Assembly (NCBI GenBank): GCA_947492745.1
Contig: CANLOE010000015.1
Coordinates: 1 to 64,000, forward strand
Direction of reading: 5' to 3'
DNA from: an uncultured Cyclobacteriaceae bacterium
GTDB lineage: Bacteria; Bacteroidota; Bacteroidia; Cytophagales; Cyclobacteriaceae
DNA length: 64,000 bases
Each line of letters opens with the position of its first letter. Positions within the stretch are counted from its first letter, which is position 1. A program made the translations under genes and the position numbers. The notes beneath the pieces are model-generated. The model was not told the DNA's origin and searched no databases. It saw only the letters and a program-made list of their open reading frames with translations. Of the stretch, positions 1 through 64,000 are shown piece after piece.

Positions 1-1061
1 GAACCAGATTACTAGGAGTTCCAATCGTTGTAGATCGCTGGCTTCAACAAGCGGTAAGTCAACAATTAGCAACCAAATTTGAACTTACGTTCGAAGACGA
101 AAGCTACGGTTTCAGACCGCAGAAGAACACTCAAAAGGCAGTGCAACAAAGCTTGAAACACATCAATGATGGCTATCAAGATATTGTTGATATTGACTTG
201 AAAGGCTTTTTCGATGAAGTGCAACACTACAAACTCCTTCAACTGATCTACGACAAAGTAAAATGCCCTACAACCTTGTGGCTCATCCGAAAGTGGCTAC
301 GTGCTCCGATCCTTATCGAAGGAAAATTGCACAAACGCCGCAAAGGAGTACCACAGGGAAGCCCTTTAAGCCCGCTATTGTCGAACATTATGCTCGACCA
401 ATTGGACAAATACCTCAAAAATGAAGGTTGCAGATTCGTTCGCTATGCCGACGACTTTAGTATTTATACCAAGTCCAAAGCAGCAGCCAAGAAGATCGGA
501 AACAAGGTTTTTCTTTTCTTAAAAGACAAACTCGATTTACCAATCAACAAAGCTAAAAGCGGAATTCGTAGACCGATAGATTTTGAAGTATTAGGTCATG
601 GTTTTACACCGACCTATAAGAAGGGAGAAAAGGGCAAATACCAACTCGTAGCGAAGAAAGGAAGTTGGGACAACCTGAAACGAAAGCTCAAGTTTATAAC
701 CAAAAAGACCTTGCCTTACAGTCTGGAAGAACGAAACCGTAAACTCAACGAAGTAATAAGAGGATGGGTCAATAACTTTCGACTTGGAAGCATTCAAACC
801 AAGCTCAAAAAGCTAGACGAGTGGTTACGCAATCGTTTAAGATACTGCATCTGGCATGACTGGAAAAAGCTTGATCGGAAACGTAAAAACCTAATCCGTT
901 TAGGAGTGGAACAAGGTATGGCTTATGCTTGGAGTCGAACGAGAATGGGAGGCTGGGCAGTTGCCCAAAGTCCTATTTTACGAACGACCATCACCGAAAT
1001 TCGCCTAAAGAAGAGAGGGTACATGAGTATGATGGACTACTACCTAAAAGTGACGGTCTGA
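1..1061 (+). CDS. ltrA: Group II intron reverse transcriptase/maturase, 5'-truncated by window edge
   Basis: The frame is open from base 3, so the N-terminus lies outside the window; the apparent GTG at 141 is internal. The visible part has the RT fingers (a GVPIVVDRWLQQAV-like stretch, then SYGFRP), the second catalytic aspartate (DIDLKGFFDEV), the QGSPLSPLLSN motif and the YADDF active site. It ends in a maturase X domain with RGWVNNF and the GYMSMMDYYLKV tail. No HNH endonuclase domain follows, so it is an endonuclease-less type. The protein splices its host intron and copies it into DNA during retrohoming. It is the ORF of the intron whose 3' RNA domains lie just downstream. Identification is firm; intron class is not resolved. 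Confidence 0.95.
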   Translation, partial: TRLLGVPIVVDRWLQQAVSQQLATKFELTFEDESYGFRPQKNTQKAVQQSLKHINDGYQDIVDIDLKGFFDEVQHYKLLQLIYDKVKCPTTLWLIRKWLRAPILIEGKLHKRRKGVPQGSPLSPLLSNIMLDQLDKYLKNEGCRFVRYADDFSIYTKSKAAAKKIGNKVFLFLKDKLDLPINKAKSGIRRPIDFEVLGHGFTPTYKKGEKGKYQLVAKKGSWDNLKRKLKFITKKTLPYSLEERNRKLNEVIRGWVNNFRLGSIQTKLKKLDEWLRNRLRYCIWHDWKKLDRKRKNLIRLGVEQGMAYAWSRTRMGGWAVAQSPILRTTITEIRLKKRGYMSMMDYYLKVTV

Positions 1062-1150
1062 TTTAATGAACCGCCGTATACGAGACCCGTACGTACGGTG
1101 GTGTGAGAGGCGAACTCTAGCTCATTCAGGGCTAGAGCCGTCTACTCGAT
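1062..1150 (+). ncRNA. 3' end of a group II intron (domains V and VI)
   Basis: Directly after the RT stop codon is a domain V-like hairpin (about 1068-1105; arms ACCGCCGTA and TACGGTGGT around a short GAGAC-type loop). A second hairpin of domain VI type follows (about 1110-1140; arms CTCTAGC and GCTAGAG). The segment ends in CTACTCGAT, a typical bacterial group II intron 3' terminus. I place the 3' splice site at about 1150. The exon downstream is the stop codon of the gene on the opposite strand, so the intron sits immediately 3' of that gene. Confidence 0.8.
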
Positions 1151-4100
1151 TATGTGCTTTTATTTGTTCTATCGTCATTTGATTTTAAATCAAACAATGA
1201 CATATCAATATAATATTTAAAACTTTCAAATAGCTGACTAAATTCAATATCTACATCAAAGTTGTCAATTAGTTTTGGGATATTGCCAGGTAAATAATAC
1301 AATGAACAATATGAATTTATGCTTCTTACTTTACCTAAAATTGCATTATATAGTATCTTTTGTATATTGTCAACTACCGAATTTCGTTCAAATAATTCGT
1401 AAATATCCAAATCTGTAAATACAGAATACCAGCCATCTGCAAAACCTGCGACTTCATGACTTTTCAACTTATTCTTTAAAATGAAACCCTTATCCTCAAT
1501 TGTCAAAATACCTTGATTAAAATGCTCTTGACTATTTGTTTTGTATTTATTCTCTTCTTCTGTATATTCTTTAATCTCAATTTTTTGTAAAAGCAACCAG
1601 TCTTTGAATGTATGGTTCTTTGGAATTCGAACTTTATACTTCCATAGGTTTAATACATATTTCAATTCCTCTAACCTGTTAGATTTTAGAACGTTCTCAA
1701 GTTCCTTAAATTCAATTTCTTTATTAGTGCGATGATAGGATAATCTATTTTTTAACTCGTTTTGAAAAATGATATCAGGAAAAACATTTATATAATCTGG
1801 TGGTAAATCTAACCATTGAACCAGTAAATCTTTAAAATCAAAATTCTTGTGCAGAAATTCAATTATCCCAACAGAATGTTGCTGTATATAATCATTGAAC
1901 AGGTACCTGTGTCCTTTCTCCGAAATGTCTTGTATCGATTTTATTAATTTGCAAGAGTCTTCAACTTCTATAAAATTCTTGTTTTCAAATGTTTTTAATG
2001 CTGTTCCAATAGTTAAAAACGAATAATCCTTTCGGTTGTAATACTTTGTCCAAAACATCGAAATACTTGAAAAATCAATTTTCCGTTGTTGATGAACTGA
2101 TAGCCTAATATAGTTGTGTATTTCGTCACGTAAATCAAAACTACCTAAATGTTTGTTTTTAAGTATGAAATCATTTAGACTTAGGTTTATGTAATCATTT
2201 GTACTGCTCTCGTTTCCTAATCCCAAAATATTCTGTTTAGCAGACTTTAAAACACCATAGGAATAATATTCAGGTAATTGGTTTTCAAGAAGAAATTCAT
2301 TAAGTAGCGCAAAGGAGTTTTTCTTGTTACTAATTTCTGCATTTATAGCTTTATATAACTTTGCATATTTTACGTAATCTAAATTGTGGATGTATATATT
2401 AGCCAATATAATAGGCAAATATCTCATTACATCATTTTTTTGCTCGAAAATTTCATTCAATTTATGCTCCGTGATAGGCTTTTCATGCAATGCGAAATAC
2501 CTCGTTTCTTCTTCAATTTCATCTTCTAACTGCTCAATAAAATGTTCAGTATCGTAATAATCATTACTCGTGGCATTGAAAAGCAATGTTGCATCATTAG
2601 TTTTCAAATAGTAAAGCATTGCAAAAAGATATTTTGAACTTGTTATATCTTCCTCTGTGTAATCGTTAAAGAGTAATGCTTTTAGAAATGTATATTGAAA
2701 TGAATTTATTGTTGAAACATGGTCTTTACTTATCAAGTTGATAATAAGCGATAAATCATAGAAATTGATTGTTTTAAAATCATCAGCTTCAAAATGTTCT
2801 AATTCTTCTCGTATTTGAGTATAAAAACTTTGTATAGCTTCAAAATCAACAACACTATGCATTAATTCTTTGAAAGACTGAATTACAGTGAACTTCGATA
2901 CAATTTTACATTTTTGTTCGAGAGAAAGACTAAAACTGTTGAAACGAGATAAAAATCTTTTCTCAGAAGACATTATTGATATGAAAACCAACTCATTGAT
3001 TTTGTTTTGTCTTTGCGAAAAATTGATATTTTGTTTTCGTAAATAAGTTGTAAAACTGTCATGAAAAAGCGAAATTCTATTTAATCGGATTTCAAAAAGA
3101 TATGGATGTTCATCAATAAATTCATATACAAGTTCTGCTAGTTCATCGCCTAATAACATGCTTATTTCTGATTTCATAAAATATGCACGAGAACAAAGAA
3201 ATAACGAAAGGGAGGATTTTACTTTTGTATTTATTAGTATTTGTTCATAATAGCCATCTAATTCTGTTATTTTATTTAACTCTGGTAAAATAGCAGTCTT
3301 TTTAAAATGTTCTGCTACATATTTTACAATAATTGGATAACCATCAGTAATATCAAATATTGAAGTTCTAGTTTTATAATCAGTTATATGAAACAATTCT
3401 TCTAAAACTCTCTCTGTTTGGTGTCTATTCCAATTTGTAAGTTGCTGCTTCTTCCAACCTAACTCATTTTCAATTGGTCGGCATAAAACAATAACTTTAC
3501 AGACTTCTTTTAATCGGTCTATAAATGTAACGAATTGCTTAAATTCTGATGGATTGTAATTCTTGACATGGTCAAGACCATCAATAATTAGTGCATGCTT
3601 GTTTCGTTTTATTTGGTTAATTATTTCATTTTCATCTCTGTGGCGAATATCATGGAACAACTTTTTTGAAAGGTCAAATAAGAATTTTTGAAATTTAAGT
3701 CTGTCTTCTTTATCGTAGTCTTGTTCATGAAGCCAAAATCTATAAAGTAGATTGTTGGGAAATTTCCCTTGTAAAAATTCGACTAAATGGCTTTTACCTA
3801 TACCTGGTTTTCCCTCAATATGCAAAATGTTTTCAAATTCAATTATTTCTCTCTCAATATTAATTGTATCAATAAGTTTTGTATTAAAAATATCAATGAC
3901 AGGCAATTCATTTTTTTGAATTATCCATTTTCTACTATCTAAATAGTTACTGAGAAATTTCTGAATTACAGACTTTCGGAATGGATTTAGCTCGTAAAAA
4001 CTGGCTAATATTTCATCAATCTCTACTCTGTTAAGTGAAATCAAATACAAATCAGACATTTTAAATGCTGAAAATCCTAATATTTCACAATTTGGCGCAA

Positions 4101-4395
4101 TATCTATCTGATTAAAGAAAATGATATTAGTATTACTTGAAAGTTTATGTGGCTTATTATCTATAAATATTTCATTTTCTATCACATTTAGTTTTTCAAG
4201 TTTAACCCCTGAAATGTCTTTTATTTGAATTTGATATGTGTCTTTATTGTTGTTGATTACTAAATCGTCAAATTTGTCATCAGTTTTGGCTTCAATTTGG
4301 ATAACATCAATTTCACGTTCAATGTCCATTTTTGATAAAAACAGTTCTGTTACGTGATTTTGATATGTGTATCCTATGTATCCGCCTTTACTCAT
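1150..4395 (-). CDS. AVAST/NLR-like defence protein: Cap4-type nuclease fused to P-loop NTPase
   Basis: A 1081-residue protein. Residues ~1-120 look like a PD-(D/E)xK nuclease of the Cap4/DUF4297 type, with E17, D43/D44 and a Q57-x-K59 core. Residues ~180-400 form a STAND/NACHT-like NTPase with Walker A GKPGIGKS (195-202) and Walker B ALIIDGLDH (268-276). The remaining ~600 residues are helical and without clear motifs, as expected for a sensor or TPR-like region. This layout resembles Avs antiphage proteins, in which ligand binding triggers oligomerisation and DNA cleavage. Its DNA is clearly more AT-rich than the cas genes and housekeeping genes around it, which suggests separate acquisition. 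A group II intron is inserted at its 3' end and a broken integrase lies upstream. The architecture is visible in the sequence; the defence role and the trigger are inferred. Confidence 0.75.
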   Translation of the reverse strand: MSKGGYIGYTYQNHVTELFLSKMDIEREIDVIQIEAKTDDKFDDLVINNNKDTYQIQIKDISGVKLEKLNVIENEIFIDNKPHKLSSNTNIIFFNQIDIAPNCEILGFSAFKMSDLYLISLNRVEIDEILASFYELNPFRKSVIQKFLSNYLDSRKWIIQKNELPVIDIFNTKLIDTINIEREIIEFENILHIEGKPGIGKSHLVEFLQGKFPNNLLYRFWLHEQDYDKEDRLKFQKFLFDLSKKLFHDIRHRDENEIINQIKRNKHALIIDGLDHVKNYNPSEFKQFVTFIDRLKEVCKVIVLCRPIENELGWKKQQLTNWNRHQTERVLEELFHITDYKTRTSIFDITDGYPIIVKYVAEHFKKTAILPELNKITELDGYYEQILINTKVKSSLSLFLCSRAYFMKSEISMLLGDELAELVYEFIDEHPYLFEIRLNRISLFHDSFTTYLRKQNINFSQRQNKINELVFISIMSSEKRFLSRFNSFSLSLEQKCKIVSKFTVIQSFKELMHSVVDFEAIQSFYTQIREELEHFEADDFKTINFYDLSLIINLISKDHVSTINSFQYTFLKALLFNDYTEEDITSSKYLFAMLYYLKTNDATLLFNATSNDYYDTEHFIEQLEDEIEEETRYFALHEKPITEHKLNEIFEQKNDVMRYLPIILANIYIHNLDYVKYAKLYKAINAEISNKKNSFALLNEFLLENQLPEYYSYGVLKSAKQNILGLGNESSTNDYINLSLNDFILKNKHLGSFDLRDEIHNYIRLSVHQQRKIDFSSISMFWTKYYNRKDYSFLTIGTALKTFENKNFIEVEDSCKLIKSIQDISEKGHRYLFNDYIQQHSVGIIEFLHKNFDFKDLLVQWLDLPPDYINVFPDIIFQNELKNRLSYHRTNKEIEFKELENVLKSNRLEELKYVLNLWKYKVRIPKNHTFKDWLLLQKIEIKEYTEEENKYKTNSQEHFNQGILTIEDKGFILKNKLKSHEVAGFADGWYSVFTDLDIYELFERNSVVDNIQKILYNAILGKVRSINSYCSLYYLPGNIPKLIDNFDVDIEFSQLFESFKYYIDMSLFDLKSNDDRTNKST

Positions 4396-4485
4396 CTGTT
4401 TCCAAATTTGGTATGTTCTTGGTCTTTAATTGCACATAACAATTGGATATGTGCAACGTTGCACCTATTTCCTATATATTTTTAA

Positions 4486-5097
4486 CTAATCTAAGGGATT
4501 TTTTATGCCTTTAAAAGTACTGATGGCCACATGGGTATAAATTTCTGTTGTTTTACTTGAACTATGCCCCAATAATGCCTGAGCATACCTCAGGTCGACA
4601 CCTGATTCCAGCAAGTGTGCGGCAAAACTGTGCCTGAGCATATGTGGTGCTGCTTTTTTTATTTGCCCCTGCCTTTTTTGCTGCCTTACTTACAATTTTT
4701 TGAACACTTTGTGGGCGAATAGGGCTTACCTTCCGGGGATTCGAACAGATAGTGTTGAGGGCGGTCTTTTTTGCCTTTTCCTTGCCTGATGGTGATGGCC
4801 ATCCTTTGGCTATCGATGTCCTTGATGGTCAGGTTGATCAACTCCCACTTCCTCAAACCCGCTGAGTATAAAAGTGACAAGATGCATTTATGTTTTAAAT
4901 TGGCCACATGGTCAATCATGGCCAACACGCTGCCCTTGTCCCAATAGCTGCAGGTACGCCCTGATTTCCTGCTCCGAAATATGCATCAGGTCTTTGATTT
5001 CCCTGTAATGATTGAGGAAGCCCTCGAAACAGTTCACGCAAACCTTGGCAGTATTATACTCAGGAAAAAGTGAAATGGGAAATTCGGGGTCGGGCAA
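4486..5097 (-). pseudogene. Broken tyrosine recombinase (XerC/D-like integrase)
   Basis: Fragments of one integrase lie in different frames. An N-terminal piece (4912-5097) reads NHYREIKDLMHISEQEIRAY, like a SAM-like core-binding domain. A middle piece (4686-4928) carries the first catalytic Arg region (LLYSAGLRKWELINL) and a GKGKKDR turn. A C-terminal piece (4486 to ~4650) has [30 protein letters not shown] and then a stop. The R...HxxR...H...Y signature is thus complete but split by frameshifts, and part of the N-terminal domain appears deleted. It is probably a dead integrase from a past mobile element. The piece at 5045-5097 overlaps the left inverted repeat. Confidence 0.85.
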
Positions 5098-5222
5098 AAA
5101 GGGGAAAAATTCTGCATTGGTAAAATTACATTAGTGGATTGTACATTAGGGTCGTTCCGGACGGAACAGTACTTTCGCAATGATCTTCAATCTGTCCTGG
5201 AACAATTGCGTTTGTGTATAAA
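5052..5222 (+). repeat. Left copy of ~170-bp inverted repeat flanking the cas/HEPN island
   Basis: Apart from small indels this segment aligns over its whole length with the reverse complement of 14119-14289. Shared blocks include ACTCAGGAAAAAGTGAAAT, ATTAGTGGATTGTACATT, AGGGTCGTTCCGG, GCAATGATCTTC and CAATTGCGTTTG. The two copies face each other across ~9 kb holding cas6-cas7, the DUF262-HEPN pair and a truncated lipoprotein gene. Short related pieces of the inner end occur near 29246-29276 and 52460-52490, so the sequence belongs to a dispersed family. Confidence 0.85.
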
Positions 5223-5565
5223 TATATTTGCGGGATATTCAAGAGCACAATGGAATCACCGCAGCTTAAGCATCGATACACTGGCAAGTTCTATACGAAT
5301 GACCTACTCACCGGAACTTTTTGGGCGAACAGAACTATTTGCGAGCCTGAAAAATTGGGCAGACTTTAACAATACCGTTCTATTTAATCAATAGCCCTTA
5401 TTGACAGAGGAACCTATGGCAGAAACCTATCCAATAGAAGAAATCCGATATAAGGTAGAAATCCCCACCTTCGGAAACCGTAAGCGGTCTTTGGGAAAGT
5501 ATTGTCCCCATTGGGAAGACTTATTGCTACTTTGATAGCATAACGACCAAAAGATACTATACCAC
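5223..5565. other. Gap before cas6 with small open fragments only
   Basis: No recognisable gene. One forward frame (about 5252-5370) reads KHRYTGKFYTNDLLTG and looks protein-like, but it is short and stops. A 39-codon ORF (5416-5535, starting MAETYPIEEIRYKVEIP) is also open. Both may be remnants of a gene lost when the island was rearranged. No CRISPR repeats are present here. Confidence 0.4.
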
Positions 5566-6366
5566 ATGCGTTTTCAGATCATATTCTCACTTCTGCCAGA
5601 AGATAACCGACTACCTATAGGTTATCAGTATTATATCAGTAGCTGGATTTACAGTCGTATCAAAGCTTCCGATGAAAACTACGCCCGTTTTCTCCACGAC
5701 GAAGGATTTGGTGAAGGGCCTCATAAATTCAAGCTCTTCAATTTTGGCCCTTTGGACCTAAGACCCTATCGGGCAGACTGGGACAGTGGTCATTTCGAAC
5801 TTCTGGGACAGGAAATCAGGCTTACGGTCAGTTTTTCACTTTCGGAAATGGCCCAACACTTTGTGAAGGGGGTATATGAAGAGGATACCTTTTTCATCGG
5901 CACACCGGATAGGAACATCGCCCTGAAAGTAAGCGAAATCCGACTGCTCCCACAGCCGGAATACCAAGGGACCATGAGCTATCGGACCGTGGCCCCCTGT
6001 TGTATCAGCCGCCCGGCGCGCGGTACGGAATCCTATGGGCAGTACCTTCCTCCAAGCGATGCGGAGTTCGTGCCAAGACTGATCAAAAACCTGAAGAAGA
6101 GATACCTTGCTGCACAGTGCATCCCCAGTGGCGAAGATTTCGATGGCGAAGACGAGAACATAGAGGTGGATATCCAGCTCTTGGGGAAAGTACCCAAATC
6201 CAAGCTGATCGAAATCAGGACAGATGCTTCAAAGTCGATAAAGGTGCGGGGCTGGCAATTCGACTGTAAAGTAATCGCAGCAGTGGAGATACAACAGTTC
6301 ATATGGAGGGCCGGGCTAGGGGAGAAAGGGAGCATGGGTTTCGGTATGGTCGAAGTCCTGCACTAG
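5566..6366 (+). CDS. cas6: CRISPR pre-crRNA endoribonuclease Cas6
   Basis: A 266-residue protein of usual Cas6 length. The N-terminus has the ferredoxin-like start with LPIGYQYYISSWIYSRI, the position where Cas6 proteins carry a conserved aromatic/serine helix. The C-terminus ends in the glycine-rich loop GLGEKGSMGFGMVEV (about 250-264), the RAMP hallmark. Cas6 cuts the CRISPR transcript within each repeat to release crRNAs. It is the first gene of the operon; 109 bp separate it from cas5. There is no array in the window, so its substrate must be encoded elsewhere or be lost. Recognition is good; the subtype is not fixed. Confidence 0.88.
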   Translation: MRFQIIFSLLPEDNRLPIGYQYYISSWIYSRIKASDENYARFLHDEGFGEGPHKFKLFNFGPLDLRPYRADWDSGHFELLGQEIRLTVSFSLSEMAQHFVKGVYEEDTFFIGTPDRNIALKVSEIRLLPQPEYQGTMSYRTVAPCCISRPARGTESYGQYLPPSDAEFVPRLIKNLKKRYLAAQCIPSGEDFDGEDENIEVDIQLLGKVPKSKLIEIRTDASKSIKVRGWQFDCKVIAAVEIQQFIWRAGLGEKGSMGFGMVEVLH

Positions 6367-6475
6367 GTACTGCCACTACATCGCGTGCCGATACCCCTTA
6401 TGGAAATGAATGCAGGTAGGCAGATAGTACATCCTGCACCATGACTTTATCTCACTCCAACTATACCACAACTCC

Positions 6476-7060
6476 ATGAAATACCACATTGTCAGCTATA
6501 CAGGTCCCTTTGGTTTCATCAAACCTTGGACGGCCGTGAGGGACAGCGAGACCTTCAGTCAACAGTTCCTGACCCCCTCTATCGTAGAGGGTATTGAAAA
6601 GAAGCAATTTCCTGAACTACTGAAAACAAAGGGCATCCGGAAGATCGTAGGGCATCGTTTGGCCTATGATCAGGTATCGGGACAGCAGGAAGTCATACAG
6701 ACAAGAGGTTGGAACAGCACCCGCAAAGGCCCGAACTTCCTTTTTGACCGCCCCAAGGCCATTTTGATTCGTGGTATACTGCTCAACCCGGTGCTGCACC
6801 TTGCCTACACCTCCGAAGAGGATGCTTCGATAGCTTTCGGGCAACACCTCTGCCTGTGCAGAAATGAGGATATCCTACTGCCACGGGAAACCATCGCGAC
6901 CACCAAAGATGCCTTTGAAAACGACGAAATGCTTTTTCCCGGTTATGAACTGGTCTTTGAAAAGAACGAAAAATCCTTTCTTGTCGGTTATCATCGGCTG
7001 ACCGGGGAGGCCATGTACGGCTATATCAGAGTGGTGGGCCAACCTGTAACCGCTTACTGA
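6476..7060 (+). CDS. cas5: Probable Cas5 (RAMP subunit of type I effector)
   Basis: A 194-residue protein starting with a short beta strand and the segment GPFGFIKPWTAVRD, which fits the N-terminal RAMP strand/loop of Cas5 proteins (a GxFAxFRxP-like position). LTPSIVEGIEKKQFPELL follows. Cas5 caps the 5' handle of the crRNA in Cascade. Size and position beside cas3 and cas7 support the call. Its stop codon overlaps the cas3 start (TGATGG at 7058-7063), implying translational coupling. The assignment rests mostly on context plus the N-terminal motif, so it is less certain than Cas3 or Cas7. Confidence 0.7.
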   Translation: MKYHIVSYTGPFGFIKPWTAVRDSETFSQQFLTPSIVEGIEKKQFPELLKTKGIRKIVGHRLAYDQVSGQQEVIQTRGWNSTRKGPNFLFDRPKAILIRGILLNPVLHLAYTSEEDASIAFGQHLCLCRNEDILLPRETIATTKDAFENDEMLFPGYELVFEKNEKSFLVGYHRLTGEAMYGYIRVVGQPVTAY

Positions 7061-9213
7061 TGGAAACCCTTTTCGCTAAATCGGCCCCCGAATGGACCCC
7101 TTTGAAGGAGCATCTGATACAAGTGGCCAGTGCTGCCACAGCATTTGCCGACTATTTGAAGATGGACCGCGAAATCGCCCATAACGGTGCACTGCTCCAT
7201 GATATCGGCAAGGCCCACCCCCGTTTTCAGCAGCGGTTGAGAGGGAAAGACAACAGTGGTATCGTATTCCGCCATGAGATCAGCTCCCTGCTGTTCCTAT
7301 CGGTTTTCCCCGAAGAGCAGCGCGGCCCATTACTGGAAACGGTCGTGGGCCATCATAAATCCGTTCGTAATGACGCGGGTGATAAAGGACTGCTCGACCT
7401 GGAGGAAGGTTATGACTATCAGGATTTCCATATCGGTGATTGGGATGCCTGGAGTCCGGCAGCCTTTGCGCTGTTCCATGAACTGGGTGTACCCTCTGTT
7501 GCCCCGTTTGACAAAACGGTGGCAGGGAAAAATCTGGTGTGGGCCGTCCGTTATTGTAGGAAAAAGGTCAGGGAGCGGGGCTATTCGGAGTGGCGCGGGC
7601 TGCTGATGGGTGCCGACCATTTTGCATCGGCTCTCATCGGTAGGACAGAAAGCCAGCTGGAGAGGGCGTTCAGAAAGCCCGACCTCGGTTTCTACGACCG
7701 TCGGCACGAACTGTACCCATTGTCCTACAGGGCGGCTAGCTCTTCGAAGAGGCACAGTCTGGTAGTGGCCTGCACGGGAGCGGGAAAGACGGATTTCCTC
7801 TTTCGCCGGACACGGGGCAGGGTATTCTACACATTGCCCTTTCAGGCCTCCATCAATGCGATGTACCATCGTGTCAGCAGAGACCTGGAAAAGAGCAATC
7901 CCGGTCTGGACATTCGGGTACTGCATGCCTCTTCCAGTGTGGTCAGGCGAAAGAAAGAAGCGGAAGAAGCCGTACTACAGCCCCTGTTCGGTTCCTCCAT
8001 AAAGATACTGACCCCGCACCAGCTGGCGGCCATCGCTTTCGGGCTGAAAGGCTATGAGGCATTGCTGCTCGACCTCAAAGGTTGCGATATCATATTGGAC
8101 GAGATCCATACCTATTCGGGTATATCCCAGGCCATAGTGCTGAAACTGGTCCAGGTACTACAGTCCCTCCACTGCCGAATACACATCGGCACGGCCACCA
8201 TGCCCTCCGAGCTCTACCGCAGGATCCTGGACCTGCTGGGTCGGGAAAGTATACTGGAGGTAAAACTTTCGGATGAGGAAATGGACGGCTTCGATCGTCA
8301 TCGTGTACATAAACTCGCCTCGTTCGAGGAAGCCTATCCGCTCATCGATGAAGCTATGGACGGTGGGGAAAAGGTGCTACTGGTCTGTAACCGTGTGGCG
8401 AAGGCACAGGAAATCCATCGTTCAATGCGGGAGCGATATCCCCACATCGATATACTGTTGCTGCACAGCCGCTTCAAGCGCGGGGATAGAAATGAAAAGG
8501 AAAAAGAACTCCTAGGGCTGGACGTACAGGGTCGGCCCTTGGGCCGGTACAATACGGGCGATGGAGCCTGTATTGTCGTATCGACACAGATTGTGGAAGT
8601 GAGCTTGGACATCAGCTTTGACAGGATGGTCACCGAATGCGCGCCGATAGATGCTTTGGTACAGCGTTTTGGCCGTATCAACCGCAAACGTTCGCAGGAT
8701 AGGCCCAAAGAGCTCCGCCCCGTCCATGTCATAGCCCCGCCCAGCTGCGAAAAGGAGGCCTTGCCCTATGACCTGGAGGTACTGAACAGGTCCTTTGCAG
8801 TACTGCCCGATGGGAACGTACTGAGGGAAAGAGATCTTCAGGAGTACATCGACACTGTATTTCCGAGTATTGATTTTATGAAGATAGAGGAGCATTCCGT
8901 ATTCAAATCGGATGGCAGTATCCGCATCGATAAACTGACCCACCGCAGCAGATCCATACTGTTCGAGCTACTGGATATCGACTCGGTAGTCTGTATCACG
9001 GAGAGCGATGAGGCGCGCTATGCGGAATCCCATTTCGAAGATCGGCTCAACCTGGAGATTCCCGTACGGTACTTCAGTGTGCGGGAAATGCGGCAATCCG
9101 ATAAGGGACATCGCCCTTTCATCATACCCGACGGAGCCTACAGCAGGATACTGGGCCTAGAGATAGGCCTCATCGACAAATCGAAGTTTGACACTAATCT
9201 ACAGTTCTTATGA
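7060..9213 (+). CDS. cas3: CRISPR-associated nuclease-helicase Cas3 (HD + SF2 helicase)
   Basis: 717 residues with both Cas3 domains. The HD nuclease has H18, H47-D48 (LLHDIGKAH), H72 and H98-H99. The SF2 helicase has Walker A TGAGKT (239-244), DEIH (347-350), TAT (378-380), the STQIVEVSLDISFD segment (508-521) and motif VI QRFGRINR (535-542). No catalytic motif is missing. Cas3 is recruited by the target-bound Cascade and degrades the displaced strand. It overlaps cas5 by one base and cas8 by four (ATGA at 9210-9213), so the five genes form one operon. Its place in the middle, between cas5 and cas8, is unusual. Confidence 0.96.
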   Translation: METLFAKSAPEWTPLKEHLIQVASAATAFADYLKMDREIAHNGALLHDIGKAHPRFQQRLRGKDNSGIVFRHEISSLLFLSVFPEEQRGPLLETVVGHHKSVRNDAGDKGLLDLEEGYDYQDFHIGDWDAWSPAAFALFHELGVPSVAPFDKTVAGKNLVWAVRYCRKKVRERGYSEWRGLLMGADHFASALIGRTESQLERAFRKPDLGFYDRRHELYPLSYRAASSSKRHSLVVACTGAGKTDFLFRRTRGRVFYTLPFQASINAMYHRVSRDLEKSNPGLDIRVLHASSSVVRRKKEAEEAVLQPLFGSSIKILTPHQLAAIAFGLKGYEALLLDLKGCDIILDEIHTYSGISQAIVLKLVQVLQSLHCRIHIGTATMPSELYRRILDLLGRESILEVKLSDEEMDGFDRHRVHKLASFEEAYPLIDEAMDGGEKVLLVCNRVAKAQEIHRSMRERYPHIDILLLHSRFKRGDRNEKEKELLGLDVQGRPLGRYNTGDGACIVVSTQIVEVSLDISFDRMVTECAPIDALVQRFGRINRKRSQDRPKELRPVHVIAPPSCEKEALPYDLEVLNRSFAVLPDGNVLRERDLQEYIDTVFPSIDFMKIEEHSVFKSDGSIRIDKLTHRSRSILFELLDIDSVVCITESDEARYAESHFEDRLNLEIPVRYFSVREMRQSDKGHRPFIIPDGAYSRILGLEIGLIDKSKFDTNLQFL

Positions 9214-10541
9214 TCACATCCGTTATTGGAAGAACCTTTCTGACCGCATATAATGAAAAGTACGACAAAAACCTTTCGGCAAAAGCGTTTTTCGAAGAAG
9301 AATACTGGCCACTCTTTTACAATGCACCCAAGTACTTACAGTGGGTGACGAACTCTCCCTTTGTACAGATGAAGCGGGGACAAAAGGCCCACCTGCTCAG
9401 CGAAACCGAAAGACTCGGAAAATTGGAGGCCCTCTACGAAAAAGTAGATGAAGAAATTCCCGATGCCAGTTTTGCGCTGGGTTTTCCGGCTTCCGAAACA
9501 AAAGGATATGCGAGTACTTCGGGTCTGGTAAGTGATATGGATATCCCCACGGAAGAAGAAGATGTGTACCTCTCCTGGATGGGCAGCGGTCTGGGCATAG
9601 GCGTGGCGGGTGGCTTTACCATCCTCTTCGATGACCCTTATATAACACTACGGACTTTTGAGGGCTGGAAAGTCTATCGGCAGTACCTCAACGATCCCAG
9701 TCTGGAAAGGATGCGGGGCAACCAGATCAATACCTGGAACGGCCAGTGGCTTACCTATGACATGGACCCCTATCGGTTTCGGGAGGACTTTGATTTTGCC
9801 ACGCTAGTGGAGGAGGGGTTTTTCAAAGTGGACAGCACTACGGTAGAAGCGCTCACCCTGAACTGGTCGCAGCTGTTTTTCAGCCTTTCCCGGCAGTTTC
9901 CCGAGACCGAGATGATGGGCTATGTCTATGGCTTCGGACAGACGAACAAGACCATAGGCTTCATCCCTTTTCAGTTCCGGTCGGGCAGTACGCTCAAGGA
10001 GGTATACCGAAAGCTCATCGACAAAGAGATGTTCGGGGACTTTAAAGTGGATAAGCAGGATTTCGAGCGGCTCTTTGGCATACATATCAAAAGGGCCTGT
10101 GAGCTGGGAAGCATCGGCCTTCCCGCACTCCGCCCCCATAACCTGACCAAATACATGAGGGACAAAAAGAACCTTTCCTTCAACAAAGAAGAAGACATCA
10201 TCCATTATCAAGCATACAAAACCTGGTTAATAGCTATGTTATCAAAAAACAAAGAAGAAATCATCGATTACACCATGGCCCTGGCCAAGGTCATACAACG
10301 TTACCGGGCCGGTGCCAGAAAGACGGACCGCAAAAACCTGATAGAGAAGGAACTCTTTGCCTCGGTCAGTAAAAGGGGCTTCATCGAAGCTTTGGAGCAA
10401 ATGGTCAAAGACCTTGACGGGGAAGACCTGCCGGCCATCAAACAGCTAAAGGACGAAGTACATCTCATGACCAATGAAGAGTACGGGTACTTCTGTACCC
10501 TACTGAAATTCGATTATGCCTTTGTGGAAAAACAGGCATAA
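9210..10541 (+). CDS. Putative Cas8-like large subunit of type I effector
   Basis: A 443-residue protein with no motif I can assign with certainty. It overlaps the cas3 stop and precedes cas7, the place where the Cascade large subunit is expected. The N-terminal half contains a glycine-rich hydrophobic stretch (SGLGIGVAGGFTILFDDPY); the C-terminal ~150 residues are helical, with basic segments such as RYRAGARKTDRKNL, compatible with a fused small-subunit-like bundle. Cas8 proteins recognise the PAM and diverge strongly between subtypes, so lack of recognisable similarity is normal. Its size is short to average for Cas8. The call is by context and could hide an unlisted variant. Confidence 0.6.
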   Translation: MITSVIGRTFLTAYNEKYDKNLSAKAFFEEEYWPLFYNAPKYLQWVTNSPFVQMKRGQKAHLLSETERLGKLEALYEKVDEEIPDASFALGFPASETKGYASTSGLVSDMDIPTEEEDVYLSWMGSGLGIGVAGGFTILFDDPYITLRTFEGWKVYRQYLNDPSLERMRGNQINTWNGQWLTYDMDPYRFREDFDFATLVEEGFFKVDSTTVEALTLNWSQLFFSLSRQFPETEMMGYVYGFGQTNKTIGFIPFQFRSGSTLKEVYRKLIDKEMFGDFKVDKQDFERLFGIHIKRACELGSIGLPALRPHNLTKYMRDKKNLSFNKEEDIIHYQAYKTWLIAMLSKNKEEIIDYTMALAKVIQRYRAGARKTDRKNLIEKELFASVSKRGFIEALEQMVKDLDGEDLPAIKQLKDEVHLMTNEEYGYFCTLLKFDYAFVEKQA

Positions 10542-10615
10542 GTAAATACGCTCTCCAAAGTTTATCATGGATATAATATCCGCACACTCATTCAAAACCC
10601 TAAAATTACTCCAAT

Positions 10616-11683
10616 ATGAATACTATCTATCTGAGAACCCTCAAAAGGGCAGAGCATACGGTCTTCAATGTATCCGATGGGCAGAAGTACTACTACGACA
10701 ACCAGTTCGGCAAGAGGATACCCTTCTCCAGTGGCCAGCAGGTGAAACGTTCCCTCATCGATAGCCTTTGCGAGGCCATCGACCAGACCCCATCCCCGAC
10801 GACCTTCCTGTTCGATGTCAATAAGCAAAAGGAACTCAAGGAAGGGGAGGTCTATGCTACCTGTGACCCATCCTATGCCGATCAATTGTTCGGCGGCTGG
10901 ATGAAAGCGGCCAAAGGCGGGAAGGACCGGACGCTGAAGCGAAGGAGTCCCCTGTCCATCTCCGCCATGCGCGCACTGCACCCACTTTTGGCCGGTCTGG
11001 ATTCGGAGAATGCTTCCTTCGACCGCAGTGACCGGTCCAATAACAGGGTCATCATCCGGGATGAAAATGGAAACGCACTCGACGAGGATGAGATTGCGGC
11101 ACTCCTTCAAGGGAAAGACAGGAGTATCAGCAGAAAGTGGATACCCGACAATAGGAGGACCACGGGGCTGTTCGTGCTGGATATCGCCATCGACCTTAGA
11201 AGGCTCTTTTCGGTGAGCCTGAATTCCTTTGAACCCGAAATGGCCGATAGCACTATCGAAAAGCTGAAAGAGGAAGGATGGATACCCTCTGAAAATGTGT
11301 TCGGCCCCAGTCTGGTCGCTCCCGAGCCCTTGCGCAAGGAATGGATAACAGGACTGGCCCATGCGCTCATTCACTGGCGCATAACTTCCAACCAGTCACG
11401 TACCTTCAGCCTCATGGATACCCTGGCCATCGCCATCAGCGACAATGCCAACCGTATTGCCGGAAGTATACGTGCAAAACTCTCCGAGGAGGATTCCAGA
11501 AAGGCCGACCCCATCATCGATGAAAATCTGAAAGGAGTGGAGACCTTCATCACCCTACAGGCAGGAGGCTTTATCCACACCAAGGGAGAAGTTGCCGATG
11601 CGCTGGAAAAGGCCGAGCAGCACCTTATTGAGCTCATGAGTGCCTACGATTACGAACAGCAAAAGGTCCCGGTGACGGGGTGA
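10616..11683 (+). CDS. cas7: CRISPR backbone protein Cas7
   Basis: A 355-residue protein with the Cas7/DevR-type N-terminus, including the RIPFSSGQQVKRSLIDSL segment where Cas7 proteins carry the conserved R-x-P-x-SG-x-S turn. The middle region PLSISAMRALHPLL and RTTGLFVLDIAIDL fit the Cas7 thumb and RRM strands. Cas7 polymerises along the crRNA spacer to form the Cascade backbone. It begins 74 bp after cas8 and is the last cas gene. No adaptation genes follow; next come a tiny ORF and a family C repeat. Confidence 0.88.
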   Translation: MNTIYLRTLKRAEHTVFNVSDGQKYYYDNQFGKRIPFSSGQQVKRSLIDSLCEAIDQTPSPTTFLFDVNKQKELKEGEVYATCDPSYADQLFGGWMKAAKGGKDRTLKRRSPLSISAMRALHPLLAGLDSENASFDRSDRSNNRVIIRDENGNALDEDEIAALLQGKDRSISRKWIPDNRRTTGLFVLDIAIDLRRLFSVSLNSFEPEMADSTIEKLKEEGWIPSENVFGPSLVAPEPLRKEWITGLAHALIHWRITSNQSRTFSLMDTLAIAISDNANRIAGSIRAKLSEEDSRKADPIIDENLKGVETFITLQAGGFIHTKGEVADALEKAEQHLIELMSAYDYEQQKVPVTG

Positions 11684-11713
11684 CGATACCGATTGCAGGG
11701 TCCTGTCCAAGTA

Positions 11714-11830
11714 ATGGATATGATTCGTACCAACTCCGAAAGGGAAATCACCTGTCCCTACATAGGTTGGAAAATCATTGATCTTCCAGAAGATCAAAGG
11801 GCCAAATGGATGTTTGGTCCTTTACCTTAA
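11714..11830 (+). CDS. 38-codon ORF after cas7, unknown, possible fragment
   Basis: An open frame of 38 codons with protein-like composition (ITCPYIGWKIIDLPEDQ...WMFGPLP) starts 30 bases after the cas7 stop. I do not recognise it. It could be a genuine small protein, the remnant of a larger cas-linked gene, or chance. Confidence 0.25.
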   Translation: MDMIRTNSEREITCPYIGWKIIDLPEDQRAKWMFGPLP

Positions 11831-11866
11831 TATTCTAATGGGATATTGTGTTGTAAATAATTGATT

Positions 11867-12041
11867 TTAACCCAAATTGATTAATAGGATTTTGTGGTGA
11901 GGGCATAATTTCAATAGAATCAGTTGTTTAGGAAAGGAGGCTTAGTGCATCACTAAGGTGACGAGCCTGCGCAGCGTAAAACAGCTGATTTTGAAGCAAT
12001 TTATGCTCGTAATAGGAAGACTATTGATCAATTTGGGTTAA
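11867..12041. repeat. Family C inverted-repeat element (copy 1)
   Basis: About 175 bp with imperfect terminal inverted repeats: TTAACCCAAATTGATTAATAG at one end and CTATTGATCAATTTGGGTTAA at the other. It shares its ends and internal blocks (TGCGCAGCGTAAAAC, AAGCAATTTATGCTCG) with copies at 32234-32411 and 54961-55129. It lies 19 bp upstream of the DUF262 start, so it may mark an insertion boundary or supply upstream signals. Confidence 0.75.
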
Positions 12042-12059
12042 AAAAGCATAGAACTAAAT

Positions 12060-13190
12060 ATGGAACAAGAACACATAGAAGAGATTAAAGAAGAGATAAA
12101 CGACTCATACTCAAATGACGATTTATACAACATTAATTCTTGGGGTGCTGACTTATCCTTTAGAGAATTAATTACAATGTATGATGAGGACGAACTCTTA
12201 AAACCTGAACTTCAAAGATATTATGTCTGGGACAAACCTGAGGCAAGTCGATTTATTGAATCCATTCTTTTGGGACTTCCAGTACCAAGTATTTTTTTGG
12301 CGAATACTAAAGATGATAAGAAGCTAATTATTGATGGCTATCAAAGAATTATGACTGTATTCGACTATGTAAAAAAAGGGGTTTGGCGAAAAGATGGAAA
12401 AACCTTCAAACTATCGAACACAGATAAAATTAATGAACGCTACAGAGGTAAGGCATACTCTGAATTACCAGAACAAGACCAAAGGCGTATAAGAAGTACT
12501 ACAATACACGCTATAGTATTTGAGCAAAAAGCTCCCAATGACAATGACACAAGTTTGTATCAAGTCTTTGAACGAATAAATACAGGAGGAAGAGCATTAA
12601 TGCCTCAAGAGATAAGAAACTGTGTGAATCAAGGTGGCTTTAATGATTTACTATTTGAACTAAATGAGAACTCTAATTGGAGAACTCTTTTTGGAAAAAA
12701 TGAGGTTGATCCAAGAATGAGAGATATGGAATTTATTCTGAGGTTTCTTGCCATAGATACTGACTTCGTTAAGAAAAATGAATCGTATAATATTTCATTG
12801 AAAAAGTATCTAAATGAGTTTATGGGTAATAATAAATCGCAAAATCCAGAAATAATTGAAGAGCGCGGAAATAAATTCAATTATGTGATGCAGTTCATTA
12901 TTGAAAACATTGGTGAAAACGCATTTTACAACATAACAGGAGGAGACGACACCAAAATCAGAAAAAGATTCTATCCAACAATTTTTGATTCAATTTGTCC
13001 CGCAGTTGCCATTGCCTACAGGCATTTTGGAGATGACATTCCTACGGAAAACTTGGAGGTAAAAAGACTAGCACTTCTTAAGGATGAGACATACAGGACT
13101 TACATTTCTGAAGGTACAATGCAAATCGCTCACATTCATGGACGAATTAACAAGGCTTTAAAATATTTATTCGGGATAAGCTATGAATAA
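12060..13190 (+). CDS. DUF262 (GmrSD N-terminal-like / ParB-type nuclease) protein
   Basis: 376 residues. The DUF262 core is clear: LQRYYVWDKPEASRFIESIL (51-70), LGLPVPSIFLA and the DGQQR-type motif as IDGYQR (91-96). DUF262 domains are ParB/Srx-fold and in GmrSD proteins provide NTP-dependent activity against modified phage DNA. No DUF1524/HNH domain is present; the C-terminal half is helical (VAIAYRHFGDDIP near the end). The last 8 bases overlap the HEPN gene, so the two are translated together. The DNA is AT-rich compared with cas. I infer a two-gene defence or toxin-antitoxin unit with the HEPN partner. Confidence 0.85.
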   Translation: MEQEHIEEIKEEINDSYSNDDLYNINSWGADLSFRELITMYDEDELLKPELQRYYVWDKPEASRFIESILLGLPVPSIFLANTKDDKKLIIDGYQRIMTVFDYVKKGVWRKDGKTFKLSNTDKINERYRGKAYSELPEQDQRRIRSTTIHAIVFEQKAPNDNDTSLYQVFERINTGGRALMPQEIRNCVNQGGFNDLLFELNENSNWRTLFGKNEVDPRMRDMEFILRFLAIDTDFVKKNESYNISLKKYLNEFMGNNKSQNPEIIEERGNKFNYVMQFIIENIGENAFYNITGGDDTKIRKRFYPTIFDSICPAVAIAYRHFGDDIPTENLEVKRLALLKDETYRTYISEGTMQIAHIHGRINKALKYLFGISYE

Positions 13191-13674
13191 CAGTAACGCG
13201 CAACAAAGTATTGATGTATGCACTGATGAACTTCAAAGAATATTTCATTTAATTGAAGGACTTGGACGTACGTCTCCTATCGTTCCATTTTTAACGAACT
13301 ACTCTATTGTAAGAGCATGTGGGACAATTGAATTCAGTTTTAAAACAATTATTTCCGATTTGCATTCTGGACATTCTCCACAAGTACAGAACTATGTTGA
13401 CAATACAATAAGAAACAGTTCTATGAATCCAAGCAGGGACAATATCTGCAAAACGTTGAAGAGGTTTGACGAAGATTGGAATAGAGCGTTTAAACATAAG
13501 TTTAATGAACATGAGCATTCCGAAAGACTAAAAGACTCTATTGATTCACTTAATAATGCAAGGAACTCGTTTGCACATGGAGACTCGCCTTCCTCCTCTT
13601 TTGAGGATATTAGAAGCTATTTCACCGACTGTGTATTAATTATGAACATGCTGGATGAAGTAGTAAATGAATAA
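13183..13674 (+). CDS. HEPN-domain putative RNase, partner of DUF262 protein
   Basis: A 163-residue, mostly helical protein. Near the C-terminus it has the HEPN catalytic signature RNSFAH (R127-x4-H132) followed by GDSP, as in the RiboL-PSP-HEPN type. HEPN RNases cut tRNA or mRNA and are common toxins in defence pairs. The start lies inside the end of the DUF262 gene (8-bp overlap), a strong sign of coupling. The gene's 3' end runs into the truncated lipoprotein gene on the other strand. RNase activity is inferred from the motif. Confidence 0.8.
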   Translation: MNNSNAQQSIDVCTDELQRIFHLIEGLGRTSPIVPFLTNYSIVRACGTIEFSFKTIISDLHSGHSPQVQNYVDNTIRNSSMNPSRDNICKTLKRFDEDWNRAFKHKFNEHEHSERLKDSIDSLNNARNSFAHGDSPSSSFEDIRSYFTDCVLIMNMLDEVVNE

Positions 13675-13719
13675 AATCTGTACCCTACAAAACCTATAAG
13701 CAATAGTGTCCTATAGAGC

Positions 13720-14081
13720 TGGTGTGTGGGTCCTCCTACTTTGCTCCAACTCAGACCAAAGTCATCATACTCGTATACACCATCCCTTCGGGGCGATAGC
13801 CCATACAGCTTTCCATCGGCCCAGACCCAATCGGCACCTGACCCCCCGATTTTGGACCAGTTATTTGGAGAACCATTGTAGCGGAAAATACTGCTCTTGT
13901 TGGGGCTTACACCAAAAATATTACCGACGGTTGTCCTGAGTATATCTGTAGTGTTTACCCGATTATCCCCTCCGATACGGGAGGTTTCGGAAATTGCTCG
14001 AATGTCAATATTTTCCTTTTCGCATGAGATAAGCCCAAATAGGAGCAGGAAGTGTGATAAGACTACTGTTAGTTGTTTCAT
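13720..14081 (-). pseudogene. Truncated lipoprotein with beta-propeller-like repeats
   Basis: Starts with a lipoprotein signal (hydrophobic segment, then LISCEK lipobox). A repeat-like sequence follows (VGNIFGVSPNKSSIFRYNG, NWSKIGGSG, LYGLSPRRDGVYEYDD, WSKVGG), reminiscent of tectonin/propeller blades. After about two blades the similarity pattern ends and the frame continues into antisense HEPN sequence until a stop at 13617. The gene was therefore probably cut by arrival of the DUF262-HEPN unit or by a deletion. The right inverted repeat lies in its upstream region, ending 38 bp before the ATG. Confidence 0.65.
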
Positions 14082-14118
14082 CGTTATGGGATTTTTTTCT
14101 AAAAATGAACTGACTCAT

Positions 14119-14289
14119 ATTATACTCAAACGCAATTGTGTTGGGACAGATCGAAGATCATTGCATAAGCACTGTTCCGCCCGGAACGACCCTAATGTAC
14201 AATCCACTAATGACTGTTCTACCATTGCAGGATCTTCCCTTGGTTTGCCAAACCCCGGATTTCCCATTTCACTTTTTCCTGAGTATAAA
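14119..14289 (-). repeat. Right copy of ~170-bp inverted repeat flanking the cas/HEPN island
   Basis: Reverse-complement partner of 5052-5222 (shared blocks are given at that entry). The copies differ by scattered substitutions, so the duplication is not recent. On the minus strand this copy forms the upstream region of the truncated lipoprotein gene. Confidence 0.85.
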
Positions 14290-14844
14290 TATCATATACC
14301 CAATGTATTCTATGGGTTTGATGAACTTTGGAACAAAGTTTTCGATCTTCCATTATCCGAAGAAGAGTGATTCTATAAGATACCCTATTTGAAGGAAATA
14401 AGCGAAAAGGCCATATTATTATATATTGATCTGCTTTTTCCCAATTGGAATTGGAACCTGTGATATGGATGTCCATGAAGGTATAGAGAATTGTTTTGAT
14501 CTGACTTTCAGTTATTTGTCGATGTACATCTATTAATGTAAACTTAACTTTGAAATCCGAAATTTTTTTCGGACCAATCCTCGGTACGCACAACCCAGGG
14601 CGAATAATCATGGTTCAAAAAGTCGGGCCAAACCCCACAACGAAAAAGTCCATCATGGGGTTATCTGTTCGATTTCGATCGTTCGGAAGCGAAATTATGG
14701 ACAGTTTTCAGACAATCTTTAGTCTGCAAGCCGAGTAAACCCTCATTTTTTGGCCTTTTGGGATGATTTTCGTTTCTGGCATGGCCTTGGTATTAAGGAA
14801 GACAACACATTTTCAGAACTTCTTCGAATCAAAATTATAAAAAC
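14290..14844. other. Gene-free stretch between the island and the chromosomal block
   Basis: Short open frames exist on both strands (for example 14219-14611 minus), but none has recognisable motifs or a convincing ribosome binding site. I see no RNA gene. It may hold remnants of the region's former gene content. Confidence 0.4.
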
Positions 14845-15273
14845 ATGAAAAAATTCGCAGCAATCCAGAAATTCGCTTTAGTAGCTCTTCTAGCAATGAT
14901 TTTTGTCGGTGGTCCTTCACTTTCCTATGCAGGTAATCAGGACAAAGTATTGAAAAAAATCAGACAACAAGTAGAGAATGCAGGGCCCGACGACTGGGAA
15001 ACATTGGCCATGGCTGCTAAAAAGTGTATCCGAAAGAAAATCAATATGGAGGAGGCGCATGAGTGGCTGGACCGCTCGATAGCTATCAAAAAGAGTTCCA
15101 TGAACCTGGAAATTATGGGCGACTATTACCTGAAGAACAAGTTGCCCAGAAAAGCTGTGATATATTATCTGGAAAGTAAAAAGGTAGGAATGGAAACCAA
15201 TAAAGATTTTGATTACTATCACTTAGAGGAAAAAATCGCACAGGCAAGTGACTTACGCACATCACTGGGCTGA
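14845..15273 (+). CDS. Small secreted TPR/Sel1-like protein
   Basis: 142 residues with a clear signal peptide (basic start, hydrophobic core ALVALLAMIFVGG, cleavage after SYA). The mature part is helical, with two TPR-like units: DDWETLAMAAKKCIRKKIN and EEAHEWLDRSIAIKKS, then LEIMGDYYLKNKLPRKAVIYY. It is probably periplasmic and may bind another protein. It stands alone, followed by a hairpin terminator. Function unknown. Confidence 0.75.
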   Translation: MKKFAAIQKFALVALLAMIFVGGPSLSYAGNQDKVLKKIRQQVENAGPDDWETLAMAAKKCIRKKINMEEAHEWLDRSIAIKKSSMNLEIMGDYYLKNKLPRKAVIYYLESKKVGMETNKDFDYYHLEEKIAQASDLRTSLG

Positions 15274-15293
15274 TTTGCTCATGTCTATTCCGG

Positions 15294-15317
15294 TAAGCTG
15301 CTCTGGAGCAGCTTTTC
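15294..15317. terminator. Hairpin terminator
   Basis: AAGCTGCTC and the complementary GAGCAGCTT face each other across a short loop, followed by a short T run. It lies just after the small secreted protein and before the convergent end of menE. Confidence 0.6.
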
Positions 15318-15364
15318 CGGTAAGCGGCCGAAGGTACAAGGGAGACGATTGAGCCCTATTTCGG

Positions 15365-16501
15365 TCAGTTGTCTTTGTCCTTACTTCTATATAGGTTCCT
15401 ACAGGCATGACGATCGACTTTTCCTGTAGGAGTTTCCGGAAAGGACTCTAAGGTGCCGATGTGCTTGGGCCTTTCATAGCCATCGACGCTATCTTCCATC
15501 TTTTTCATGAGCCTGTTCAGGATGCCGTTCTTTTCAGCACTGCTATCACATTCCAATAACAACACCACTTGCTCTCCGAGGCGTTCATCGGGCAGGCTCA
15601 TGATAATAAAACGATAGTTGAATGACAATGATACCAATATCCGTGCTACTTGCCTTTCCAGTTTTTCGATCTGTATTTTTACTCCTCCCGAATTGATGAC
15701 ATTGTCCGCACGCCCAAGCCATTCGAAGCGATGCGTATCGATCAGGTGCACACAATCATTGGTTGTGAGGCTACGGCCTTGGGTCAGGACGGATTTGATG
15801 GTCAGGCACTGACGTTCGTCCGTTCCTATTGTCACCTCATCAAAAACTTGGTAATAATTACTTCTTTGTGGACCATTCAACCGCTTTAATGCTATGTGTG
15901 ATACCGTTTCGGTCATGCCATAAGTACTATAAACGGGAGCTTTTATCTCTTGAAGCGCCTCCTCCAGTTGTAGGGATACGGGGGCACCACCTACGATAAT
16001 GGCTTTGGCCCCATGAAGCAACCGGAGCTGTTCACTTCGGGCCCCGTCAAGTATTGTTTGCAACTGCAAAGGCACAAAGGCCATAAAATCGATAGGATCG
16101 ATGTCCTCTACCGCCTCAAGGGGATTGGAAGACGGCGTAACGATGATAGGCTTCATACCCAAGGTCAGCGAACGGGCGAGCATCATTGTACCCGCGATAT
16201 AGGCCGTGTTCAAACAGGTCAGCGCTACATCTGTCGAGTTCAGGGCGAGGGCATTGGCCGTTAGCCGAACACTGTGCAGTAGTTGTGACCGCTGTAGCAG
16301 GATGCTTTTCGGGCTTCCCGTAGAGCCTGAGGTGAAGCGTTCGAAGCGCTCTTCTCCCTGTAGCCACTCCTCGCAGAAAGACAGGGAGGACTTTTCAAAT
16401 TCGCTCCATTGATACATATCCTGCCACTGACCTAGTTTTATGGTGTCGAATTCGACGCTAAGGCCATTGATGATAAGACTATTGTTCCTGTTCTGCTTCA
16501 T
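15365..16501 (-). CDS. menE: o-Succinylbenzoate-CoA ligase MenE
   Basis: A 378-residue, short AMP-forming acyl-CoA synthetase. It has the P-loop FTSGSTGSPKSILL, the A5-type motif STYGMTETVSHIAL, the hinge WLGRADNVINSGGVKI and the C-terminal lysine region ETPTGKVDR. It activates o-succinylbenzoate with CoA in menaquinone synthesis. Bacteroidota MenE proteins are usually this short. Its start overlaps the menD stop by 4 bp (16498-16501). menB and menC are not in this window. Context makes the substrate assignment firm. Confidence 0.92.
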   Translation of the reverse strand: MKQNRNNSLIINGLSVEFDTIKLGQWQDMYQWSEFEKSSLSFCEEWLQGEERFERFTSGSTGSPKSILLQRSQLLHSVRLTANALALNSTDVALTCLNTAYIAGTMMLARSLTLGMKPIIVTPSSNPLEAVEDIDPIDFMAFVPLQLQTILDGARSEQLRLLHGAKAIIVGGAPVSLQLEEALQEIKAPVYSTYGMTETVSHIALKRLNGPQRSNYYQVFDEVTIGTDERQCLTIKSVLTQGRSLTTNDCVHLIDTHRFEWLGRADNVINSGGVKIQIEKLERQVARILVSLSFNYRFIIMSLPDERLGEQVVLLLECDSSAEKNGILNRLMKKMEDSVDGYERPKHIGTLESFPETPTGKVDRHACRNLYRSKDKDN

Positions 16502-18231
16502 TGCAATGCTCGAAATTGAGCTTTGAATTTTTTGAGAACAGTAGCATTTTCCATACTATCACTTTCTATTTCCAGGATTTTGGACTTGGGAGAGGAAGCA
16601 TCGGTATCAAAAAATGATTTCAGACTTTCCGTCAATTCGCTTTGGGCATTACAGTAGCTATACTCCATCCCGAAATCACTGGCTGTGGATCGGGCCGAAA
16701 GTGGCTGATGTGTTTCGAAGTATTCGTCGAACTCGGGCAGTTCCTCGGGGCCTTTGATCATTCTGAAAATACCGCCCCCATGATTGTTGAACACAATAAC
16801 TCTCAAGTTCGAAGGGACATAGGCATGCCAAAAGGCGTTTCTATCATAGAAAAAAGCCATGTCACCCGTCAGTAGGACTACGGTTTTTTCCGTTTTCAGC
16901 GCGGCACCCAATGCGGTACTAGTACTGCCATCGATACCGCTCGTACCCCTGTTCGCAAAAACTTCGATTGTATTCGGAGCGACTAGTCCCAGAAAGTTGG
17001 CATACCTGACACTCATACTATTGGCCAGATGGAGCTGAGTCCCACAAGGTAGTGCAGATAATACCGTATGAAAAGCGGCAAATTCACCTTTGGCGGATTT
17101 CTCAAAAAAATGACCTATATATTTTTTGACATTCAAGTCTTGGTTTTTCCAGTTTTGGAGGAAGTCGTTCTTTCTTGCGTTGGATGCCCCTGTGGGCTTT
17201 ACACTTTTTAGCAATCGCTCAAAGAAGGATACCGGAGAGCAGGTAATGTGTCGGGTCAAGGCCTTAAAGGTATCCGGTATAGGTCCGGGGGTAGATTGTA
17301 AATGCCAGTGTGCCTTGGGGGGAAAACGACGTAGTACCAACTTGAGGTTCTTGGAAATAAACGACTTACCAAAGGTAATGAGTAGGTCAGGGCCCAAGCG
17401 CTCGGATAGATGTTCGTTTCCAGGGTCGAGAAATACATCCTGATACTGGATACTTCCTTCGACATTTTGCAGGTTGGAGATGATGTCTCCCACGACAGGG
17501 ATACTGTGCTTTTCCTGTACCTGGAGCAGTAAGGCCATCAAAGTTTCATCTTTTGGCTGTTGACCGCCTATGATCAGTCTGTTCGGATACTCGCCCCATT
17601 CCACCATCAGTGATTTCCATTGCGTATCGGATATCTGAGGGTCAGAATGGGTTTGTTCTATGATTTTTATGGAGTCGTTGAAGCGTATTCGCTGCTTATT
17701 GCTATCGGGATAAAAGGGCTCTCGGATAGGCACATTGATATGTACAGGCCCCTGTGGTAAGGTACTGCTCAGGTTGATGGCTTCTGAGATGATGCGCTGA
17801 GCATGCCATAGTGCATCGGGGTGTTCGGTATCTACAGGGACTTCATAGCTTTTTTTGACATGTTGTCCGTACAACTGCCCTTGTACGATGGTCTGTCCGT
17901 CCATCTGATGAAGCCACTCTGCCGGACGGTCCGCTGTGAAGATAATCAAGGGGACTTGTTGGAAAAAAGCTTCGGCAATGGCCGGAGCGTAGTTATAGGC
18001 AGCAGAGCCTGAAGTGCAGACCAGCACACTCGGTTTTCGGGATTGCAGCGCCATGCCCAGCGCAATGAACGCTGCGGACCTTTCATCACCTATAGAGCGT
18101 GTCCTTATATCGGGATGCCTCGCAAAGGCAATGATCATGGGCGCACAACGTGAACCCGGCGAGAGTACGGCTTCTTCTATACCTTTTTTGGCACAGATGG
18201 AAGCAAAGTCAAGAATAATTCTAGGTATCAA
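16498..18231 (-). CDS. menD: SEPHCHC synthase MenD (thiamine diphosphate enzyme)
   Basis: 577 residues. The N-terminus has the ThDP Pyr-domain features LSPGSRCAPM and GDERSAAFIALGMAL (activating Glu). The C-terminal PP domain has NRGTSGIDGSTSTALGAAL and LTGDMAFFYDRNAF, ending in NNHGGGIF. MenD joins isochorismate and 2-oxoglutarate, committing isochorismate to menaquinone. It sits between menF (3-bp gap) and menE (4-bp overlap). Length and motifs are complete. Confidence 0.95.
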   Translation of the reverse strand: MIPRIILDFASICAKKGIEEAVLSPGSRCAPMIIAFARHPDIRTRSIGDERSAAFIALGMALQSRKPSVLVCTSGSAAYNYAPAIAEAFFQQVPLIIFTADRPAEWLHQMDGQTIVQGQLYGQHVKKSYEVPVDTEHPDALWHAQRIISEAINLSSTLPQGPVHINVPIREPFYPDSNKQRIRFNDSIKIIEQTHSDPQISDTQWKSLMVEWGEYPNRLIIGGQQPKDETLMALLLQVQEKHSIPVVGDIISNLQNVEGSIQYQDVFLDPGNEHLSERLGPDLLITFGKSFISKNLKLVLRRFPPKAHWHLQSTPGPIPDTFKALTRHITCSPVSFFERLLKSVKPTGASNARKNDFLQNWKNQDLNVKKYIGHFFEKSAKGEFAAFHTVLSALPCGTQLHLANSMSVRYANFLGLVAPNTIEVFANRGTSGIDGSTSTALGAALKTEKTVVLLTGDMAFFYDRNAFWHAYVPSNLRVIVFNNHGGGIFRMIKGPEELPEFDEYFETHQPLSARSTASDFGMEYSYCNAQSELTESLKSFFDTDASSPKSKILEIESDSMENATVLKKFKAQFRALQ

Positions 18232-18234
18232 ATA

Positions 18235-19464
18235 TTACTGGTTTGAGGTGATGACATTGAGCAAGGTGTTGCATTTCATTTCAGTTTCCAGCCATTCCTT
18301 CTCGGGTAGGGAGTCCTCCGTTATCCCTGCTCCGGCATACAATAGTGCACCGTCCTTTCGTAATTGCATACACCTTAGGTTAACAAATAGGGAAGTATTA
18401 TTATTGATATTGACAGGCCCGAGGAAACCACTGAAAAAACTACGACGATGTTTTTCATTATATAAAAGAAAGTCAAGACTCTCTTCTTTTGGCATGCCAC
18501 ATACTGCTGAAGTGGGATGCAGTAAGTCGAGCATTACACCTCCCAAAAGAGGGAAGTTGGTTTGTTTCATGTCTACACTGAAAACGGTTTTCAGATGTAT
18601 CAAATTACCCGCAATGGTTGTTTTCGGACCTAGTTCATCAAATTCCCGTAAACGTATCTTTTTAAAACAATTGATGATATAGCGACTGACCAATGCCTGT
18701 TCCTCGATTTCCTTCTGTGTCCAGGCGACCTGTTTCAGCGAGGTGCCGGAGTGGAACTTTTGTGTACCGGCCAAGGCCACTGTTTCGAAATAGTGCTGAT
18801 CATGGACATTGATCAGTACCTCGGGACTGGCACCTATCCATGTACCTATGCCCGGAATACTCACCAAAGAGATGAAGGCATTTGGGTAGGCGAGGCACAA
18901 TTGATCGAACTGGTCGATGCAGTCAAAATCCTCCGATAGGCCAATGGACTTGGTACGAGAGGCGACTACTTTTTGAAATCGTCCTGACTTTATCTCCTCT
19001 AGACTCAGGTCTACCAGTTTGATGAAATCTTCTTTCTCAGTGCCTTTTTCGGAACCTTCGGAAGCATAATAGGGAGTGGTCGGGAAGTACTCTTCGCTGT
19101 AACGGATGACATCATCAAAAAAGCGCTGTTCCTGTTCTTCTGACCTATTCTCTTTTTCAGGGGATAATTTAACCTCGCCAACGACTTCGCTATAATAGAG
19201 GTCGGCATGAATGAATATCTTTTTTTTACTTTCTTCGAAAGCAGCAAAAAGAAAGCCTTCTCCAAGTTCTTCCAAGGCTAATTCACTTGTTCTTAGTCCT
19301 TCGAAATCAATAATCAAATGCTTTCCCTTTTCTTTCGGAGGCCTCCACAGTGCTATGGCCGACTCATTGGCCCAAGCAGCACTGGCCAATGCATGGAGAG
19401 TATTGGCCTGTACGGTAGATGAGGGTATTGGAAACGAATGATCTTCCTCCGCAGTCACTTTCAT
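18235..19464 (-). CDS. menF: Isochorismate synthase MenF
   Basis: 409 residues of the chorismate-binding family. The C-terminal half holds the conserved blocks FQKVVASRTKSIGL, GASPEVLINV, ALAGTQ, LHPTSAVCGMPKEESLDFLL and YAGAGITEDSLPEKEW. The HPTSAVCG block and the adjacent E-x-LD acid are the Mg/chorismate site. It converts chorismate to isochorismate, the first step of the classical menaquinone route. First gene of the menF-menD-menE operon. Confidence 0.94.
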   Translation of the reverse strand: MKVTAEEDHSFPIPSSTVQANTLHALASAAWANESAIALWRPPKEKGKHLIIDFEGLRTSELALEELGEGFLFAAFEESKKKIFIHADLYYSEVVGEVKLSPEKENRSEEQEQRFFDDVIRYSEEYFPTTPYYASEGSEKGTEKEDFIKLVDLSLEEIKSGRFQKVVASRTKSIGLSEDFDCIDQFDQLCLAYPNAFISLVSIPGIGTWIGASPEVLINVHDQHYFETVALAGTQKFHSGTSLKQVAWTQKEIEEQALVSRYIINCFKKIRLREFDELGPKTTIAGNLIHLKTVFSVDMKQTNFPLLGGVMLDLLHPTSAVCGMPKEESLDFLLYNEKHRRSFFSGFLGPVNINNNTSLFVNLRCMQLRKDGALLYAGAGITEDSLPEKEWLETEMKCNTLLNVITSNQ

Positions 19465-19621
19465 ACTTTACATTTACTCAATACGATTATTTCAAATCTA
19501 CATCGCCAAGAACTAATGGAGATTTGTTATCGATTACGTTATTATTAAATTCAACTATTATCCTTGATGCACTTTAGGTATCAGAACGCTTATTATTTGG
19601 CTTAAAAGAACAACCACCTTA

Positions 19622-19781
19622 TACAAACCTAGCTTTTAAAATCGCCTATCTTCCTGTTCATTATGCTTTACTCTGTGTTGACAATCCTCGGGATAGCGCT
19701 GCTATCCCTGCGGTTCTCGCCTTGATGGATACTAAAGTGACCCGCGGAATCTTATACGACAGTTGAAAACCCAAATTTATA
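19622..19781 (-). repeat. Family B inverted-repeat element, solo copy with TTA duplication
   Basis: A 160-bp element beginning TACAAACCTAGCTTTTAAAA and ending ACCCAAATTTATA, so the ends are inverted repeats. The inner part contains the hairpin GGATAGCGCTGCTATCC. It is flanked on both sides by TTA (19619-19621 and 19782-19784), a 3-bp target duplication. The same element occurs at 32037, 40151, 49582, 55659 and 60787. Confidence 0.85.
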
Positions 19782-19867
19782 TTACTGATTTCATACGGCT
19801 CAAAACTACAATGGATTTCTCGACCTAAAGGTGACGAACACCACTATAATCAAAACAAACAGAACCG

Positions 19868-20050
19868 GAGACTGTTTTGGAATCCTATTTAATTTATGAT
19901 ATCACTTATCTTGAGTAGGACCGAACGTGAATATAATGTCCTCGGGACTGTAGTGAACACGATGGAAGAAGCAAAAACTTGAAATGGATGCCATTCATGT
20001 GAATTCCATATATCCTTTGAAAATCAATAAGTACGCATGAAATAAAAGAT
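19868..20050 (+). repeat. Family D dispersed repeat (degenerate)
   Basis: The first part (GAGACTGTTTTGGAAT...ATCACTTATCTTGAGTAGGACCGA) matches the reverse complement of about 29165-29235. The second part (ACGAACGTGAATATAATGTCCT ... ATAAAAGATAC) matches about 59685-59835. The copies are diverged and have different internal deletions. No gene lies in this interval. Confidence 0.55.
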
Positions 20051-20069
20051 ACCTACTAAAAGTAGTTCC

Positions 20070-20492
20070 TTACTCCTTTTTTTTCAGCACTGCTATGGTG
20101 ATTCTGCTGATACATACCAATTCTCCCTGTTCATTATCAATACGGATTTGCCATACTTGTGTTTTCTTTCCGAGATGCACTGCGGTCACCTTTCCATGTA
20201 CGAAACCACTTCGGGCACTTTTGATATGGTTGGCATTAATCTCCTGACCCACACAAAAGTAGTGATTGTTATCGACAACACAATTGGCAGCTACACTGCC
20301 CAGCGTTTCGGCCAATACGACCGATGCTCCTCCATGTAACAACCCGAAAGGCTGATGTGTTCGATGGTCTACAGGCATTTTTGCACAGAGGTAATCAGAA
20401 CCTATTTCTGTAAACTCGATGGAGAGGTGTTCTACCATGCATCCTTCGCACATTGTATTAATACTTTGTAACGTAACGTCTTTATCAAACAT
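20070..20492 (-). CDS. PaaI-type hotdog thioesterase, possible DHNA-CoA hydrolase
   Basis: I start the gene at 20492 (MFDKDVTLQSIN), because the longer frame adds residues that look like upstream sequence read through. The resulting 140-residue protein has the hotdog fold signature HQPFGLLHGGASVVLAETLGS, with the catalytic HGG, and ends in ISRITIAVL. Such enzymes hydrolyse acyl-CoA thioesters. Close to menF-menD-menE, a 1,4-dihydroxy-2-naphthoyl-CoA hydrolase role is plausible, but ~600 bp of repeats separate them. Substrate uncertain. Confidence 0.75.
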   Translation of the reverse strand: MFDKDVTLQSINTMCEGCMVEHLSIEFTEIGSDYLCAKMPVDHRTHQPFGLLHGGASVVLAETLGSVAANCVVDNNHYFCVGQEINANHIKSARSGFVHGKVTAVHLGKKTQVWQIRIDNEQGELVCISRITIAVLKKKE

Positions 20493-20540
20493 ATTTATGA
20501 AAAAAAAATGATACTTTAGCGGGCTAAAAATAAAGGAAAA

Positions 20541-21164
20541 TTGCAAAGCAAAAAAATTTACATTGTCCGACATGGACAAACGGACTATAATCTAAATGGA
20601 ATCGTACAGGGAAGTGGTATCGATTCCTCACTGAACGAAACGGGTAGGGCACAGGCAGAAGCCTTTTATCAGGCTTATAAGGGGGTTCCCTTTGATCGGG
20701 TATATACCTCTGACCTGAAGCGTACCCATCAGTCGGTGAAAAGGTTTTTGGAAGACGGCTTCCCGACGACGGCGCTGTCAGGGTTGAACGAAATCAACTG
20801 GGGTACCCGCGAAGGCATAAAGATAACTCCCGAAGATGACGTCTATTATCATCAAGTAATCCAGTCCTGGAGAGATGGCAATACGGATTTGAGAATAGAG
20901 GGAGGTGAGAGTCCGGAAGATGTACAGACAAGGCAAAAGGTGGCACTTGACCATATTCTGGCCCAAAAAGAGGAAGATACTATTCTGGTCTGCATGCATG
21001 GCAGAGCCATTAGGATTTTTCTATGCCTACTGCTCAATAAACCGTTGAAGACCATGGACAGTTTTGAACATACCAATCTATGTCTCTACTTGGTCACATA
21101 TACAGGGTCTATGTTTAATATAGAAAGCTTCAATGATACCCGTCATCTTAATGGTAAAATTTGA
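20541..21164 (+). CDS. Histidine phosphatase (phosphoglycerate mutase-like)
   Basis: 207 residues with the catalytic RHGQTDYN motif at the N-terminus, TSDLKRTHQSV and the second histidine in VCMHGRAIRIFL. The acid Glu lies in EINWGTREG. These are the features of cofactor-dependent mutase-like phosphatases of the CobC/GpmB type. It is divergent from the thioesterase gene. The predicted start is TTG at 20541, preceded by AAAGGAAAA; no in-frame ATG precedes the RHG motif. Substrate unknown. Confidence 0.85.
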   Translation: MQSKKIYIVRHGQTDYNLNGIVQGSGIDSSLNETGRAQAEAFYQAYKGVPFDRVYTSDLKRTHQSVKRFLEDGFPTTALSGLNEINWGTREGIKITPEDDVYYHQVIQSWRDGNTDLRIEGGESPEDVQTRQKVALDHILAQKEEDTILVCMHGRAIRIFLCLLLNKPLKTMDSFEHTNLCLYLVTYTGSMFNIESFNDTRHLNGKI

Positions 21165-21483
21165 TTTTTGAAGAAAATACTCTGGAGGGCACTTCTTTTT
21201 TTAAAGTGTCCTGCTTTGATGTGCAGATGAGCTGGTAAAGGATATGATTTGAGTGTATATTATTGAAAATCAGTTTTTTGTGATTCTATTTGAGAAGATG
21301 CATATACTGCCATCCCTTAAAATCCATGTGATCGAGCGTAGTATGCTCGGCTCGCAGGGTTCATGTGATTTGCTATATTTGGCAATTATGTATATTATTA
21401 CCTAAAAATGGGCATGAATTGCATTTTAGACTAGGCTTTCATCATTTTTTTTGCCATACTTTTTTATAACTGCCCTCAAATCT

Positions 21484-21954
21484 ATGATACCTGAAAGAAA
21501 TAAAAGAATCAAGCAGATTCTTAAGGAAAAGAAGGTGACACAACATGAACTTGCCGGTTACATCGGAGTAAAACAGGCCACTGTGAATGCACAGATTAAC
21601 AGTGACCGGGAAATCGACTCTATACGTACGGTCGATGCTGTTGTATACCTGACAGGTTGCAGTCGGGAATGGTTGATGTACGGTGACGGCGAAAAAGACA
21701 ATCTGCTCCGTGAACCGGAAGGCCTGTACGGAATAGAGGCCAAATCTCCGGCACTGATCAGTCTGGTCAATGATGCCAAAGATAAACTGATGGTTATCAG
21801 AAAAGCCTTAGAGGAGCGTGAAAACATAAACGACCTCAACGAAGTAATCAAGATAATACTGCATATCGGCAAGGAAAACGAAGCCCTAAAAGAGAAAATC
21901 ATTACGATGTACGAGAAGTTGGAGAAAGAGCGGGCTAAAAGTGAACTGATCTGA
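21484..21954 (+). CDS. XRE/phage-repressor-like helix-turn-helix protein
   Basis: Start chosen at 21484 (MIPERNKRIKQIL). About 156 residues. Residues ~1-65 form an HTH: ILKEKKVTQHELAGYIGVKQATVNAQIN, followed by VVYLTGCSREWLMYGDGEKDN, a segment usual in Bacteroidota phage-type repressors. The C-terminal half is a predicted coiled coil (KENEALKEKIITMYEKLEKE) suited to dimerisation. It probably represses transcription. It is adjacent to and convergent with the broken GmrSD-like gene, so it could be a leftover regulator of an accessory element. Confidence 0.8.
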   Translation: MIPERNKRIKQILKEKKVTQHELAGYIGVKQATVNAQINSDREIDSIRTVDAVVYLTGCSREWLMYGDGEKDNLLREPEGLYGIEAKSPALISLVNDAKDKLMVIRKALEERENINDLNEVIKIILHIGKENEALKEKIITMYEKLEKERAKSELI

Positions 21955-21996
21955 TGACTTCGGCCATCCCGATAGTTTGACCCGCTAGAATGCTGT

Positions 21997-23713
21997 TCAG
22001 TCGAATTGTAGTCTCCAGATTTGCAATGCGGTTTTTGCCAATTGTTTTTGACGTTCATTGATACTATGTTCGTTCCATTCGTCATAGTTCAGGGCTATAT
22101 CTCGAGTGATGCCAAAGCTACTCGCGGCATAGGCCTCTTTTTTTCGTGAATACTCCACGGCTCCCAAGTCTCTATTGGTATTGACTCCGAGTAATGTTAG
22201 GTTTCCTAAGCGAAATACAGTGCGTTCCACTTCTTCATCGCTAAAATGCTCCCATCCGCTACTTGGGTTTTCCGGCAATATGTGCTCTACGGTGGAGGAG
22301 CTGCCAAATGGGTTGATATGGCTGCTGTGTAGGTGGTTCTCTATTCTCGTCAATAGATATTTCACTATTTTCTGGTTCTTGGAGGTTCTTTTGAAGGATT
22401 TGTTGGAAAAGGATGTCTCGAAAGCAGTATCAAGAGGGTAAATGTTTCTGAGCCAGTCCAAGCTGAACCTGGATTCTTTGGTAATCCTCAAAGCGGCAGC
22501 CGTATAGATCAAGTCCTGTTCATTCGGATTCAGTCCTCCGATACTATTGTACCGAAAAGAGATAATACTACAGGCTTTCAATACTTTTTTGAAAATAGTT
22601 TCGTCCAGTATTCTAAAGGCCGCCAATAACATCGAGAAAGGCTGTCTTACCTGAAACAAATTCAGTTCATGGAGAATAGTCACTGATTTCTTTTTTTCCG
22701 TTCCATAGCTCATCATCAGGGTTACGCAGCGCGATGTAGATGTCCGAGTCATCATCCAAAGCACGTAGAAGCGAAAAAGCACCTTCTTTAGAATGGATAC
22801 TTTTCCGTATTTCCTTGAAGAGATTACTTTTTCTGACACTGCCGTAGCGACTGTTCCAGAAGGTTTTGAGAAACCCGGGAAATTTTTCACTTCCCAACTT
22901 ACCTATGACCCTGCTCCATAACGATTCCATTTCTTGGATTTCTGAAGAGTGCGCACCAGTACTGTCCACCACGGAAAACAGGTAGTTTTTCAATAAATCC
23001 GCAGAGGACAGTTGAACCCCTCTGGCATTCAGTGTTTCGAATACCTTGAAGGCATTGATTTCATCACTGACGGTGATGACCGTAAAGAACATTTTATCAA
23101 CGATAAGATCGACCAGTCGAGCTAGGGATTCTCCCGTTTGGTAGTCGGCTTTTGTTTTGTCCCCAAACCATAAGAAGCATTTTTTCAACAATTTCTCAGA
23201 GGCGTTCAAGCCTCTACCCGGAAGTGTTCCTATGGGGACCAGTTTTTGACGATAGAAATCGTCGTTGTTTCTATTGAGTTTGATTTTATTTCTGGGAACA
23301 AGGGACACCGGATCCAAATATCCGATATAACTGTTCCTCAATGTGCTAGAGCGTATGGCATTTTTTTCGGGGTCGATACCCCGTTCGATGAGTCCTTTCA
23401 ACGTGTCGAGTACCGCCAGAATGAGGATGCTCAAGGTAATGAGACGTTGTTGCCCGTCGATGACCCGATATACTTTATTATCGGCAGTTTGAAGTACGAG
23501 ATAGCCCATATAGTGTACCACTTCTTCTTCCAGCTCCAATGCTTTGATATCCTGCCACAGATCGTCCCATTGCTCTATATCCCATGAATAATCCCTTTGA
23601 AATTTGGGGATTTCATAGGTCAGGCCATTGCCCAATAGTTTTCGGAAAGTCTCACTGGAAGTATCTTGGATGCCCGTCATAAGCGTAGTAGGTAGGTATT
23701 GTTCAACTTTCAA
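21997..23713 (-). pseudogene. GmrSD-like DUF262/DUF1524 gene split by a one-base slip
   Basis: The 5' part (22667-23713) has the DUF262 core: IPKFQRDYSWDIEQWDDLW and YRVIDGQQRLITLSILILA. The 3' part (21997 to ~22700) has the DUF1524 HNH-like nuclease with STVEHILPENPSSGW and FRLGNLTLLGVNTNRDLG. The two frames join if one base is removed from the T7 tract at 22691-22697 (A7 on the coding strand), restoring LWNGKKKSVTILHELN. The full protein would be about 570 residues, usual for single-chain GmrSD type IV restriction enzymes acting on modified phage DNA. The break may be a real mutation, a slippage switch or an assembly error. Both halves look otherwise intact. Confidence 0.85.
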
Positions 23714-23907
23714 TTATACCCAAAAAAAGTGATATGATGGGATTGTCTTTTGGTAGGCATACCCTATCGGTATTACCGGGTCCCAATTAGGGCATGTTCC
23801 TACTTGAGTGGGAAGAGTCGAACCCAAAAGGGTCGAGAATCTATCTTATTGCAACTATGATTTCATATCGAAACCCTTCCATCCATTTGGGTTGAAGGGA
23901 ATGGGGG

Positions 23908-24597
23908 CTAAATGTCTTTGGTCAGTTCACGGTACAGCTGCTCCATACCTACGCTACCCATTTCTTCGATACAGGTCAGGTTCGGAGTAGAAGGGACTTC
24001 GGGTATTTTGGGGTCGATGATATACTTGGGTACTTCATTGGCAACGTAATCCATAAGTCCTGCGGCCGGATACACGGCCAGGGAAGTACCCACGACAATA
24101 AATATATCAGCCTGTAGGGCCTTTTCGATAGCGATTTCCATCAGAGGCACTGCTTCCCCGAACCAGACGATATTGGGTCGGAGTTGACTGCCCCTTTCGC
24201 ATTTGTCACCGATGCTCAGTTCCCATCCTTCGATGGGATAGACCAAGCGTTCGTCCAGGGTACTTCTGGACTCGAACAGCTGACCATGGAGATGGATTAC
24301 GTTTGTAGAACCCGCCCGCTCGTGGAGATTGTCCACGTTTTGGGTGATGATGTCCACTTCATAATACTTTTCGAGGTCGGCCAGTCGCTGATGGCCGCTA
24401 TTGGGCAGGACGCTCAGGGCTTTTTTTCGACGCTCGTTGTAGAATTGGAGTACGAGGGCCTTGTTTTTTGTCCAGCCCTGTGGAGTGGCCACCTCCATGA
24501 CATCATGCCCTTCCCACAGACCATCGGCAGCCCTGAAAGTGGGGATACCACTTTCAGCACTGATGCCCGCACCGGTGAGTACGACTATTTTTTTCAT
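23908..24597 (-). CDS. cobB: Sir2-family NAD-dependent deacylase, class III-like
   Basis: Start taken at 24597 (MKKIVVLTGAGISAESG); the longer frame adds a basic stretch overlapping the topA end. About 229 residues with GAGISAESGIPTFR, TQNVDNLHERAG, catalytic His in VIHLHG and VGTSLAVYPAAGL. The segment QFYNERRKK contains the Y-x-x-R pair that marks class III sirtuins, favouring desuccinylase/demalonylase activity. Where most sirtuins have two CxxC zinc pairs, only one cysteine is visible (DKCERGSQLRP), so the zinc site is probably absent. It begins 7 bp after topA and is likely co-transcribed. Confidence 0.9.
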   Translation of the reverse strand: MKKIVVLTGAGISAESGIPTFRAADGLWEGHDVMEVATPQGWTKNKALVLQFYNERRKKALSVLPNSGHQRLADLEKYYEVDIITQNVDNLHERAGSTNVIHLHGQLFESRSTLDERLVYPIEGWELSIGDKCERGSQLRPNIVWFGEAVPLMEIAIEKALQADIFIVVGTSLAVYPAAGLMDYVANEVPKYIIDPKIPEVPSTPNLTCIEEMGSVGMEQLYRELTKDI

Positions 24598-24604
24598 GGG
24601 GAGT

Positions 24605-26935
24605 CTAGCTTTTCTTTTTTGCTTTTGTGGCACGACCTTTCTTTTCCGGTGTCTTTTCGGCCAGGTCCAAACATTCTGCTAGGGTAAGGTCCTCAGGAGC
24701 TTTGTCCTTGGGGATTTTAACATTTTTCTTTCCTACTTTGATGTAGGGGCCATAGCGTCCCTTCAATATCTGTACATCGGGATTTTCTTCGAAGGATTTG
24801 ATGAATTTTTCAGCATCTGCCTTCCTTTTTTTCTCTATGAGGTCTATAGCTGCCGCTTCATCGATGGTAAAGGGGTCTTCCTCTTTGGGAATCGACACAA
24901 ACTTACCATCATGTCGGATGTAGGGTCCGAACCTACCGATAGCAGCGGTCATCGGTTTGTCTTCGAACAAGCCCACTTCCCTAGGCAATTTGAACAGCTC
25001 TAGAGCATCTTCTAAAGTAATGCTCTCAATGAACTGGCCTTTGCGTAAGCTGGCATACTTGGGCTTTTCGGCTTCCTCGTCCTCACTGGTCTCTCCCAAT
25101 TGCGCTATTGGGCCGAATTTCCCTAGGCGTACCAGAACGGTCTTGCCCGTCTTAGGATCTACGCCCAGCTCTCTGGAACTGCCCACGGAAGATCTTTCGA
25201 TGTTTTCGGTGGTTTCTACCCTAGAGTGAAATTGATTGTAGAAGTCACCGATCATTTTGTCCCATGGTTTTTGCCCTTGAGCGATTTCATCGAATTCCTT
25301 CTCCACGTCTGCCGTAAAGGAAAAATTGGTCACGTCGGGAAAATGCTCTACCAAAAAGTCGTTGACTACCATCGCTACATTGGTAGGGAAAAGTTTGTTC
25401 TTTTCCGCTCCCGTGATTTCGGTTTTCACCTCATCACTTATCTTACCTTCCTTTAGAGTGATGATTTTGTACTCCCGTTCTTTACCTTCTCTGAACTCTT
25501 TGATGACATAGTTTCGTTTTTGGATGGTAGAGATGGTCGGTGCATAGGTAGAAGGTCTTCCGATGCCCATTTCTTCCAACTGCTTGACCAGACTTGCTTC
25601 CGTAAATCTTGCCGGAGGCCTTGAGAAGCCTTGTTTGGCACGCATCGTAGAAAGTGCCAGCGATTGTCCTACAGTCAATGGGGGCAACATACCACTTTTT
25701 TCCTCACCCTCTTCATCATCGGTAGATTCTAGGTAAACTTTCAGGAAACCTTCGAAGGTAATTACCTCACCTTTAGCAGATAAGGTCTCTTCGGTCGTGG
25801 ATATACCTATTGTGGCCGTTGTTTTTTCCAGTTTTGCGTCGGACATCTGAGAAGCAATGGCCCTCTTCCAGATCAGCTCATAAAGTCGTTGTCCACCACG
25901 GTCATCACTGGCATCCTGAAGTGAAAAGTCAGTAGGGCGGATAGCTTCGTGAGCTTCTTGTGCAGAATTGGATTTGGTCTTGTACTTTCTGGTCTGGACA
26001 TACTCACTACCATAAGCTTTAGTGATTTCTCCCGTAGCGGCCGATACAGCCTCATCGGATAGGTTGACGGAGTCGGTCCTCATATAGGATATCTTACCCG
26101 CTTCATACAGACGCTGTGCCAGGGTCATGGTCTGCGATACAGAGAATCCCAGTTTGCGACTGGCTTCCTGTTGTAAGGTGGAAGTCGTAAATGGGGGGGC
26201 AGGTGATTTTTTAGCAGGTTTCTTTTGCAGGTCCTTGATATCGAACTCCGCACCGCTACACCTTTCAAGGAAAGATTGCGCTTCTTCCTCTGATGAGAAT
26301 TTTTTGGGTAACTCGGCATGTAATTCTTTGCCGCCCTCAAGGTCGAATACCGCAGTGATCTTGTAGGAAGATTTGGCCTCGAACTTATCAATGGCGCGTT
26401 CGCGCTCGACAACCAAGCGTACGGCAACAGACTGTACGCGACCCGCGGAAAGGCCCGTTTTTATCTTTTTCCACAAGATGGGAGAGAGCTCAAAACCAAC
26501 CAATCGGTCGAGTACTCTCCGTGCCTGTTGTGCATTGACCAAATCTATATCGATACCTCTAGGGTTTTGTATAGCTCGCTCGATGGCACTCTTGGTAATC
26601 TCACGGAAGACTATCCTGCGTGTATTATTATCCTGTAGTTTTAAGGCTTCTTTAAGATGCCATGAAATAGCTTCACCCTCGCGGTCATCATCACTTGCTA
26701 GGAACACCGTCTCGGCCTCCTTGGTCAGCTTCTTCAACTCCTTAATGACCTCCTTCTTATCTTTAGTGACTTCATAGGTAGGTTTGAAACCATTCTCAAC
26801 ATCTATAGCATTATTACCCTTGGGTAAGTCCCTGATATGACCATAACTAGAGGTGACCTTATACTCTTTGCCAAGATAACCTTCAATGGTTTTTGCCTTG
26901 GCGGGGGACTCTACGATTACTAGATTTTTAGACAT
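24605..26935 (-). CDS. topA: DNA topoisomerase I
   Basis: 776 residues, type IA. The Toprim domain has VESPAKAKTIEGYLG and the DDDRE acid cluster (82-86). The catalytic tyrosine is Y284 in KISYMRTDS. FTEASLVKQLEEMGIGRPSTYA follows. The C-terminus carries three topoisomerase-type repeat units (for example RFGPYIRHDGKF and GRYGPYIKVGKK) and a basic tail, replacing the zinc fingers of the E. coli enzyme, as is common in Bacteroidota. It relaxes negative supercoils. Divergent from the SixA-like gene. Confidence 0.97.
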   Translation of the reverse strand: MSKNLVIVESPAKAKTIEGYLGKEYKVTSSYGHIRDLPKGNNAIDVENGFKPTYEVTKDKKEVIKELKKLTKEAETVFLASDDDREGEAISWHLKEALKLQDNNTRRIVFREITKSAIERAIQNPRGIDIDLVNAQQARRVLDRLVGFELSPILWKKIKTGLSAGRVQSVAVRLVVERERAIDKFEAKSSYKITAVFDLEGGKELHAELPKKFSSEEEAQSFLERCSGAEFDIKDLQKKPAKKSPAPPFTTSTLQQEASRKLGFSVSQTMTLAQRLYEAGKISYMRTDSVNLSDEAVSAATGEITKAYGSEYVQTRKYKTKSNSAQEAHEAIRPTDFSLQDASDDRGGQRLYELIWKRAIASQMSDAKLEKTTATIGISTTEETLSAKGEVITFEGFLKVYLESTDDEEGEEKSGMLPPLTVGQSLALSTMRAKQGFSRPPARFTEASLVKQLEEMGIGRPSTYAPTISTIQKRNYVIKEFREGKEREYKIITLKEGKISDEVKTEITGAEKNKLFPTNVAMVVNDFLVEHFPDVTNFSFTADVEKEFDEIAQGQKPWDKMIGDFYNQFHSRVETTENIERSSVGSSRELGVDPKTGKTVLVRLGKFGPIAQLGETSEDEEAEKPKYASLRKGQFIESITLEDALELFKLPREVGLFEDKPMTAAIGRFGPYIRHDGKFVSIPKEEDPFTIDEAAAIDLIEKKRKADAEKFIKSFEENPDVQILKGRYGPYIKVGKKNVKIPKDKAPEDLTLAECLDLAEKTPEKKGRATKAKKKS

Positions 26936-27081
26936 TATGGGGTATCCGGTTAGGTTTCAGAACTTCTCAAATATCACTAATTTTTTCTAATTAACAATGA
27001 TATCACATTTCAATCGTTTAGAATAACTATATTTGAGCTTGTTTGTTCAATTGGCCAAAAGCATTTTCAACCTTTCTTTTT

Positions 27082-27582
27082 ATGACTAAAAATCTGTACT
27101 TGCTACGTCATGCCGAAGCACAGGAAAAACAAGCCGACCAAAAGGACATCGAACGGAAGTTGAACCCGATAGGATTGCAGAATTCTTCTCGAATGGGCAT
27201 CAACTTAAGCCATAAAGACTTATCACTGGACATGTTGTTGTGCAGCCCGGCCGTGCGGGCAAAAGAAACAGCAGTGCTTGTTGCAGAGCAGATCGGCTAT
27301 GATACCAATAGAATACATATCAACCCCGATATCTATGAGGCCTCCGTTAGGATAATGTTGCAATTGCTCAATCAATTGAAAAACGAATGGCATAATGTCT
27401 TGTTCATAGGCCATAACCCTTCTTTCTCGTATTTGTCAGAATACCTGACAGGCGAGGAGATAGGTTTCCTGTCAACTTGTGGTATCGTCCATGTCAGGTT
27501 TGACATAGTGGAGTGGAGTCAGGTTTCACAGGCTACGGGTCATCTCATTGCCTATGAGTACCCTTCTATGCTCAACTTTTAA
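27082..27582 (+). CDS. SixA-like phosphohistidine phosphatase
   Basis: Start chosen at 27082 (MTKNLYLLRHAEAQEK); the longer frame adds residues before the conserved RHA motif. About 166 residues with catalytic LLRHAEA, CSPAVRAKETA and the second histidine in VLFIGHNPSFSYL. This is the short SixA class, which dephosphorylates histidine phosphotransfer proteins in some bacteria. No two-component genes are adjacent, so the target is unknown. Confidence 0.85.
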   Translation: MTKNLYLLRHAEAQEKQADQKDIERKLNPIGLQNSSRMGINLSHKDLSLDMLLCSPAVRAKETAVLVAEQIGYDTNRIHINPDIYEASVRIMLQLLNQLKNEWHNVLFIGHNPSFSYLSEYLTGEEIGFLSTCGIVHVRFDIVEWSQVSQATGHLIAYEYPSMLNF

Positions 27583-27683
27583 TGCTACCTCACTTGGATA
27601 TCTACTCACGCTGGGTGTGATCGGGCCTTAGGTTTGTAATTCTTTTCCGAATCGCTCGTGTTAATTATGAATTTTCTTTTCAT

Positions 27684-28787
27684 TTGCAGCTGGTAACAAA
27701 AGCTAACGCATTGGAAGATAAATTACAGGTAATCGAGCATTTTGACCCTAATGGGGTAGGAGTTCAGGGCAGTTTGTTCGGTTTACCGTTTTCATCAGCT
27801 CATGCTGAGGTCATCGTTATTCCCGTACCATGGGAAGTGACAGTGTCCTATCATAAAGGAACAAGTGCCGGACCGAAAGCTATATTGGAGGCTTCCACAC
27901 AAGTAGACCTTTACTTAGAAGGCATACCCGAGGCTTGGAAAGCCGGCATATTCATGCTCCCAATTCCCGATCATCTGACTGCCGAAAATGAACGCTTTCG
28001 CCGCATGGTAGAGCAATACATCGATGGACTGACACAAGGTACTTCTGTTGTGAACGGTTTTGAGACGGAAATCATACCGAGGGTCATCGATGAGGCATGC
28101 GAACAACTGAATATCTATGTCAGGTCGCTGGCCCATCAGTACCTAGAGCAGGGTAAGTTACCTTGTGTTCTGGGAGGTGACCATAGCACCTCTCTAGGCC
28201 TGATCCGGGCGCTGGCCGAACGTCACCGTAACTTCGGAGTACTACAGATCGATGCACATGCCGATCTACGCAAGAGTTATGAGAACTTTAAGTACTCACA
28301 TGCATCCGCTATGTACAATGTTCTCCGACTACCTGCTGTCTCCAAACTGGTACAAGTGGGGCTCCGGGACTGCTGTGAAGAAGAGATAAAACGTATCCAT
28401 AACTCCCAAGGGAAAATTATTGGTTTTTTCGACCAAGCCCTACGTCGAGAGCTCTATGAAGGTCGGCTCTGGTCTGAAATCTGCGATACCATTATCGATC
28501 AATTGCCCAAGTACGTGTACATTAGTTTTGATATCGATGGACTGGATCCCCGTTACTGTCCAAGTACAGGTACCCCCGTGCCCGGGGGGCTGGACTATAG
28601 CGAAGCTCTATACCTCATTCGCGCATTGGTCAATTCGGGTAGGGTAATCATCGGTTTCGATTTGGTAGAGGTGGCTTCTTCCCCTGAACACAGTGACTGG
28701 GATGCCAATGTAGGCGCAAGACTGCTTTATCAACTCAGTAGCCTAATGGCCGTGTCCCAAGGACGCTTACGTTTCGGACATTTGTAG
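27684..28787 (+). CDS. Ureohydrolase family protein (arginase/agmatinase/formimidoylglutamase)
   Basis: 367 residues with all metal-binding blocks of the arginase fold: GGDHSTSLG, QIDAHADLR and SFDIDGLDPRYCPSTGTPVPGG, plus a final GFDLVEV. The two-Mn site is complete. Family members hydrolyse arginine, agmatine or N-formimidoylglutamate; the sequence alone does not decide between them. The annotated start is TTG at 27684; an ATG at 27667 is in another frame. No neighbouring arginine or histidine pathway gene helps. Confidence 0.88.
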   Translation: MQLVTKANALEDKLQVIEHFDPNGVGVQGSLFGLPFSSAHAEVIVIPVPWEVTVSYHKGTSAGPKAILEASTQVDLYLEGIPEAWKAGIFMLPIPDHLTAENERFRRMVEQYIDGLTQGTSVVNGFETEIIPRVIDEACEQLNIYVRSLAHQYLEQGKLPCVLGGDHSTSLGLIRALAERHRNFGVLQIDAHADLRKSYENFKYSHASAMYNVLRLPAVSKLVQVGLRDCCEEEIKRIHNSQGKIIGFFDQALRRELYEGRLWSEICDTIIDQLPKYVYISFDIDGLDPRYCPSTGTPVPGGLDYSEALYLIRALVNSGRVIIGFDLVEVASSPEHSDWDANVGARLLYQLSSLMAVSQGRLRFGHL

Positions 28788-28995
28788 GAAGTCATATAAG
28801 CACCGCCGTTTTGATGTTAAGCCTAGGCACAATTGGTCTGAGAAAGAAGAGAATAGCCATAGAAAAAACACGCTTTCACCCTGAATTCACTAATGACTTT
28901 GACACAAGTCACCCCCGAAGTGACACCACCGAAGCGTTTGTCGGATTACTCATTCTATTTTATCTTGAGTATAAACAATCGCGGCATTTCTGTTG

Positions 28996-29164
28996 AACCC
29001 TAATCATGCGTTGGAGCTTCGTAACGAGGATTTAAATAGCAATAAATCAGAGAGTTTTACCGGATTCAGCGTAGCACCGCTATGGTGAACTCAATAAACT
29101 TAGTGCAAGGACCGGTTTGCAGCTATTTAGATCCGCAGTAGATTTTCCAATACATGATCCGGTT
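28996..29164 (+). repeat. Family A inverted-repeat element (simple copy 1)
   Basis: About 169 bp, bounded by AACCCTAATCATGCGTTGGA and CCAATACATGATCCGGTT, which are inverted repeats. The inside has a small hairpin AGCACCGCTATGGTG and the segment ACCGGTTTGCAGCTATTTAGATCCGC, the uninterrupted version of the site that carries family B in other copies. Other copies: 31903, 38676, 49401, 55525 and 60748. Confidence 0.85.
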
Positions 29165-29280
29165 TTAATACTCGGTCCTATTCAAAATAAGTGATATCAG
29201 ATTTTAAACATAATTTCAAAACAGTCTCAAAGTCACAGAATCATCTTGTCCCAAATCAATTGCGTTTAGGTATAAATCAG
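29165..29280 (-). repeat. Family D fragment plus short piece of the island-flanking repeat
   Basis: Positions 29165-29235 match 19868-19925 in reverse. Directly next to it, about 29246-29276 (CTTGTCCCAAATCAATTGCGTTT) resembles the inner end of the 5052-5222 / 14119-14289 repeat. From 29280 to the acyltransferase start at 29540 I see nothing else. Confidence 0.5.
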
Positions 29281-29539
29281 GTTTTTTTCAAACCCCAAGA
29301 ATACAGGCCTACACTTCTTCCGATAGGTATATTTTCAATGATAAAGATACATTTTTAAATATTCTTTGAAAATATCGATCTGTAGTATATACAATGGTAT
29401 TTATAGGGTTGAATGGCTGATGATTTTGTATATCCTTCAAGAAAACACCTAAGGTTTGCCGGTAACCCTACAGAGGCTTTTTTAAAATTGAAAATATCGA
29501 TAACCAATATGGATTTGCTACCGTTCTAAGGATAATATC

Positions 29540-30643
29540 ATGGGAAATAAAGTAGGTATGCAGAGAACACATTCTCTAGATTTGTTGCGGTTGATAGCTG
29601 CTTTTTTTGTGGTCATCCTTCATTGTAATTTGGGCAAGACTCCTGAAGAGGTACAGTTTTACCTAAGACTGTCGGGGCGATGGGCGGTTCCTTTTTTCTT
29701 TTTGGTCAGCGGTTACCTATTTGCTAAAGGCTACGCCCGACGGCAAGATGTCCAACTGACCAATACATTGAAGAAATTGCTTGATCTTTTTGTCATTTTA
29801 TTATTGGTATACCTTCCATTAGGTCTTGGAGGTCTTGCTTTGGGGTGGATTTCACTTGAAGAGCTATTTACTTTCAGAAGACTGATCTCGGGCATGTGGT
29901 ACCATACTTGGTTTGTAGGGGCGATGATTTTCGGTTATTTGATACTCTGGTATTTTTTGTACAACCGTCTTGAAAGACTACTGCCGATCCTATCCTGTGT
30001 TCTTCTGGCCTTGGTACTGTTGAGCGATACCTACAGTTTTGTGCTGCACGATCATGTCCTGGATCAAAAGGTGTTTCGCTACCTGATGGCTACCCCATTC
30101 CTGTATATAGGTTATTTCCTGTCCTCTCAAGAGGTACATTTTAAAAGCAAGCTATTTCCTTGGTCACTGATTTTCAGCGGTGCAGTGGTACAGCTCATAG
30201 AGTCACATTTTATCCCGGTGATATCAGGAAATGCTTGGGTCGATCCTCAGTTTTTTGGAGGCACGACCTTACTGGTATTGGGCGTTTTCATACTATTTAT
30301 GGAATGGAACACTATTCCCGACAATATATATTCCAGATTTGGCAGGCACTATTCATTACCGATATACCTCTATCACCCCTTGTTCAATGTATTGTTTTTT
30401 AATGCCATGAAACTGGTGATGGCAGATATAGACCCATTGTTGTACATTTCCCCTTTATTAAGTTTTATAGGTACATCGCTATGCCTATGGCTCATCGATA
30501 AGAAACTGCCCACATTGTACAAACTGTTGCTGGGAGACTTTATCGGTTTTCAGGAAAACATGGGCAAGGTATGGAAGATGAGAGGACTGAAAGGCCAAGG
30601 GCCGATTCAGATCAACGCTCTAGTGAAGCGGTTCAAGATATAA
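29540..30643 (+). CDS. Acyltransferase family 3 integral membrane protein
   Basis: 367 residues with about ten hydrophobic segments. The N-terminus has SLDLLRLIAAFFVVILHC, the R...H signature of OafA-like acyltransferases. Other blocks are WAVPFFFLVSGYLF and, late, LPIYLYHPLFNVL. Such enzymes acetylate or acylate cell-surface sugars, lipids or peptides at the inner membrane. No glycan genes adjoin it, so the substrate cannot be inferred. Confidence 0.88.
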   Translation: MGNKVGMQRTHSLDLLRLIAAFFVVILHCNLGKTPEEVQFYLRLSGRWAVPFFFLVSGYLFAKGYARRQDVQLTNTLKKLLDLFVILLLVYLPLGLGGLALGWISLEELFTFRRLISGMWYHTWFVGAMIFGYLILWYFLYNRLERLLPILSCVLLALVLLSDTYSFVLHDHVLDQKVFRYLMATPFLYIGYFLSSQEVHFKSKLFPWSLIFSGAVVQLIESHFIPVISGNAWVDPQFFGGTTLLVLGVFILFMEWNTIPDNIYSRFGRHYSLPIYLYHPLFNVLFFNAMKLVMADIDPLLYISPLLSFIGTSLCLWLIDKKLPTLYKLLLGDFIGFQENMGKVWKMRGLKGQGPIQINALVKRFKI

Positions 30644-30695
30644 TCCTGTAACCGGTCAGGCTTAATAGGACTCGTCCAGAGATTCAGGGATGAAA

Positions 30696-30720
30696 TCCAG
30701 TGGCCCAATAGACCACTGGA
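30696..30720. terminator. Hairpin between convergent genes
   Basis: TCCAGTGG and CCACTGGA form an 8-bp stem around a 9-base loop. It lies between the convergent acyltransferase and NTF2-like genes. There is no strong T run, so a terminator role is only likely by position. Confidence 0.4.
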
Positions 30721-30733
30721 TATACATTGGTTA

Positions 30734-31117
30734 CTACCCTTGTTCCTGTTGCTGGGGAGGTGCATTGTAGTAGAATTTCTCTTCTATAATTTGGCCATCC
30801 TGCCATTTTTGAACGGCAACTTCTTCCATTTTCATTCTGTTTCCACCCTGAAAAGTGATATCCATCCAAGTTTCAGCTGTCGAGACACCCGCTGACTCGT
30901 CTGCGCACACAGAAGAACATCCGGCACCATGCACCTCCTGTACCATTCCTTCCCATTGTTTGATAGCCTCTCTTTGGGCAGACTTGCCATTTCTGACCTC
31001 GCCCGTAGGTATTTCATGAACTTTTACATCTTCATGATAGTACTTTTCGAAAGCGTCCTGCGCTTTGCCTTCTCCCATCATTTGTTGTAATTGCTTTGCA
31101 TTTTCTAAAACAGACAT
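30734..31117 (-). CDS. SnoaL/NTF2-like protein
   Basis: 127 residues starting with a helix and the segment FEKYYHEDVKVHEIPTGEVRNGK, typical of the cone-shaped NTF2-like fold. It ends in WQDGQIIEEKFYYNAPP followed by a Gln-rich tail. Family members are small hydrolases, isomerases or binding proteins. No catalytic residue can be named. Single gene; a 417-bp region without recognised genes follows upstream (31118-31534). Confidence 0.8.
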   Translation of the reverse strand: MSVLENAKQLQQMMGEGKAQDAFEKYYHEDVKVHEIPTGEVRNGKSAQREAIKQWEGMVQEVHGAGCSSVCADESAGVSTAETWMDITFQGGNRMKMEEVAVQKWQDGQIIEEKFYYNAPPQQQEQG

Positions 31118-31534
31118 AATTTTGATTTTAAGTAATTAACAATAAGTAAATTAGAATGAAAGTGTACTCCTTTTATTATCAAATGTATCGTACATTGGTT
31201 ATAATCTCTATTGGCTACATTGCCAATTAAAGAGGGTAATAGGCACATTGACTCAATGCCTATAGGGTTGTTCTCCGTAATCGGTGAGCCGGACCACCAT
31301 AAGTTCTATGGCCACCTAAGTAGGACGGTGTTGTTCATAGCTCTACAGTAAGCACTGCATAAGCCCTGTCATCGTCTACCGTCCGAAAAAGGTATCCGAT
31401 TACACGTAATTCGACACCACAGGAAAACGAAATACCGACAAAACCTATCTGGTATTCGGCACTATTTTTATGCTTCCCCCATCAAATACTTGATTTCGAA
31501 AAATCAATAAATTACGATATTCTATACAATACTA
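31118..31534. other. Gene-free stretch
   Basis: Nothing recognisable. One reverse frame (about 31339-31475) stays open for ~45 codons and reads protein-like (IGFVGISFSCGVELRVIGYL), possibly a gene remnant. No repeat family member is present. Confidence 0.35.
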
Positions 31535-31830
31535 TTGAAAATGATGAATATTACTATACTCGTTCCCAATGCCGATCTTATTATAAGCTCAATCAGCGGC
31601 ACTTTAGAAATTTTCAATAAAGTAAATACTTTTCATAGAGCAAGCAATCCAGAGACGGGTATTTTTTTCAATGTGTTCTTTGTTGGTAATGTAACCGAGA
31701 GATACCACTTTTTGGCCAGTTATGACTTGTGCGGTATGGTCCGCATCGATTGAAGGAATTCCCGCCGGACCTTTTGGTAGTGCCTGCTTTCGACAGTAAT
31801 CCCAAAATGGCCTTTATAGAAAACGAATGA
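31535..31830 (+). pseudogene. Remnant of a GlxA/DJ-1-type regulator
   Basis: The first 72 codons (MNITILVPNADLIISSISGTL...FFVGNVTERYHF) match the start of a DJ-1/PfpI domain as found in GlxA-like AraC regulators. After a frame change near 31753 the next frame continues with PDLLVVPAFDSNP, the expected next strand, then stops at ~31830. The elbow, the rest of the domain and the AraC HTH are missing. A family A/B composite lies 75 bp downstream. Confidence 0.6.
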
Positions 31831-31902
31831 CTGATAGCTCTACTGAAAAGCTGTCGTGATGAAGGAGCCGGTCTCAGTTACCGTAACCTTATCCGAAGAT
31901 TT

Positions 31903-32235
31903 AACCCGAATCATGCGTTGGGACTTCGTAACGAAGGTTTACATATCCATAAATCAGGGCATTTTATTGGATCTGTCATAGCACCGCTATGGTGAATTCA
32001 GAAAACGTAGTGCAACGACCGGTTTGCAGCTATTTATACAAATTTGGGTTTTCAACTGTCGTATAAGATTCCGCTGGTCATTTTGTTTCAATCAAGGCGA
32101 GAACCGCAGGGATAGCAGCGCTATCCCGAGGATTGTCAACGCAGAGTGAAGCTAAATGAACAAGAAGATATGCGATATTTAAAAGCTAAGTTTGTATTGG
32201 ATCCGCAGTAGATTTTCCGATGCATGATCCGGATT
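31903..32235 (+). repeat. Family A element carrying nested family B (composite 1)
   Basis: A family A element whose ends (AACCCGAATCATGCGTTGGG, GATGCATGATCCGGATT) flank a family B insertion at 32037-32196. Its 3' end abuts a family C element, so three families lie in a row. Confidence 0.85.
32037..32196 (+). repeat. Family B element nested in family A (copy 1)
   Basis: 160 bp from TACAAATTTGGG to GCTAAGTTTGTA. It interrupts the A sequence GCTATTTA/GATCCGC. The left flank is TTA and the right flank TTG, consistent with a 3-bp target duplication that has since mutated. Confidence 0.85.
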
Positions 32236-32411
32236 TAACCCAAAATGATCAATAGCCCTCCTATTCCGAGTATAAATTGCTTCAAGATCAGTAGTTTTAC
32301 GCTGCGCAGGTTTTATACCTTAATCATCCATTAAACCTCCTCACCTGGACCGTTGATTTTAGTGTACTTTATGTCCTCATCACGAAATCCTATTGATCGA
32401 TTTGGATTTAA
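32234..32411 (-). repeat. Family C element (copy 2)
   Basis: Starts TTAACCCAAAATGATCAATAG and ends CCTATTGATCGATTTGGATT. The inside contains TTTTACGCTGCGCAGG, the reverse of the block in copy 1. From 32412 to 32764 no gene is evident, though one forward frame (about 32490-32646) reads protein-like to a stop. Confidence 0.7.
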
Positions 32412-32764
32412 GAAACTACCTCCAACACGCCCATGAAATACTGTCTGCGAGTAGGATAGAGGCCTCTAAAAAGGTGCTGGAAAGGGTACTCTTGGTGTCG
32501 GTGATGCGATGTACGATGCCGGCAAAAGGGTTGTTTCCGCTATTGTCATGGATGGATTGACCATTATGGATATTCATGCTGTACACAGCTTTCCGAGGAG
32601 AAATTATATCGTCCGGGAAGGAGTAATTGCGATGGGTGATAAATAGGGGTTTGTACTACCTGCCACTGTTTTTCCTGTTATACAGGTTTTAGCTGTGCAT
32701 AAAGATTGCGCAGCAGTGCTTTTCCTTTGTGATAGAGAAAGCAGAACAATGAACTCGATTGGAA

Positions 32765-33805
32765 ATGATAAATGAAATGGACAGGACACTGTTGGAGAAA
32801 ATGCTACAGGGCGGTTATGTCAACGTAAGGCAACACCCGAAAGAAGACCTTTTTATCTATAATTATAGTTCCAAGACTCAATTTGAAAAAGCCTGGAACG
32901 ATGTCACCTTACAATGTCGGGGCTTGATCATGGATGCGCAGGGTAGGGTAGTAGCTCGGCCTTTTCCGAAATTCTTTAATTTGGGCGAGGTAGCACCACA
33001 GACTATCCCAAAAGAACCTTTTGAAGTCTATGAGAAGATGGACGGTTCCTTGGGCATACTCTACTGGGTCGGCGAAGAACCGTTCATAGCCTCGAGGGCA
33101 TCTTTCACAAGTGATCAGGCAATAAAGGCCAACAGTTTACTGCACGGTAAATACAAAGATATCCTGCATCGACTCGATAGGACCATGACCTACCTTTTTG
33201 AAATCATTTACCCTGAAAATAGGATAGTGGTAGATTATGGGGAGCAGGAAGCACTGGTGCTTTTGGGAATCATAGAAGCACAGAGTGGTAAAGAATTCCC
33301 CTTGGAAGCGTTTGGTTTTCCAGTAGTCAAGCGTTATCCTGAGGTAAAGACGATACCGCAGTTGGGACAATTGGAAGAGAACAATAGAGAAGGGTTCGTG
33401 CTCCGCTTCGAAAGTGGTCTGAGACTGAAGCTGAAGTTCGAAGAATATATTCGTCTGCACCGCACTATCACCATGATGTCCTCTATCACCATCTGGGAAA
33501 ACCTCAAAACAGGCCAATCGACAGAAGCATTATTGGAAGGAGTGCCTGATGAGTTCTATACCTGGGTGAGAAGAACAGAAGCCAAACTACGCTCTAAGTA
33601 CCGCGATATTGAACAACAGGCCAAAAGCGAATTCAAAGTTCTCGCCAGTCGTAAGGAAACCGCTCTGTACTTCTTGAAGTGTGAGCATCCGCACATACTT
33701 TTCCGAATGTTGGAAGGTAAGTCTTACCAGCAGGCCATATGGAAGCAGCTTAGGCCCCAGTTCGAAAAGCCTTTTGCTGATAAGCAACTACAACAACAGG
33801 AGTAA
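32765..33805 (+). CDS. T4 Rnl1-like RNA ligase
   Basis: Start taken at ATG 32765. About 346 residues. The nucleotidyltransferase motifs appear in order: the pre-motif CRGLIMD, motif I EKMDGS with the lysine that is adenylated (about residue 91 from this start), motif III YLFEIIYP, motif IV EGFVLRF and motif V LKLKFEEY. Rnl1-type ligases seal 5'-phosphate and 3'-OH RNA ends, classically in cut tRNA anticodon loops. The next gene, 207 bp downstream on the same strand, is a Pnkp-type end-healing enzyme. Together they form a full heal-and-seal RNA repair set. Confidence 0.9.
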   Translation: MINEMDRTLLEKMLQGGYVNVRQHPKEDLFIYNYSSKTQFEKAWNDVTLQCRGLIMDAQGRVVARPFPKFFNLGEVAPQTIPKEPFEVYEKMDGSLGILYWVGEEPFIASRASFTSDQAIKANSLLHGKYKDILHRLDRTMTYLFEIIYPENRIVVDYGEQEALVLLGIIEAQSGKEFPLEAFGFPVVKRYPEVKTIPQLGQLEENNREGFVLRFESGLRLKLKFEEYIRLHRTITMMSSITIWENLKTGQSTEALLEGVPDEFYTWVRRTEAKLRSKYRDIEQQAKSEFKVLASRKETALYFLKCEHPHILFRMLEGKSYQQAIWKQLRPQFEKPFADKQLQQQE

Positions 33806-34012
33806 GCCATCGAACCTAAAATGGGGTATTTTAGAAAATTATACGTTCAAATCCTTCGAATACTGCTAAGAGACTGTTTTATAGCAATAATCAGGGTTAA
33901 GAAAGTACTCCACTTAGGATGAATGTCTTCCCTGCTAGCTCCATATGACCCATGAAAATAAATTCAATACATACATACGAAAATAAAACAGTTTCCAAAT
34001 CACTTCTACCCT

Positions 34013-34918
34013 ATGAAAAGAATCATACTACTAAGGGGCTTGCCCGCTTCGGGAAAATCCACTTATGCCAAGCAGCTGGTCAAGGACAATCCCGGAGTAT
34101 ACAAGCGTATCAATCGCGATGACCTCAGGGAAATGATGGACGCCTATCATTTTACCAGATCCAATGAAAAATTCATTAAAAAGACCCGCGACTGGCTTAT
34201 CGTAGAAGCACTGAAAGAAGGCAGGCATGTTATCGTTGACGATACCAATCTGTCCCAGAAAAACATCAATAGGATATCACAACTAGCGGAGGATTATAAA
34301 AAGCAAACGGGAGAGCAGGTCACTGTGGAAGTCAAAGAATTCACGATAGCACTGGAAGAAGCCCTGAAAAGAGATGCAAACCGAAAAAAACCTGTGGGAA
34401 GCCGTCACATAAAAAGGATGCATCGTACTTTTTATGGAGATGGGAAATGGTCGGAAACAGATAATGCAGAACGGGGGCCGATATACAAAAAACAAGATGA
34501 GACGCTTACCAAAGCGATTATCTGCGATCTCGATGGGACGCTGGCCCTGCTCGATGGGCGTAATCCCTTCGACGCTTCGCGTTGTGAGGAGGATAAGCTC
34601 AATACGCCTATTTATAATATCCTTACTACCTATCATGGTCTAGGTATACACATTATCCTACTATCAGGGAGGATGGATACACACATAGAAGAAACAAAAC
34701 GCTGGCTGAAAAAACATGGAGTCCCTTATGAGCGCTTGATAATGAGACAGGCAAAGGACCAAAGAAAAGACGCCATTATCAAAAAAGAAATCTTTGACAG
34801 GGAGATTTTGGAGGAGTACTACATACAGTTTGTACTGGATGATAGGGACCAAGTGGTGAACATGTGGCGTCTGGAACTGGGCTTGCCCTGCTTACAGGTG
34901 AACTATGGGGATTTTTAA
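34013..34918 (+). CDS. T4 Pnkp-like polynucleotide 5'-kinase/3'-phosphatase
   Basis: 301 residues, the same length as phage T4 Pnkp as I recall it. The kinase domain has Walker A GLPASGKS (9-16), INRDD (33-37), VDDTN (75-79) and the basic RDANRKKPVGS segment (120-130). The phosphatase domain has the DxDGT motif DLDGT (172-176), LSGRMD and a C-terminal DDRDQVVNMWR. The protein ends NYGDF, like the T4 enzyme's GDF end. It removes 3' phosphates (including 2',3'-cyclic) and phosphorylates 5'-OH ends, preparing RNA for the upstream ligase. The match in length and domain order suggests a phage-type origin. Confidence 0.93.
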   Translation: MKRIILLRGLPASGKSTYAKQLVKDNPGVYKRINRDDLREMMDAYHFTRSNEKFIKKTRDWLIVEALKEGRHVIVDDTNLSQKNINRISQLAEDYKKQTGEQVTVEVKEFTIALEEALKRDANRKKPVGSRHIKRMHRTFYGDGKWSETDNAERGPIYKKQDETLTKAIICDLDGTLALLDGRNPFDASRCEEDKLNTPIYNILTTYHGLGIHIILLSGRMDTHIEETKRWLKKHGVPYERLIMRQAKDQRKDAIIKKEIFDREILEEYYIQFVLDDRDQVVNMWRLELGLPCLQVNYGDF

Positions 34919-34997
34919 ATTTTTCAATAAACTTTATTGTATTACCATAGTCAAGTCAGAATAGATTACGTTGTCATGAGAGTCAAAAACAAAAAAT

Positions 34998-35816
34998 ATG
35001 AAAAGAAAATCGCTTATTGATCTTCGTTTACAAGTAATGTTGATGGTAGTACCTCTTCTATTATCGTGGCAGGTTTATGCACAGCATGATGTGGAGAAAC
35101 CCAAAGGAATAAAACCAAAATGGAAACTCGCAAAGGTCGGCCTACGATTTTCCACGCTTCATCAGGATTTTTCGGGGATGGGCTATCAAGGGCTTCAGAG
35201 CATGCTCAAAGACCCTAGCGGTATCGATCTGAAAATGGAAGATTATCAAAAATCCAATCACTTCAATACGGTGATGTATGGAGAGAAATTGGGACTTTTT
35301 GTCAATTTCAACAAACCCATCACTCCTTCCGTATCCAGCAACTGGGAGTTGGGAGCAAATATATATACCTATGGTGAGGTAGTGCTGGATTATGAGCGAA
35401 AAGAACCTCTCACTACCTCTCCTTCAGGTGACTTTGAAAATTACCTGGGCTGGTGTCTAATGCAGAACAGATTGGATATCGAAGTAGCGCACCTGTTCGG
35501 TTATACTAAAAATAGGTTCGAAGCGTATGCCGGTCCGTCCATAAGCACAGCAGCTACTTTTAACGATGAACTGTTCATACTGAGATCTTCGGATACCTTC
35601 GATGCCGAACAGAGTGGAAAAACCCTCAGTTCCCGGTATGTTTTTGGTCATTTGAGAGCTGGACTTTACTATACCTTGTTCAAGCACGTCAATGTTTCCC
35701 TAGAAGGACGGTATGGCATGGGCAGGCAGTTTATCAGCAATGAAACCCATAATAACATCAGCCGATCTTCGGGCGTTTCCTTTGGACTGGCTTATCGTTT
35801 TCAGCACAATCCATGA
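34998..35816 (+). CDS. Outer-membrane beta-barrel-like protein
   Basis: 272 residues with a signal peptide (LMVVPLLLSWQVYAQ). The mature part has alternating strands with aromatic ends and finishes in SSGVSFGLAYRFQHNP, a typical barrel terminal strand. It starts 79 bp after the Pnkp-like gene, with no clear functional link. Function unknown. Confidence 0.75.
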   Translation: MKRKSLIDLRLQVMLMVVPLLLSWQVYAQHDVEKPKGIKPKWKLAKVGLRFSTLHQDFSGMGYQGLQSMLKDPSGIDLKMEDYQKSNHFNTVMYGEKLGLFVNFNKPITPSVSSNWELGANIYTYGEVVLDYERKEPLTTSPSGDFENYLGWCLMQNRLDIEVAHLFGYTKNRFEAYAGPSISTAATFNDELFILRSSDTFDAEQSGKTLSSRYVFGHLRAGLYYTLFKHVNVSLEGRYGMGRQFISNETHNNISRSSGVSFGLAYRFQHNP

Positions 35817-35868
35817 TGTTTACTTTGATCGGGGCACTGAAAATACGGATATCAGGTTTCGCCCCTCG

Positions 35869-36279
35869 TCAATTATAATACTTATTAAAAATCTCCATAA
35901 CGACCTTTGGTTTCAGCACAATGGGAGAATTGCTATCGCGTACCATTCGAATCAGCTCATCGATAGCTTGAGGGTGTAGTCCCATTTTTATACCCATTTC
36001 AAAACAAAAGCGCCTTTCTTCATCGCTCACCCTTTGGTCGATTCCCATCAACAGGAGTAAACGATGGAAAAGTGGAATGACCTCATACTCTGATTTTGGT
36101 ATCTTCTGTGTGATTTTATCCGGATCGAAGTCATTGAGGTCATCTATGTTCACGTCTATGGCCTGCGCTACTTTTTGTATGAACACCCATTCAATTTCGG
36201 AAGAAACACTTTCTATATTGGCAAGTTGTACCAACATATAAATGTGCTTCAGTTTATCATTGTAATTGCTCAGGGCCAT
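35869..36279 (-). CDS. TerB-like domain protein
   Basis: 136 residues, all helical. The segment LLLMGIDQRVSDEERRFCFEMGIKMGL fits the acidic metal-binding helix pair of TerB-type domains. It may sense metal or stress. No other ter gene is nearby. Convergent with the outer-membrane protein gene. Confidence 0.65.
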   Translation of the reverse strand: MALSNYNDKLKHIYMLVQLANIESVSSEIEWVFIQKVAQAIDVNIDDLNDFDPDKITQKIPKSEYEVIPLFHRLLLLMGIDQRVSDEERRFCFEMGIKMGLHPQAIDELIRMVRDSNSPIVLKPKVVMEIFNKYYN

Positions 36280-37460
36280 GTTTTAACTCTTTTTATCGAT
36301 TGTTCAAGCACGTCATGAAGACTTCTTTGTGATTGGAAATCTGTGATTTGTCATTTTCAGCAACATTTTCACTCCCAATTTGGGAATTGTTAAGATAGTA
36401 TATCCATAATATGGAGATTTTGATGGTCTTTTATCTACCTCTACTTATCAGTAAGATAGCGAAGGTATATATGAAATTCCGTAAGTATTTCTGTCATCCA
36501 TCAATTAGTATCATAGAGGCATAATGAGAGAAAGTTTTTAATGGTGTAAACCAAGGCTGAATATACCTTACATTTAAATATAAGTATTAATAGTAAATAT
36601 AAGGACTCTAGTAAAGACACGTTTCAAACTAAATGTAGATTTTCATATTCTGTGTCTATCTTCTTGTTCCGACTGCTTTATGATAAGAATGTTTTTTGAG
36701 GCGGTAGTTTTAGTAAAATACCGACAGGATGCCCTCGAACTGTTATGATTTTATCGGAGGTATTTTTTTGTCCAAGAATGTTGATTTAAGAAGGTTTTAC
36801 CCATTTTTCCGATGGAGAACGGTATTTGATGAGCATTCCGGAAAAAAAACAAAACAGCGAAAAGGAGGTAAGGCCTTCCTAAGGCCTGAACTGTCCACGA
36901 AGTGATATTTTCGGATGTCAGAAGATAAATCAGTAATGACGAACCTTGTTGAAAAGTACAGCGCAAGGCTCCTAATGGTACGCACGTTTTCAGGGTCCGA
37001 GTGACGTATATGGTCGGACGTATATTGCCGTCGTTAAAGACAAAATAGTGGTCTTGGGAGTATTGGATAGGCATGTACAATGCTTTGCTTACCTCATATC
37101 TTTGCAAAGCAAAAAACAGGACGCATATGAACTCGGATTCGATTTGGCGAATTCTGGTTTCTCATGACAAAGTAATGTTTTTGCTTTTTTTGGTCCGATA
37201 ATTGTTTTTGTGTAATCAATCAATAACACCCTCTTTCAAACCAAATACTTTTTTTTAAGAGGAAAAGGGGCCTAGCCTGAAACATTTTTTTGGAAACCTA
37301 CCGTAATCGAAACGGCTCATGGACCACCTTTAAAGTAAGATTTGTTGAATTTTCTACAGAAAGATTCATAGGGTTCTCAGTGGTCCATTGTCGTAAGCTC
37401 GGTTAGTAAGTATTGACGTTCAGTTCGTTTTTAAGTCGAGCATTTGGACTTTAATTTTTT
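36280..37460. other. Large gene-free stretch
   Basis: 1.2 kb without a credible gene. The longest frame (36751-37107, minus) lacks motifs and has an odd composition. I see no repeat family member or tRNA. It is AT-rich, with many short stops in all frames. It may contain decayed gene sequence. Confidence 0.4.
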
Positions 37461-37633
37461 TAAACCCAAAATGATCGATAGAAATCGTGATGAGCGTATA
37501 AATAGCAAAATACCGGCTATTTGGATTCGTTCGGCATAGCACCGCTATGGTGAATGAAGACCGGTGGGCAAAGCTTCGGATATGAAGCTATTTATGCGCG
37601 GAATAGGTTCTCTATTGATCATTTTGGGTTAAA
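37461..37633 (+). repeat. Family C-type element (variant with A-like centre)
   Basis: Ends are TAAACCCAAAATGATCGATAG and CTATTGATCATTTTGGGTTAAA, matching family C. The centre (CATAGCACCGCTATGGTGAA) is the family A hairpin, so this copy looks like a recombinant of the two families. It ends 24 bp before the ATG of the PhnD-like gene. Confidence 0.75.
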
Positions 37634-37656
37634 CTAGAAAATAAATTTTTTGGACT

Positions 37657-38586
37657 ATGGATAATTTTACAAAGCAAAAGTTTTTCCTTCGAAATACCCT
37701 TTCACTGATCATGATAGTGATATCACTGACCCGAGCAGTAGGACAGCAGAGCAAGGCAGTACTCACTGTAGGCATCAGTACCTTGGACGATTCGGAACGC
37801 AGGGTGACCATCATGAAGCCACTTCAGGATTACCTGACGGATAAACTGGGAAGAGAAGTAAAGGTGGTTGCCGAAGATAACTATCTTAAAATCGTGGAAA
37901 AACTGGAAAGTGGTGAATTTGACATGGCCTACCTTAATTCCTTCGGGTATATTCTGGCAAAACAGAATCTGGAACTACAACCCTTACTTGTCAAAGGCAA
38001 AGCAGATGGTCATACAGATTTTTACCGTAGTTGTTTGATTACCAATTATAAGGCTAAAATCAAGAATTTTCAAAAACTCAGACATGATGCAGCAGGTATG
38101 GTCATGTATTTTTCCAACCCCAGTTCGCCCTCAGGACACCTGCTCCCTAGGCTTTTTCTTCAAAATCAGGAGCTTGACCCCAATTCAAGTTTCAAACAAG
38201 TGATTTATCAGGGGAGTGATAGAAACGTGGTAGACGCTGTACAAAGAGGTACGGCTTCAGTAGGGGCATGTTCTTGTAACTATCTAGAGACCATAAAGGA
38301 TAGCGATACATACGATCAAAAGAAAATCGATATTATCTGGAAATCCGATTCGATTCCCTATGGCCCTTTTGTAGTCAGAAAAGACCTGTCCGATAATCTC
38401 AAAGAAAACTTTTCACGAGCTTTTATCGATATGCCCAAAGACCACGAGCTATGGTCCCACATGCAGGTATGGATGAGGAACAAATCACAGGTATACCTTA
38501 GCGGGCAGGATGTGTTTTATGAAAAATTGCTCCACACTACCGTTGGCGAAGAGAGGCTGAGCGCTCTTCTCGATTATTACAACTAG
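37657..38586 (+). CDS. PhnD-like phosphate/phosphonate-type substrate-binding protein
   Basis: 309 residues with a signal peptide ending near RAVGQ. It has the family layout: VLTVGISTLDD, PLQDYLTDKLGREVKVV, GEFDMAYLNSFGYI, FSNPSSPSGHLLPR and YQGSDRNVVDAVQRGTASVGAC. These periplasmic proteins bind phosphonate- or phosphite-like anions, or act as sensors. No ABC permease or ATPase gene is adjacent, so it may serve a sensor or a distant transporter. A strong hairpin terminator follows. Confidence 0.85.
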   Translation: MDNFTKQKFFLRNTLSLIMIVISLTRAVGQQSKAVLTVGISTLDDSERRVTIMKPLQDYLTDKLGREVKVVAEDNYLKIVEKLESGEFDMAYLNSFGYILAKQNLELQPLLVKGKADGHTDFYRSCLITNYKAKIKNFQKLRHDAAGMVMYFSNPSSPSGHLLPRLFLQNQELDPNSSFKQVIYQGSDRNVVDAVQRGTASVGACSCNYLETIKDSDTYDQKKIDIIWKSDSIPYGPFVVRKDLSDNLKENFSRAFIDMPKDHELWSHMQVWMRNKSQVYLSGQDVFYEKLLHTTVGEERLSALLDYYN

Positions 38587-38610
38587 TGATTATTGTTCAA
38601 GAGCCTACAT

Positions 38611-38640
38611 AAAAGAGACTGTTCGGTACAGTCTCTTGTT
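38611..38640 (+). terminator. Hairpin terminator after the PhnD-like gene
   Basis: AAGAGACTGT and ACAGTCTCTT form a 10-bp stem around TCGGT, followed by GTT. Confidence 0.75.
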
Positions 38641-38675
38641 GTAAATAACCGGTAGTATTGACAATGAGAATATTG

Positions 38676-38845
38676 AACCCGAATCATGCATTGGAAAATC
38701 TACTGCGGGTCTAAATAGCTGCAAACCGGTCGTTGCACTACGTTTTTTGGATTCACCATAGCGGTGCTATGCTAAATCCAATAAAACTCCCTGATGTATT
38801 GCTATTCAGACCCTCGTTACGAAGTTCCAACGCATGATCCAGGTT
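38676..38845 (-). repeat. Family A element (simple copy, inverted)
   Basis: About 170 bp, from AACCCGAATCATGCATTGG to CCAACGCATGATCCAGGTT. Its centre reads GGGTCTAAATAGCTGCAAACCGGTCG, another uninterrupted version of the site that carries family B in the composites. Confidence 0.85.
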
Positions 38846-39054
38846 GAAGTGATTTGTTTTTTTTGTTCGGCACCGAGAATTTTGGTTTTTGTGTGCTGAT
38901 GAAGGCTTTCTTCCGTTGCATAGCCAAAGTTACGAAACTTGGAAAAAGACAAAACAAGGGTGCTAAATGTAAAATTTGAAGGTAAAAGAAAAAGTCTACA
39001 TCACTTCATTAAGAAAACATGGGGTCGTTCAATCTTTAGCAGCGAAGTGATGGC

Positions 39055-39243
39055 TTATCTTGACAGTGTTCTGCTCGGTAGTAGGAGTATAGCCTTGAAT
39101 AGTGAGAAAACCCCATCTACTGCTACGCCCAATAAGCGGAAAGGTAATAATAATACCCATACGATAGGATAAAGAAAAAGAACGAAAAGTGCTATAGGCC
39201 AGCAGATGACCAGTAATATGCACCATAATAAAAATTTGACCAT
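39055..39243 (-). CDS. Small hydrophobic membrane protein
   Basis: Start at 39243 (MVKFLLWCILLVICW). About 62 residues with two hydrophobic helices (FLLWCILLVICWPIALFVLF and a second around VWVLLLPFRLLG) and a short charged end. A longer frame from 39324 exists but adds non-hydrophobic residues. No homologue recognised. The next ~500 bp upstream (39244-39768) hold nothing I can identify. Confidence 0.5.
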   Translation of the reverse strand: MVKFLLWCILLVICWPIALFVLFLYPIVWVLLLPFRLLGVAVDGVFSLFKAILLLPSRTLSR

Positions 39244-39768
39244 TTTGTTTGTTGTTATTCTGAGTTTGCTCCAATTCCCGATAAGGAAAGTAGAAATGAT
39301 ATTAATAGCTTTGGAAGATACCATTTTCTTAGGTTGTCAATGGACACTTACCAGCTTAAACCTTTAGTATACAATACGGTATAACCAAATTAAGGTTTTC
39401 ATAGAGAAAATGAACGGAGAATCCGGAATGAAGTATATCAGTCAGTGCTGTGCATCCGACAGGGCAGTAGGTTTGGCCCTGACCATATTTTAGCCCTATT
39501 ATCACAGCTTTGAAAGCTTCAGATCAGTGAAATGAGCCTATTTTTTCGAATTAACCATGACGGAAACCTATAATCGAAGTCGCACGCAAGAAAAAGAGAA
39601 TGGGGTCCGGTCCAAAGACATGGTCCTGAACTAATGCATTTTTTGGAGCAAAAGACTATAGAGATATGGTTTTCCTGAAAAGAACAACAACATATTTTAT
39701 TGTAGGCCTATTGGCTGGGGCCAGATAGGGTCTTTCAGCCCGAAAATCTCACAGGAGTTTGTTGTGAG

Positions 39769-39990
39769 TTAACGAATTTTCCCCTGTTTTAAGGGTTTCA
39801 GTAGGTATTCCAGTCCATTGAGCTTTATTTCATACATTGTTGCCAGCATCATGCCCAGTTTTCCTTGGGGAAATCCGTTTCTATGAAACCATACCAAATA
39901 GTGTTCCGGTAAATCGCATAAAAGCGTGCCTTTGTATTTGCCGAAAGGCATCGCCATGGTCACTAATTTCGTGAGTATTTCTGCATTCAT
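39769..39990 (-). CDS. DUF3820 family small protein
   Basis: 73 residues. The core MPFGKYKGTLLCDLPEHYLV followed by GFPQGKLGMML and YEIKLNGLEYLL is the family pattern. The function of the family is not established. It is often found alone, as here. The upstream region (39991-40150) is empty. Confidence 0.85.
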   Translation of the reverse strand: MNAEILTKLVTMAMPFGKYKGTLLCDLPEHYLVWFHRNGFPQGKLGMMLATMYEIKLNGLEYLLKPLKQGKIR

Positions 39991-40150
39991 TTTCTAAAAG
40001 TAGAAAATTACCGAAACAATGTTGAATAAAAAGATGAGAACTGTTTCCTTGACCTGTTTCCTTTCCATTACTTTTCCTAGAGTATAAAATAATAAGTAGG
40101 GCACTATTTTGATGATTCGGGATAGAGTAACTTTCACACGCTCTATCGAA

Positions 40151-40307
40151 TACAAATTTGGGTTTCAACTGTCGTATAAGATTCCGCGGGTCATTTTTTT
40201 TCAATCAAGGCGAGAACCGCAGGGATAGCAGCGCTATCCCGAGGATTGTCCACTCAGAGTGAGCAAAATGAACAGGAAGATAGGTGATTTTAAAAGTTAA
40301 GTTTGTA
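40151..40307 (+). repeat. Family B element, solo copy
   Basis: 157 bp from TACAAATTTGGGTTTC to GTTAAGTTTGTA with the internal hairpin GGATAGCAGCGCTATCC. The left flank is GAA and the right TAA, so a 3-bp duplication is only partly visible. From 40308 to 40719 I find no gene. Confidence 0.8.
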
Positions 40308-40719
40308 TAAGAAGCAAAAAAGCAAGAAATACAGTTCTAAGTTCAATTCTTACTCTTGAATTAGTCCATAAAATGTGTTAACTTAAGCAAACCATAAAAA
40401 GGGAAATTTGAAGGCGTTGATATACTGTATTGATTGTTATTGCTTCATTGTGTAAAAGGATGACCTTGCAAATTTTATACAAATGATAAAAAGTTAACTA
40501 TCGTTTTCATATCAACGGTATTGAAGTAATCTAAAACTTTCCGCCCTATTGAAGCTTCTTTTGAGTGACATCATTATTGTTACTGTAAGAGTTGGGATTT
40601 CGGGTACGATAAATTGCATTTGCAACAAAGGAAAAGTGGAACGACTTCATATAGGCGCAATGTACCATTAGCTAGTTCCAGCTGATATTTTTTAATCGTT
40701 CACAAAAAAATAGTACAAG

Positions 40720-41004
40720 ATGATTTTATTGAATCTAGGAAAAGAAGCGCTGAACCTACAGTTTAGAGAGCTGAGTGTCGAAGAGAAAAAGCAATTAGGA
40801 CATCGGGACGGCATCAAGTATGTCGGCCCATCTACGTTTGGAGAGTCCCATACCAACATCGGCAAGGATTTTATCATAACCAAAGTCAATAGCAGATGTG
40901 TCAAAAATATGGACCAGTTCTTTGAGGCAGTGAAAAACAAGAAAAGCCTAATGCTAGGAGGGACGTATCCTGACGGTACGCATGCCCATTATTATATTGA
41001 TTAG
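40720..41004 (+). CDS. Stand-alone PDZ domain, like the C-terminus of a Deg/HtrA protease
   Basis: 94 residues reading LNLQFRELSVEEKKQLGHRD, then IGKDFIITKVNSRCVKNMDQFF and LMLGGTYPDG. This is the second PDZ domain of a Bacteroidota Do-like protease. There is no protease or first PDZ domain upstream and no signal peptide. It has its own ATG after a weak purine run. It is either a gene fragment or a small cytoplasmic PDZ protein. Confidence 0.65.
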   Translation: MILLNLGKEALNLQFRELSVEEKKQLGHRDGIKYVGPSTFGESHTNIGKDFIITKVNSRCVKNMDQFFEAVKNKKSLMLGGTYPDGTHAHYYID

Positions 41005-41120
41005 TAGACGAAATCAATAGGATGACCGCTGGATACTTAATTGTTTGTTTTGCTAGCTCTTAAAGAATGGTAACATCCTGCTATAAGCAAGGAAATGGCA
41101 GGTTTATTTCCTTCTACCGA

Positions 41121-41738
41121 TTATTTATTGTTTACTTCCGAAAAAGCGTAGAACAGTTCCGTAGCGATTTGTTTACTTCTCTCATCATACTTCATCTCTT
41201 CTTCAGTGGTATCATCGAATGCCTTGGGATCTTCATAGCGTAATGGTATCCTTTGTTCTGTTCCCGGTATGAAAGGGCAGTTTTCATCAGCATGGGCACA
41301 AGTCATCACGGCGGCAAAATGTTCTACTTTGTTTATAGGGTCGTCAAATAGTTTTGAAAAGGTACTGATACTGCCCGTTTCAGAAAAACTTACTTGGTAT
41401 TTCGGATTTTCGGTTCCCTCGGCACTAAGTTGGAAGCCGGTCCTTTTTATAGAGGCTACCGCTCTTTCGTTAAAAGCAGTAACCTCAACACCACCCGAAA
41501 AACATTGAACATTCAACCCGTAAAAATAAGCTGCGGTCTGTCCCCAGATTTGAGAAAACTGACTTCTGCGTGAGTTGTGTGTACAGATAAAATTCAAGTA
41601 TGCTTCATCACTCTCACCTAATTTTTCTTTCAGATAGGCTGTCAGGGATAAGAGCAGTGTTTTTCTTTCAACAGATATACTATCGAAATCCAATCGGGAC
41701 CGGAAGGATTCCAAGGCAGGCAATAAGGGATAGGTCAT
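41121..41738 (-). CDS. Arsenate reductase-like low-molecular-weight phosphatase
   Basis: 205 residues. The catalytic loop is FICTHNSRRSQFSQIWG (the C-x5-R loop of LMW phosphatases and thioredoxin-type ArsC). Further cysteines (QCFSGG, TCAHADENCPFIPG) can serve the redox relay; DPKAFDDTTEEE supplies the acid loop. It reduces arsenate to arsenite in related systems. Its ATG follows the upstream gene by 3 bp. Confidence 0.85.
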   Translation of the reverse strand: MTYPLLPALESFRSRLDFDSISVERKTLLLSLTAYLKEKLGESDEAYLNFICTHNSRRSQFSQIWGQTAAYFYGLNVQCFSGGVEVTAFNERAVASIKRTGFQLSAEGTENPKYQVSFSETGSISTFSKLFDDPINKVEHFAAVMTCAHADENCPFIPGTEQRIPLRYEDPKAFDDTTEEEMKYDERSKQIATELFYAFSEVNNK

Positions 41739-41741
41739 AGG

Positions 41742-42293
41742 CTAACAGCAACCCGACTGAGGGTCGCATACATTTTTGATTTCTGATATAGTTACTTTTA
41801 TCTTGTCATTTTTAGGAACCTCCACTTTTTCGCTTACCGCACCTTCTGTAGAAGGCAAACAACAAGCAGAACTACCCTCTTCGGCATAGTGGGGATCGTT
41901 GAACTCCGCATCTTCGTGAAAATAGTAAATTTCCCACTGGATACCATCCGGGTCTTCCGCCCAGAACTTATCCTGTAGGGCATAGCAACAGGCCGTACCT
42001 ATTTCCTCTTTGCTGACCAATCCTTTTTCCCTAGCTACGGAAAGGTAACGATCCATGATAGCCCTAGTCTCCACCTGAATACCCAGATGACCAAAATTAG
42101 CAGATACACGCTCTGGGTTTTCCAAGAAGGAAATAATCAAAGAAGGAGTATCCAATAGGTATTTGGCGTAGCCCTTTCTGATTTTATCCGCAGGTTTTCC
42201 AAAAAAAGCGGTGTAAAAATTAATTGTGGATGCTAAGTCGGAAACGTATAACGAAACATGCATCCTAGGGAAATTTTGCTTTGATGTGACCAT
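41742..42293 (-). CDS. ArsI/CadI-like glyoxalase-fold (VOC) protein
   Basis: 183 residues. The VOC start is MHVSLYVSDLASTINFYTAFFGK (split here as MHVSLYVSDL and INFYTAFFGK). The region YALQDKFWAEDPDGIQWEIYY has the usual metal-binding Glu. Cysteines at GTACCYALQ and a C-terminal C-x6-CC tail (NVCDPQSGCC), plus SACCLP, resemble ArsI C-As lyases and the cadmium-induced CadI. It is translationally close to the arsenate-reductase-like gene. No ArsR or arsenite pump is seen. Confidence 0.8.
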   Translation of the reverse strand: MVTSKQNFPRMHVSLYVSDLASTINFYTAFFGKPADKIRKGYAKYLLDTPSLIISFLENPERVSANFGHLGIQVETRAIMDRYLSVAREKGLVSKEEIGTACCYALQDKFWAEDPDGIQWEIYYFHEDAEFNDPHYAEEGSSACCLPSTEGAVSEKVEVPKNDKIKVTISEIKNVCDPQSGCC

Positions 42294-42416
42294 AGCTGTT
42301 ATGTTTAATCGTTATTTTACGATAAATATAATTCATACTGACCTTCTTTGCAAGACCGGCTGACATAAAACTATTTATAGGTAGAACACGATTGAGGGCG
42401 ATGGTGTAGTCATGTT

Positions 42417-43169
42417 TCAGAGCTTAATGGCTTTATGGATATTTTTGGCGGTTTTTTTAAGGCATTCGATGAAAAACTCCCCCGTCTCGTTTTTACGGTT
42501 GATAGAAGTCAGGCTGGATATGGCCAGCACGCTGAATATGCCTGACTCAGCATAGCCTATGGGTACCGCTATATCCGTGACGCCGATGGTGATTTCGCTT
42601 TTCTCCAGTTCATAACCGTTACGCCGAATAGCCTCTAATTGAACGGAGAACACACGCTGTTCTTCCTCTGGTAGGTGAATGAAGTCATGGTTTTCGCTAA
42701 GTATCCTTGTACTTTCTTTTTCTTCCATAAAAGCTAAAAGGACACGCCCTGAGGTCGTTTTGATCAAGGGGAACAGGCTGCCTTCTTCGATGGATAGGGA
42801 TACCGGTTCTGGACTGGGGGTTTGGGAGACCACCATCAATTGTCCGTTGTACAATACACCCATATGACAGGACTGCTTTGTGGTGTTGGCCAGCTCTTCC
42901 ATCATAGGTTTTGCCGCTTTCAATAATTCATCGATAGGGCTATGACGGTGGGATAGGTTGTAAAGCTTAAGTGATATAGCGTATTTTCCCGAGCTGGATT
43001 TGTTGATATACCCTCGGTACTCCAGACAATAAAGCATGCGGTATATTTCGTTGGCCGATCGGTTCAGGCCATGGGCGATTTCGGATTGGGACTTGGGTAT
43101 ACCCTTATCGGATAAGTATTCCAATATGTCCAAACCTTTTTCCAATGCCGGAGCTGGATATTTATTCAT
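42417..43169 (-). CDS. IclR-family transcriptional regulator
   Basis: 250 residues. The N-terminal winged HTH reads ALEKGLDILEYLSDKGIPKS and EIAHGLNRSANEIYRMLYCL. The effector domain has SCHMGVLYNGQLMVV, FPLIKTTSGRVLLAF and GVTDIAVPIG. IclR proteins usually control the adjacent catabolic operon and respond to a small acid. It is divergent from the GH2 gene, sharing a 96-bp intergenic region with a 31-bp palindrome. Confidence 0.93.
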   Translation of the reverse strand: MNKYPAPALEKGLDILEYLSDKGIPKSQSEIAHGLNRSANEIYRMLYCLEYRGYINKSSSGKYAISLKLYNLSHRHSPIDELLKAAKPMMEELANTTKQSCHMGVLYNGQLMVVSQTPSPEPVSLSIEEGSLFPLIKTTSGRVLLAFMEEKESTRILSENHDFIHLPEEEQRVFSVQLEAIRRNGYELEKSEITIGVTDIAVPIGYAESGIFSVLAISSLTSINRKNETGEFFIECLKKTAKNIHKAIKL

Positions 43170-43189
43170 GGTTATCTTATATCAATGAC

Positions 43190-43220
43190 TTCAAATATAA
43201 AAAAAATTTTTATATTTGAA
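43190..43220. promoter_or_regulatory. 31-bp palindromic operator with divergent promoter elements
   Basis: Two 14-bp perfect arms, TTCAAATATAAAAA and TTTTTATATTTGAA, are separated by AAA. Each arm contains TATATTTG, a match to the Bacteroidota -7 element TAnnTTTG, one per strand. The site lies 45 bp before the GH2 start and 20 bp before the IclR start. This suggests IclR binding that controls both directions; that is inference. Confidence 0.75.
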
Positions 43221-43265
43221 ATATTCGCATATAAATGAGGAATTTTGGATATAAAATTAATATAA

Positions 43266-45815
43266 ATGAAATTGAATATTTCCGACATACGAAAATTGAT
43301 AATTGCAGTGCTTCTGATTTTCGGGACATTGATAGGTCATTCACAGCCCAATACCACCTTCTCTATCGATGAAGGCCGCAAGTCCATCAGGGATTTGAGT
43401 GGAATGATGTGGCGGATGAAAATGATGCTCCCTGGCGAAGGTGTCAAAAAAGGACTTCACAAACTTCCATCAGAAGACATCGAAACCTTGGTGTGGAACA
43501 ATGCCCGTGTACCGGGAGATGTATATACTGACCTATGGAAAGCCGGGATCATCGAAGACCCCTATTTTGGGCGCAACAGTGTCAAAGCCCAGTGGGTGCA
43601 ACAGTATGAGTGGTGGTATACACTACAGTTCAGTGCCACCGAGGACTTGAAGGACAAACTGGTCGATATCGTGTTCGAAGGAGTGGACTATAGTTGTGAA
43701 GTATGGTTGAACGGTCATCGCTTGGGCAGTCATAAAGGAGCCTTTTCGAAGTTTTCCTTCAATGTGAACGATTACCTGCGCATCAGTAAAAATGACTTTC
43801 TCAAAGGAAGGAACATGCTGGTGGTCAAACTGGATGCTCCTCCTCAGGTAAATGCTTTCGTGGCAGGAAAAAAGACGCCCTGGTTTGGAGATTATTGGAG
43901 AGACCTGACCCCGATAGGGATTTGGAGGCCTGTAAAAATGGTGACAACAGGAAAGACCCGGTTTACGGATGTCTATGCCAATAATACCATCAACAAGGAT
44001 GGTAGTGCCGATGTAAACCTAGAGATGACCATCGAAAACAAATTGAAAGCTCCGAAAGAAGTCACTATCTCCGCTATCCTAGAGGGTAAGAACTTTGCTA
44101 TGAAAAAAATCAAGGTAGATTTCAAACATACCTTACGACCGGGGGAAAACAAAGTCGAAAAGAACATCAAGATCAACGATGCAAAACTATGGTGGCCTTG
44201 GGATTTGGGCAAACCCAATCTGTACAAAGTCTCCATAGCCATAAAAGAAGGGAAAATCGGCTACGATTACAATGAAACGGTCTTTGGTATCAGGGAAGTG
44301 ACCTCTAAGTGGAATCCCGGTTTCAAAAAAGGTGTGGATGTGAGCTTTCCTAGATCAACATATATCAATGGTAAATTTCACTTTATCCGTTCGGCCTGCT
44401 GGGGTGGACCGCCCGATATTTTTACGGGACGTACTTCTGTGGCAGAATATAAGGAACTCATACAGTTGGCCAAAAAAATGAACATGAACAATATCCGGAT
44501 TTTTGGATGGCACCCTCCGGAAATCCCCGAATTCTATCAGTATGCGGATGAAATGGGCATTACGATATGGCAGGATATCATTCCTTTGGGGACGGGCAAC
44601 ATCCCCTCGGATGAGGAAAACCTGGCAGAGATCTTCAACGAAGGTGTACGTGTCATCAAAGAGCGCAGAAATCACCCTTCACTGATCATGATGGAAGGAG
44701 GAGAGGAGATGATGTTCCGTACACGTGACCCTATCTTTGGTCGCAAATTTCTGGAGCGCTTGGGAGATTCTCTTCAAGCTTACGCGAAGCTACCGTATAT
44801 CCCCGATTCTCCGATGACCGACCACGTGGCCCAAGCGGCAGGTTTCAAACCTAAGGAAGCGGTGCATGCCCTACGTTATTTCTATGATATGGGAGATTGG
44901 TTGCACGAAGATTGGTACAGGACACATGCCGATGGTTACCCTATTGTACCTGAGTTCGCTATCACTTCCGTACCCTCTGTGGAAAGCCTGAAAAAATTCA
45001 TTCCCGAAAAAGAAATGTGGCCTCCCGGACTGAGCTGGGGACATCACTGGGCCGATCTGATTCGCCTTAGGATGCAGAACTGGGATGTGTTCGGTAGTGA
45101 AATGAAAGGCTCTCTCGAAGAATTTGTCAATGCCACACAAGACGCACAAGGGGTTATCTTTCAGAACGGCATAGAGCATTTTCGACGCGATAAGCCCAGT
45201 CTAAGTGCCATTGCCCTTTGTCATTTCATCACTTATGGACCGGATATGAAGTGGGGTATCATCGATAATTATCAAAAACCCAAACGTTCTTTCAATTATG
45301 TACAGAAGGCCTATCAGCCACTTTTGGTCAACTTCGAATTCACAAAACGAAGGTGGAGCAACAGCGAGGCATTTACAGGAAACATCTGGATTATCAATGA
45401 CTTTTACAAAAATTACTCCAACTGTAAGGTGAAGTTGGACATTAAAGGCGACGATGGCACTGTACTGGCTTCAAAGCAATTCACAGTGGCCAATATCGCA
45501 GAGAACAGTGCAAAGTCCTTTTTTGAGGTCAGGGAAAAAGTACTGAAGACCGTAAAAGAAAAGTTCTACGTCGATATGGTACTTACGGATAGTAAGGGAG
45601 AGGTAATTTCCAAAAATGATTATTTCTTTTTGATTGGAGACCAAAAAGCCGCTAGCAAGCGCTTTAAGGAATGGAAAGTAGAAAGACTGGAGCAGGAAAA
45701 CAAACATGGAGCCTACGGTTCCTATTATCACTTCTTCAAGGAATTTACCGGACAGGACGGACATAAGTATGAAAGTGGGGAACAGGTTCCAAGAGCGATA
45801 GGATTTGAAAAATAA
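43266..45815 (+). CDS. Secreted glycoside hydrolase family 2 (beta-mannosidase/glucosaminidase-like)
   Basis: 849 residues. A signal peptide (KLIIAVLLIFGTLIGHSQ) is followed by a sugar-binding jelly roll with WVQQYEWWYTLQF and VDYSCEVWLNGHRLG, an Ig-like domain and a TIM barrel. The likely acid/base is in MEGGEE (476-481) after RNHPSLIM; the likely nucleophile is E563 in VPEFAI. This layout is that of beta-mannosidase or exo-beta-D-glucosaminidase. It is the first gene after the operator, and its end overlaps the longest reading of the next gene by 11 bp. The substrate is uncertain. No SusC/D pair is present. Confidence 0.88.
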   Translation: MKLNISDIRKLIIAVLLIFGTLIGHSQPNTTFSIDEGRKSIRDLSGMMWRMKMMLPGEGVKKGLHKLPSEDIETLVWNNARVPGDVYTDLWKAGIIEDPYFGRNSVKAQWVQQYEWWYTLQFSATEDLKDKLVDIVFEGVDYSCEVWLNGHRLGSHKGAFSKFSFNVNDYLRISKNDFLKGRNMLVVKLDAPPQVNAFVAGKKTPWFGDYWRDLTPIGIWRPVKMVTTGKTRFTDVYANNTINKDGSADVNLEMTIENKLKAPKEVTISAILEGKNFAMKKIKVDFKHTLRPGENKVEKNIKINDAKLWWPWDLGKPNLYKVSIAIKEGKIGYDYNETVFGIREVTSKWNPGFKKGVDVSFPRSTYINGKFHFIRSACWGGPPDIFTGRTSVAEYKELIQLAKKMNMNNIRIFGWHPPEIPEFYQYADEMGITIWQDIIPLGTGNIPSDEENLAEIFNEGVRVIKERRNHPSLIMMEGGEEMMFRTRDPIFGRKFLERLGDSLQAYAKLPYIPDSPMTDHVAQAAGFKPKEAVHALRYFYDMGDWLHEDWYRTHADGYPIVPEFAITSVPSVESLKKFIPEKEMWPPGLSWGHHWADLIRLRMQNWDVFGSEMKGSLEEFVNATQDAQGVIFQNGIEHFRRDKPSLSAIALCHFITYGPDMKWGIIDNYQKPKRSFNYVQKAYQPLLVNFEFTKRRWSNSEAFTGNIWIINDFYKNYSNCKVKLDIKGDDGTVLASKQFTVANIAENSAKSFFEVREKVLKTVKEKFYVDMVLTDSKGEVISKNDYFFLIGDQKAASKRFKEWKVERLEQENKHGAYGSYYHFFKEFTGQDGHKYESGEQVPRAIGFEK

Positions 45816-45837
45816 CGGTAAGCGTATAGTATCACTG

Positions 45838-46992
45838 ATGAAAGACAAGGAAAATATACATCTCAAAGGGATTACATGGAATCACAGCCGAGGGTTTACC
45901 TCGGCTGTGGCCACGGCCCAGCGGTTCCACGAGTTGAACCCAAATATAGAGATTACCTGGGAAAAACGCTCTCTACAAGCTTTTGCCGATGAGCCTATCA
46001 ATGAACTGGCCGAGCGCTATGACCTATTGATCATAGATCATCCCTGGACAGGCTTTGCTGCCCGAACGGGAGTTATCGTTCCGCTGGACGAGTATCTACC
46101 GGAGGCTTTTATGGATGATCTGGCCCGAAATTCTGTGGGCAGGTCCCATGAGAGTTATTGTTTCAACGAACACCAGTGGGCCTTGGCCATAGATGCAGCT
46201 ACACCGGTAGCTGCCAGCAGGCCCGATTTGTTGGAGCAAGCAGGAAAAAAAGTGCCCGATACATGGGAGGATCTAATGGAGCTCGCTAAGTTGGGCCTGG
46301 TAGCCATACCGGGTATACCTCAGGATACGCTGATGAGTTTCTATATGACATGCAGTACACTCGGTGAGGACGTTTGTGCTACCGAAGACTACGTCGTATC
46401 AGAGGCCATCGGTCTGAAAGCCTTGGAAATCTTAAGGGAACTGGGTCGATATGTAGACCCGGACTGTTATGCTATGAACCCTATTCAGGTCTACGAGGCG
46501 ATGACACAAACGGAGCGTTTTGCCTATTCTCCCTTCGCATACGGTTACTCCAATTATGCCAAAAAAGGTTATGCCTCGAAACTGTTGAAGTTTCATGATG
46601 TAGTTTCTCTGGAAGGGGACAGGCTCATCACCACACTGGGAGGTACAGGATTGGCCATATCCAAGCAATGCGCACATATGGAGATAGCGGCGAAGTATGC
46701 CGCTTATATGGCTGCGCCCGAGACACAGAAAACACTCTTTTTCGATAATGGAGGTCAGCCGGGCCATAGAGAAGCCTGGGAAGATACTCATACCAATGCG
46801 GCTACAATGGACTATTTTAAGGATACACTGCCTACCCTTGATCGAGCCTTTCTAAGGCCTCGCTATCATGGACATATGTATTTTCAGGATAATTCAGGCG
46901 CACCCATCAGATCGTACATGATGCAGGGCGGAGAGGCCAAACAGGTATTGAATGGATTGAATAAGTTGTATATTGAATCCAGAAAACTTTAA
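45838..46992 (+). CDS. Family 1 solute-binding-type protein without signal peptide
   Basis: Start at 45838 (MKDKENIHLKGITWNHSRG). About 384 residues. The fold is that of sugar/oligopeptide ABC binding proteins: FHELNPNIEITWEKRSL, YDLLIIDHPWTGF, PDTWEDLMELAKLG, YAAYMAAPETQKTLF. The N-terminus goes straight into the first strand with no hydrophobic leader, so it seems cytoplasmic. No transporter membrane or ATPase genes adjoin it. It sits in the same operon as two CoA-transferases. It could be a cytosolic ligand buffer, chaperone or sensor; that is speculation. Confidence 0.8.
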   Translation: MKDKENIHLKGITWNHSRGFTSAVATAQRFHELNPNIEITWEKRSLQAFADEPINELAERYDLLIIDHPWTGFAARTGVIVPLDEYLPEAFMDDLARNSVGRSHESYCFNEHQWALAIDAATPVAASRPDLLEQAGKKVPDTWEDLMELAKLGLVAIPGIPQDTLMSFYMTCSTLGEDVCATEDYVVSEAIGLKALEILRELGRYVDPDCYAMNPIQVYEAMTQTERFAYSPFAYGYSNYAKKGYASKLLKFHDVVSLEGDRLITTLGGTGLAISKQCAHMEIAAKYAAYMAAPETQKTLFFDNGGQPGHREAWEDTHTNAATMDYFKDTLPTLDRAFLRPRYHGHMYFQDNSGAPIRSYMMQGGEAKQVLNGLNKLYIESRKL

Positions 46993-47002
46993 ATCCATTG
47001 AA

Positions 47003-48148
47003 ATGCTACCATTAAAAGGAATCACAGTGTTGGAGTTTGCTCAATTTATGGCAGGTCCTTCAGCGGGCTTGAAATTGGCCGATTTGGGGGCGAGGGTCAT
47101 TAAGATAGAGCGACCTGTTGTAGGAGAATCAGGAAGGCAGATTGCCATTAAGAACCTGTTTATCGACGATGACAGTCTGGTGTTTCATACGATCAATAGA
47201 AACAAGGAATCCTATACTGCCAATCTAAAAGACCCCGATGACTTAGCGAAGATAAAGAAGTTACTCGTTCAGGCAGATGTCATGACCCACAACTTCAGGC
47301 CAGGGGTCATGGAAAAAATCGGCTTGGATTACGAATCGGTAAAGGCTATCAATCCTAAACTTGTCTATGGAGAAGTCACGGGATATGGGAAAAAAGGAGT
47401 TTGGGCAAAGAAACCTGGACAGGACCTATTGGTTCAGTCTCTATCCGGAGCTACCTATCTAACGGGAAACAAGCAAGACCCTCCTATACCGATGGGCATA
47501 GCTGCCTCTGATATGTTCACGGGAGCCCATCTGGCTCAAGGGGTATTGGCAGCACTTTATCAAAAAACAAAAACGGGAACCGGATCTAAAGTCTCGGTCA
47601 GTCTTCTGGAATCTACAGTGGACATGCAATTTGAAGGCCTGACCACCTATTTGAACAACGGTGGGCAAGTCCCTAAAAGGGCACACTTTGGTAATGCACT
47701 GCCACTGCTTCCTGCTCCCTATGGCATCTATAAAACCAAGGATGGCCATATAGCACTATCCATGATTCCCATGGACCTACTTTTCGAAATAATCGGAAAG
47801 GAGTTACCGAGCACATTTACCGAACCCGAGGCTACTTTCAAAAAGCGAAATAAAATCATGGCCTTTATCGGTGAGGTAATGGTGCAGGAACCCACAGATC
47901 ATTGGTTGGAACTACTGGAAGAAAAAAATCTATGGTGTGCTCCAGTGTATGATTACGATACGATTCTTCACCATGAGGCATTTTTGACATTGGAAATGAT
48001 TCAGGAGGTAGAAACAGCCAAAGGTGAGAAAATAAAAACCACGAGATGTCCTCTCCGAATCGATGGAGAGCGCATTTTTTCAAGGAAATCCGCTCCGACG
48101 GCAGGAGAAGATACCGAGCGGATAGACAAAGAGTTTCATTTAACATAA
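47003..48148 (+). CDS. CaiB/BaiF family III CoA-transferase (first of two)
   Basis: Start at 47003 (MLPLKGITVLEFAQFMAGP); the longer frame overlaps the previous gene. About 381 residues. It has [41 protein letters not shown] and PGQDLLVQSLSGAT, where the Asp is the likely catalytic residue. These enzymes move CoA between carboxylic acids. The second copy follows after 6 bp. Two different chains may form a heteromer or handle different acids. Confidence 0.92.
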   Translation: MLPLKGITVLEFAQFMAGPSAGLKLADLGARVIKIERPVVGESGRQIAIKNLFIDDDSLVFHTINRNKESYTANLKDPDDLAKIKKLLVQADVMTHNFRPGVMEKIGLDYESVKAINPKLVYGEVTGYGKKGVWAKKPGQDLLVQSLSGATYLTGNKQDPPIPMGIAASDMFTGAHLAQGVLAALYQKTKTGTGSKVSVSLLESTVDMQFEGLTTYLNNGGQVPKRAHFGNALPLLPAPYGIYKTKDGHIALSMIPMDLLFEIIGKELPSTFTEPEATFKKRNKIMAFIGEVMVQEPTDHWLELLEEKNLWCAPVYDYDTILHHEAFLTLEMIQEVETAKGEKIKTTRCPLRIDGERIFSRKSAPTAGEDTERIDKEFHLT

Positions 48149-48154
48149 TCTTAT

Positions 48155-49321
48155 ATGGATACGCCTTTAGAAGGTATATTGATCATTGACTTCAGTCAGT
48201 TTCTGTCAGGACCTTCGGCAAGTTTACGGCTGGCGGACATGGGAGCGAGGGTCATCAAAATCGAACAACCCGAAACAGGGGATATCTGTCGCACTGTCTA
48301 TGTCTCCAATACGCTATTGAACGGAGAATCAAGTGTTTTTCACGCGATCAATAGAAATAAGGAGAGCTATCAAGCCGATATGAAAGATGCGATGGATAGG
48401 GAGAAGGTCTACCGACTCATTGAGAAAGCAGATATCGTTTTACATAATTTCAGACCCGGTGTCGTAGAGCGTTTGGGTATCGATTATTCCAGTATAAAGA
48501 AAATCAATGCCGATATCATTTATGGAGATATCAGTGGATATGGTAAAACAGGCCCCTGGAAGAACAAACCGGGACAGGACCTATTGTTACAAGCACTGTC
48601 CGGACTAACAGGACTCAGTGGCAATGCCGGAACAGGACCCGTACCCGTAGGTCTGGCAATCGTAGACTTGCTGGCGGGAGCGCATTTGGTTCAAGGGGTT
48701 TTGGCTTGTCTATACCGAAGAGCAAATACGGGAGAAGGCGGACAGGTAGAAGTAAGTATGCTCGAATCCATCATGGAATTTCAGTTCGAGTCCATCACTA
48801 CTTACTACCGTGATGGTGGGGAACCCGTACAACGGACCAAGAGCAATAATGCCCATGCCTATTTGGGGGCTCCTTATGGGATATATGAGACTCTAGACGG
48901 GTTCATGGCTTTGGCGATGGGGCAGATTCCTGTTCTGGGAGAGCTGTTGTCCTGCGAACCGCTCTTGGGCTATACCGAAGTAGCCAGCTGGTATGATGAA
49001 CGTGATAGCATAAAAGAAATACTGGCCGAGCATCTAAAAACAGCATCGACACAGCACTGGTTGTCCATCTTGGAACCTGCTGATATCTGGTGTGCCGCTG
49101 TGTACAACTGGAAAGAACTATTGGACAGTGAAGGGTTCAGAATACTGGACATGATTCAGGAAGTATCGATGAGTGATGGATATGGCCTCAAGACTACCAG
49201 ATGCCCGATACAGATCAATGATAATTTTATGAAATCAGAAGTGGGTATGCCCAAACTGGGTGAACATACCCTAAAAATAGATGAAGAATTTTCATCAGCA
49301 CTGAGTACCGAGGATCATTGA
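48155..49321 (+). CDS. CaiB/BaiF family III CoA-transferase (second of two)
   Basis: 388 residues, clearly paralogous to the upstream gene: [58 protein letters not shown] and [15 protein letters not shown] with the same Asp. Both copies keep the C-terminal NDNFMKSE-like end that follows TTRCPI. The pair probably arose by tandem duplication. Confidence 0.92.
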
Positions 49322-49400
49322 AGCAGTTGCCGATTATTATTTTTCCTATTGACCTGAATGATGGATCGGAGCTCCGTGATAAAGGCTTGAAAATGCAATA

Positions 49401-49531
49401 AACCCGGATTATGTATTAGAGCTTGGTTATGAGGGTTTAAAAAGCAATGAATCAGGGTGTTTTTCGGATTCAATTTACTGATTTGCAGTTATTTAAGCCC
49501 GAAATAGAAAGGCTAATGCATGATCTGGGAT
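49401..49531 (+). repeat. Family A element, internally deleted
   Basis: Begins AACCCGGATTATGTATTAGA and ends TAATGCATGATCTGGGAT, the family A ends in diverged form. The middle is shortened to about 130 bp in total. Confidence 0.6.
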
Positions 49532-49581
49532 AAATCGGTAGGTTATCTTGGACTCAGCATACAATGTAAGTTTATGTTTGA

Positions 49582-49741
49582 TACAAATTTGGGTTTCACA
49601 TGTCGTATAAGATTCCGCGGGTCATTTTTTTTTCAATCAAGGCGAGAACCGCAGGGATAGCAGTGCTATCCCGAGGATGGTCAACGCAGAGTGAAGCAAA
49701 ATGAACAGGAAGATAGGCGATCGTCGAAAGGTAAGTTTATA
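49582..49741 (+). repeat. Family B element, solo copy
   Basis: 160 bp from TACAAATTTGGGTTTCACA to GGTAAGTTTATA with hairpin GGATAGCAGTGCTATCC. The flanks (TGA, TAC) show no clear duplication. It separates the CoA-transferases from the enoyl-CoA hydratase by ~690 bp in total, so the latter may have its own promoter. Confidence 0.8.
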
Positions 49742-50007
49742 TACTTTAAAAGATACATCTATATTGCTGATATCAAGCGTTTGACTGTACAATGAAGGTG
49801 CTTATGAGTGGGAAAGCTTATCCCGAATTCGTATGTTTATATTCAAACATATCGGGAAGGAGGACCTATTGTTTGTATAGCTTGGCCAAGCATCAATTCC
49901 TTAGCTAATGATTGCTTTATAAAAGAGATAGCAGCACTATAGTATTTATTTCTATTTGCCGGACATCAATGATGCTTTGGCTTAACCACTAATATACTGA
50001 AAAGTAA

Positions 50008-50790
50008 ATGACGGATATCAATTCTCAACTAATGGTCAGCACCTCATCAGGGGTAACGGTAATTAGTCTCAATCGACCACCTGCAAATAGTTATTATTAC
50101 GATTATCTCAAGCTTTTGAGCAGCGCGATAACAACTGCTGCCGAAGACGATGATTGTAGGGTCATATTGATCAATAGCAGCTCGGAGAAATTCTTCTGTG
50201 CTGGAGCGGACATTAAGATTTTTGCCTCGAATACGCAAGAGCAGAATGCAGCGATGGTCATAGCAGCTAGGGAAGTCGCCGAGGCGATTACCAATAGTGC
50301 CAAAATCGTTGTGGCAGAGGTGAAAGGCCATGTATTGGGTGGTGGACTGGAGCTGATCATGGCCTGTGATATCCGATTGGCCGCCGAGGGTGACTACCTC
50401 ATAGGACTGCCCGAAGTCAAACTGGGACTTATGCCGGGCAATGGTGGTACCCCTAGGCTTATCGATCTTATCGGAGCCGGTAGGGCTATGGAACTGTTGA
50501 TAACGGGCAACTCGATTTCTCCGGAGAAAGCCTATCAGTTCGGGCTGTTCAATCAGTTATATGAAAGAGATGGCTTCGACGGAAAAGTACAAGCTTATGT
50601 GGACGAACTGGCTAGAGGACCTATAGAGGCCATGGGTGCCATAAAGAAATACGTGCAAAAACATAAAGGTATTGGCTTACAGGAATCCTTGGACCTGGAG
50701 ACCTCTTCGGTCAATGCCTTATATGCGACACCTGATGCTAAGGAAGGTTTTCAGGCATTTGTAGAGAAAAGACAAGCAAAGTTCAACTAA
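50008..50790 (+). CDS. Enoyl-CoA hydratase/isomerase family protein
   Basis: 260 residues. It has the oxyanion-hole segment [30 protein letters not shown] with the first catalytic Glu, and [18 protein letters not shown] with the second. The C-terminal helix [14 protein letters not shown] is standard. It acts on a CoA thioester, presumably one made by the upstream CoA-transferases. Its stop is 14 bp from the aldehyde dehydrogenase start. Confidence 0.93.
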
Positions 50791-50804
50791 AAAATAGAGA
50801 ATCA

Positions 50805-52265
50805 ATGAAAGACGGCATGGAACACTACCGGTGTTATATCAATGGAGAGTGGTTGGAAGAGGTAAATCACGAGCTTATCACCGTGGAAGACCCATCGACC
50901 AATGAGGCCTTTGCCACTGTCACTGCCTGTACTACGGATGATGTACAGTATGCATTGGAAACGGCTGAAAAAGCACAACTTTCTTGGCAGTTACTGCCGG
51001 CCCAGACTCGGGCAAATTACATTTACGCCATATGCGATAGATTAAAGGCTGAAAAGGAGCACTTCGCCAAACTACTGGTCATGGAACAAGGTAAAACCTA
51101 TGCGGAAGCACTGGGTGAAGTAGACGATACCCTACGCTATATGGCCTATTCGGCAGAGGCAGCGCGTAGGATACAAGGTGCCGTTTTTCCATCGGACCTG
51201 CCCAACGAACGGTTGACCATTTATAAAGTCCCTTATGGTGTGACCGTGGCTTTATGCGCTTTTAATTACCCCCTCGCGCTGATAGGCCGCAAGCTGGGAC
51301 CTGCCTTGGCTACGGGCAATACCATTATACTCAAGCCTCATGAACTGACCCCCGTGACCGCATCCGAGTTTTGCCGCTTAGTGCATGATGCCGGTCTGCC
51401 CAAAGGGGTGGTCAATATGGTATCGACCAAGGATGCGAAAACGGCTTCCCTATTGGTCGAGAGTCCGATTACGAAGCTTATCAGTCTGACAGGAAGTACC
51501 AACGCAGGTAGGGCCATGTATAGAGCTGCTGCCGATAACATTACGGCACTCATATTGGAACTGGGAGGCAAAGCCCCGTTTATCGTATGTGCGGATGCCA
51601 ATATCGATAAGGCTGTAGAGGCTGCTGCCATTTCCAGGTATGCCAATTGTGGTCAGGTATGTATCTGCAACGAAATGGTTCTGGTCGATGAAAAAGTGGC
51701 CGATGAGTTTACCGAAAAGCTCATCAAAAGGGTACAACAGATCAAGGTAGGGAATCCGATGGAGCGTACTACCCACATGGGGCCCAATGTCAGTACACTG
51801 GGCTTGGATAGGGTAGATAAGCTTGTAAAGCAGAATATCGAAGAAGGAGCAGAGCTGGTAATGGGAGGAGGTAGACCCGAAGGGGCCATGTTCGAAAAAG
51901 GCAATTGGATGGAACCCACTATACTGACCAATGTAGCCCCTGATGGAGCTACGACCAAGCATGAACTGTTCGCTCCCGTACTTCCCATAGTGAAAGTGTC
52001 GGGTTTTGAAGAGGCCCTTGCGCTGAACAATGCCCGTGAAGAAGGCCTCTCGGCATATCTTTATACAGATGACTACAGGCTCCATCAACAGGCCATCGAT
52101 AGGCTGGAGGTAGGTACCATATTCATCAACAAAGCCATCGTCGGTTACATACAGGGATACCACTCAGGGCATAAAACCTCGGGTATAGGAGGTGAGGACG
52201 GTATCTATGGTGTCGATGAATATTTGCAGAAGAGAACGATATATATGGATTATTCCGATCAGTAG
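50805..52265 (+). CDS. NAD(P)-dependent aldehyde dehydrogenase
   Basis: 486 residues, close to succinate-semialdehyde/lactaldehyde dehydrogenases. It has the cofactor segment [35 protein letters not shown], general base Glu in [11 protein letters not shown] and catalytic Cys in [10 protein letters not shown]. It ends with [20 protein letters not shown]. It likely oxidises an aldehyde from the same pathway as the hydratase. Substrate not determined. Confidence 0.94.
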
Positions 52266-52648
52266 TCTATCTCACTGGGATTCGATCGGACTATAGCGGT
52301 AAAACTCTCCAAGAGAGGATTGTTTTCGGTCGAGTCCTGTGGGTTCAATCAAAAATACCGGCAAAAGCTCGGCTCATCGACCAATGATACTTTCAATATA
52401 GATAACGCTGTTATCACAAAATACTTCTACAATGATTTTTGTACTGTCCTGTCCGGTGTTTATACTCAAGCGCGATTGGGTTTGGGAGCAAGGTGTCTTT
52501 TTTGGAGGGAACTGTATCTCTATGAAGTATTCCCAGTGACCCTTTCAACAATGTACGATGGACGGTATGCTTGCTTCATTACATTGACCGCTCCTTCGAA
52601 CTTTTCCCTATTCATTTTCTCTCGGGTATAACCCTACACTACTCCGTA
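52266..52648. other. Gene-free stretch with a diverged dispersed repeat
   Basis: Contains TATACTCAAGCGCGATTGGG at about 52460-52480, related to the inner end of the island-flanking repeat (14121-14145). No gene or clear terminator. Confidence 0.4.
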
Positions 52649-53017
52649 CTACTTACGGTAAGCCCAAGCCCATAGCATCAGCAAAGGATGGATAAGAAGT
52701 AACCTCAGCCAAGCGACCCACATCGGAGCACAAAGACCATCGTCTACGCAACCGTCTATCTGTATAAAATACACATGAGAAGGGATGAAGAGAATCAATA
52801 GCAATACGATACCATAGGCACTATAGCTTCTGGTGTTAGGTAGCAATAACCCTATGGCCAAAACTATTTCCGCAAGCCCCGAAAGTAGATTGATAGCAGG
52901 ATGGAAAGGCAGATAGGGCGGAATCAAAGGAGCATAAAACTCAGGATGCCAAAAGTGATTGATACCCCCCAGCAAATAGAAGGCAGTCATTACGGTCAGT
53001 CCTATTTTCCTAAGCAT
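52649..53017 (-). CDS. DoxX-like membrane protein
   Basis: 122 residues, four transmembrane helices. The start (GLTVMTAFYLLGGINHFWHP) and the NLLSGLAEIVLAIGLLLP segment fit DoxX-type proteins. The role is not established. It overlaps the next gene by 8 bp, so both are made together. Confidence 0.85.
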   Translation of the reverse strand: MLRKIGLTVMTAFYLLGGINHFWHPEFYAPLIPPYLPFHPAINLLSGLAEIVLAIGLLLPNTRSYSAYGIVLLLILFIPSHVYFIQIDGCVDDGLCAPMWVAWLRLLLIHPLLMLWAWAYRK

Positions 53018-53423
53018 CCAATCTCCATTTTGTACTGAGGTGTACCTTTCTCAGTATGAGGAAAAAGGGGATCCACCATATCAGGTCATTGGTAATCAGT
53101 GTATATCCGAAAGCTGCGGGTGCAGCACCCGTCATGAAGTTGAGAAAAAACCCCATAGGACCGAAAAGCTTTCCCAGAAACCCTACCATGATGATGGGCC
53201 AGTGCTTGAGAGGCGCATAAGAGGCCCACCAATAGCCCAGACCGTACACACCGATGACCATACCCATACCTTGCCATATCATCGGGTGATTGAGCTGCTC
53301 CATGCCCGTTAGTTCAAAGAAGTGCTGGGGAAACAGGACCACCCATGCACCCCATAAAAGATTATAAATGGCTGCAATCTTTAGCACCATGTTCATCCAG
53401 TCGTCTTTTGCTTTATTGCTCAT
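53010..53423 (-). CDS. Four-helix membrane protein of unknown function
   Basis: 137 residues with four hydrophobic helices (IAAIYNLLWGAWVVLFP, MIWQGMGMVIGVYGLGYWW, IIMVGFLGKLFGPMGFFL and NDLIWWIPFFLIL). Similar Bacteroidota proteins are often mislabelled alkyl hydroperoxide reductase; no redox cysteines are present. Upstream partner of the DoxX-like gene. Confidence 0.8.
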   Translation of the reverse strand: MSNKAKDDWMNMVLKIAAIYNLLWGAWVVLFPQHFFELTGMEQLNHPMIWQGMGMVIGVYGLGYWWASYAPLKHWPIIMVGFLGKLFGPMGFFLNFMTGAAPAAFGYTLITNDLIWWIPFFLILRKVHLSTKWRLDA

Positions 53424-53607
53424 ATTCGTATGACAATTTTATACGGGTAATTGTTTCGCATAGATACGAATATATGAGCATAATATTACCCTAGGATTAT
53501 CATTGACCATAAGCTCGGGAATTGTCTTTATAACCGATGGTCATTTCTGCTATTCTTCTTACCTTATGGGAAAATCATAATGAATTCTGTACTATCGTAG
53601 TAATTTC

Positions 53608-54537
53608 ATGCAAAGAACATTGTATAAGCATCAGAACTCTGTCATGACCGCACTGGGTGATGTGGGTTTTTTATTGAGGTTAGCTACTTTTACTGTTTTC
53701 GCTGGACGTGCCTGGCAGCATCTTTTTTGGGATGCCCCTTTTCGTACACTCCTGTGGGATCAGGCCATTCTGGGTACTGTTGTAGAGGCATTGACAGGAG
53801 CCTCTTGGCAGCAGTATGTCACTAGTGAGACCATGGATAACCTCATACAAGGGTCGATAAGGGGTTTTGGTCTCTTATACCTGCTTTGTGCTTTAGTAAC
53901 ACTCTTTATCAGACCCAATCTAGAAGTGTGGGGCAGGGTGCTCATCGCAGGAGTGTGTTCACTGCTTTTTCTGGCCCTGTTGTATTGCAAAGAGAAGTTT
54001 TTTCATGTCGGTCAGTTTTTTGAATACTCATTGCAGTTTGGTGTACCTCTATTGTTTTATCAGGTGTTTTTTCAAAAGGTAGATACGGAAAAAGTCGTGG
54101 TATATGCTAAAGTGCTGATTGCACTGACTTTTATCTGTCATGGACTTTACGCTGTGGGTTATTATCCGAGACCCGGTAATTTTGTGGACATGACCATCGA
54201 TATATTGGCCATTAGCGAAGCCGATGCACATCACTTGCTTTACTGGGCAGGTATCATCGATCTTGTTCTGGCCATTGGGATATTTCTGCCCAGAATAGCT
54301 CCCGCATTTTTACTGTATGCTTTTGTCTGGGGGCTGATGACAGCAGCAGCGCGATTAGTGGCCAATTTCCAAACTGATTTTATGATGGAAAGTTTTCATC
54401 AATGGACCTTCGAAGTAGTGTACCGATTGCCGCATGCCCTGGTGCCCTTATGGGTATTGGCTAGGCTGAACTTTGCTACCGCCTCGAAAGGATCAAAGGA
54501 AAACCATTCCGATTTGTCCACCTCTTTAGGAGGTTAA
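53608..54537 (+). CDS. Polytopic membrane protein, unknown
   Basis: 309 residues with about seven hydrophobic helices and short charged loops (for example FGLLYLLCALVTLFI and VLIAGVCSLLFLALLY). It may be distantly related to DoxX-type proteins, given its DoxX-like neighbours. It is divergent from them. No functional motif. Confidence 0.75.
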   Translation: MQRTLYKHQNSVMTALGDVGFLLRLATFTVFAGRAWQHLFWDAPFRTLLWDQAILGTVVEALTGASWQQYVTSETMDNLIQGSIRGFGLLYLLCALVTLFIRPNLEVWGRVLIAGVCSLLFLALLYCKEKFFHVGQFFEYSLQFGVPLLFYQVFFQKVDTEKVVVYAKVLIALTFICHGLYAVGYYPRPGNFVDMTIDILAISEADAHHLLYWAGIIDLVLAIGIFLPRIAPAFLLYAFVWGLMTAAARLVANFQTDFMMESFHQWTFEVVYRLPHALVPLWVLARLNFATASKGSKENHSDLSTSLGG

Positions 54538-54590
54538 TGGATTTTTTTATCTTCAATTATCCCAGCGGTGGTTTCAAGATGACGGCCTGT

Positions 54591-54815
54591 TCATGATCTC
54601 GCTATACTCCTTATATAGAGTGCTTCTACTTTTTCTCTGGCCCAAGGTGTTCTCCTCAAAAACTTGAGACTGGACTTGATACTCGGGTTTTCGTTAAAAC
54701 AGTTGATTCGTATCTTATCGCCCAGCACTTCCCAGCCATAATAGTCGACCAGTTCGGTAATGATCATCTCCAGTGTTTTGCCGTGTAGTGGGTTGTTGGG
54801 TTGGGGTTCTTTCAT
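54591..54815 (-). CDS. VF530 family small DNA-binding-like protein
   Basis: 74 residues. [53 protein letters not shown] and VEALY make the family signature. The fold resembles small DNA-binding helical proteins. Role unknown. Confidence 0.88.
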
Positions 54816-54960
54816 GGGCCTTATTCTCTTCGATTTATATTGAGCAATACCAGATGCAAATTACGCGGAAAAACTTGAGAATATGCACTTTCCATATCGG
54901 TAAATTCATACCATTTTCTTCAACTCGGATCATGCACTAGCCTACCGTTATGTCTGTTTT

Positions 54961-55129
54961 GACCCAAAATGATCAGTAGCCTTCCTATTCCGAACATAAA
55001 CTGCTTCAAGATCAGCGGTTTTACACTACGTAGGTGTGTCACCTTAGTGATGCAAAAGCCTCCTCTCCCAAACCACTGATTTTATTGCTCTTTATGTCCT
55101 CATCACGAAATCCTATTGATCAATTGGGA
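54961..55129 (-). repeat. Family C element (copy 4)
   Basis: Starts ACCCAAAATGATCAGTAG and ends CCTATTGATCAATTGGG. The inside has TTTTACACTACGTAGG and TGTCACCTTAGTGATGC, blocks also seen in copies 1 and 2. A short ORF here (55034-55219) is repeat sequence, not a gene. From 55130 to 55524 nothing is recognised. Confidence 0.75.
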
Positions 55130-55524
55130 GGTGATGGAGTTCGCGAATACACTGTATTGGAGTTTCTTCCTGTGGACCAAAATAGGATAAATCGGGATAT
55201 CTCTTTGGGTTCATTGTAGCACCGCGAAAGTGGATTTAAGAAACATGTCCGTTTCATTGATCGGAGAAAAGGGTATTCTGCAACAGAAGGGCTGATGGAA
55301 GATAGCCAATATTGTTTATCGTCTTTACGGAATCAGTGAATTGTCAGTTGACAGCCCTTTTGTCTGTCTTTTGGCGGAATCATTGAACTTGCATATCATG
55401 ACCACCTATAGAGGTAGATAACATAGTGGACCGAATTTATAATTTGGCCTCAGGCCTCTTAGGTTTAATTAAAAGTTATCCGAACCCTAGTGGGTTTAAG
55501 GTCAAATGCTATTGGATTTGACTA

Positions 55525-55856
55525 AACCCGTATTATGCGTTGGAACTTCGTAACGAGGGTTTACATATCCATAAATCAGGTAGTTTTATTGGATCTGGCA
55601 TAGCACCGCTACGGTGAATCCAAAAAACGTAGTGCAACGACCGGTTTGCGGCTATTTATACAAATTTGGGTTTTAAATGTCGTATAAGATTCCGCGGGTC
55701 ATTTTGGTTTCAATCAAGGCGATAACCGCAGGGATAGCAGCGCTATCGCGAGGATTGTCAACGCAGAGTGAAGCAAAATGAACAGGAAGATAGGCGATTT
55801 TAAAAGCTAAGTTTGTATTAGATTCGCAGTAGATTTTTCAATGCATAATCCAGGTT
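55525..55856 (+). repeat. Family A element carrying nested family B (composite 2)
   Basis: Family A ends AACCCGTATTATGCGTTGGA and CAATGCATAATCCAGGTT enclose a family B element at 55659-55817. The interruption point matches composites 1 and 3. From 55857 to 56210 no gene is seen. Confidence 0.88.
55659..55817 (+). repeat. Family B element nested in family A (copy 2)
   Basis: 159 bp from TACAAATTTGGG to GCTAAGTTTGTA, flanked by TTA on both sides (55656-55658 and 55818-55820). Removing B and one TTA restores the simple A sequence. Confidence 0.88.
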
Positions 55857-56210
55857 AAAACAGTTACTTCCATGGCGACGTACTCGCCGCCACAAAAACA
55901 CGGACATAAGAAGTTCTTTCGGTAGGGCTTTTTTTAATGACTGCACTATCTCTCGGTTCGCCTGGTGAAGCCAACTCATATTATTTTTTCCTACCTAGCC
56001 ATTTTTGCATTTTTTGTCATTTAAAAGCCCGAATTCCCCTATGAAAACCAGACTTTTCTCCTCGCCAAATAGATGGATAACATAGGCTACTTTTTGCCAC
56101 TGAGTTGAAGGTAGTAGCATTACGGTTTGATGATAATTCATTAATAACCAAAGGCATGTAAATTCCTATATTTCGAAGGTATTTGTTACACAACCTAATC
56201 TATCCACAAA

Positions 56211-57239
56211 ATGAAAAAAACAAAAATCGTACTGCTATTATCGATTTTACTTTATGGTATTTCTTGTCAGGAAACAGAGATTACTCCTTCAGCCCCACAT
56301 CATCCTACAGAGGCTGGAGGCAAAAGTCTTTCTTTGGCTGAGAAAAGAGCAAATTTCTACTATGACCTTGCCTTTCATCATGCTCCCGTGCACTTTCAGG
56401 ACGTGGACAGGACGGGTAGGTATGCACTGGGAGGAAAGTCCGATTACATTACGGCCATTGATTTTGATGGTGATCTCAACTCCAGAAACAATTGGGACAA
56501 TATTTCTTCCTCCTCGAATACCAGAGCCTATGGTTATTATTCTGTAGTGGAAACCGAGAGCCACTACTACATCACCTACGCTTTCTTCCATCCTCGTGAC
56601 TGGACGGACAATTCTTTCGCCTACTATTTCGATAATCATGACAATGATCTGGAAGGTGCACTGATCATGGTCCGTAAAACTTCGAATAGGTATGGTACTG
56701 CCCAAGGAATGATTACCGTATTCCACAACGACTTTTACTCTTATGTATATCCCAATAGTGGCCTGCGGTCAGGTCACGAGTCGGTGGATGGCACACTATC
56801 CCTGAGGAACCATAACGGTATCCGAAGAGCGGAAACCTCGCAAGAGGCCAAAGGCCATGGTATGAAAGCTTATAGCAAACAGAAGCCGGGAGGAAATGAC
56901 TACGTCATTTACTATCCCGGAAATACGGCAGAAAGACCTACGGATATCTATGACAGAAATGTGAAATATCAGCTCAGGGACATCTATCGGGAATTGTGGG
57001 AAAAGCGCTTTAACGCTAACTTCCTTAGAGATGGAAAGCGCTTCCACACTTCGGTATGGACCAATGGCAATGCCGATGCACCATGGAACTGGGATGATGG
57101 AAACGATAGCAATTGCGGTCCTTGTCAAAGAGGAAAAATCGCTACCGACCCGGCCGGTCTGTTTCAGCGCTATTTTGATGGAGAGGGTAGTCCTTTTTCC
57201 AAAAGGTATCTCTACAATCCCTATATCGGTATAGAGTAA
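56211..57239 (+). CDS. Lipoprotein of unknown function
   Basis: 342 residues. The lipoprotein signal is LLLSILLYGISCQE (cysteine lipobox). The mature part has FHHAPVHFQDVDRTG, SDYITAIDFDGDLNSRNNWD, SHYYITYAFFHPRDWTD, VFHNDFYSYVYP and YNPYIGIE. The His/Asp-rich conserved blocks suggest an extracellular enzyme or binding domain, but I do not recognise the family with certainty. A clear terminator follows. Confidence 0.7.
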   Translation: MKKTKIVLLLSILLYGISCQETEITPSAPHHPTEAGGKSLSLAEKRANFYYDLAFHHAPVHFQDVDRTGRYALGGKSDYITAIDFDGDLNSRNNWDNISSSSNTRAYGYYSVVETESHYYITYAFFHPRDWTDNSFAYYFDNHDNDLEGALIMVRKTSNRYGTAQGMITVFHNDFYSYVYPNSGLRSGHESVDGTLSLRNHNGIRRAETSQEAKGHGMKAYSKQKPGGNDYVIYYPGNTAERPTDIYDRNVKYQLRDIYRELWEKRFNANFLRDGKRFHTSVWTNGNADAPWNWDDGNDSNCGPCQRGKIATDPAGLFQRYFDGEGSPFSKRYLYNPYIGIE

Positions 57240-57280
57240 CGCTATTCGAAGAGGCTTACCGAGCTGTAGTCTCATCTCTA

Positions 57281-57313
57281 GGGCTGTATCCTATTCGGTA
57301 CAGCCCCTTTTTT
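57281..57313 (+). terminator. Rho-independent terminator
   Basis: GGGCTGTA and TACAGCCC form the stem around a 10-base loop, followed by CTTTTTT. It ends the lipoprotein gene. Confidence 0.8.
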
Positions 57314-57396
57314 GGACCAATGCGGTGTGGGTTCGTCTTGATGTCGGAAGTGATCAGGAGCTGCAACTTCACTGTGGGGACTCCAAGTTTCGAAAA

Positions 57397-59619
57397 TCAA
57401 ACAAGGAGCAATCCATGCTTTCGCAATTCCCGCCATACCTGACTTCGGGTGAATTTTTCAAAATCAGTAAGTCCTACAGCTTCATAGGAAGCTTTTAGCG
57501 CGGACCATTGTAGGCGCTGTTTTCGCTGAGGGCGAAGTTCCGATAGCATTTTCGACAACCAGTGGCTTTCTGCCTCCCCACAGATTACCTGAAGGGTATC
57601 GGTCTTGTTTTCAAAGAAAAGTTTGGCCTTGATTTTCTGTTTGCCCTTATTCTTTTTTCGATAGGCCTCTACATATGGAACCTCACCTAGCCAGATAACG
57701 ACTGAGTTATCATGAACAGGAGTGCCTGCATAGGTCGCTAAGGCCTGTTCGATATACCATGTAGGGATATCCGTTTCCGGTACATCAAAGTCGAACCATT
57801 CCTGAAGTTCGAAATCAAAGCATATACCATGCATGTAATTGAACAGGGACTTGCGCAGTCCTGTACTGAACAGCTCATGATCGGCGCCCTCGGGATCTTC
57901 ATGGACCAGGTCATTATAGGCAAAACCACCTTTTTCAGGGCCTGTCCGTACTACCCCATAGCTTTCCGGTGCAAGCCCCACCGGACTATGTGCCGTCATG
58001 GCAAAGCGGTGCCAAAAGCCCGACTGGATGACCCCTTGTTCAAAAAGCTGGCGTACCATCTCCAGTGAGTCGATGGTTTCCTGTTCGGTCTGTGTGGGGA
58101 ACCCGTACATAAGATAGGCATGCACCATGATGCCCGCAGAAGTAAAGTTATGACTCACCTGCGCTACCTGTGCCACTGTTACCCCTTTTTCCATACGTTT
58201 CAGTAAGCGGTCAGAAGCTACCTCTAGGCCTCCGGACACAGCGATACAGCCCGAGGCTTTCAGTAATTGGCATAGGTCATCGGTAAAACGTTGTTCAAAG
58301 CGGATATTGGCCCACCAGGTAATGGTGAGGCGGCGATGCAGGATTTCCAGTGCCAGGTCTCTCATCAGGGCCGGGGGAGCAGCTTCGTCCACAAAGTGAA
58401 AGCCCGTTTCGCCCGTATTTCGGACCATTTCTTCGATACGGTCACAAAGCAGTGCCGCATTCACCGGGCGATAGTTTTGAATGTAGTCCAATGAGATATC
58501 ACAGAAAGAACACTTTTTCCAGTAGCAGCCCTGCGCCATGGTCAACTTGTTCCATCGGCCATCGCTCCACAAACGGTGCATGGGATTGGCCACTTCGATG
58601 ACCGAAAGGTATTTGTCCAGGGACAGGTCGCTGTAGTCCGGTGTACCCGTCTTGCCAAAGGGAATGTCCCCTGCTTTACTGGCATCATGGTATACCACTT
58701 CTCCCTTGGTGCCCAAAGCGTAGGTACGCTTCAGTGCATGGAGGGGGCGAGTGCCTTGCAGGTACTCCCATAGACAGAGTAAGGGACGCTCCCCATCGTC
58801 CAAGGTGATGAAGTCCACATAGTCGAAGACTCTGGGGTCACTGAGCGAACGCAATTCCGTATTCGGAAAACCACCTCCCATAACAATACGGATATCCGGA
58901 TGATTTTCCTTTAGGTACTGTCCGCAGCGTAATGCACCGTACAGATTACCGGGAAAGGGTACTGAAATACAGACGAGCTGTGGGATACCATACTGTAGTT
59001 GTTTTTCCAGACAAGCCGCTAATAGCTCATCCGTATAACTCAGAGGAGCTTGTAGATAAGCGTGAAGTTCATCAAAGCTATTGGCCGACATGGCCAGACG
59101 TTCGGCATATCGGCTGAAACCAAAATGCGGGTCAACAGTTTCCTTGATCAGGTCCGCAAGATCTTCTAGGTAGAGCGTGGAGTAATGTCGCGCCTTGTCT
59201 TGAATGCCAAGTGTACCGAAGGCCCATTCCATATCATCCAACTGCGCAAAACGGTTCGCTTCGGGTAGAAAATCACCATTACATATTTGATAGGCGAGGG
59301 TAGGGTTACTATACTGTAAAAATGAGATTACCGCATCGATGGTCGCTATATAGGTCTCTTGCAGACGAATCATACGCTGGCTATTGTCGGACCAGGCACT
59401 TTTCTCAACGTCATTGATAGTACTGAACAATTGCAGTAGCCCTTCTTTACTGAAGAGCTTCAATATGACCTCTATGCCCAAGTCGGCCTGCCGATTGGAG
59501 ATAACTTGCGTATTCAGAAACCCCTTGAGATACATCGTGGCAGGGTAGGGTGTGTTCAGTTGGGTAAAAGGCGGAGTCAGTAACAGTACGGAGGGTGATG
59601 TGCATTGGCTCATAGCCAT
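57397..59619 (-). CDS. B12-binding-domain radical SAM protein
   Basis: 740 residues. The middle (about 210-290) looks like a cobalamin-binding Rossmann domain: IRIVMGGGFPNTELR and VDFITLDDGERPLL. The radical SAM cluster follows as GCYWKKCSFCDIS (C365, C370, C373), a CX4CX2C spacing rather than the usual CX3CX2C. HFVDEAAPP and ITWWANIRFE follow. The C-terminal ~180 residues are unassigned. Such proteins perform methylations or other radical rearrangements, often in natural-product or modification pathways. No precursor peptide or partner gene is evident. Substrate unknown. Confidence 0.85.
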   Translation of the reverse strand: MAMSQCTSPSVLLLTPPFTQLNTPYPATMYLKGFLNTQVISNRQADLGIEVILKLFSKEGLLQLFSTINDVEKSAWSDNSQRMIRLQETYIATIDAVISFLQYSNPTLAYQICNGDFLPEANRFAQLDDMEWAFGTLGIQDKARHYSTLYLEDLADLIKETVDPHFGFSRYAERLAMSANSFDELHAYLQAPLSYTDELLAACLEKQLQYGIPQLVCISVPFPGNLYGALRCGQYLKENHPDIRIVMGGGFPNTELRSLSDPRVFDYVDFITLDDGERPLLCLWEYLQGTRPLHALKRTYALGTKGEVVYHDASKAGDIPFGKTGTPDYSDLSLDKYLSVIEVANPMHRLWSDGRWNKLTMAQGCYWKKCSFCDISLDYIQNYRPVNAALLCDRIEEMVRNTGETGFHFVDEAAPPALMRDLALEILHRRLTITWWANIRFEQRFTDDLCQLLKASGCIAVSGGLEVASDRLLKRMEKGVTVAQVAQVSHNFTSAGIMVHAYLMYGFPTQTEQETIDSLEMVRQLFEQGVIQSGFWHRFAMTAHSPVGLAPESYGVVRTGPEKGGFAYNDLVHEDPEGADHELFSTGLRKSLFNYMHGICFDFELQEWFDFDVPETDIPTWYIEQALATYAGTPVHDNSVVIWLGEVPYVEAYRKKNKGKQKIKAKLFFENKTDTLQVICGEAESHWLSKMLSELRPQRKQRLQWSALKASYEAVGLTDFEKFTRSQVWRELRKHGLLLV

Positions 59620-59679
59620 AACTTAGAGACTATTTTGAAAGATAGTATAATAGTAAAATTTGTTGTACCATATTTTGGA

Positions 59680-59835
59680 GAGGTACGAACGTAAAAATAA
59701 TGTCCTGTGGACATTATTAGTGAAGAGGCCGGCCTGTCGCGTGAGCCATGGACAGAGATAGCAGCGCTATCTGAGGGTATTTTAACGAAATTATGCACCC
59801 AAATAAGTACATAAGAAAATAAAAGATACATTTCG
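59680..59835 (+). repeat. Family D dispersed repeat
   Basis: Shares GTACGAACGT...AATAATGTCCT and the closing AAGTACATAAGAAAATAAAAGATAC pattern with 19908-20050. It has an internal hairpin AGATAGCAGCGCTATCT similar to that of family B. Confidence 0.5.
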
Positions 59836-59898
59836 CAACAGTCGCTTAAATGATGGTATAGTAAAAGTAGCAAAGATGGCAAAAATAGTAACGGCTTC

Positions 59899-60594
59899 CT
59901 AGTTATACAGTAGGCCATCGATGAGTTCGGTAATCAGTGCTTCATCCTCTTTTTCATAGATCAGCTCTGAGTTGATCAAATATTGTTGTGTTTGCTTGAG
60001 GATTTCAAAATTTGGGGTGTGAAGATGCTTGGGTATACGATAGATACGTTCGTCTTTCTTGTCAAAAGGGCAGGCTACCTTACTATTGAACAGGTAGGGG
60101 ATCAATATCTTCGAACAGCTCATGGCAACCCGGTCTACCGTATAGTGATGAAAATAATCCTGTAGCCGTTCATTGATATTTTCGAAGAACGCCAGTGTAT
60201 TGGCCAAGCGTACCCTGGACCCCGCTTTTGACTTTCCTCGGGTATTCAGGTATTTGATCTGGCTTTTGCCCTGCTTCTTCCTGACAGCATAGGTTTTGAA
60301 GGCTTTGTGTTCGATGATATGTATTCCTTCGCAGTAAGCAAGTGCGCAGCTCTCGGTCTGCACCAGAAGGATGATATAGCGATGAGGAGCTTCTTCGTCC
60401 TGTTCATCGGGTCCGATATCCTCTATATCCGATAGGGACATATGTATAGGTAATCTCAGGTAGATAGAGTGTTTTGCTTCGGGGAGTGACCATTGCCATC
60501 GGTGCTTTTCCACATCATAGATTTTGGGGACCGTTGTTTTATCCAATAGACGTATTACCTGTGTACTAAGATCATCACTGAGGGGCCTGTTCAT
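59899..60594 (-). CDS. bVLRF1-like (Vms1/ANKZF1-type) putative release factor
   Basis: I place the start at 60594 (MNRPLSDDLSTQVIRLL), giving about 231 residues. A longer frame to 60759 begins inside repeat family A and is probably not coding at its start. The core has an eRF1 domain 2-like segment: AVRKKQGKSQIKYLNTRG followed by GSRVRLANTLAFFENINERL. In Vms1/ANKZF1-type factors the loop Gln in this region supports hydrolysis of peptidyl-tRNA on stalled ribosomes. Bacteroidota have a lineage-specific version. Family call moderate; the role follows from it. Confidence 0.6.
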   Translation of the reverse strand: MNRPLSDDLSTQVIRLLDKTTVPKIYDVEKHRWQWSLPEAKHSIYLRLPIHMSLSDIEDIGPDEQDEEAPHRYIILLVQTESCALAYCEGIHIIEHKAFKTYAVRKKQGKSQIKYLNTRGKSKAGSRVRLANTLAFFENINERLQDYFHHYTVDRVAMSCSKILIPYLFNSKVACPFDKKDERIYRIPKHLHTPNFEILKQTQQYLINSELIYEKEDEALITELIDGLLYN

Positions 60595-60747
60595 TGACTT
60601 ACAGAAAGAAGTATGGAAAATTGAATACCTGACAAAACTACGATTTATTCCGATACGGTACAGTGCTTTGGCGCTCATACCTTTTTGTTCCATTTCAGTA
60701 TGGAGAAAGAGGGATGTCCATAAGAACCAATGCCCTTGATTGCTTTT

Positions 60748-61080
60748 ATCCCGGATCATGCATTGGAAAATCTACTGCGGATCTAATACAAACTTAGCTT
60801 TTAACTATCGCCTATCTTCCTGTTCATTTTGCTTCACTCTGCGTTGACCATCCTCGGGATAGCGCTGCTATCCCTGCGGTTATCGTCTGGATTGAAACCA
60901 AAATGACCCGCGGAATCTTATACGACATTTAAAACCCAAATTTGTATAAATAGCTGCAAACCGGTCGTTGCACTACGTTTTTTGAATTCACCATAGCGGT
61001 GTCCTGCTAAATCCAATAAAACTCCCTGATTTATTGATGTTTAAACCCTCTTTACGAAGTTCCAACGTATAATCCGGGTT
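60748..61080 (-). repeat. Family A element carrying nested family B (composite 3, inverted)
   Basis: Ends CCCGGATCATGCATTGGA and TTCCAACGTATAATCCGGGTT. Family B is at 60787-60946. The element's left end overlaps the upstream end of the bVLRF1-like reading frame. Confidence 0.88.
60787..60946 (-). repeat. Family B element nested in family A (copy 3)
   Basis: 160 bp from TACAAACTTAGC to CCCAAATTTGTA, flanked by TAA on both sides (60784-60786 and 60947-60949). The insertion point in A is identical to the other two composites. Confidence 0.88.
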
Positions 61081-61110
61081 TATCTCGGACTCTATGTGCG
61101 ATAGGGATAA

Positions 61111-61143
61111 AAAAGGGGCTGTCCGTACGGACAGCCCCTTTTG
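61111..61143. terminator. Strong bidirectional-looking terminator
   Basis: AAAAGGGGCTGTCCGT and ACGGACAGCCCCTTTT form a near-perfect 16-bp hairpin. It follows the end of the T9SS protein gene on the minus strand (A-rich side becomes T-rich there). Confidence 0.8.
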
Positions 61144-61217
61144 ATACTAAATCTGTAGACCGGCCACACTTACGCTAAAAAAATCACATCAGTACTTTTT
61201 AGCAAAGGGGACACCGG

Positions 61218-64000
61218 TTAATTCTTTATGATTTTCACGGACTTACTGATACCTTTATCTTCATAGCTCAGGATATAGATTCCATTGCTCAGGGGGCGGG
61301 TATCGATGCGCATATTACCGTTGCTATACTCATATTTTGGCTTATAAGTGAAACCGTCCACACCTAAGATACGCACTGAACGGATACTTTTTTTCGATTC
61401 CAGTCCCTTGATGTGCAGCTCCTGTTGAAAGGGCACCGGATAGATTTCCAAGTCCCCGTGTTTGTTCAGTTCAACAGCGGGAGGCGTTTCGTTATGGATA
61501 CTCCTAAGTCCCGCATAGGGGGCTTTGCTCAGGTTCGACAGGTACCTTACCGAAAACTCGGCGATAGAGGCCCACCTTTTTCCATCTATTGCAGAAACAG
61601 ATCTGAGATAGACATAGCGGCATGAGAAAGCATCAAACTCAAAGCTTTGCTTTTTCGGAGTTTTCTGAAATTGTCCAAGTACCAGTTGTTTCCATTCTGT
61701 ACCGTCCCAACCGAAAAACTCAAAACCCTTGATAGCACCGCTGGCATTGAGCTCCTGTCGGGCAGTATATGAGAAGCCTACCAAATTCTGTGTTTGCCCC
61801 AGGTCAATGGCCACATAATGAGGGTGGTCGATATTCTCGTCTTCTATAGCAGTGTGCCAGAAAGTTGTGAGGTCGCTATCTATAGCATACTCTTTTTTAT
61901 AGTCGGCCTTTGTAGTTTCCTCACTATTGGTTTCGTATACCCTGCAACCGATGCAGTCATCGAAAACGGTACTAGAGTTTTTATCTCCTTTTATAGCTAC
62001 ACTTACGGGGATCGAGTAAGCTGAAAACTTATTGTCTCTTTTGGCTCTGATACGGTATGTATATGTTCCCGGTGTCAACTTCTTATCTCTGAATCTCCGT
62101 ACGTCAATAGCCACCTCACCGATTTTAACGAAACTTCCTCCATTGCTCCTTTCAATCTCAAAGCCATCGATGTCCATGTTGCTCTTTCCCCAGCTCAGCT
62201 TAGCATCACTATCTACGACAGTGACCGTGAAGTTAGGGGGGGTCTTAATTTTTTGATTGTCTCCCGTATCATCGTACAGGTTCGCTTCCCAAATCCCCCG
62301 ACCATACGTAGCCACTCTTATTTTGCGGCTAGGGTAGTGTATTTCCAGCTCTGAAGTCAGTACTGCGGGGAGGTTTTCCGAGAAGGGTACCCATTCGGCG
62401 AGAGTATCATTGGTATAATACACCCCGGACTGCATACCTACATAAAGCCCGTTTTTGTCGGTATCATCGAAGACCAAGCACTGAGCTGCAATACGAGGAA
62501 GGTTTCCTGTGATTTTTTTCCAGACATTTCCCGCATCGGTAGAAACATATACGCCTGTTCCTGTTGTCGCGATAGCAACGTGCTCGGGATTGTTCGGGTC
62601 AACGGCAATATAATTGACATAGTTCTCAAAATCACTTACTTCGGTCCATAGGGGCGTGTCTTCCTGCCCATTCTTGGTTCTCCACAAACGTGACTTATCG
62701 GCAATATAGATGTAATTGTTATCAGAAGCAGCTATGGCCATTTCGTCAAGTTTGCCCCCGATATCTATAGTGGAAGTCATATTATCCCAATTTCCACTAC
62801 TTCCGCCGTCCTTACTTCTATACAGATCTTCATATCCTGCATAAATGGTCTTGCTCTCCAAAGGGTCATTGTGGAATGGGGTCACCCATTCTCCGCTCAT
62901 TTGCCCCGGTTTAGTGATATAGATGGTATTATCGCCGCCTGCGCTACTTTTGTGAAGGTTGCCTTCCTGTGTAGTGCCATACACGATATCACTGTCCTTG
63001 GGGTCGATGAAGCATTCCATACCATCTCCACCTAACCACTCTTTGAATTTCCGGTCGCTTCCGCTCATGATATTGGTGCCGTTATCCTGCGCTCCTCCTA
63101 CGATCATGTTCGCATCTGTAGCGGACCCGCCGATGCGATAGTATTGCCTAACGGCAAGTCCTCCCTGAGTAAGGTCGGCGCAGTTATCGCCATGGTTGGT
63201 ACTTCTAAAGATACCTCCATCGGAGCCTATGTAGATGGTTCCATTGATATACTGCATCACTTCTATGTCTGCATGTACATAAGAGTCACTTTCGGTCTGG
63301 TTCCAAGCCGCCAAAGTAGTGAAAGTGGAACCTCCATCCAGAGAGCGCGAATAGTTCAAACCTCCCAGATGGACCTCATTGACATCGGTATCGGATACCA
63401 TGATGGCCATGTCTCGAGAAGCCTGAGTAAAATATATTTCCCTATCGGTGGCAGTCGTATTATCGATGGTTACATTGAAGTTCAGCCCAGCATCAGTGGA
63501 GCGGTAAAGTCGACCGAAAGCACTGTCATCTTTTTGTACAATATAGACTACATCAGGGTCCGCTGGGGTCACGGCGAGCTTCATTCTTTCCGAGTGGGTC
63601 AGACCCTTGGAACTCTTACTGAAAGAGGCACCACCATCAGTAGATCGGAAAAAATCGCTACCACAAGTATATACGATATTGGTATTGCCGGGTTGAAACT
63701 CGATGTCCTCGACCTTAGCTTTTACTACCCTAGTAAAGCTTTTTCCATTGTCCGTGGAACGATAGAGGCCTTTCGAAGAGGCGATCATAATTATATCTCC
63801 ATCGGGGTGGAGAAGTATCTTTCGTGCTACGCCCTCTCCCTTGAAAATTTTATTCCAAGTAGTACCACCATCCATTGATTTCAAGACCTGCCCTAGAGTA
63901 TTTCCCAAATAGACAATGTCGCTATTGTTAGGGTCTAATGCTATAGCGTATATTTCCATATTGAGCATATCGTCTCCCATGGGGTTCCATTTTTCTCCCG
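61218..64000 (-). CDS. Asp-box/VPS10-like repeat protein with discoidin and T9SS sorting domains, 5'-truncated
   Basis: The frame is open through the window edge, so the N-terminus is missing; the ATG at 63980 is internal. At least 927 residues are visible. The N-terminal ~570 contain many Asp-box units (SMDGGTTWNKI, STDNGKSF, STDGGASF, STDAGLNF, SKDGGSSGNW, STDAGNVW), indicating a sialidase/sortilin-type beta propeller. A fibronectin-like segment (FTVTVVDSDAKLSW...YRIRA), an F5/8 type C (discoidin) domain (IDLGQTQNLVGFSYTAR) and a C-terminal T9SS sorting domain (IYPVPFQQELHIKG ... GIYILSYEDKG) follow. It is therefore secreted to the cell surface or outside. Ligand or enzymatic role unknown. 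Confidence 0.88.
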   Translation of the reverse strand, partial: GEKWNPMGDDMLNMEIYAIALDPNNSDIVYLGNTLGQVLKSMDGGTTWNKIFKGEGVARKILLHPDGDIIMIASSKGLYRSTDNGKSFTRVVKAKVEDIEFQPGNTNIVYTCGSDFFRSTDGGASFSKSSKGLTHSERMKLAVTPADPDVVYIVQKDDSAFGRLYRSTDAGLNFNVTIDNTTATDREIYFTQASRDMAIMVSDTDVNEVHLGGLNYSRSLDGGSTFTTLAAWNQTESDSYVHADIEVMQYINGTIYIGSDGGIFRSTNHGDNCADLTQGGLAVRQYYRIGGSATDANMIVGGAQDNGTNIMSGSDRKFKEWLGGDGMECFIDPKDSDIVYGTTQEGNLHKSSAGGDNTIYITKPGQMSGEWVTPFHNDPLESKTIYAGYEDLYRSKDGGSSGNWDNMTSTIDIGGKLDEMAIAASDNNYIYIADKSRLWRTKNGQEDTPLWTEVSDFENYVNYIAVDPNNPEHVAIATTGTGVYVSTDAGNVWKKITGNLPRIAAQCLVFDDTDKNGLYVGMQSGVYYTNDTLAEWVPFSENLPAVLTSELEIHYPSRKIRVATYGRGIWEANLYDDTGDNQKIKTPPNFTVTVVDSDAKLSWGKSNMDIDGFEIERSNGGSFVKIGEVAIDVRRFRDKKLTPGTYTYRIRAKRDNKFSAYSIPVSVAIKGDKNSSTVFDDCIGCRVYETNSEETTKADYKKEYAIDSDLTTFWHTAIEDENIDHPHYVAIDLGQTQNLVGFSYTARQELNASGAIKGFEFFGWDGTEWKQLVLGQFQKTPKKQSFEFDAFSCRYVYLRSVSAIDGKRWASIAEFSVRYLSNLSKAPYAGLRSIHNETPPAVELNKHGDLEIYPVPFQQELHIKGLESKKSIRSVRILGVDGFTYKPKYEYSNGNMRIDTRPLSNGIYILSYEDKGISKSVKIIKN

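Follow-up and report, generated by a model that had tools for sequence, protein, structure and literature searches.

A rare nuclease-STAND gene with a variable sensor cassette in an uncultured Cyclobacteriaceae bacterium, a likely anti-phage receptor

The nuclease-STAND locus

The window analysed here is a stretch of 64,000 nucleotides from an uncultured Cyclobacteriaceae bacterium. According to the ORF listing of this 64-kb window, an intact frame of 1081 codons, the nuclease-STAND gene, lies near its start (Table 1). It is present as a single copy in the 7.1-Mb source genome, and the ATG start of the 1081-residue product agrees with the starts of its relatives. A group II intron runs towards the gene from the opposite strand; its 5' end is beyond the contig start and its 3' end falls inside the nuclease-STAND stop codon. 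Just upstream of the gene is a degenerate tyrosine recombinase, which points to a former boundary of a mobile element.

Past this remnant, type I-B cas genes were found in the order cas6-cas5-cas3-cas8b-cas7. We recognised no cas1, cas2 or cas4 directly downstream of them and no direct-repeat (CRISPR) array at 11500-15400. The pair of genes that follows encodes a GmrSD_N protein and a RiboL-PSP-HEPN protein, which matched PADLOC NsnA/PD-T4-2_A and, weakly, PD-T4-2_B, and together they make a candidate defence system of two genes. A 23-nt inverted repeat, 96% complementary, spans 179 bp in the interval from cas7 to the GmrSD_N gene and is either MITE-like or a large hairpin. Elsewhere in the window a GmrSD-type enzyme is split into two overlapping frames and is therefore probably frameshifted.

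Table 1. Positions of the nuclease-STAND gene, its parts and other features of the window
Feature	Position	Strand	Basis or remark
Group II intron	141..1150	+	RT/maturase 141-1061; D5/D6 (RF00029) 1069-1150
Intact nuclease-STAND gene, product of 1081 aa (Cap4-type nuclease, STAND NTPase, helical sensor)	1150..4395	-	ORF and full-length relatives
N-terminal nuclease domain, residues 1-165 (probable)	3901..4395	-	Core motif stretch 4219-4374; invariant core residues; hhalign to Cap4-STAND set
STAND/NACHT-type P-loop NTPase core, residues 183-310	3466..3849	-	Pfam sub-threshold; nSTAND3 in relatives; hhalign 98.8%
Walker A	3787..3816	-	Within NTPase core
Walker B	3568..3591	-	Conserved R306-P307 also within NTPase core
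Helical arm (GYP motif) and winged-helix region (HPYLF, HDS motifs), residues 311-463	3007..3465	-	hhalign reach to ~463; invariant residues
Presumed sensor, the helical C-terminal part (residues 464-1081)	1153..3006	-	AlphaFold2; short beta-containing part near residues 893-944
Variable cassette, residues 632-718	2242..2502	-	Identity step against Carboxylicivirga A043 allele
Degenerate tyrosine recombinase	4450..5100	-	Phage_integrase fragment 4686-4928
Type I-B cas genes	5566..11683	+	
Inverted repeat	11865..12043		
GmrSD_N and RiboL-PSP-HEPN genes	12060..13674	+	
GmrSD-type enzyme, two overlapping frames	21997..23713	-	GmrSD_N 22667-23713; GmrSD_C 21997-22890

Domain composition of the protein

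The sequence-only reading had proposed a tripartite plan of Cap4-type nuclease, STAND NTPase and large helical sensor, and both profile comparison and family-wide conservation backed it. The P-loop NTPase was borne out by a Walker A motif EGKPGIGKSH (residues 194-203) and a Walker B motif IIDGLDH (270-276). Across the family GKPGxGKSH, IIDGLDH, RP, GYP and HDS are invariant, including the arm and winged-helix residues G352-Y353-P354, H430-F434 and H445-S447. In Pfam, the matches of the window protein to AAA_22, NACHT and NPHP3_N were all sub-threshold (NACHT, 20.2 bits vs a curated cut-off of 26.7; AAA_22, 21 vs 27), and nSTAND3 was matched in five of six members (best 3.1e-5). For comparison by hhalign we used a Cap4-STAND set of 'ATP-binding proteins', namely L024 and plasmid proteins of Klebsiella, Pseudomonas, Cupriavidus, Moraxella and Roseibium (L030-L034). 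Their N-termini match the PADLOC Cap4-effector models SAVED_PDDEXK, Endonuclease and LmuA, and their NTPases mostly match Avs1b. Residues 184-463 aligned to this set at 98.8% probability with the GYP and HDS motifs included, which favours a STAND NTPase over an unrelated AAA protein. The order of parts, a P-loop followed by arm and winged helix between effector and sensor, is that of the STAND superfamily. A tblastn search with the viral-contig homologue L018 matched the Moraxella protein of the set at 2e-5 to 4e-5, and phmmer/hmmsearch of PDB sequences returned only P-loop chance matches.

At the N-terminus, every full-length member, even the one at 29-30% identity, retains G8-Y9-x-x-Q12, E35, D43-D44 and Q57-x-K59. 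The nuclease core had earlier been given as E17, D44 and QIK; D44 and Q57-I-K59 stood, whereas E17 was rejected as a catalytic residue, since the relatives have S, L or I there, whereas Q12 and E35 never vary. Apart from E17, conservation of the core extends to all full-length members. The N-terminal profile built from seven full-length members aligned over residues 1-64 to the Cap4-STAND set with a moderate hhalign probability of 66.8% (score 37.7), placing GYxYQ, E, DD and QxK in register between the two groups; reversed and 60 column-shuffled controls scored at best 18.4. That score, together with retention of the motifs at 29-30% identity, indicated that the motif set is not due to chance. 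Pfam's Cap4_nuclease was matched by a single member out of six, and there at no better than E 0.023. With E...DD...QxK after a GYxYQ helix, the N-terminal domain is probably, and more weakly than holds for the NTPase, a Cap4/DUF4297-type PD-(D/E)xK nuclease. In DUF4297-HerA, the DUF4297 domain is a dsDNA nuclease and superposes on the Cap4 domain of Avs3 (PMC11291478). An AlphaFold2 model of the full protein from four alignment rows had a pLDDT of 47.5 and was set aside.

The remaining ~620 C-terminal residues are helical and belong to no recognisable repeat family, in agreement with the earlier description of ~600 unassigned helical residues. AlphaFold2 modelling of residues 462-1081 with nine rows (pLDDT 79.9, pTM 0.74) gave an almost entirely helical structure with one short beta part, unreliable at residues ~577-616 (pLDDT under 50). 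Against the PDB and BFVD this model had no significant Foldseek match, which is no proof of a new fold, and no Avs chain was among the matches listed by Foldseek or VIA-align. The best VIA-align rows were short overlaps with HEAT/ARM-like solenoids, located in model residues 1-99 and, at Z 5.7, short of what the tool treats as informative, and DSR2 appeared among the structure matches at a non-significant E of 0.42. The sensor profile did not match the C-termini of the Cap4-STAND set (hhalign probability 0.1%). The sensor role is therefore assigned only by position, the region having no recognised fold.

The most interesting point of the nuclease-STAND gene is its swapped sensor cassette. One scan of species genomes revealed in Carboxylicivirga sp. 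A043 a partial copy, 82% identical and cut by the contig end. The two alleles are 100% identical at residues 586-615 and 92% at 740-1060, and only 41% identical over the 87 residues of 632-718. Compared with other members, too, this stretch of the window allele shows lower conservation (0.17-0.30) than the flank at 740-1060 (0.38-0.46); no such sharp identity step separates L003 and L008, which are a close pair. A sequencing or assembly artefact is unlikely, because neither allele's frame is interrupted and the segment can be aligned with the family. The simplest cause would be recombination with a diverged allele that replaced this segment locally. Judged from this one allele pair, the cassette is a candidate specificity module that may set the ligand.

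Relatives and their neighbourhoods

Five full-length relatives have 42-46% identity. Whole-genome searches placed three in one genus (L003, L007 and L008, 42-45%) and one in another class (L020, 46%), and the fifth lies in a viral contig (L018, 44%). Partial relatives were L021 and L004/L006. A second viral-contig relative, L019 (29-30%), lies where a Firmicutes-type prophage ends, immediately beyond two serine recombinases; reading from the neighbouring genes, its host was apparently a Firmicute. The search flagged one in-frame TAA for L007, which must lie outside the gene since the ORF listing gives a frame open over 1079 aa. True members occurred in three of 395 genomes of the phylum (the window's own, G174 and G023) and in none of 117 other genomes of the order. 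G252, L005, L016 and L017 were rejected as family members, being NTPase-only matches. With the window protein, L018 or L019 as query, tblastn detected no family members among phages and plasmids, and viral scans beyond L018 and L019 gave no new relatives. Such a rare and patchy distribution suggests horizontal spread.

Several relatives have defence genes as neighbours. L010 adjoins Gabija GajA/GajB and Upx, L011 adjoins Upx, and L009 adjoins a type IIG RM gene. The L018 relative lies directly between PDC-M65A/B (upstream) and PDC-S25 (downstream), in a run PDC-M65A - PDC-M65B - nuclease-STAND - PDC-S25 at 1222-9498, and starts 11 bp after PDC-M65B; it could be the third gene of the PDC-M65 candidate system in that element. 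L020 (G922) is found between glycosyltransferase-like and GDP-mannose-dehydratase-like genes, with no obvious defence island. By association, the neighbouring defence genes support a probable role of the family in defence.

In the Gabija island of L010, the relative is flanked by a 746-aa and a 761-aa protein (4424-6664 and 10005-12290). Neither has a PADLOC match, the 761-aa protein has a weak NERD nuclease match, and both are candidates for undescribed defence.

Known systems and the likely function

No family in PADLOC (E 0.1) or NCBIfam (E 1) matched the window protein. PADLOC on six members gave only MkoA and mad8, and a relation to Mokosh or MADS was rejected, as these matches fit the shared P-loop only. 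The protein had been described as AVAST-like, but membership in AVAST could not be shown: no Avs model in PADLOC or NCBIfam matched, in a comparison made with profile models, of which Avs1b alone proved to work on a control. We therefore do not file it as Avs, and no clear placement in a known Avs clade was found. CBASS membership was also rejected, there being no SAVED match in Pfam or PADLOC and the neighbours being an intron RT, an integrase remnant and cas genes.

STAND receptors, among them those with the Avs plan, have an effector, an NTPase and a sensor in common (PMC12931631). Avs1-Avs4 resemble the protein in an N-terminal nuclease (Cap4 in Avs3, PMC11291478), a central STAND NTPase and a large helical C-terminal sensor, with TerL, portal or Ksap1 as the triggers of their nucleases (PMC12931631). 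However, the nuclease-STAND sensor has no detectable sequence match and no significant structural match. The nSTAND3 NTPase, seen in most members here, occurs with C-terminal repeats in Avs5 (PMC12931631), which bears Sir2 whereas this family bears a nuclease. In the Cap4-STAND proteins the nuclease motif is in register and the NTPase and winged helix are alignable, whereas the C-termini do not match and tblastn with the window protein misses them at 1e-5. By description rather than sequence, the clade 6 proteins bNACHT25 and bNACHT32 have the same order of PD-(D/E)xK DNase, NACHT and helical C-terminus (PMC12169576); the window protein stays below the Pfam NACHT cut-off. CBASS Cap4 and DUF4297-HerA use a related nuclease type as effector (Cap4 and DUF4297, respectively), but next to the gene we saw neither a CD-NTase partner nor a HerA partner, and the protein has no SAVED domain.

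The family combines a three-part architecture and conserved nuclease and NTPase residues with a patchy spread and a link to defence genes and prophage-type elements. It is best read as a nuclease-STAND family that is genuine, conserved, rare and uncatalogued and that appears separate from Avs1-4. With a probable nuclease joined to an ATP switch, and a large helical detector that matches no catalogued immune family, it is in our view a rare new relative of known immune sensors, not a new kind of system. The protein is likely a single-protein anti-phage receptor working like Avs1-4 and the nuclease-bearing bNACHT proteins, and we infer the following course. The C-terminal helical region would bind, as trigger, either a product of the phage or a host product that the phage has altered; the STAND NTPase would then switch and oligomerise, driven by NTP; the N-terminal Cap4-type PD-(D/E)xK nucleases would thereby be brought together, and the joined nucleases would cut double-stranded DNA and abort the infection.

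The same machinery might instead act as a guard, watching a host process or a chaperone that infection disturbs, a possible and rather doubtful reading. bNACHT25, whose D48A substitution belongs to the literature on this mechanism class, has the same kind of parts, needs DnaJ and does not bind the coat protein directly (PMC12169576), which is consistent with such a role; the swapped sensor cassette, as indirect evidence, would better suit a receptor whose ligand varies. A narrower proposal is unlikely in its full form: a receptor family of its own, in which the exchangeable ~87-residue cassette, swapped between alleles by recombination, determines ligand specificity and the ligand is a phage product outside every Avs group. 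It is improbable that the protein is a restriction-type ATP-dependent nuclease, its C-terminal region recognising foreign or modified DNA directly with no role as an infection receptor. Nuclease and NTPase in one chain and the type IIG RM gene beside one relative would suit that reading, but the NTPase groups with STAND/NACHT modules, a winged helix and solenoid-like helices come after it, and Pfam finds no target-recognition, methyl-reader or DNA-translocase domain. Least probable is an inactive relic in the source genome: the D5/D6 match of the intron ends at 1150 within the stop codon and an integrase fragment (4686-4928) remains on the 5' side, but the ORF is intact with every invariant residue, and outside the cassette silent codon changes outnumber replacement changes between the window and A043 alleles.

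If the preferred receptor reading is correct and the family is defensive, it would add to the nuclease-STAND receptors a family absent from PADLOC 2.0 and NCBIfam, with members both in Bacteroidota and on prophage-type elements, of which one apparently belongs to Firmicutes. For receptors of this kind the seat of specificity is rarely known, and the swapped cassette would offer a concrete and cheap test of it.
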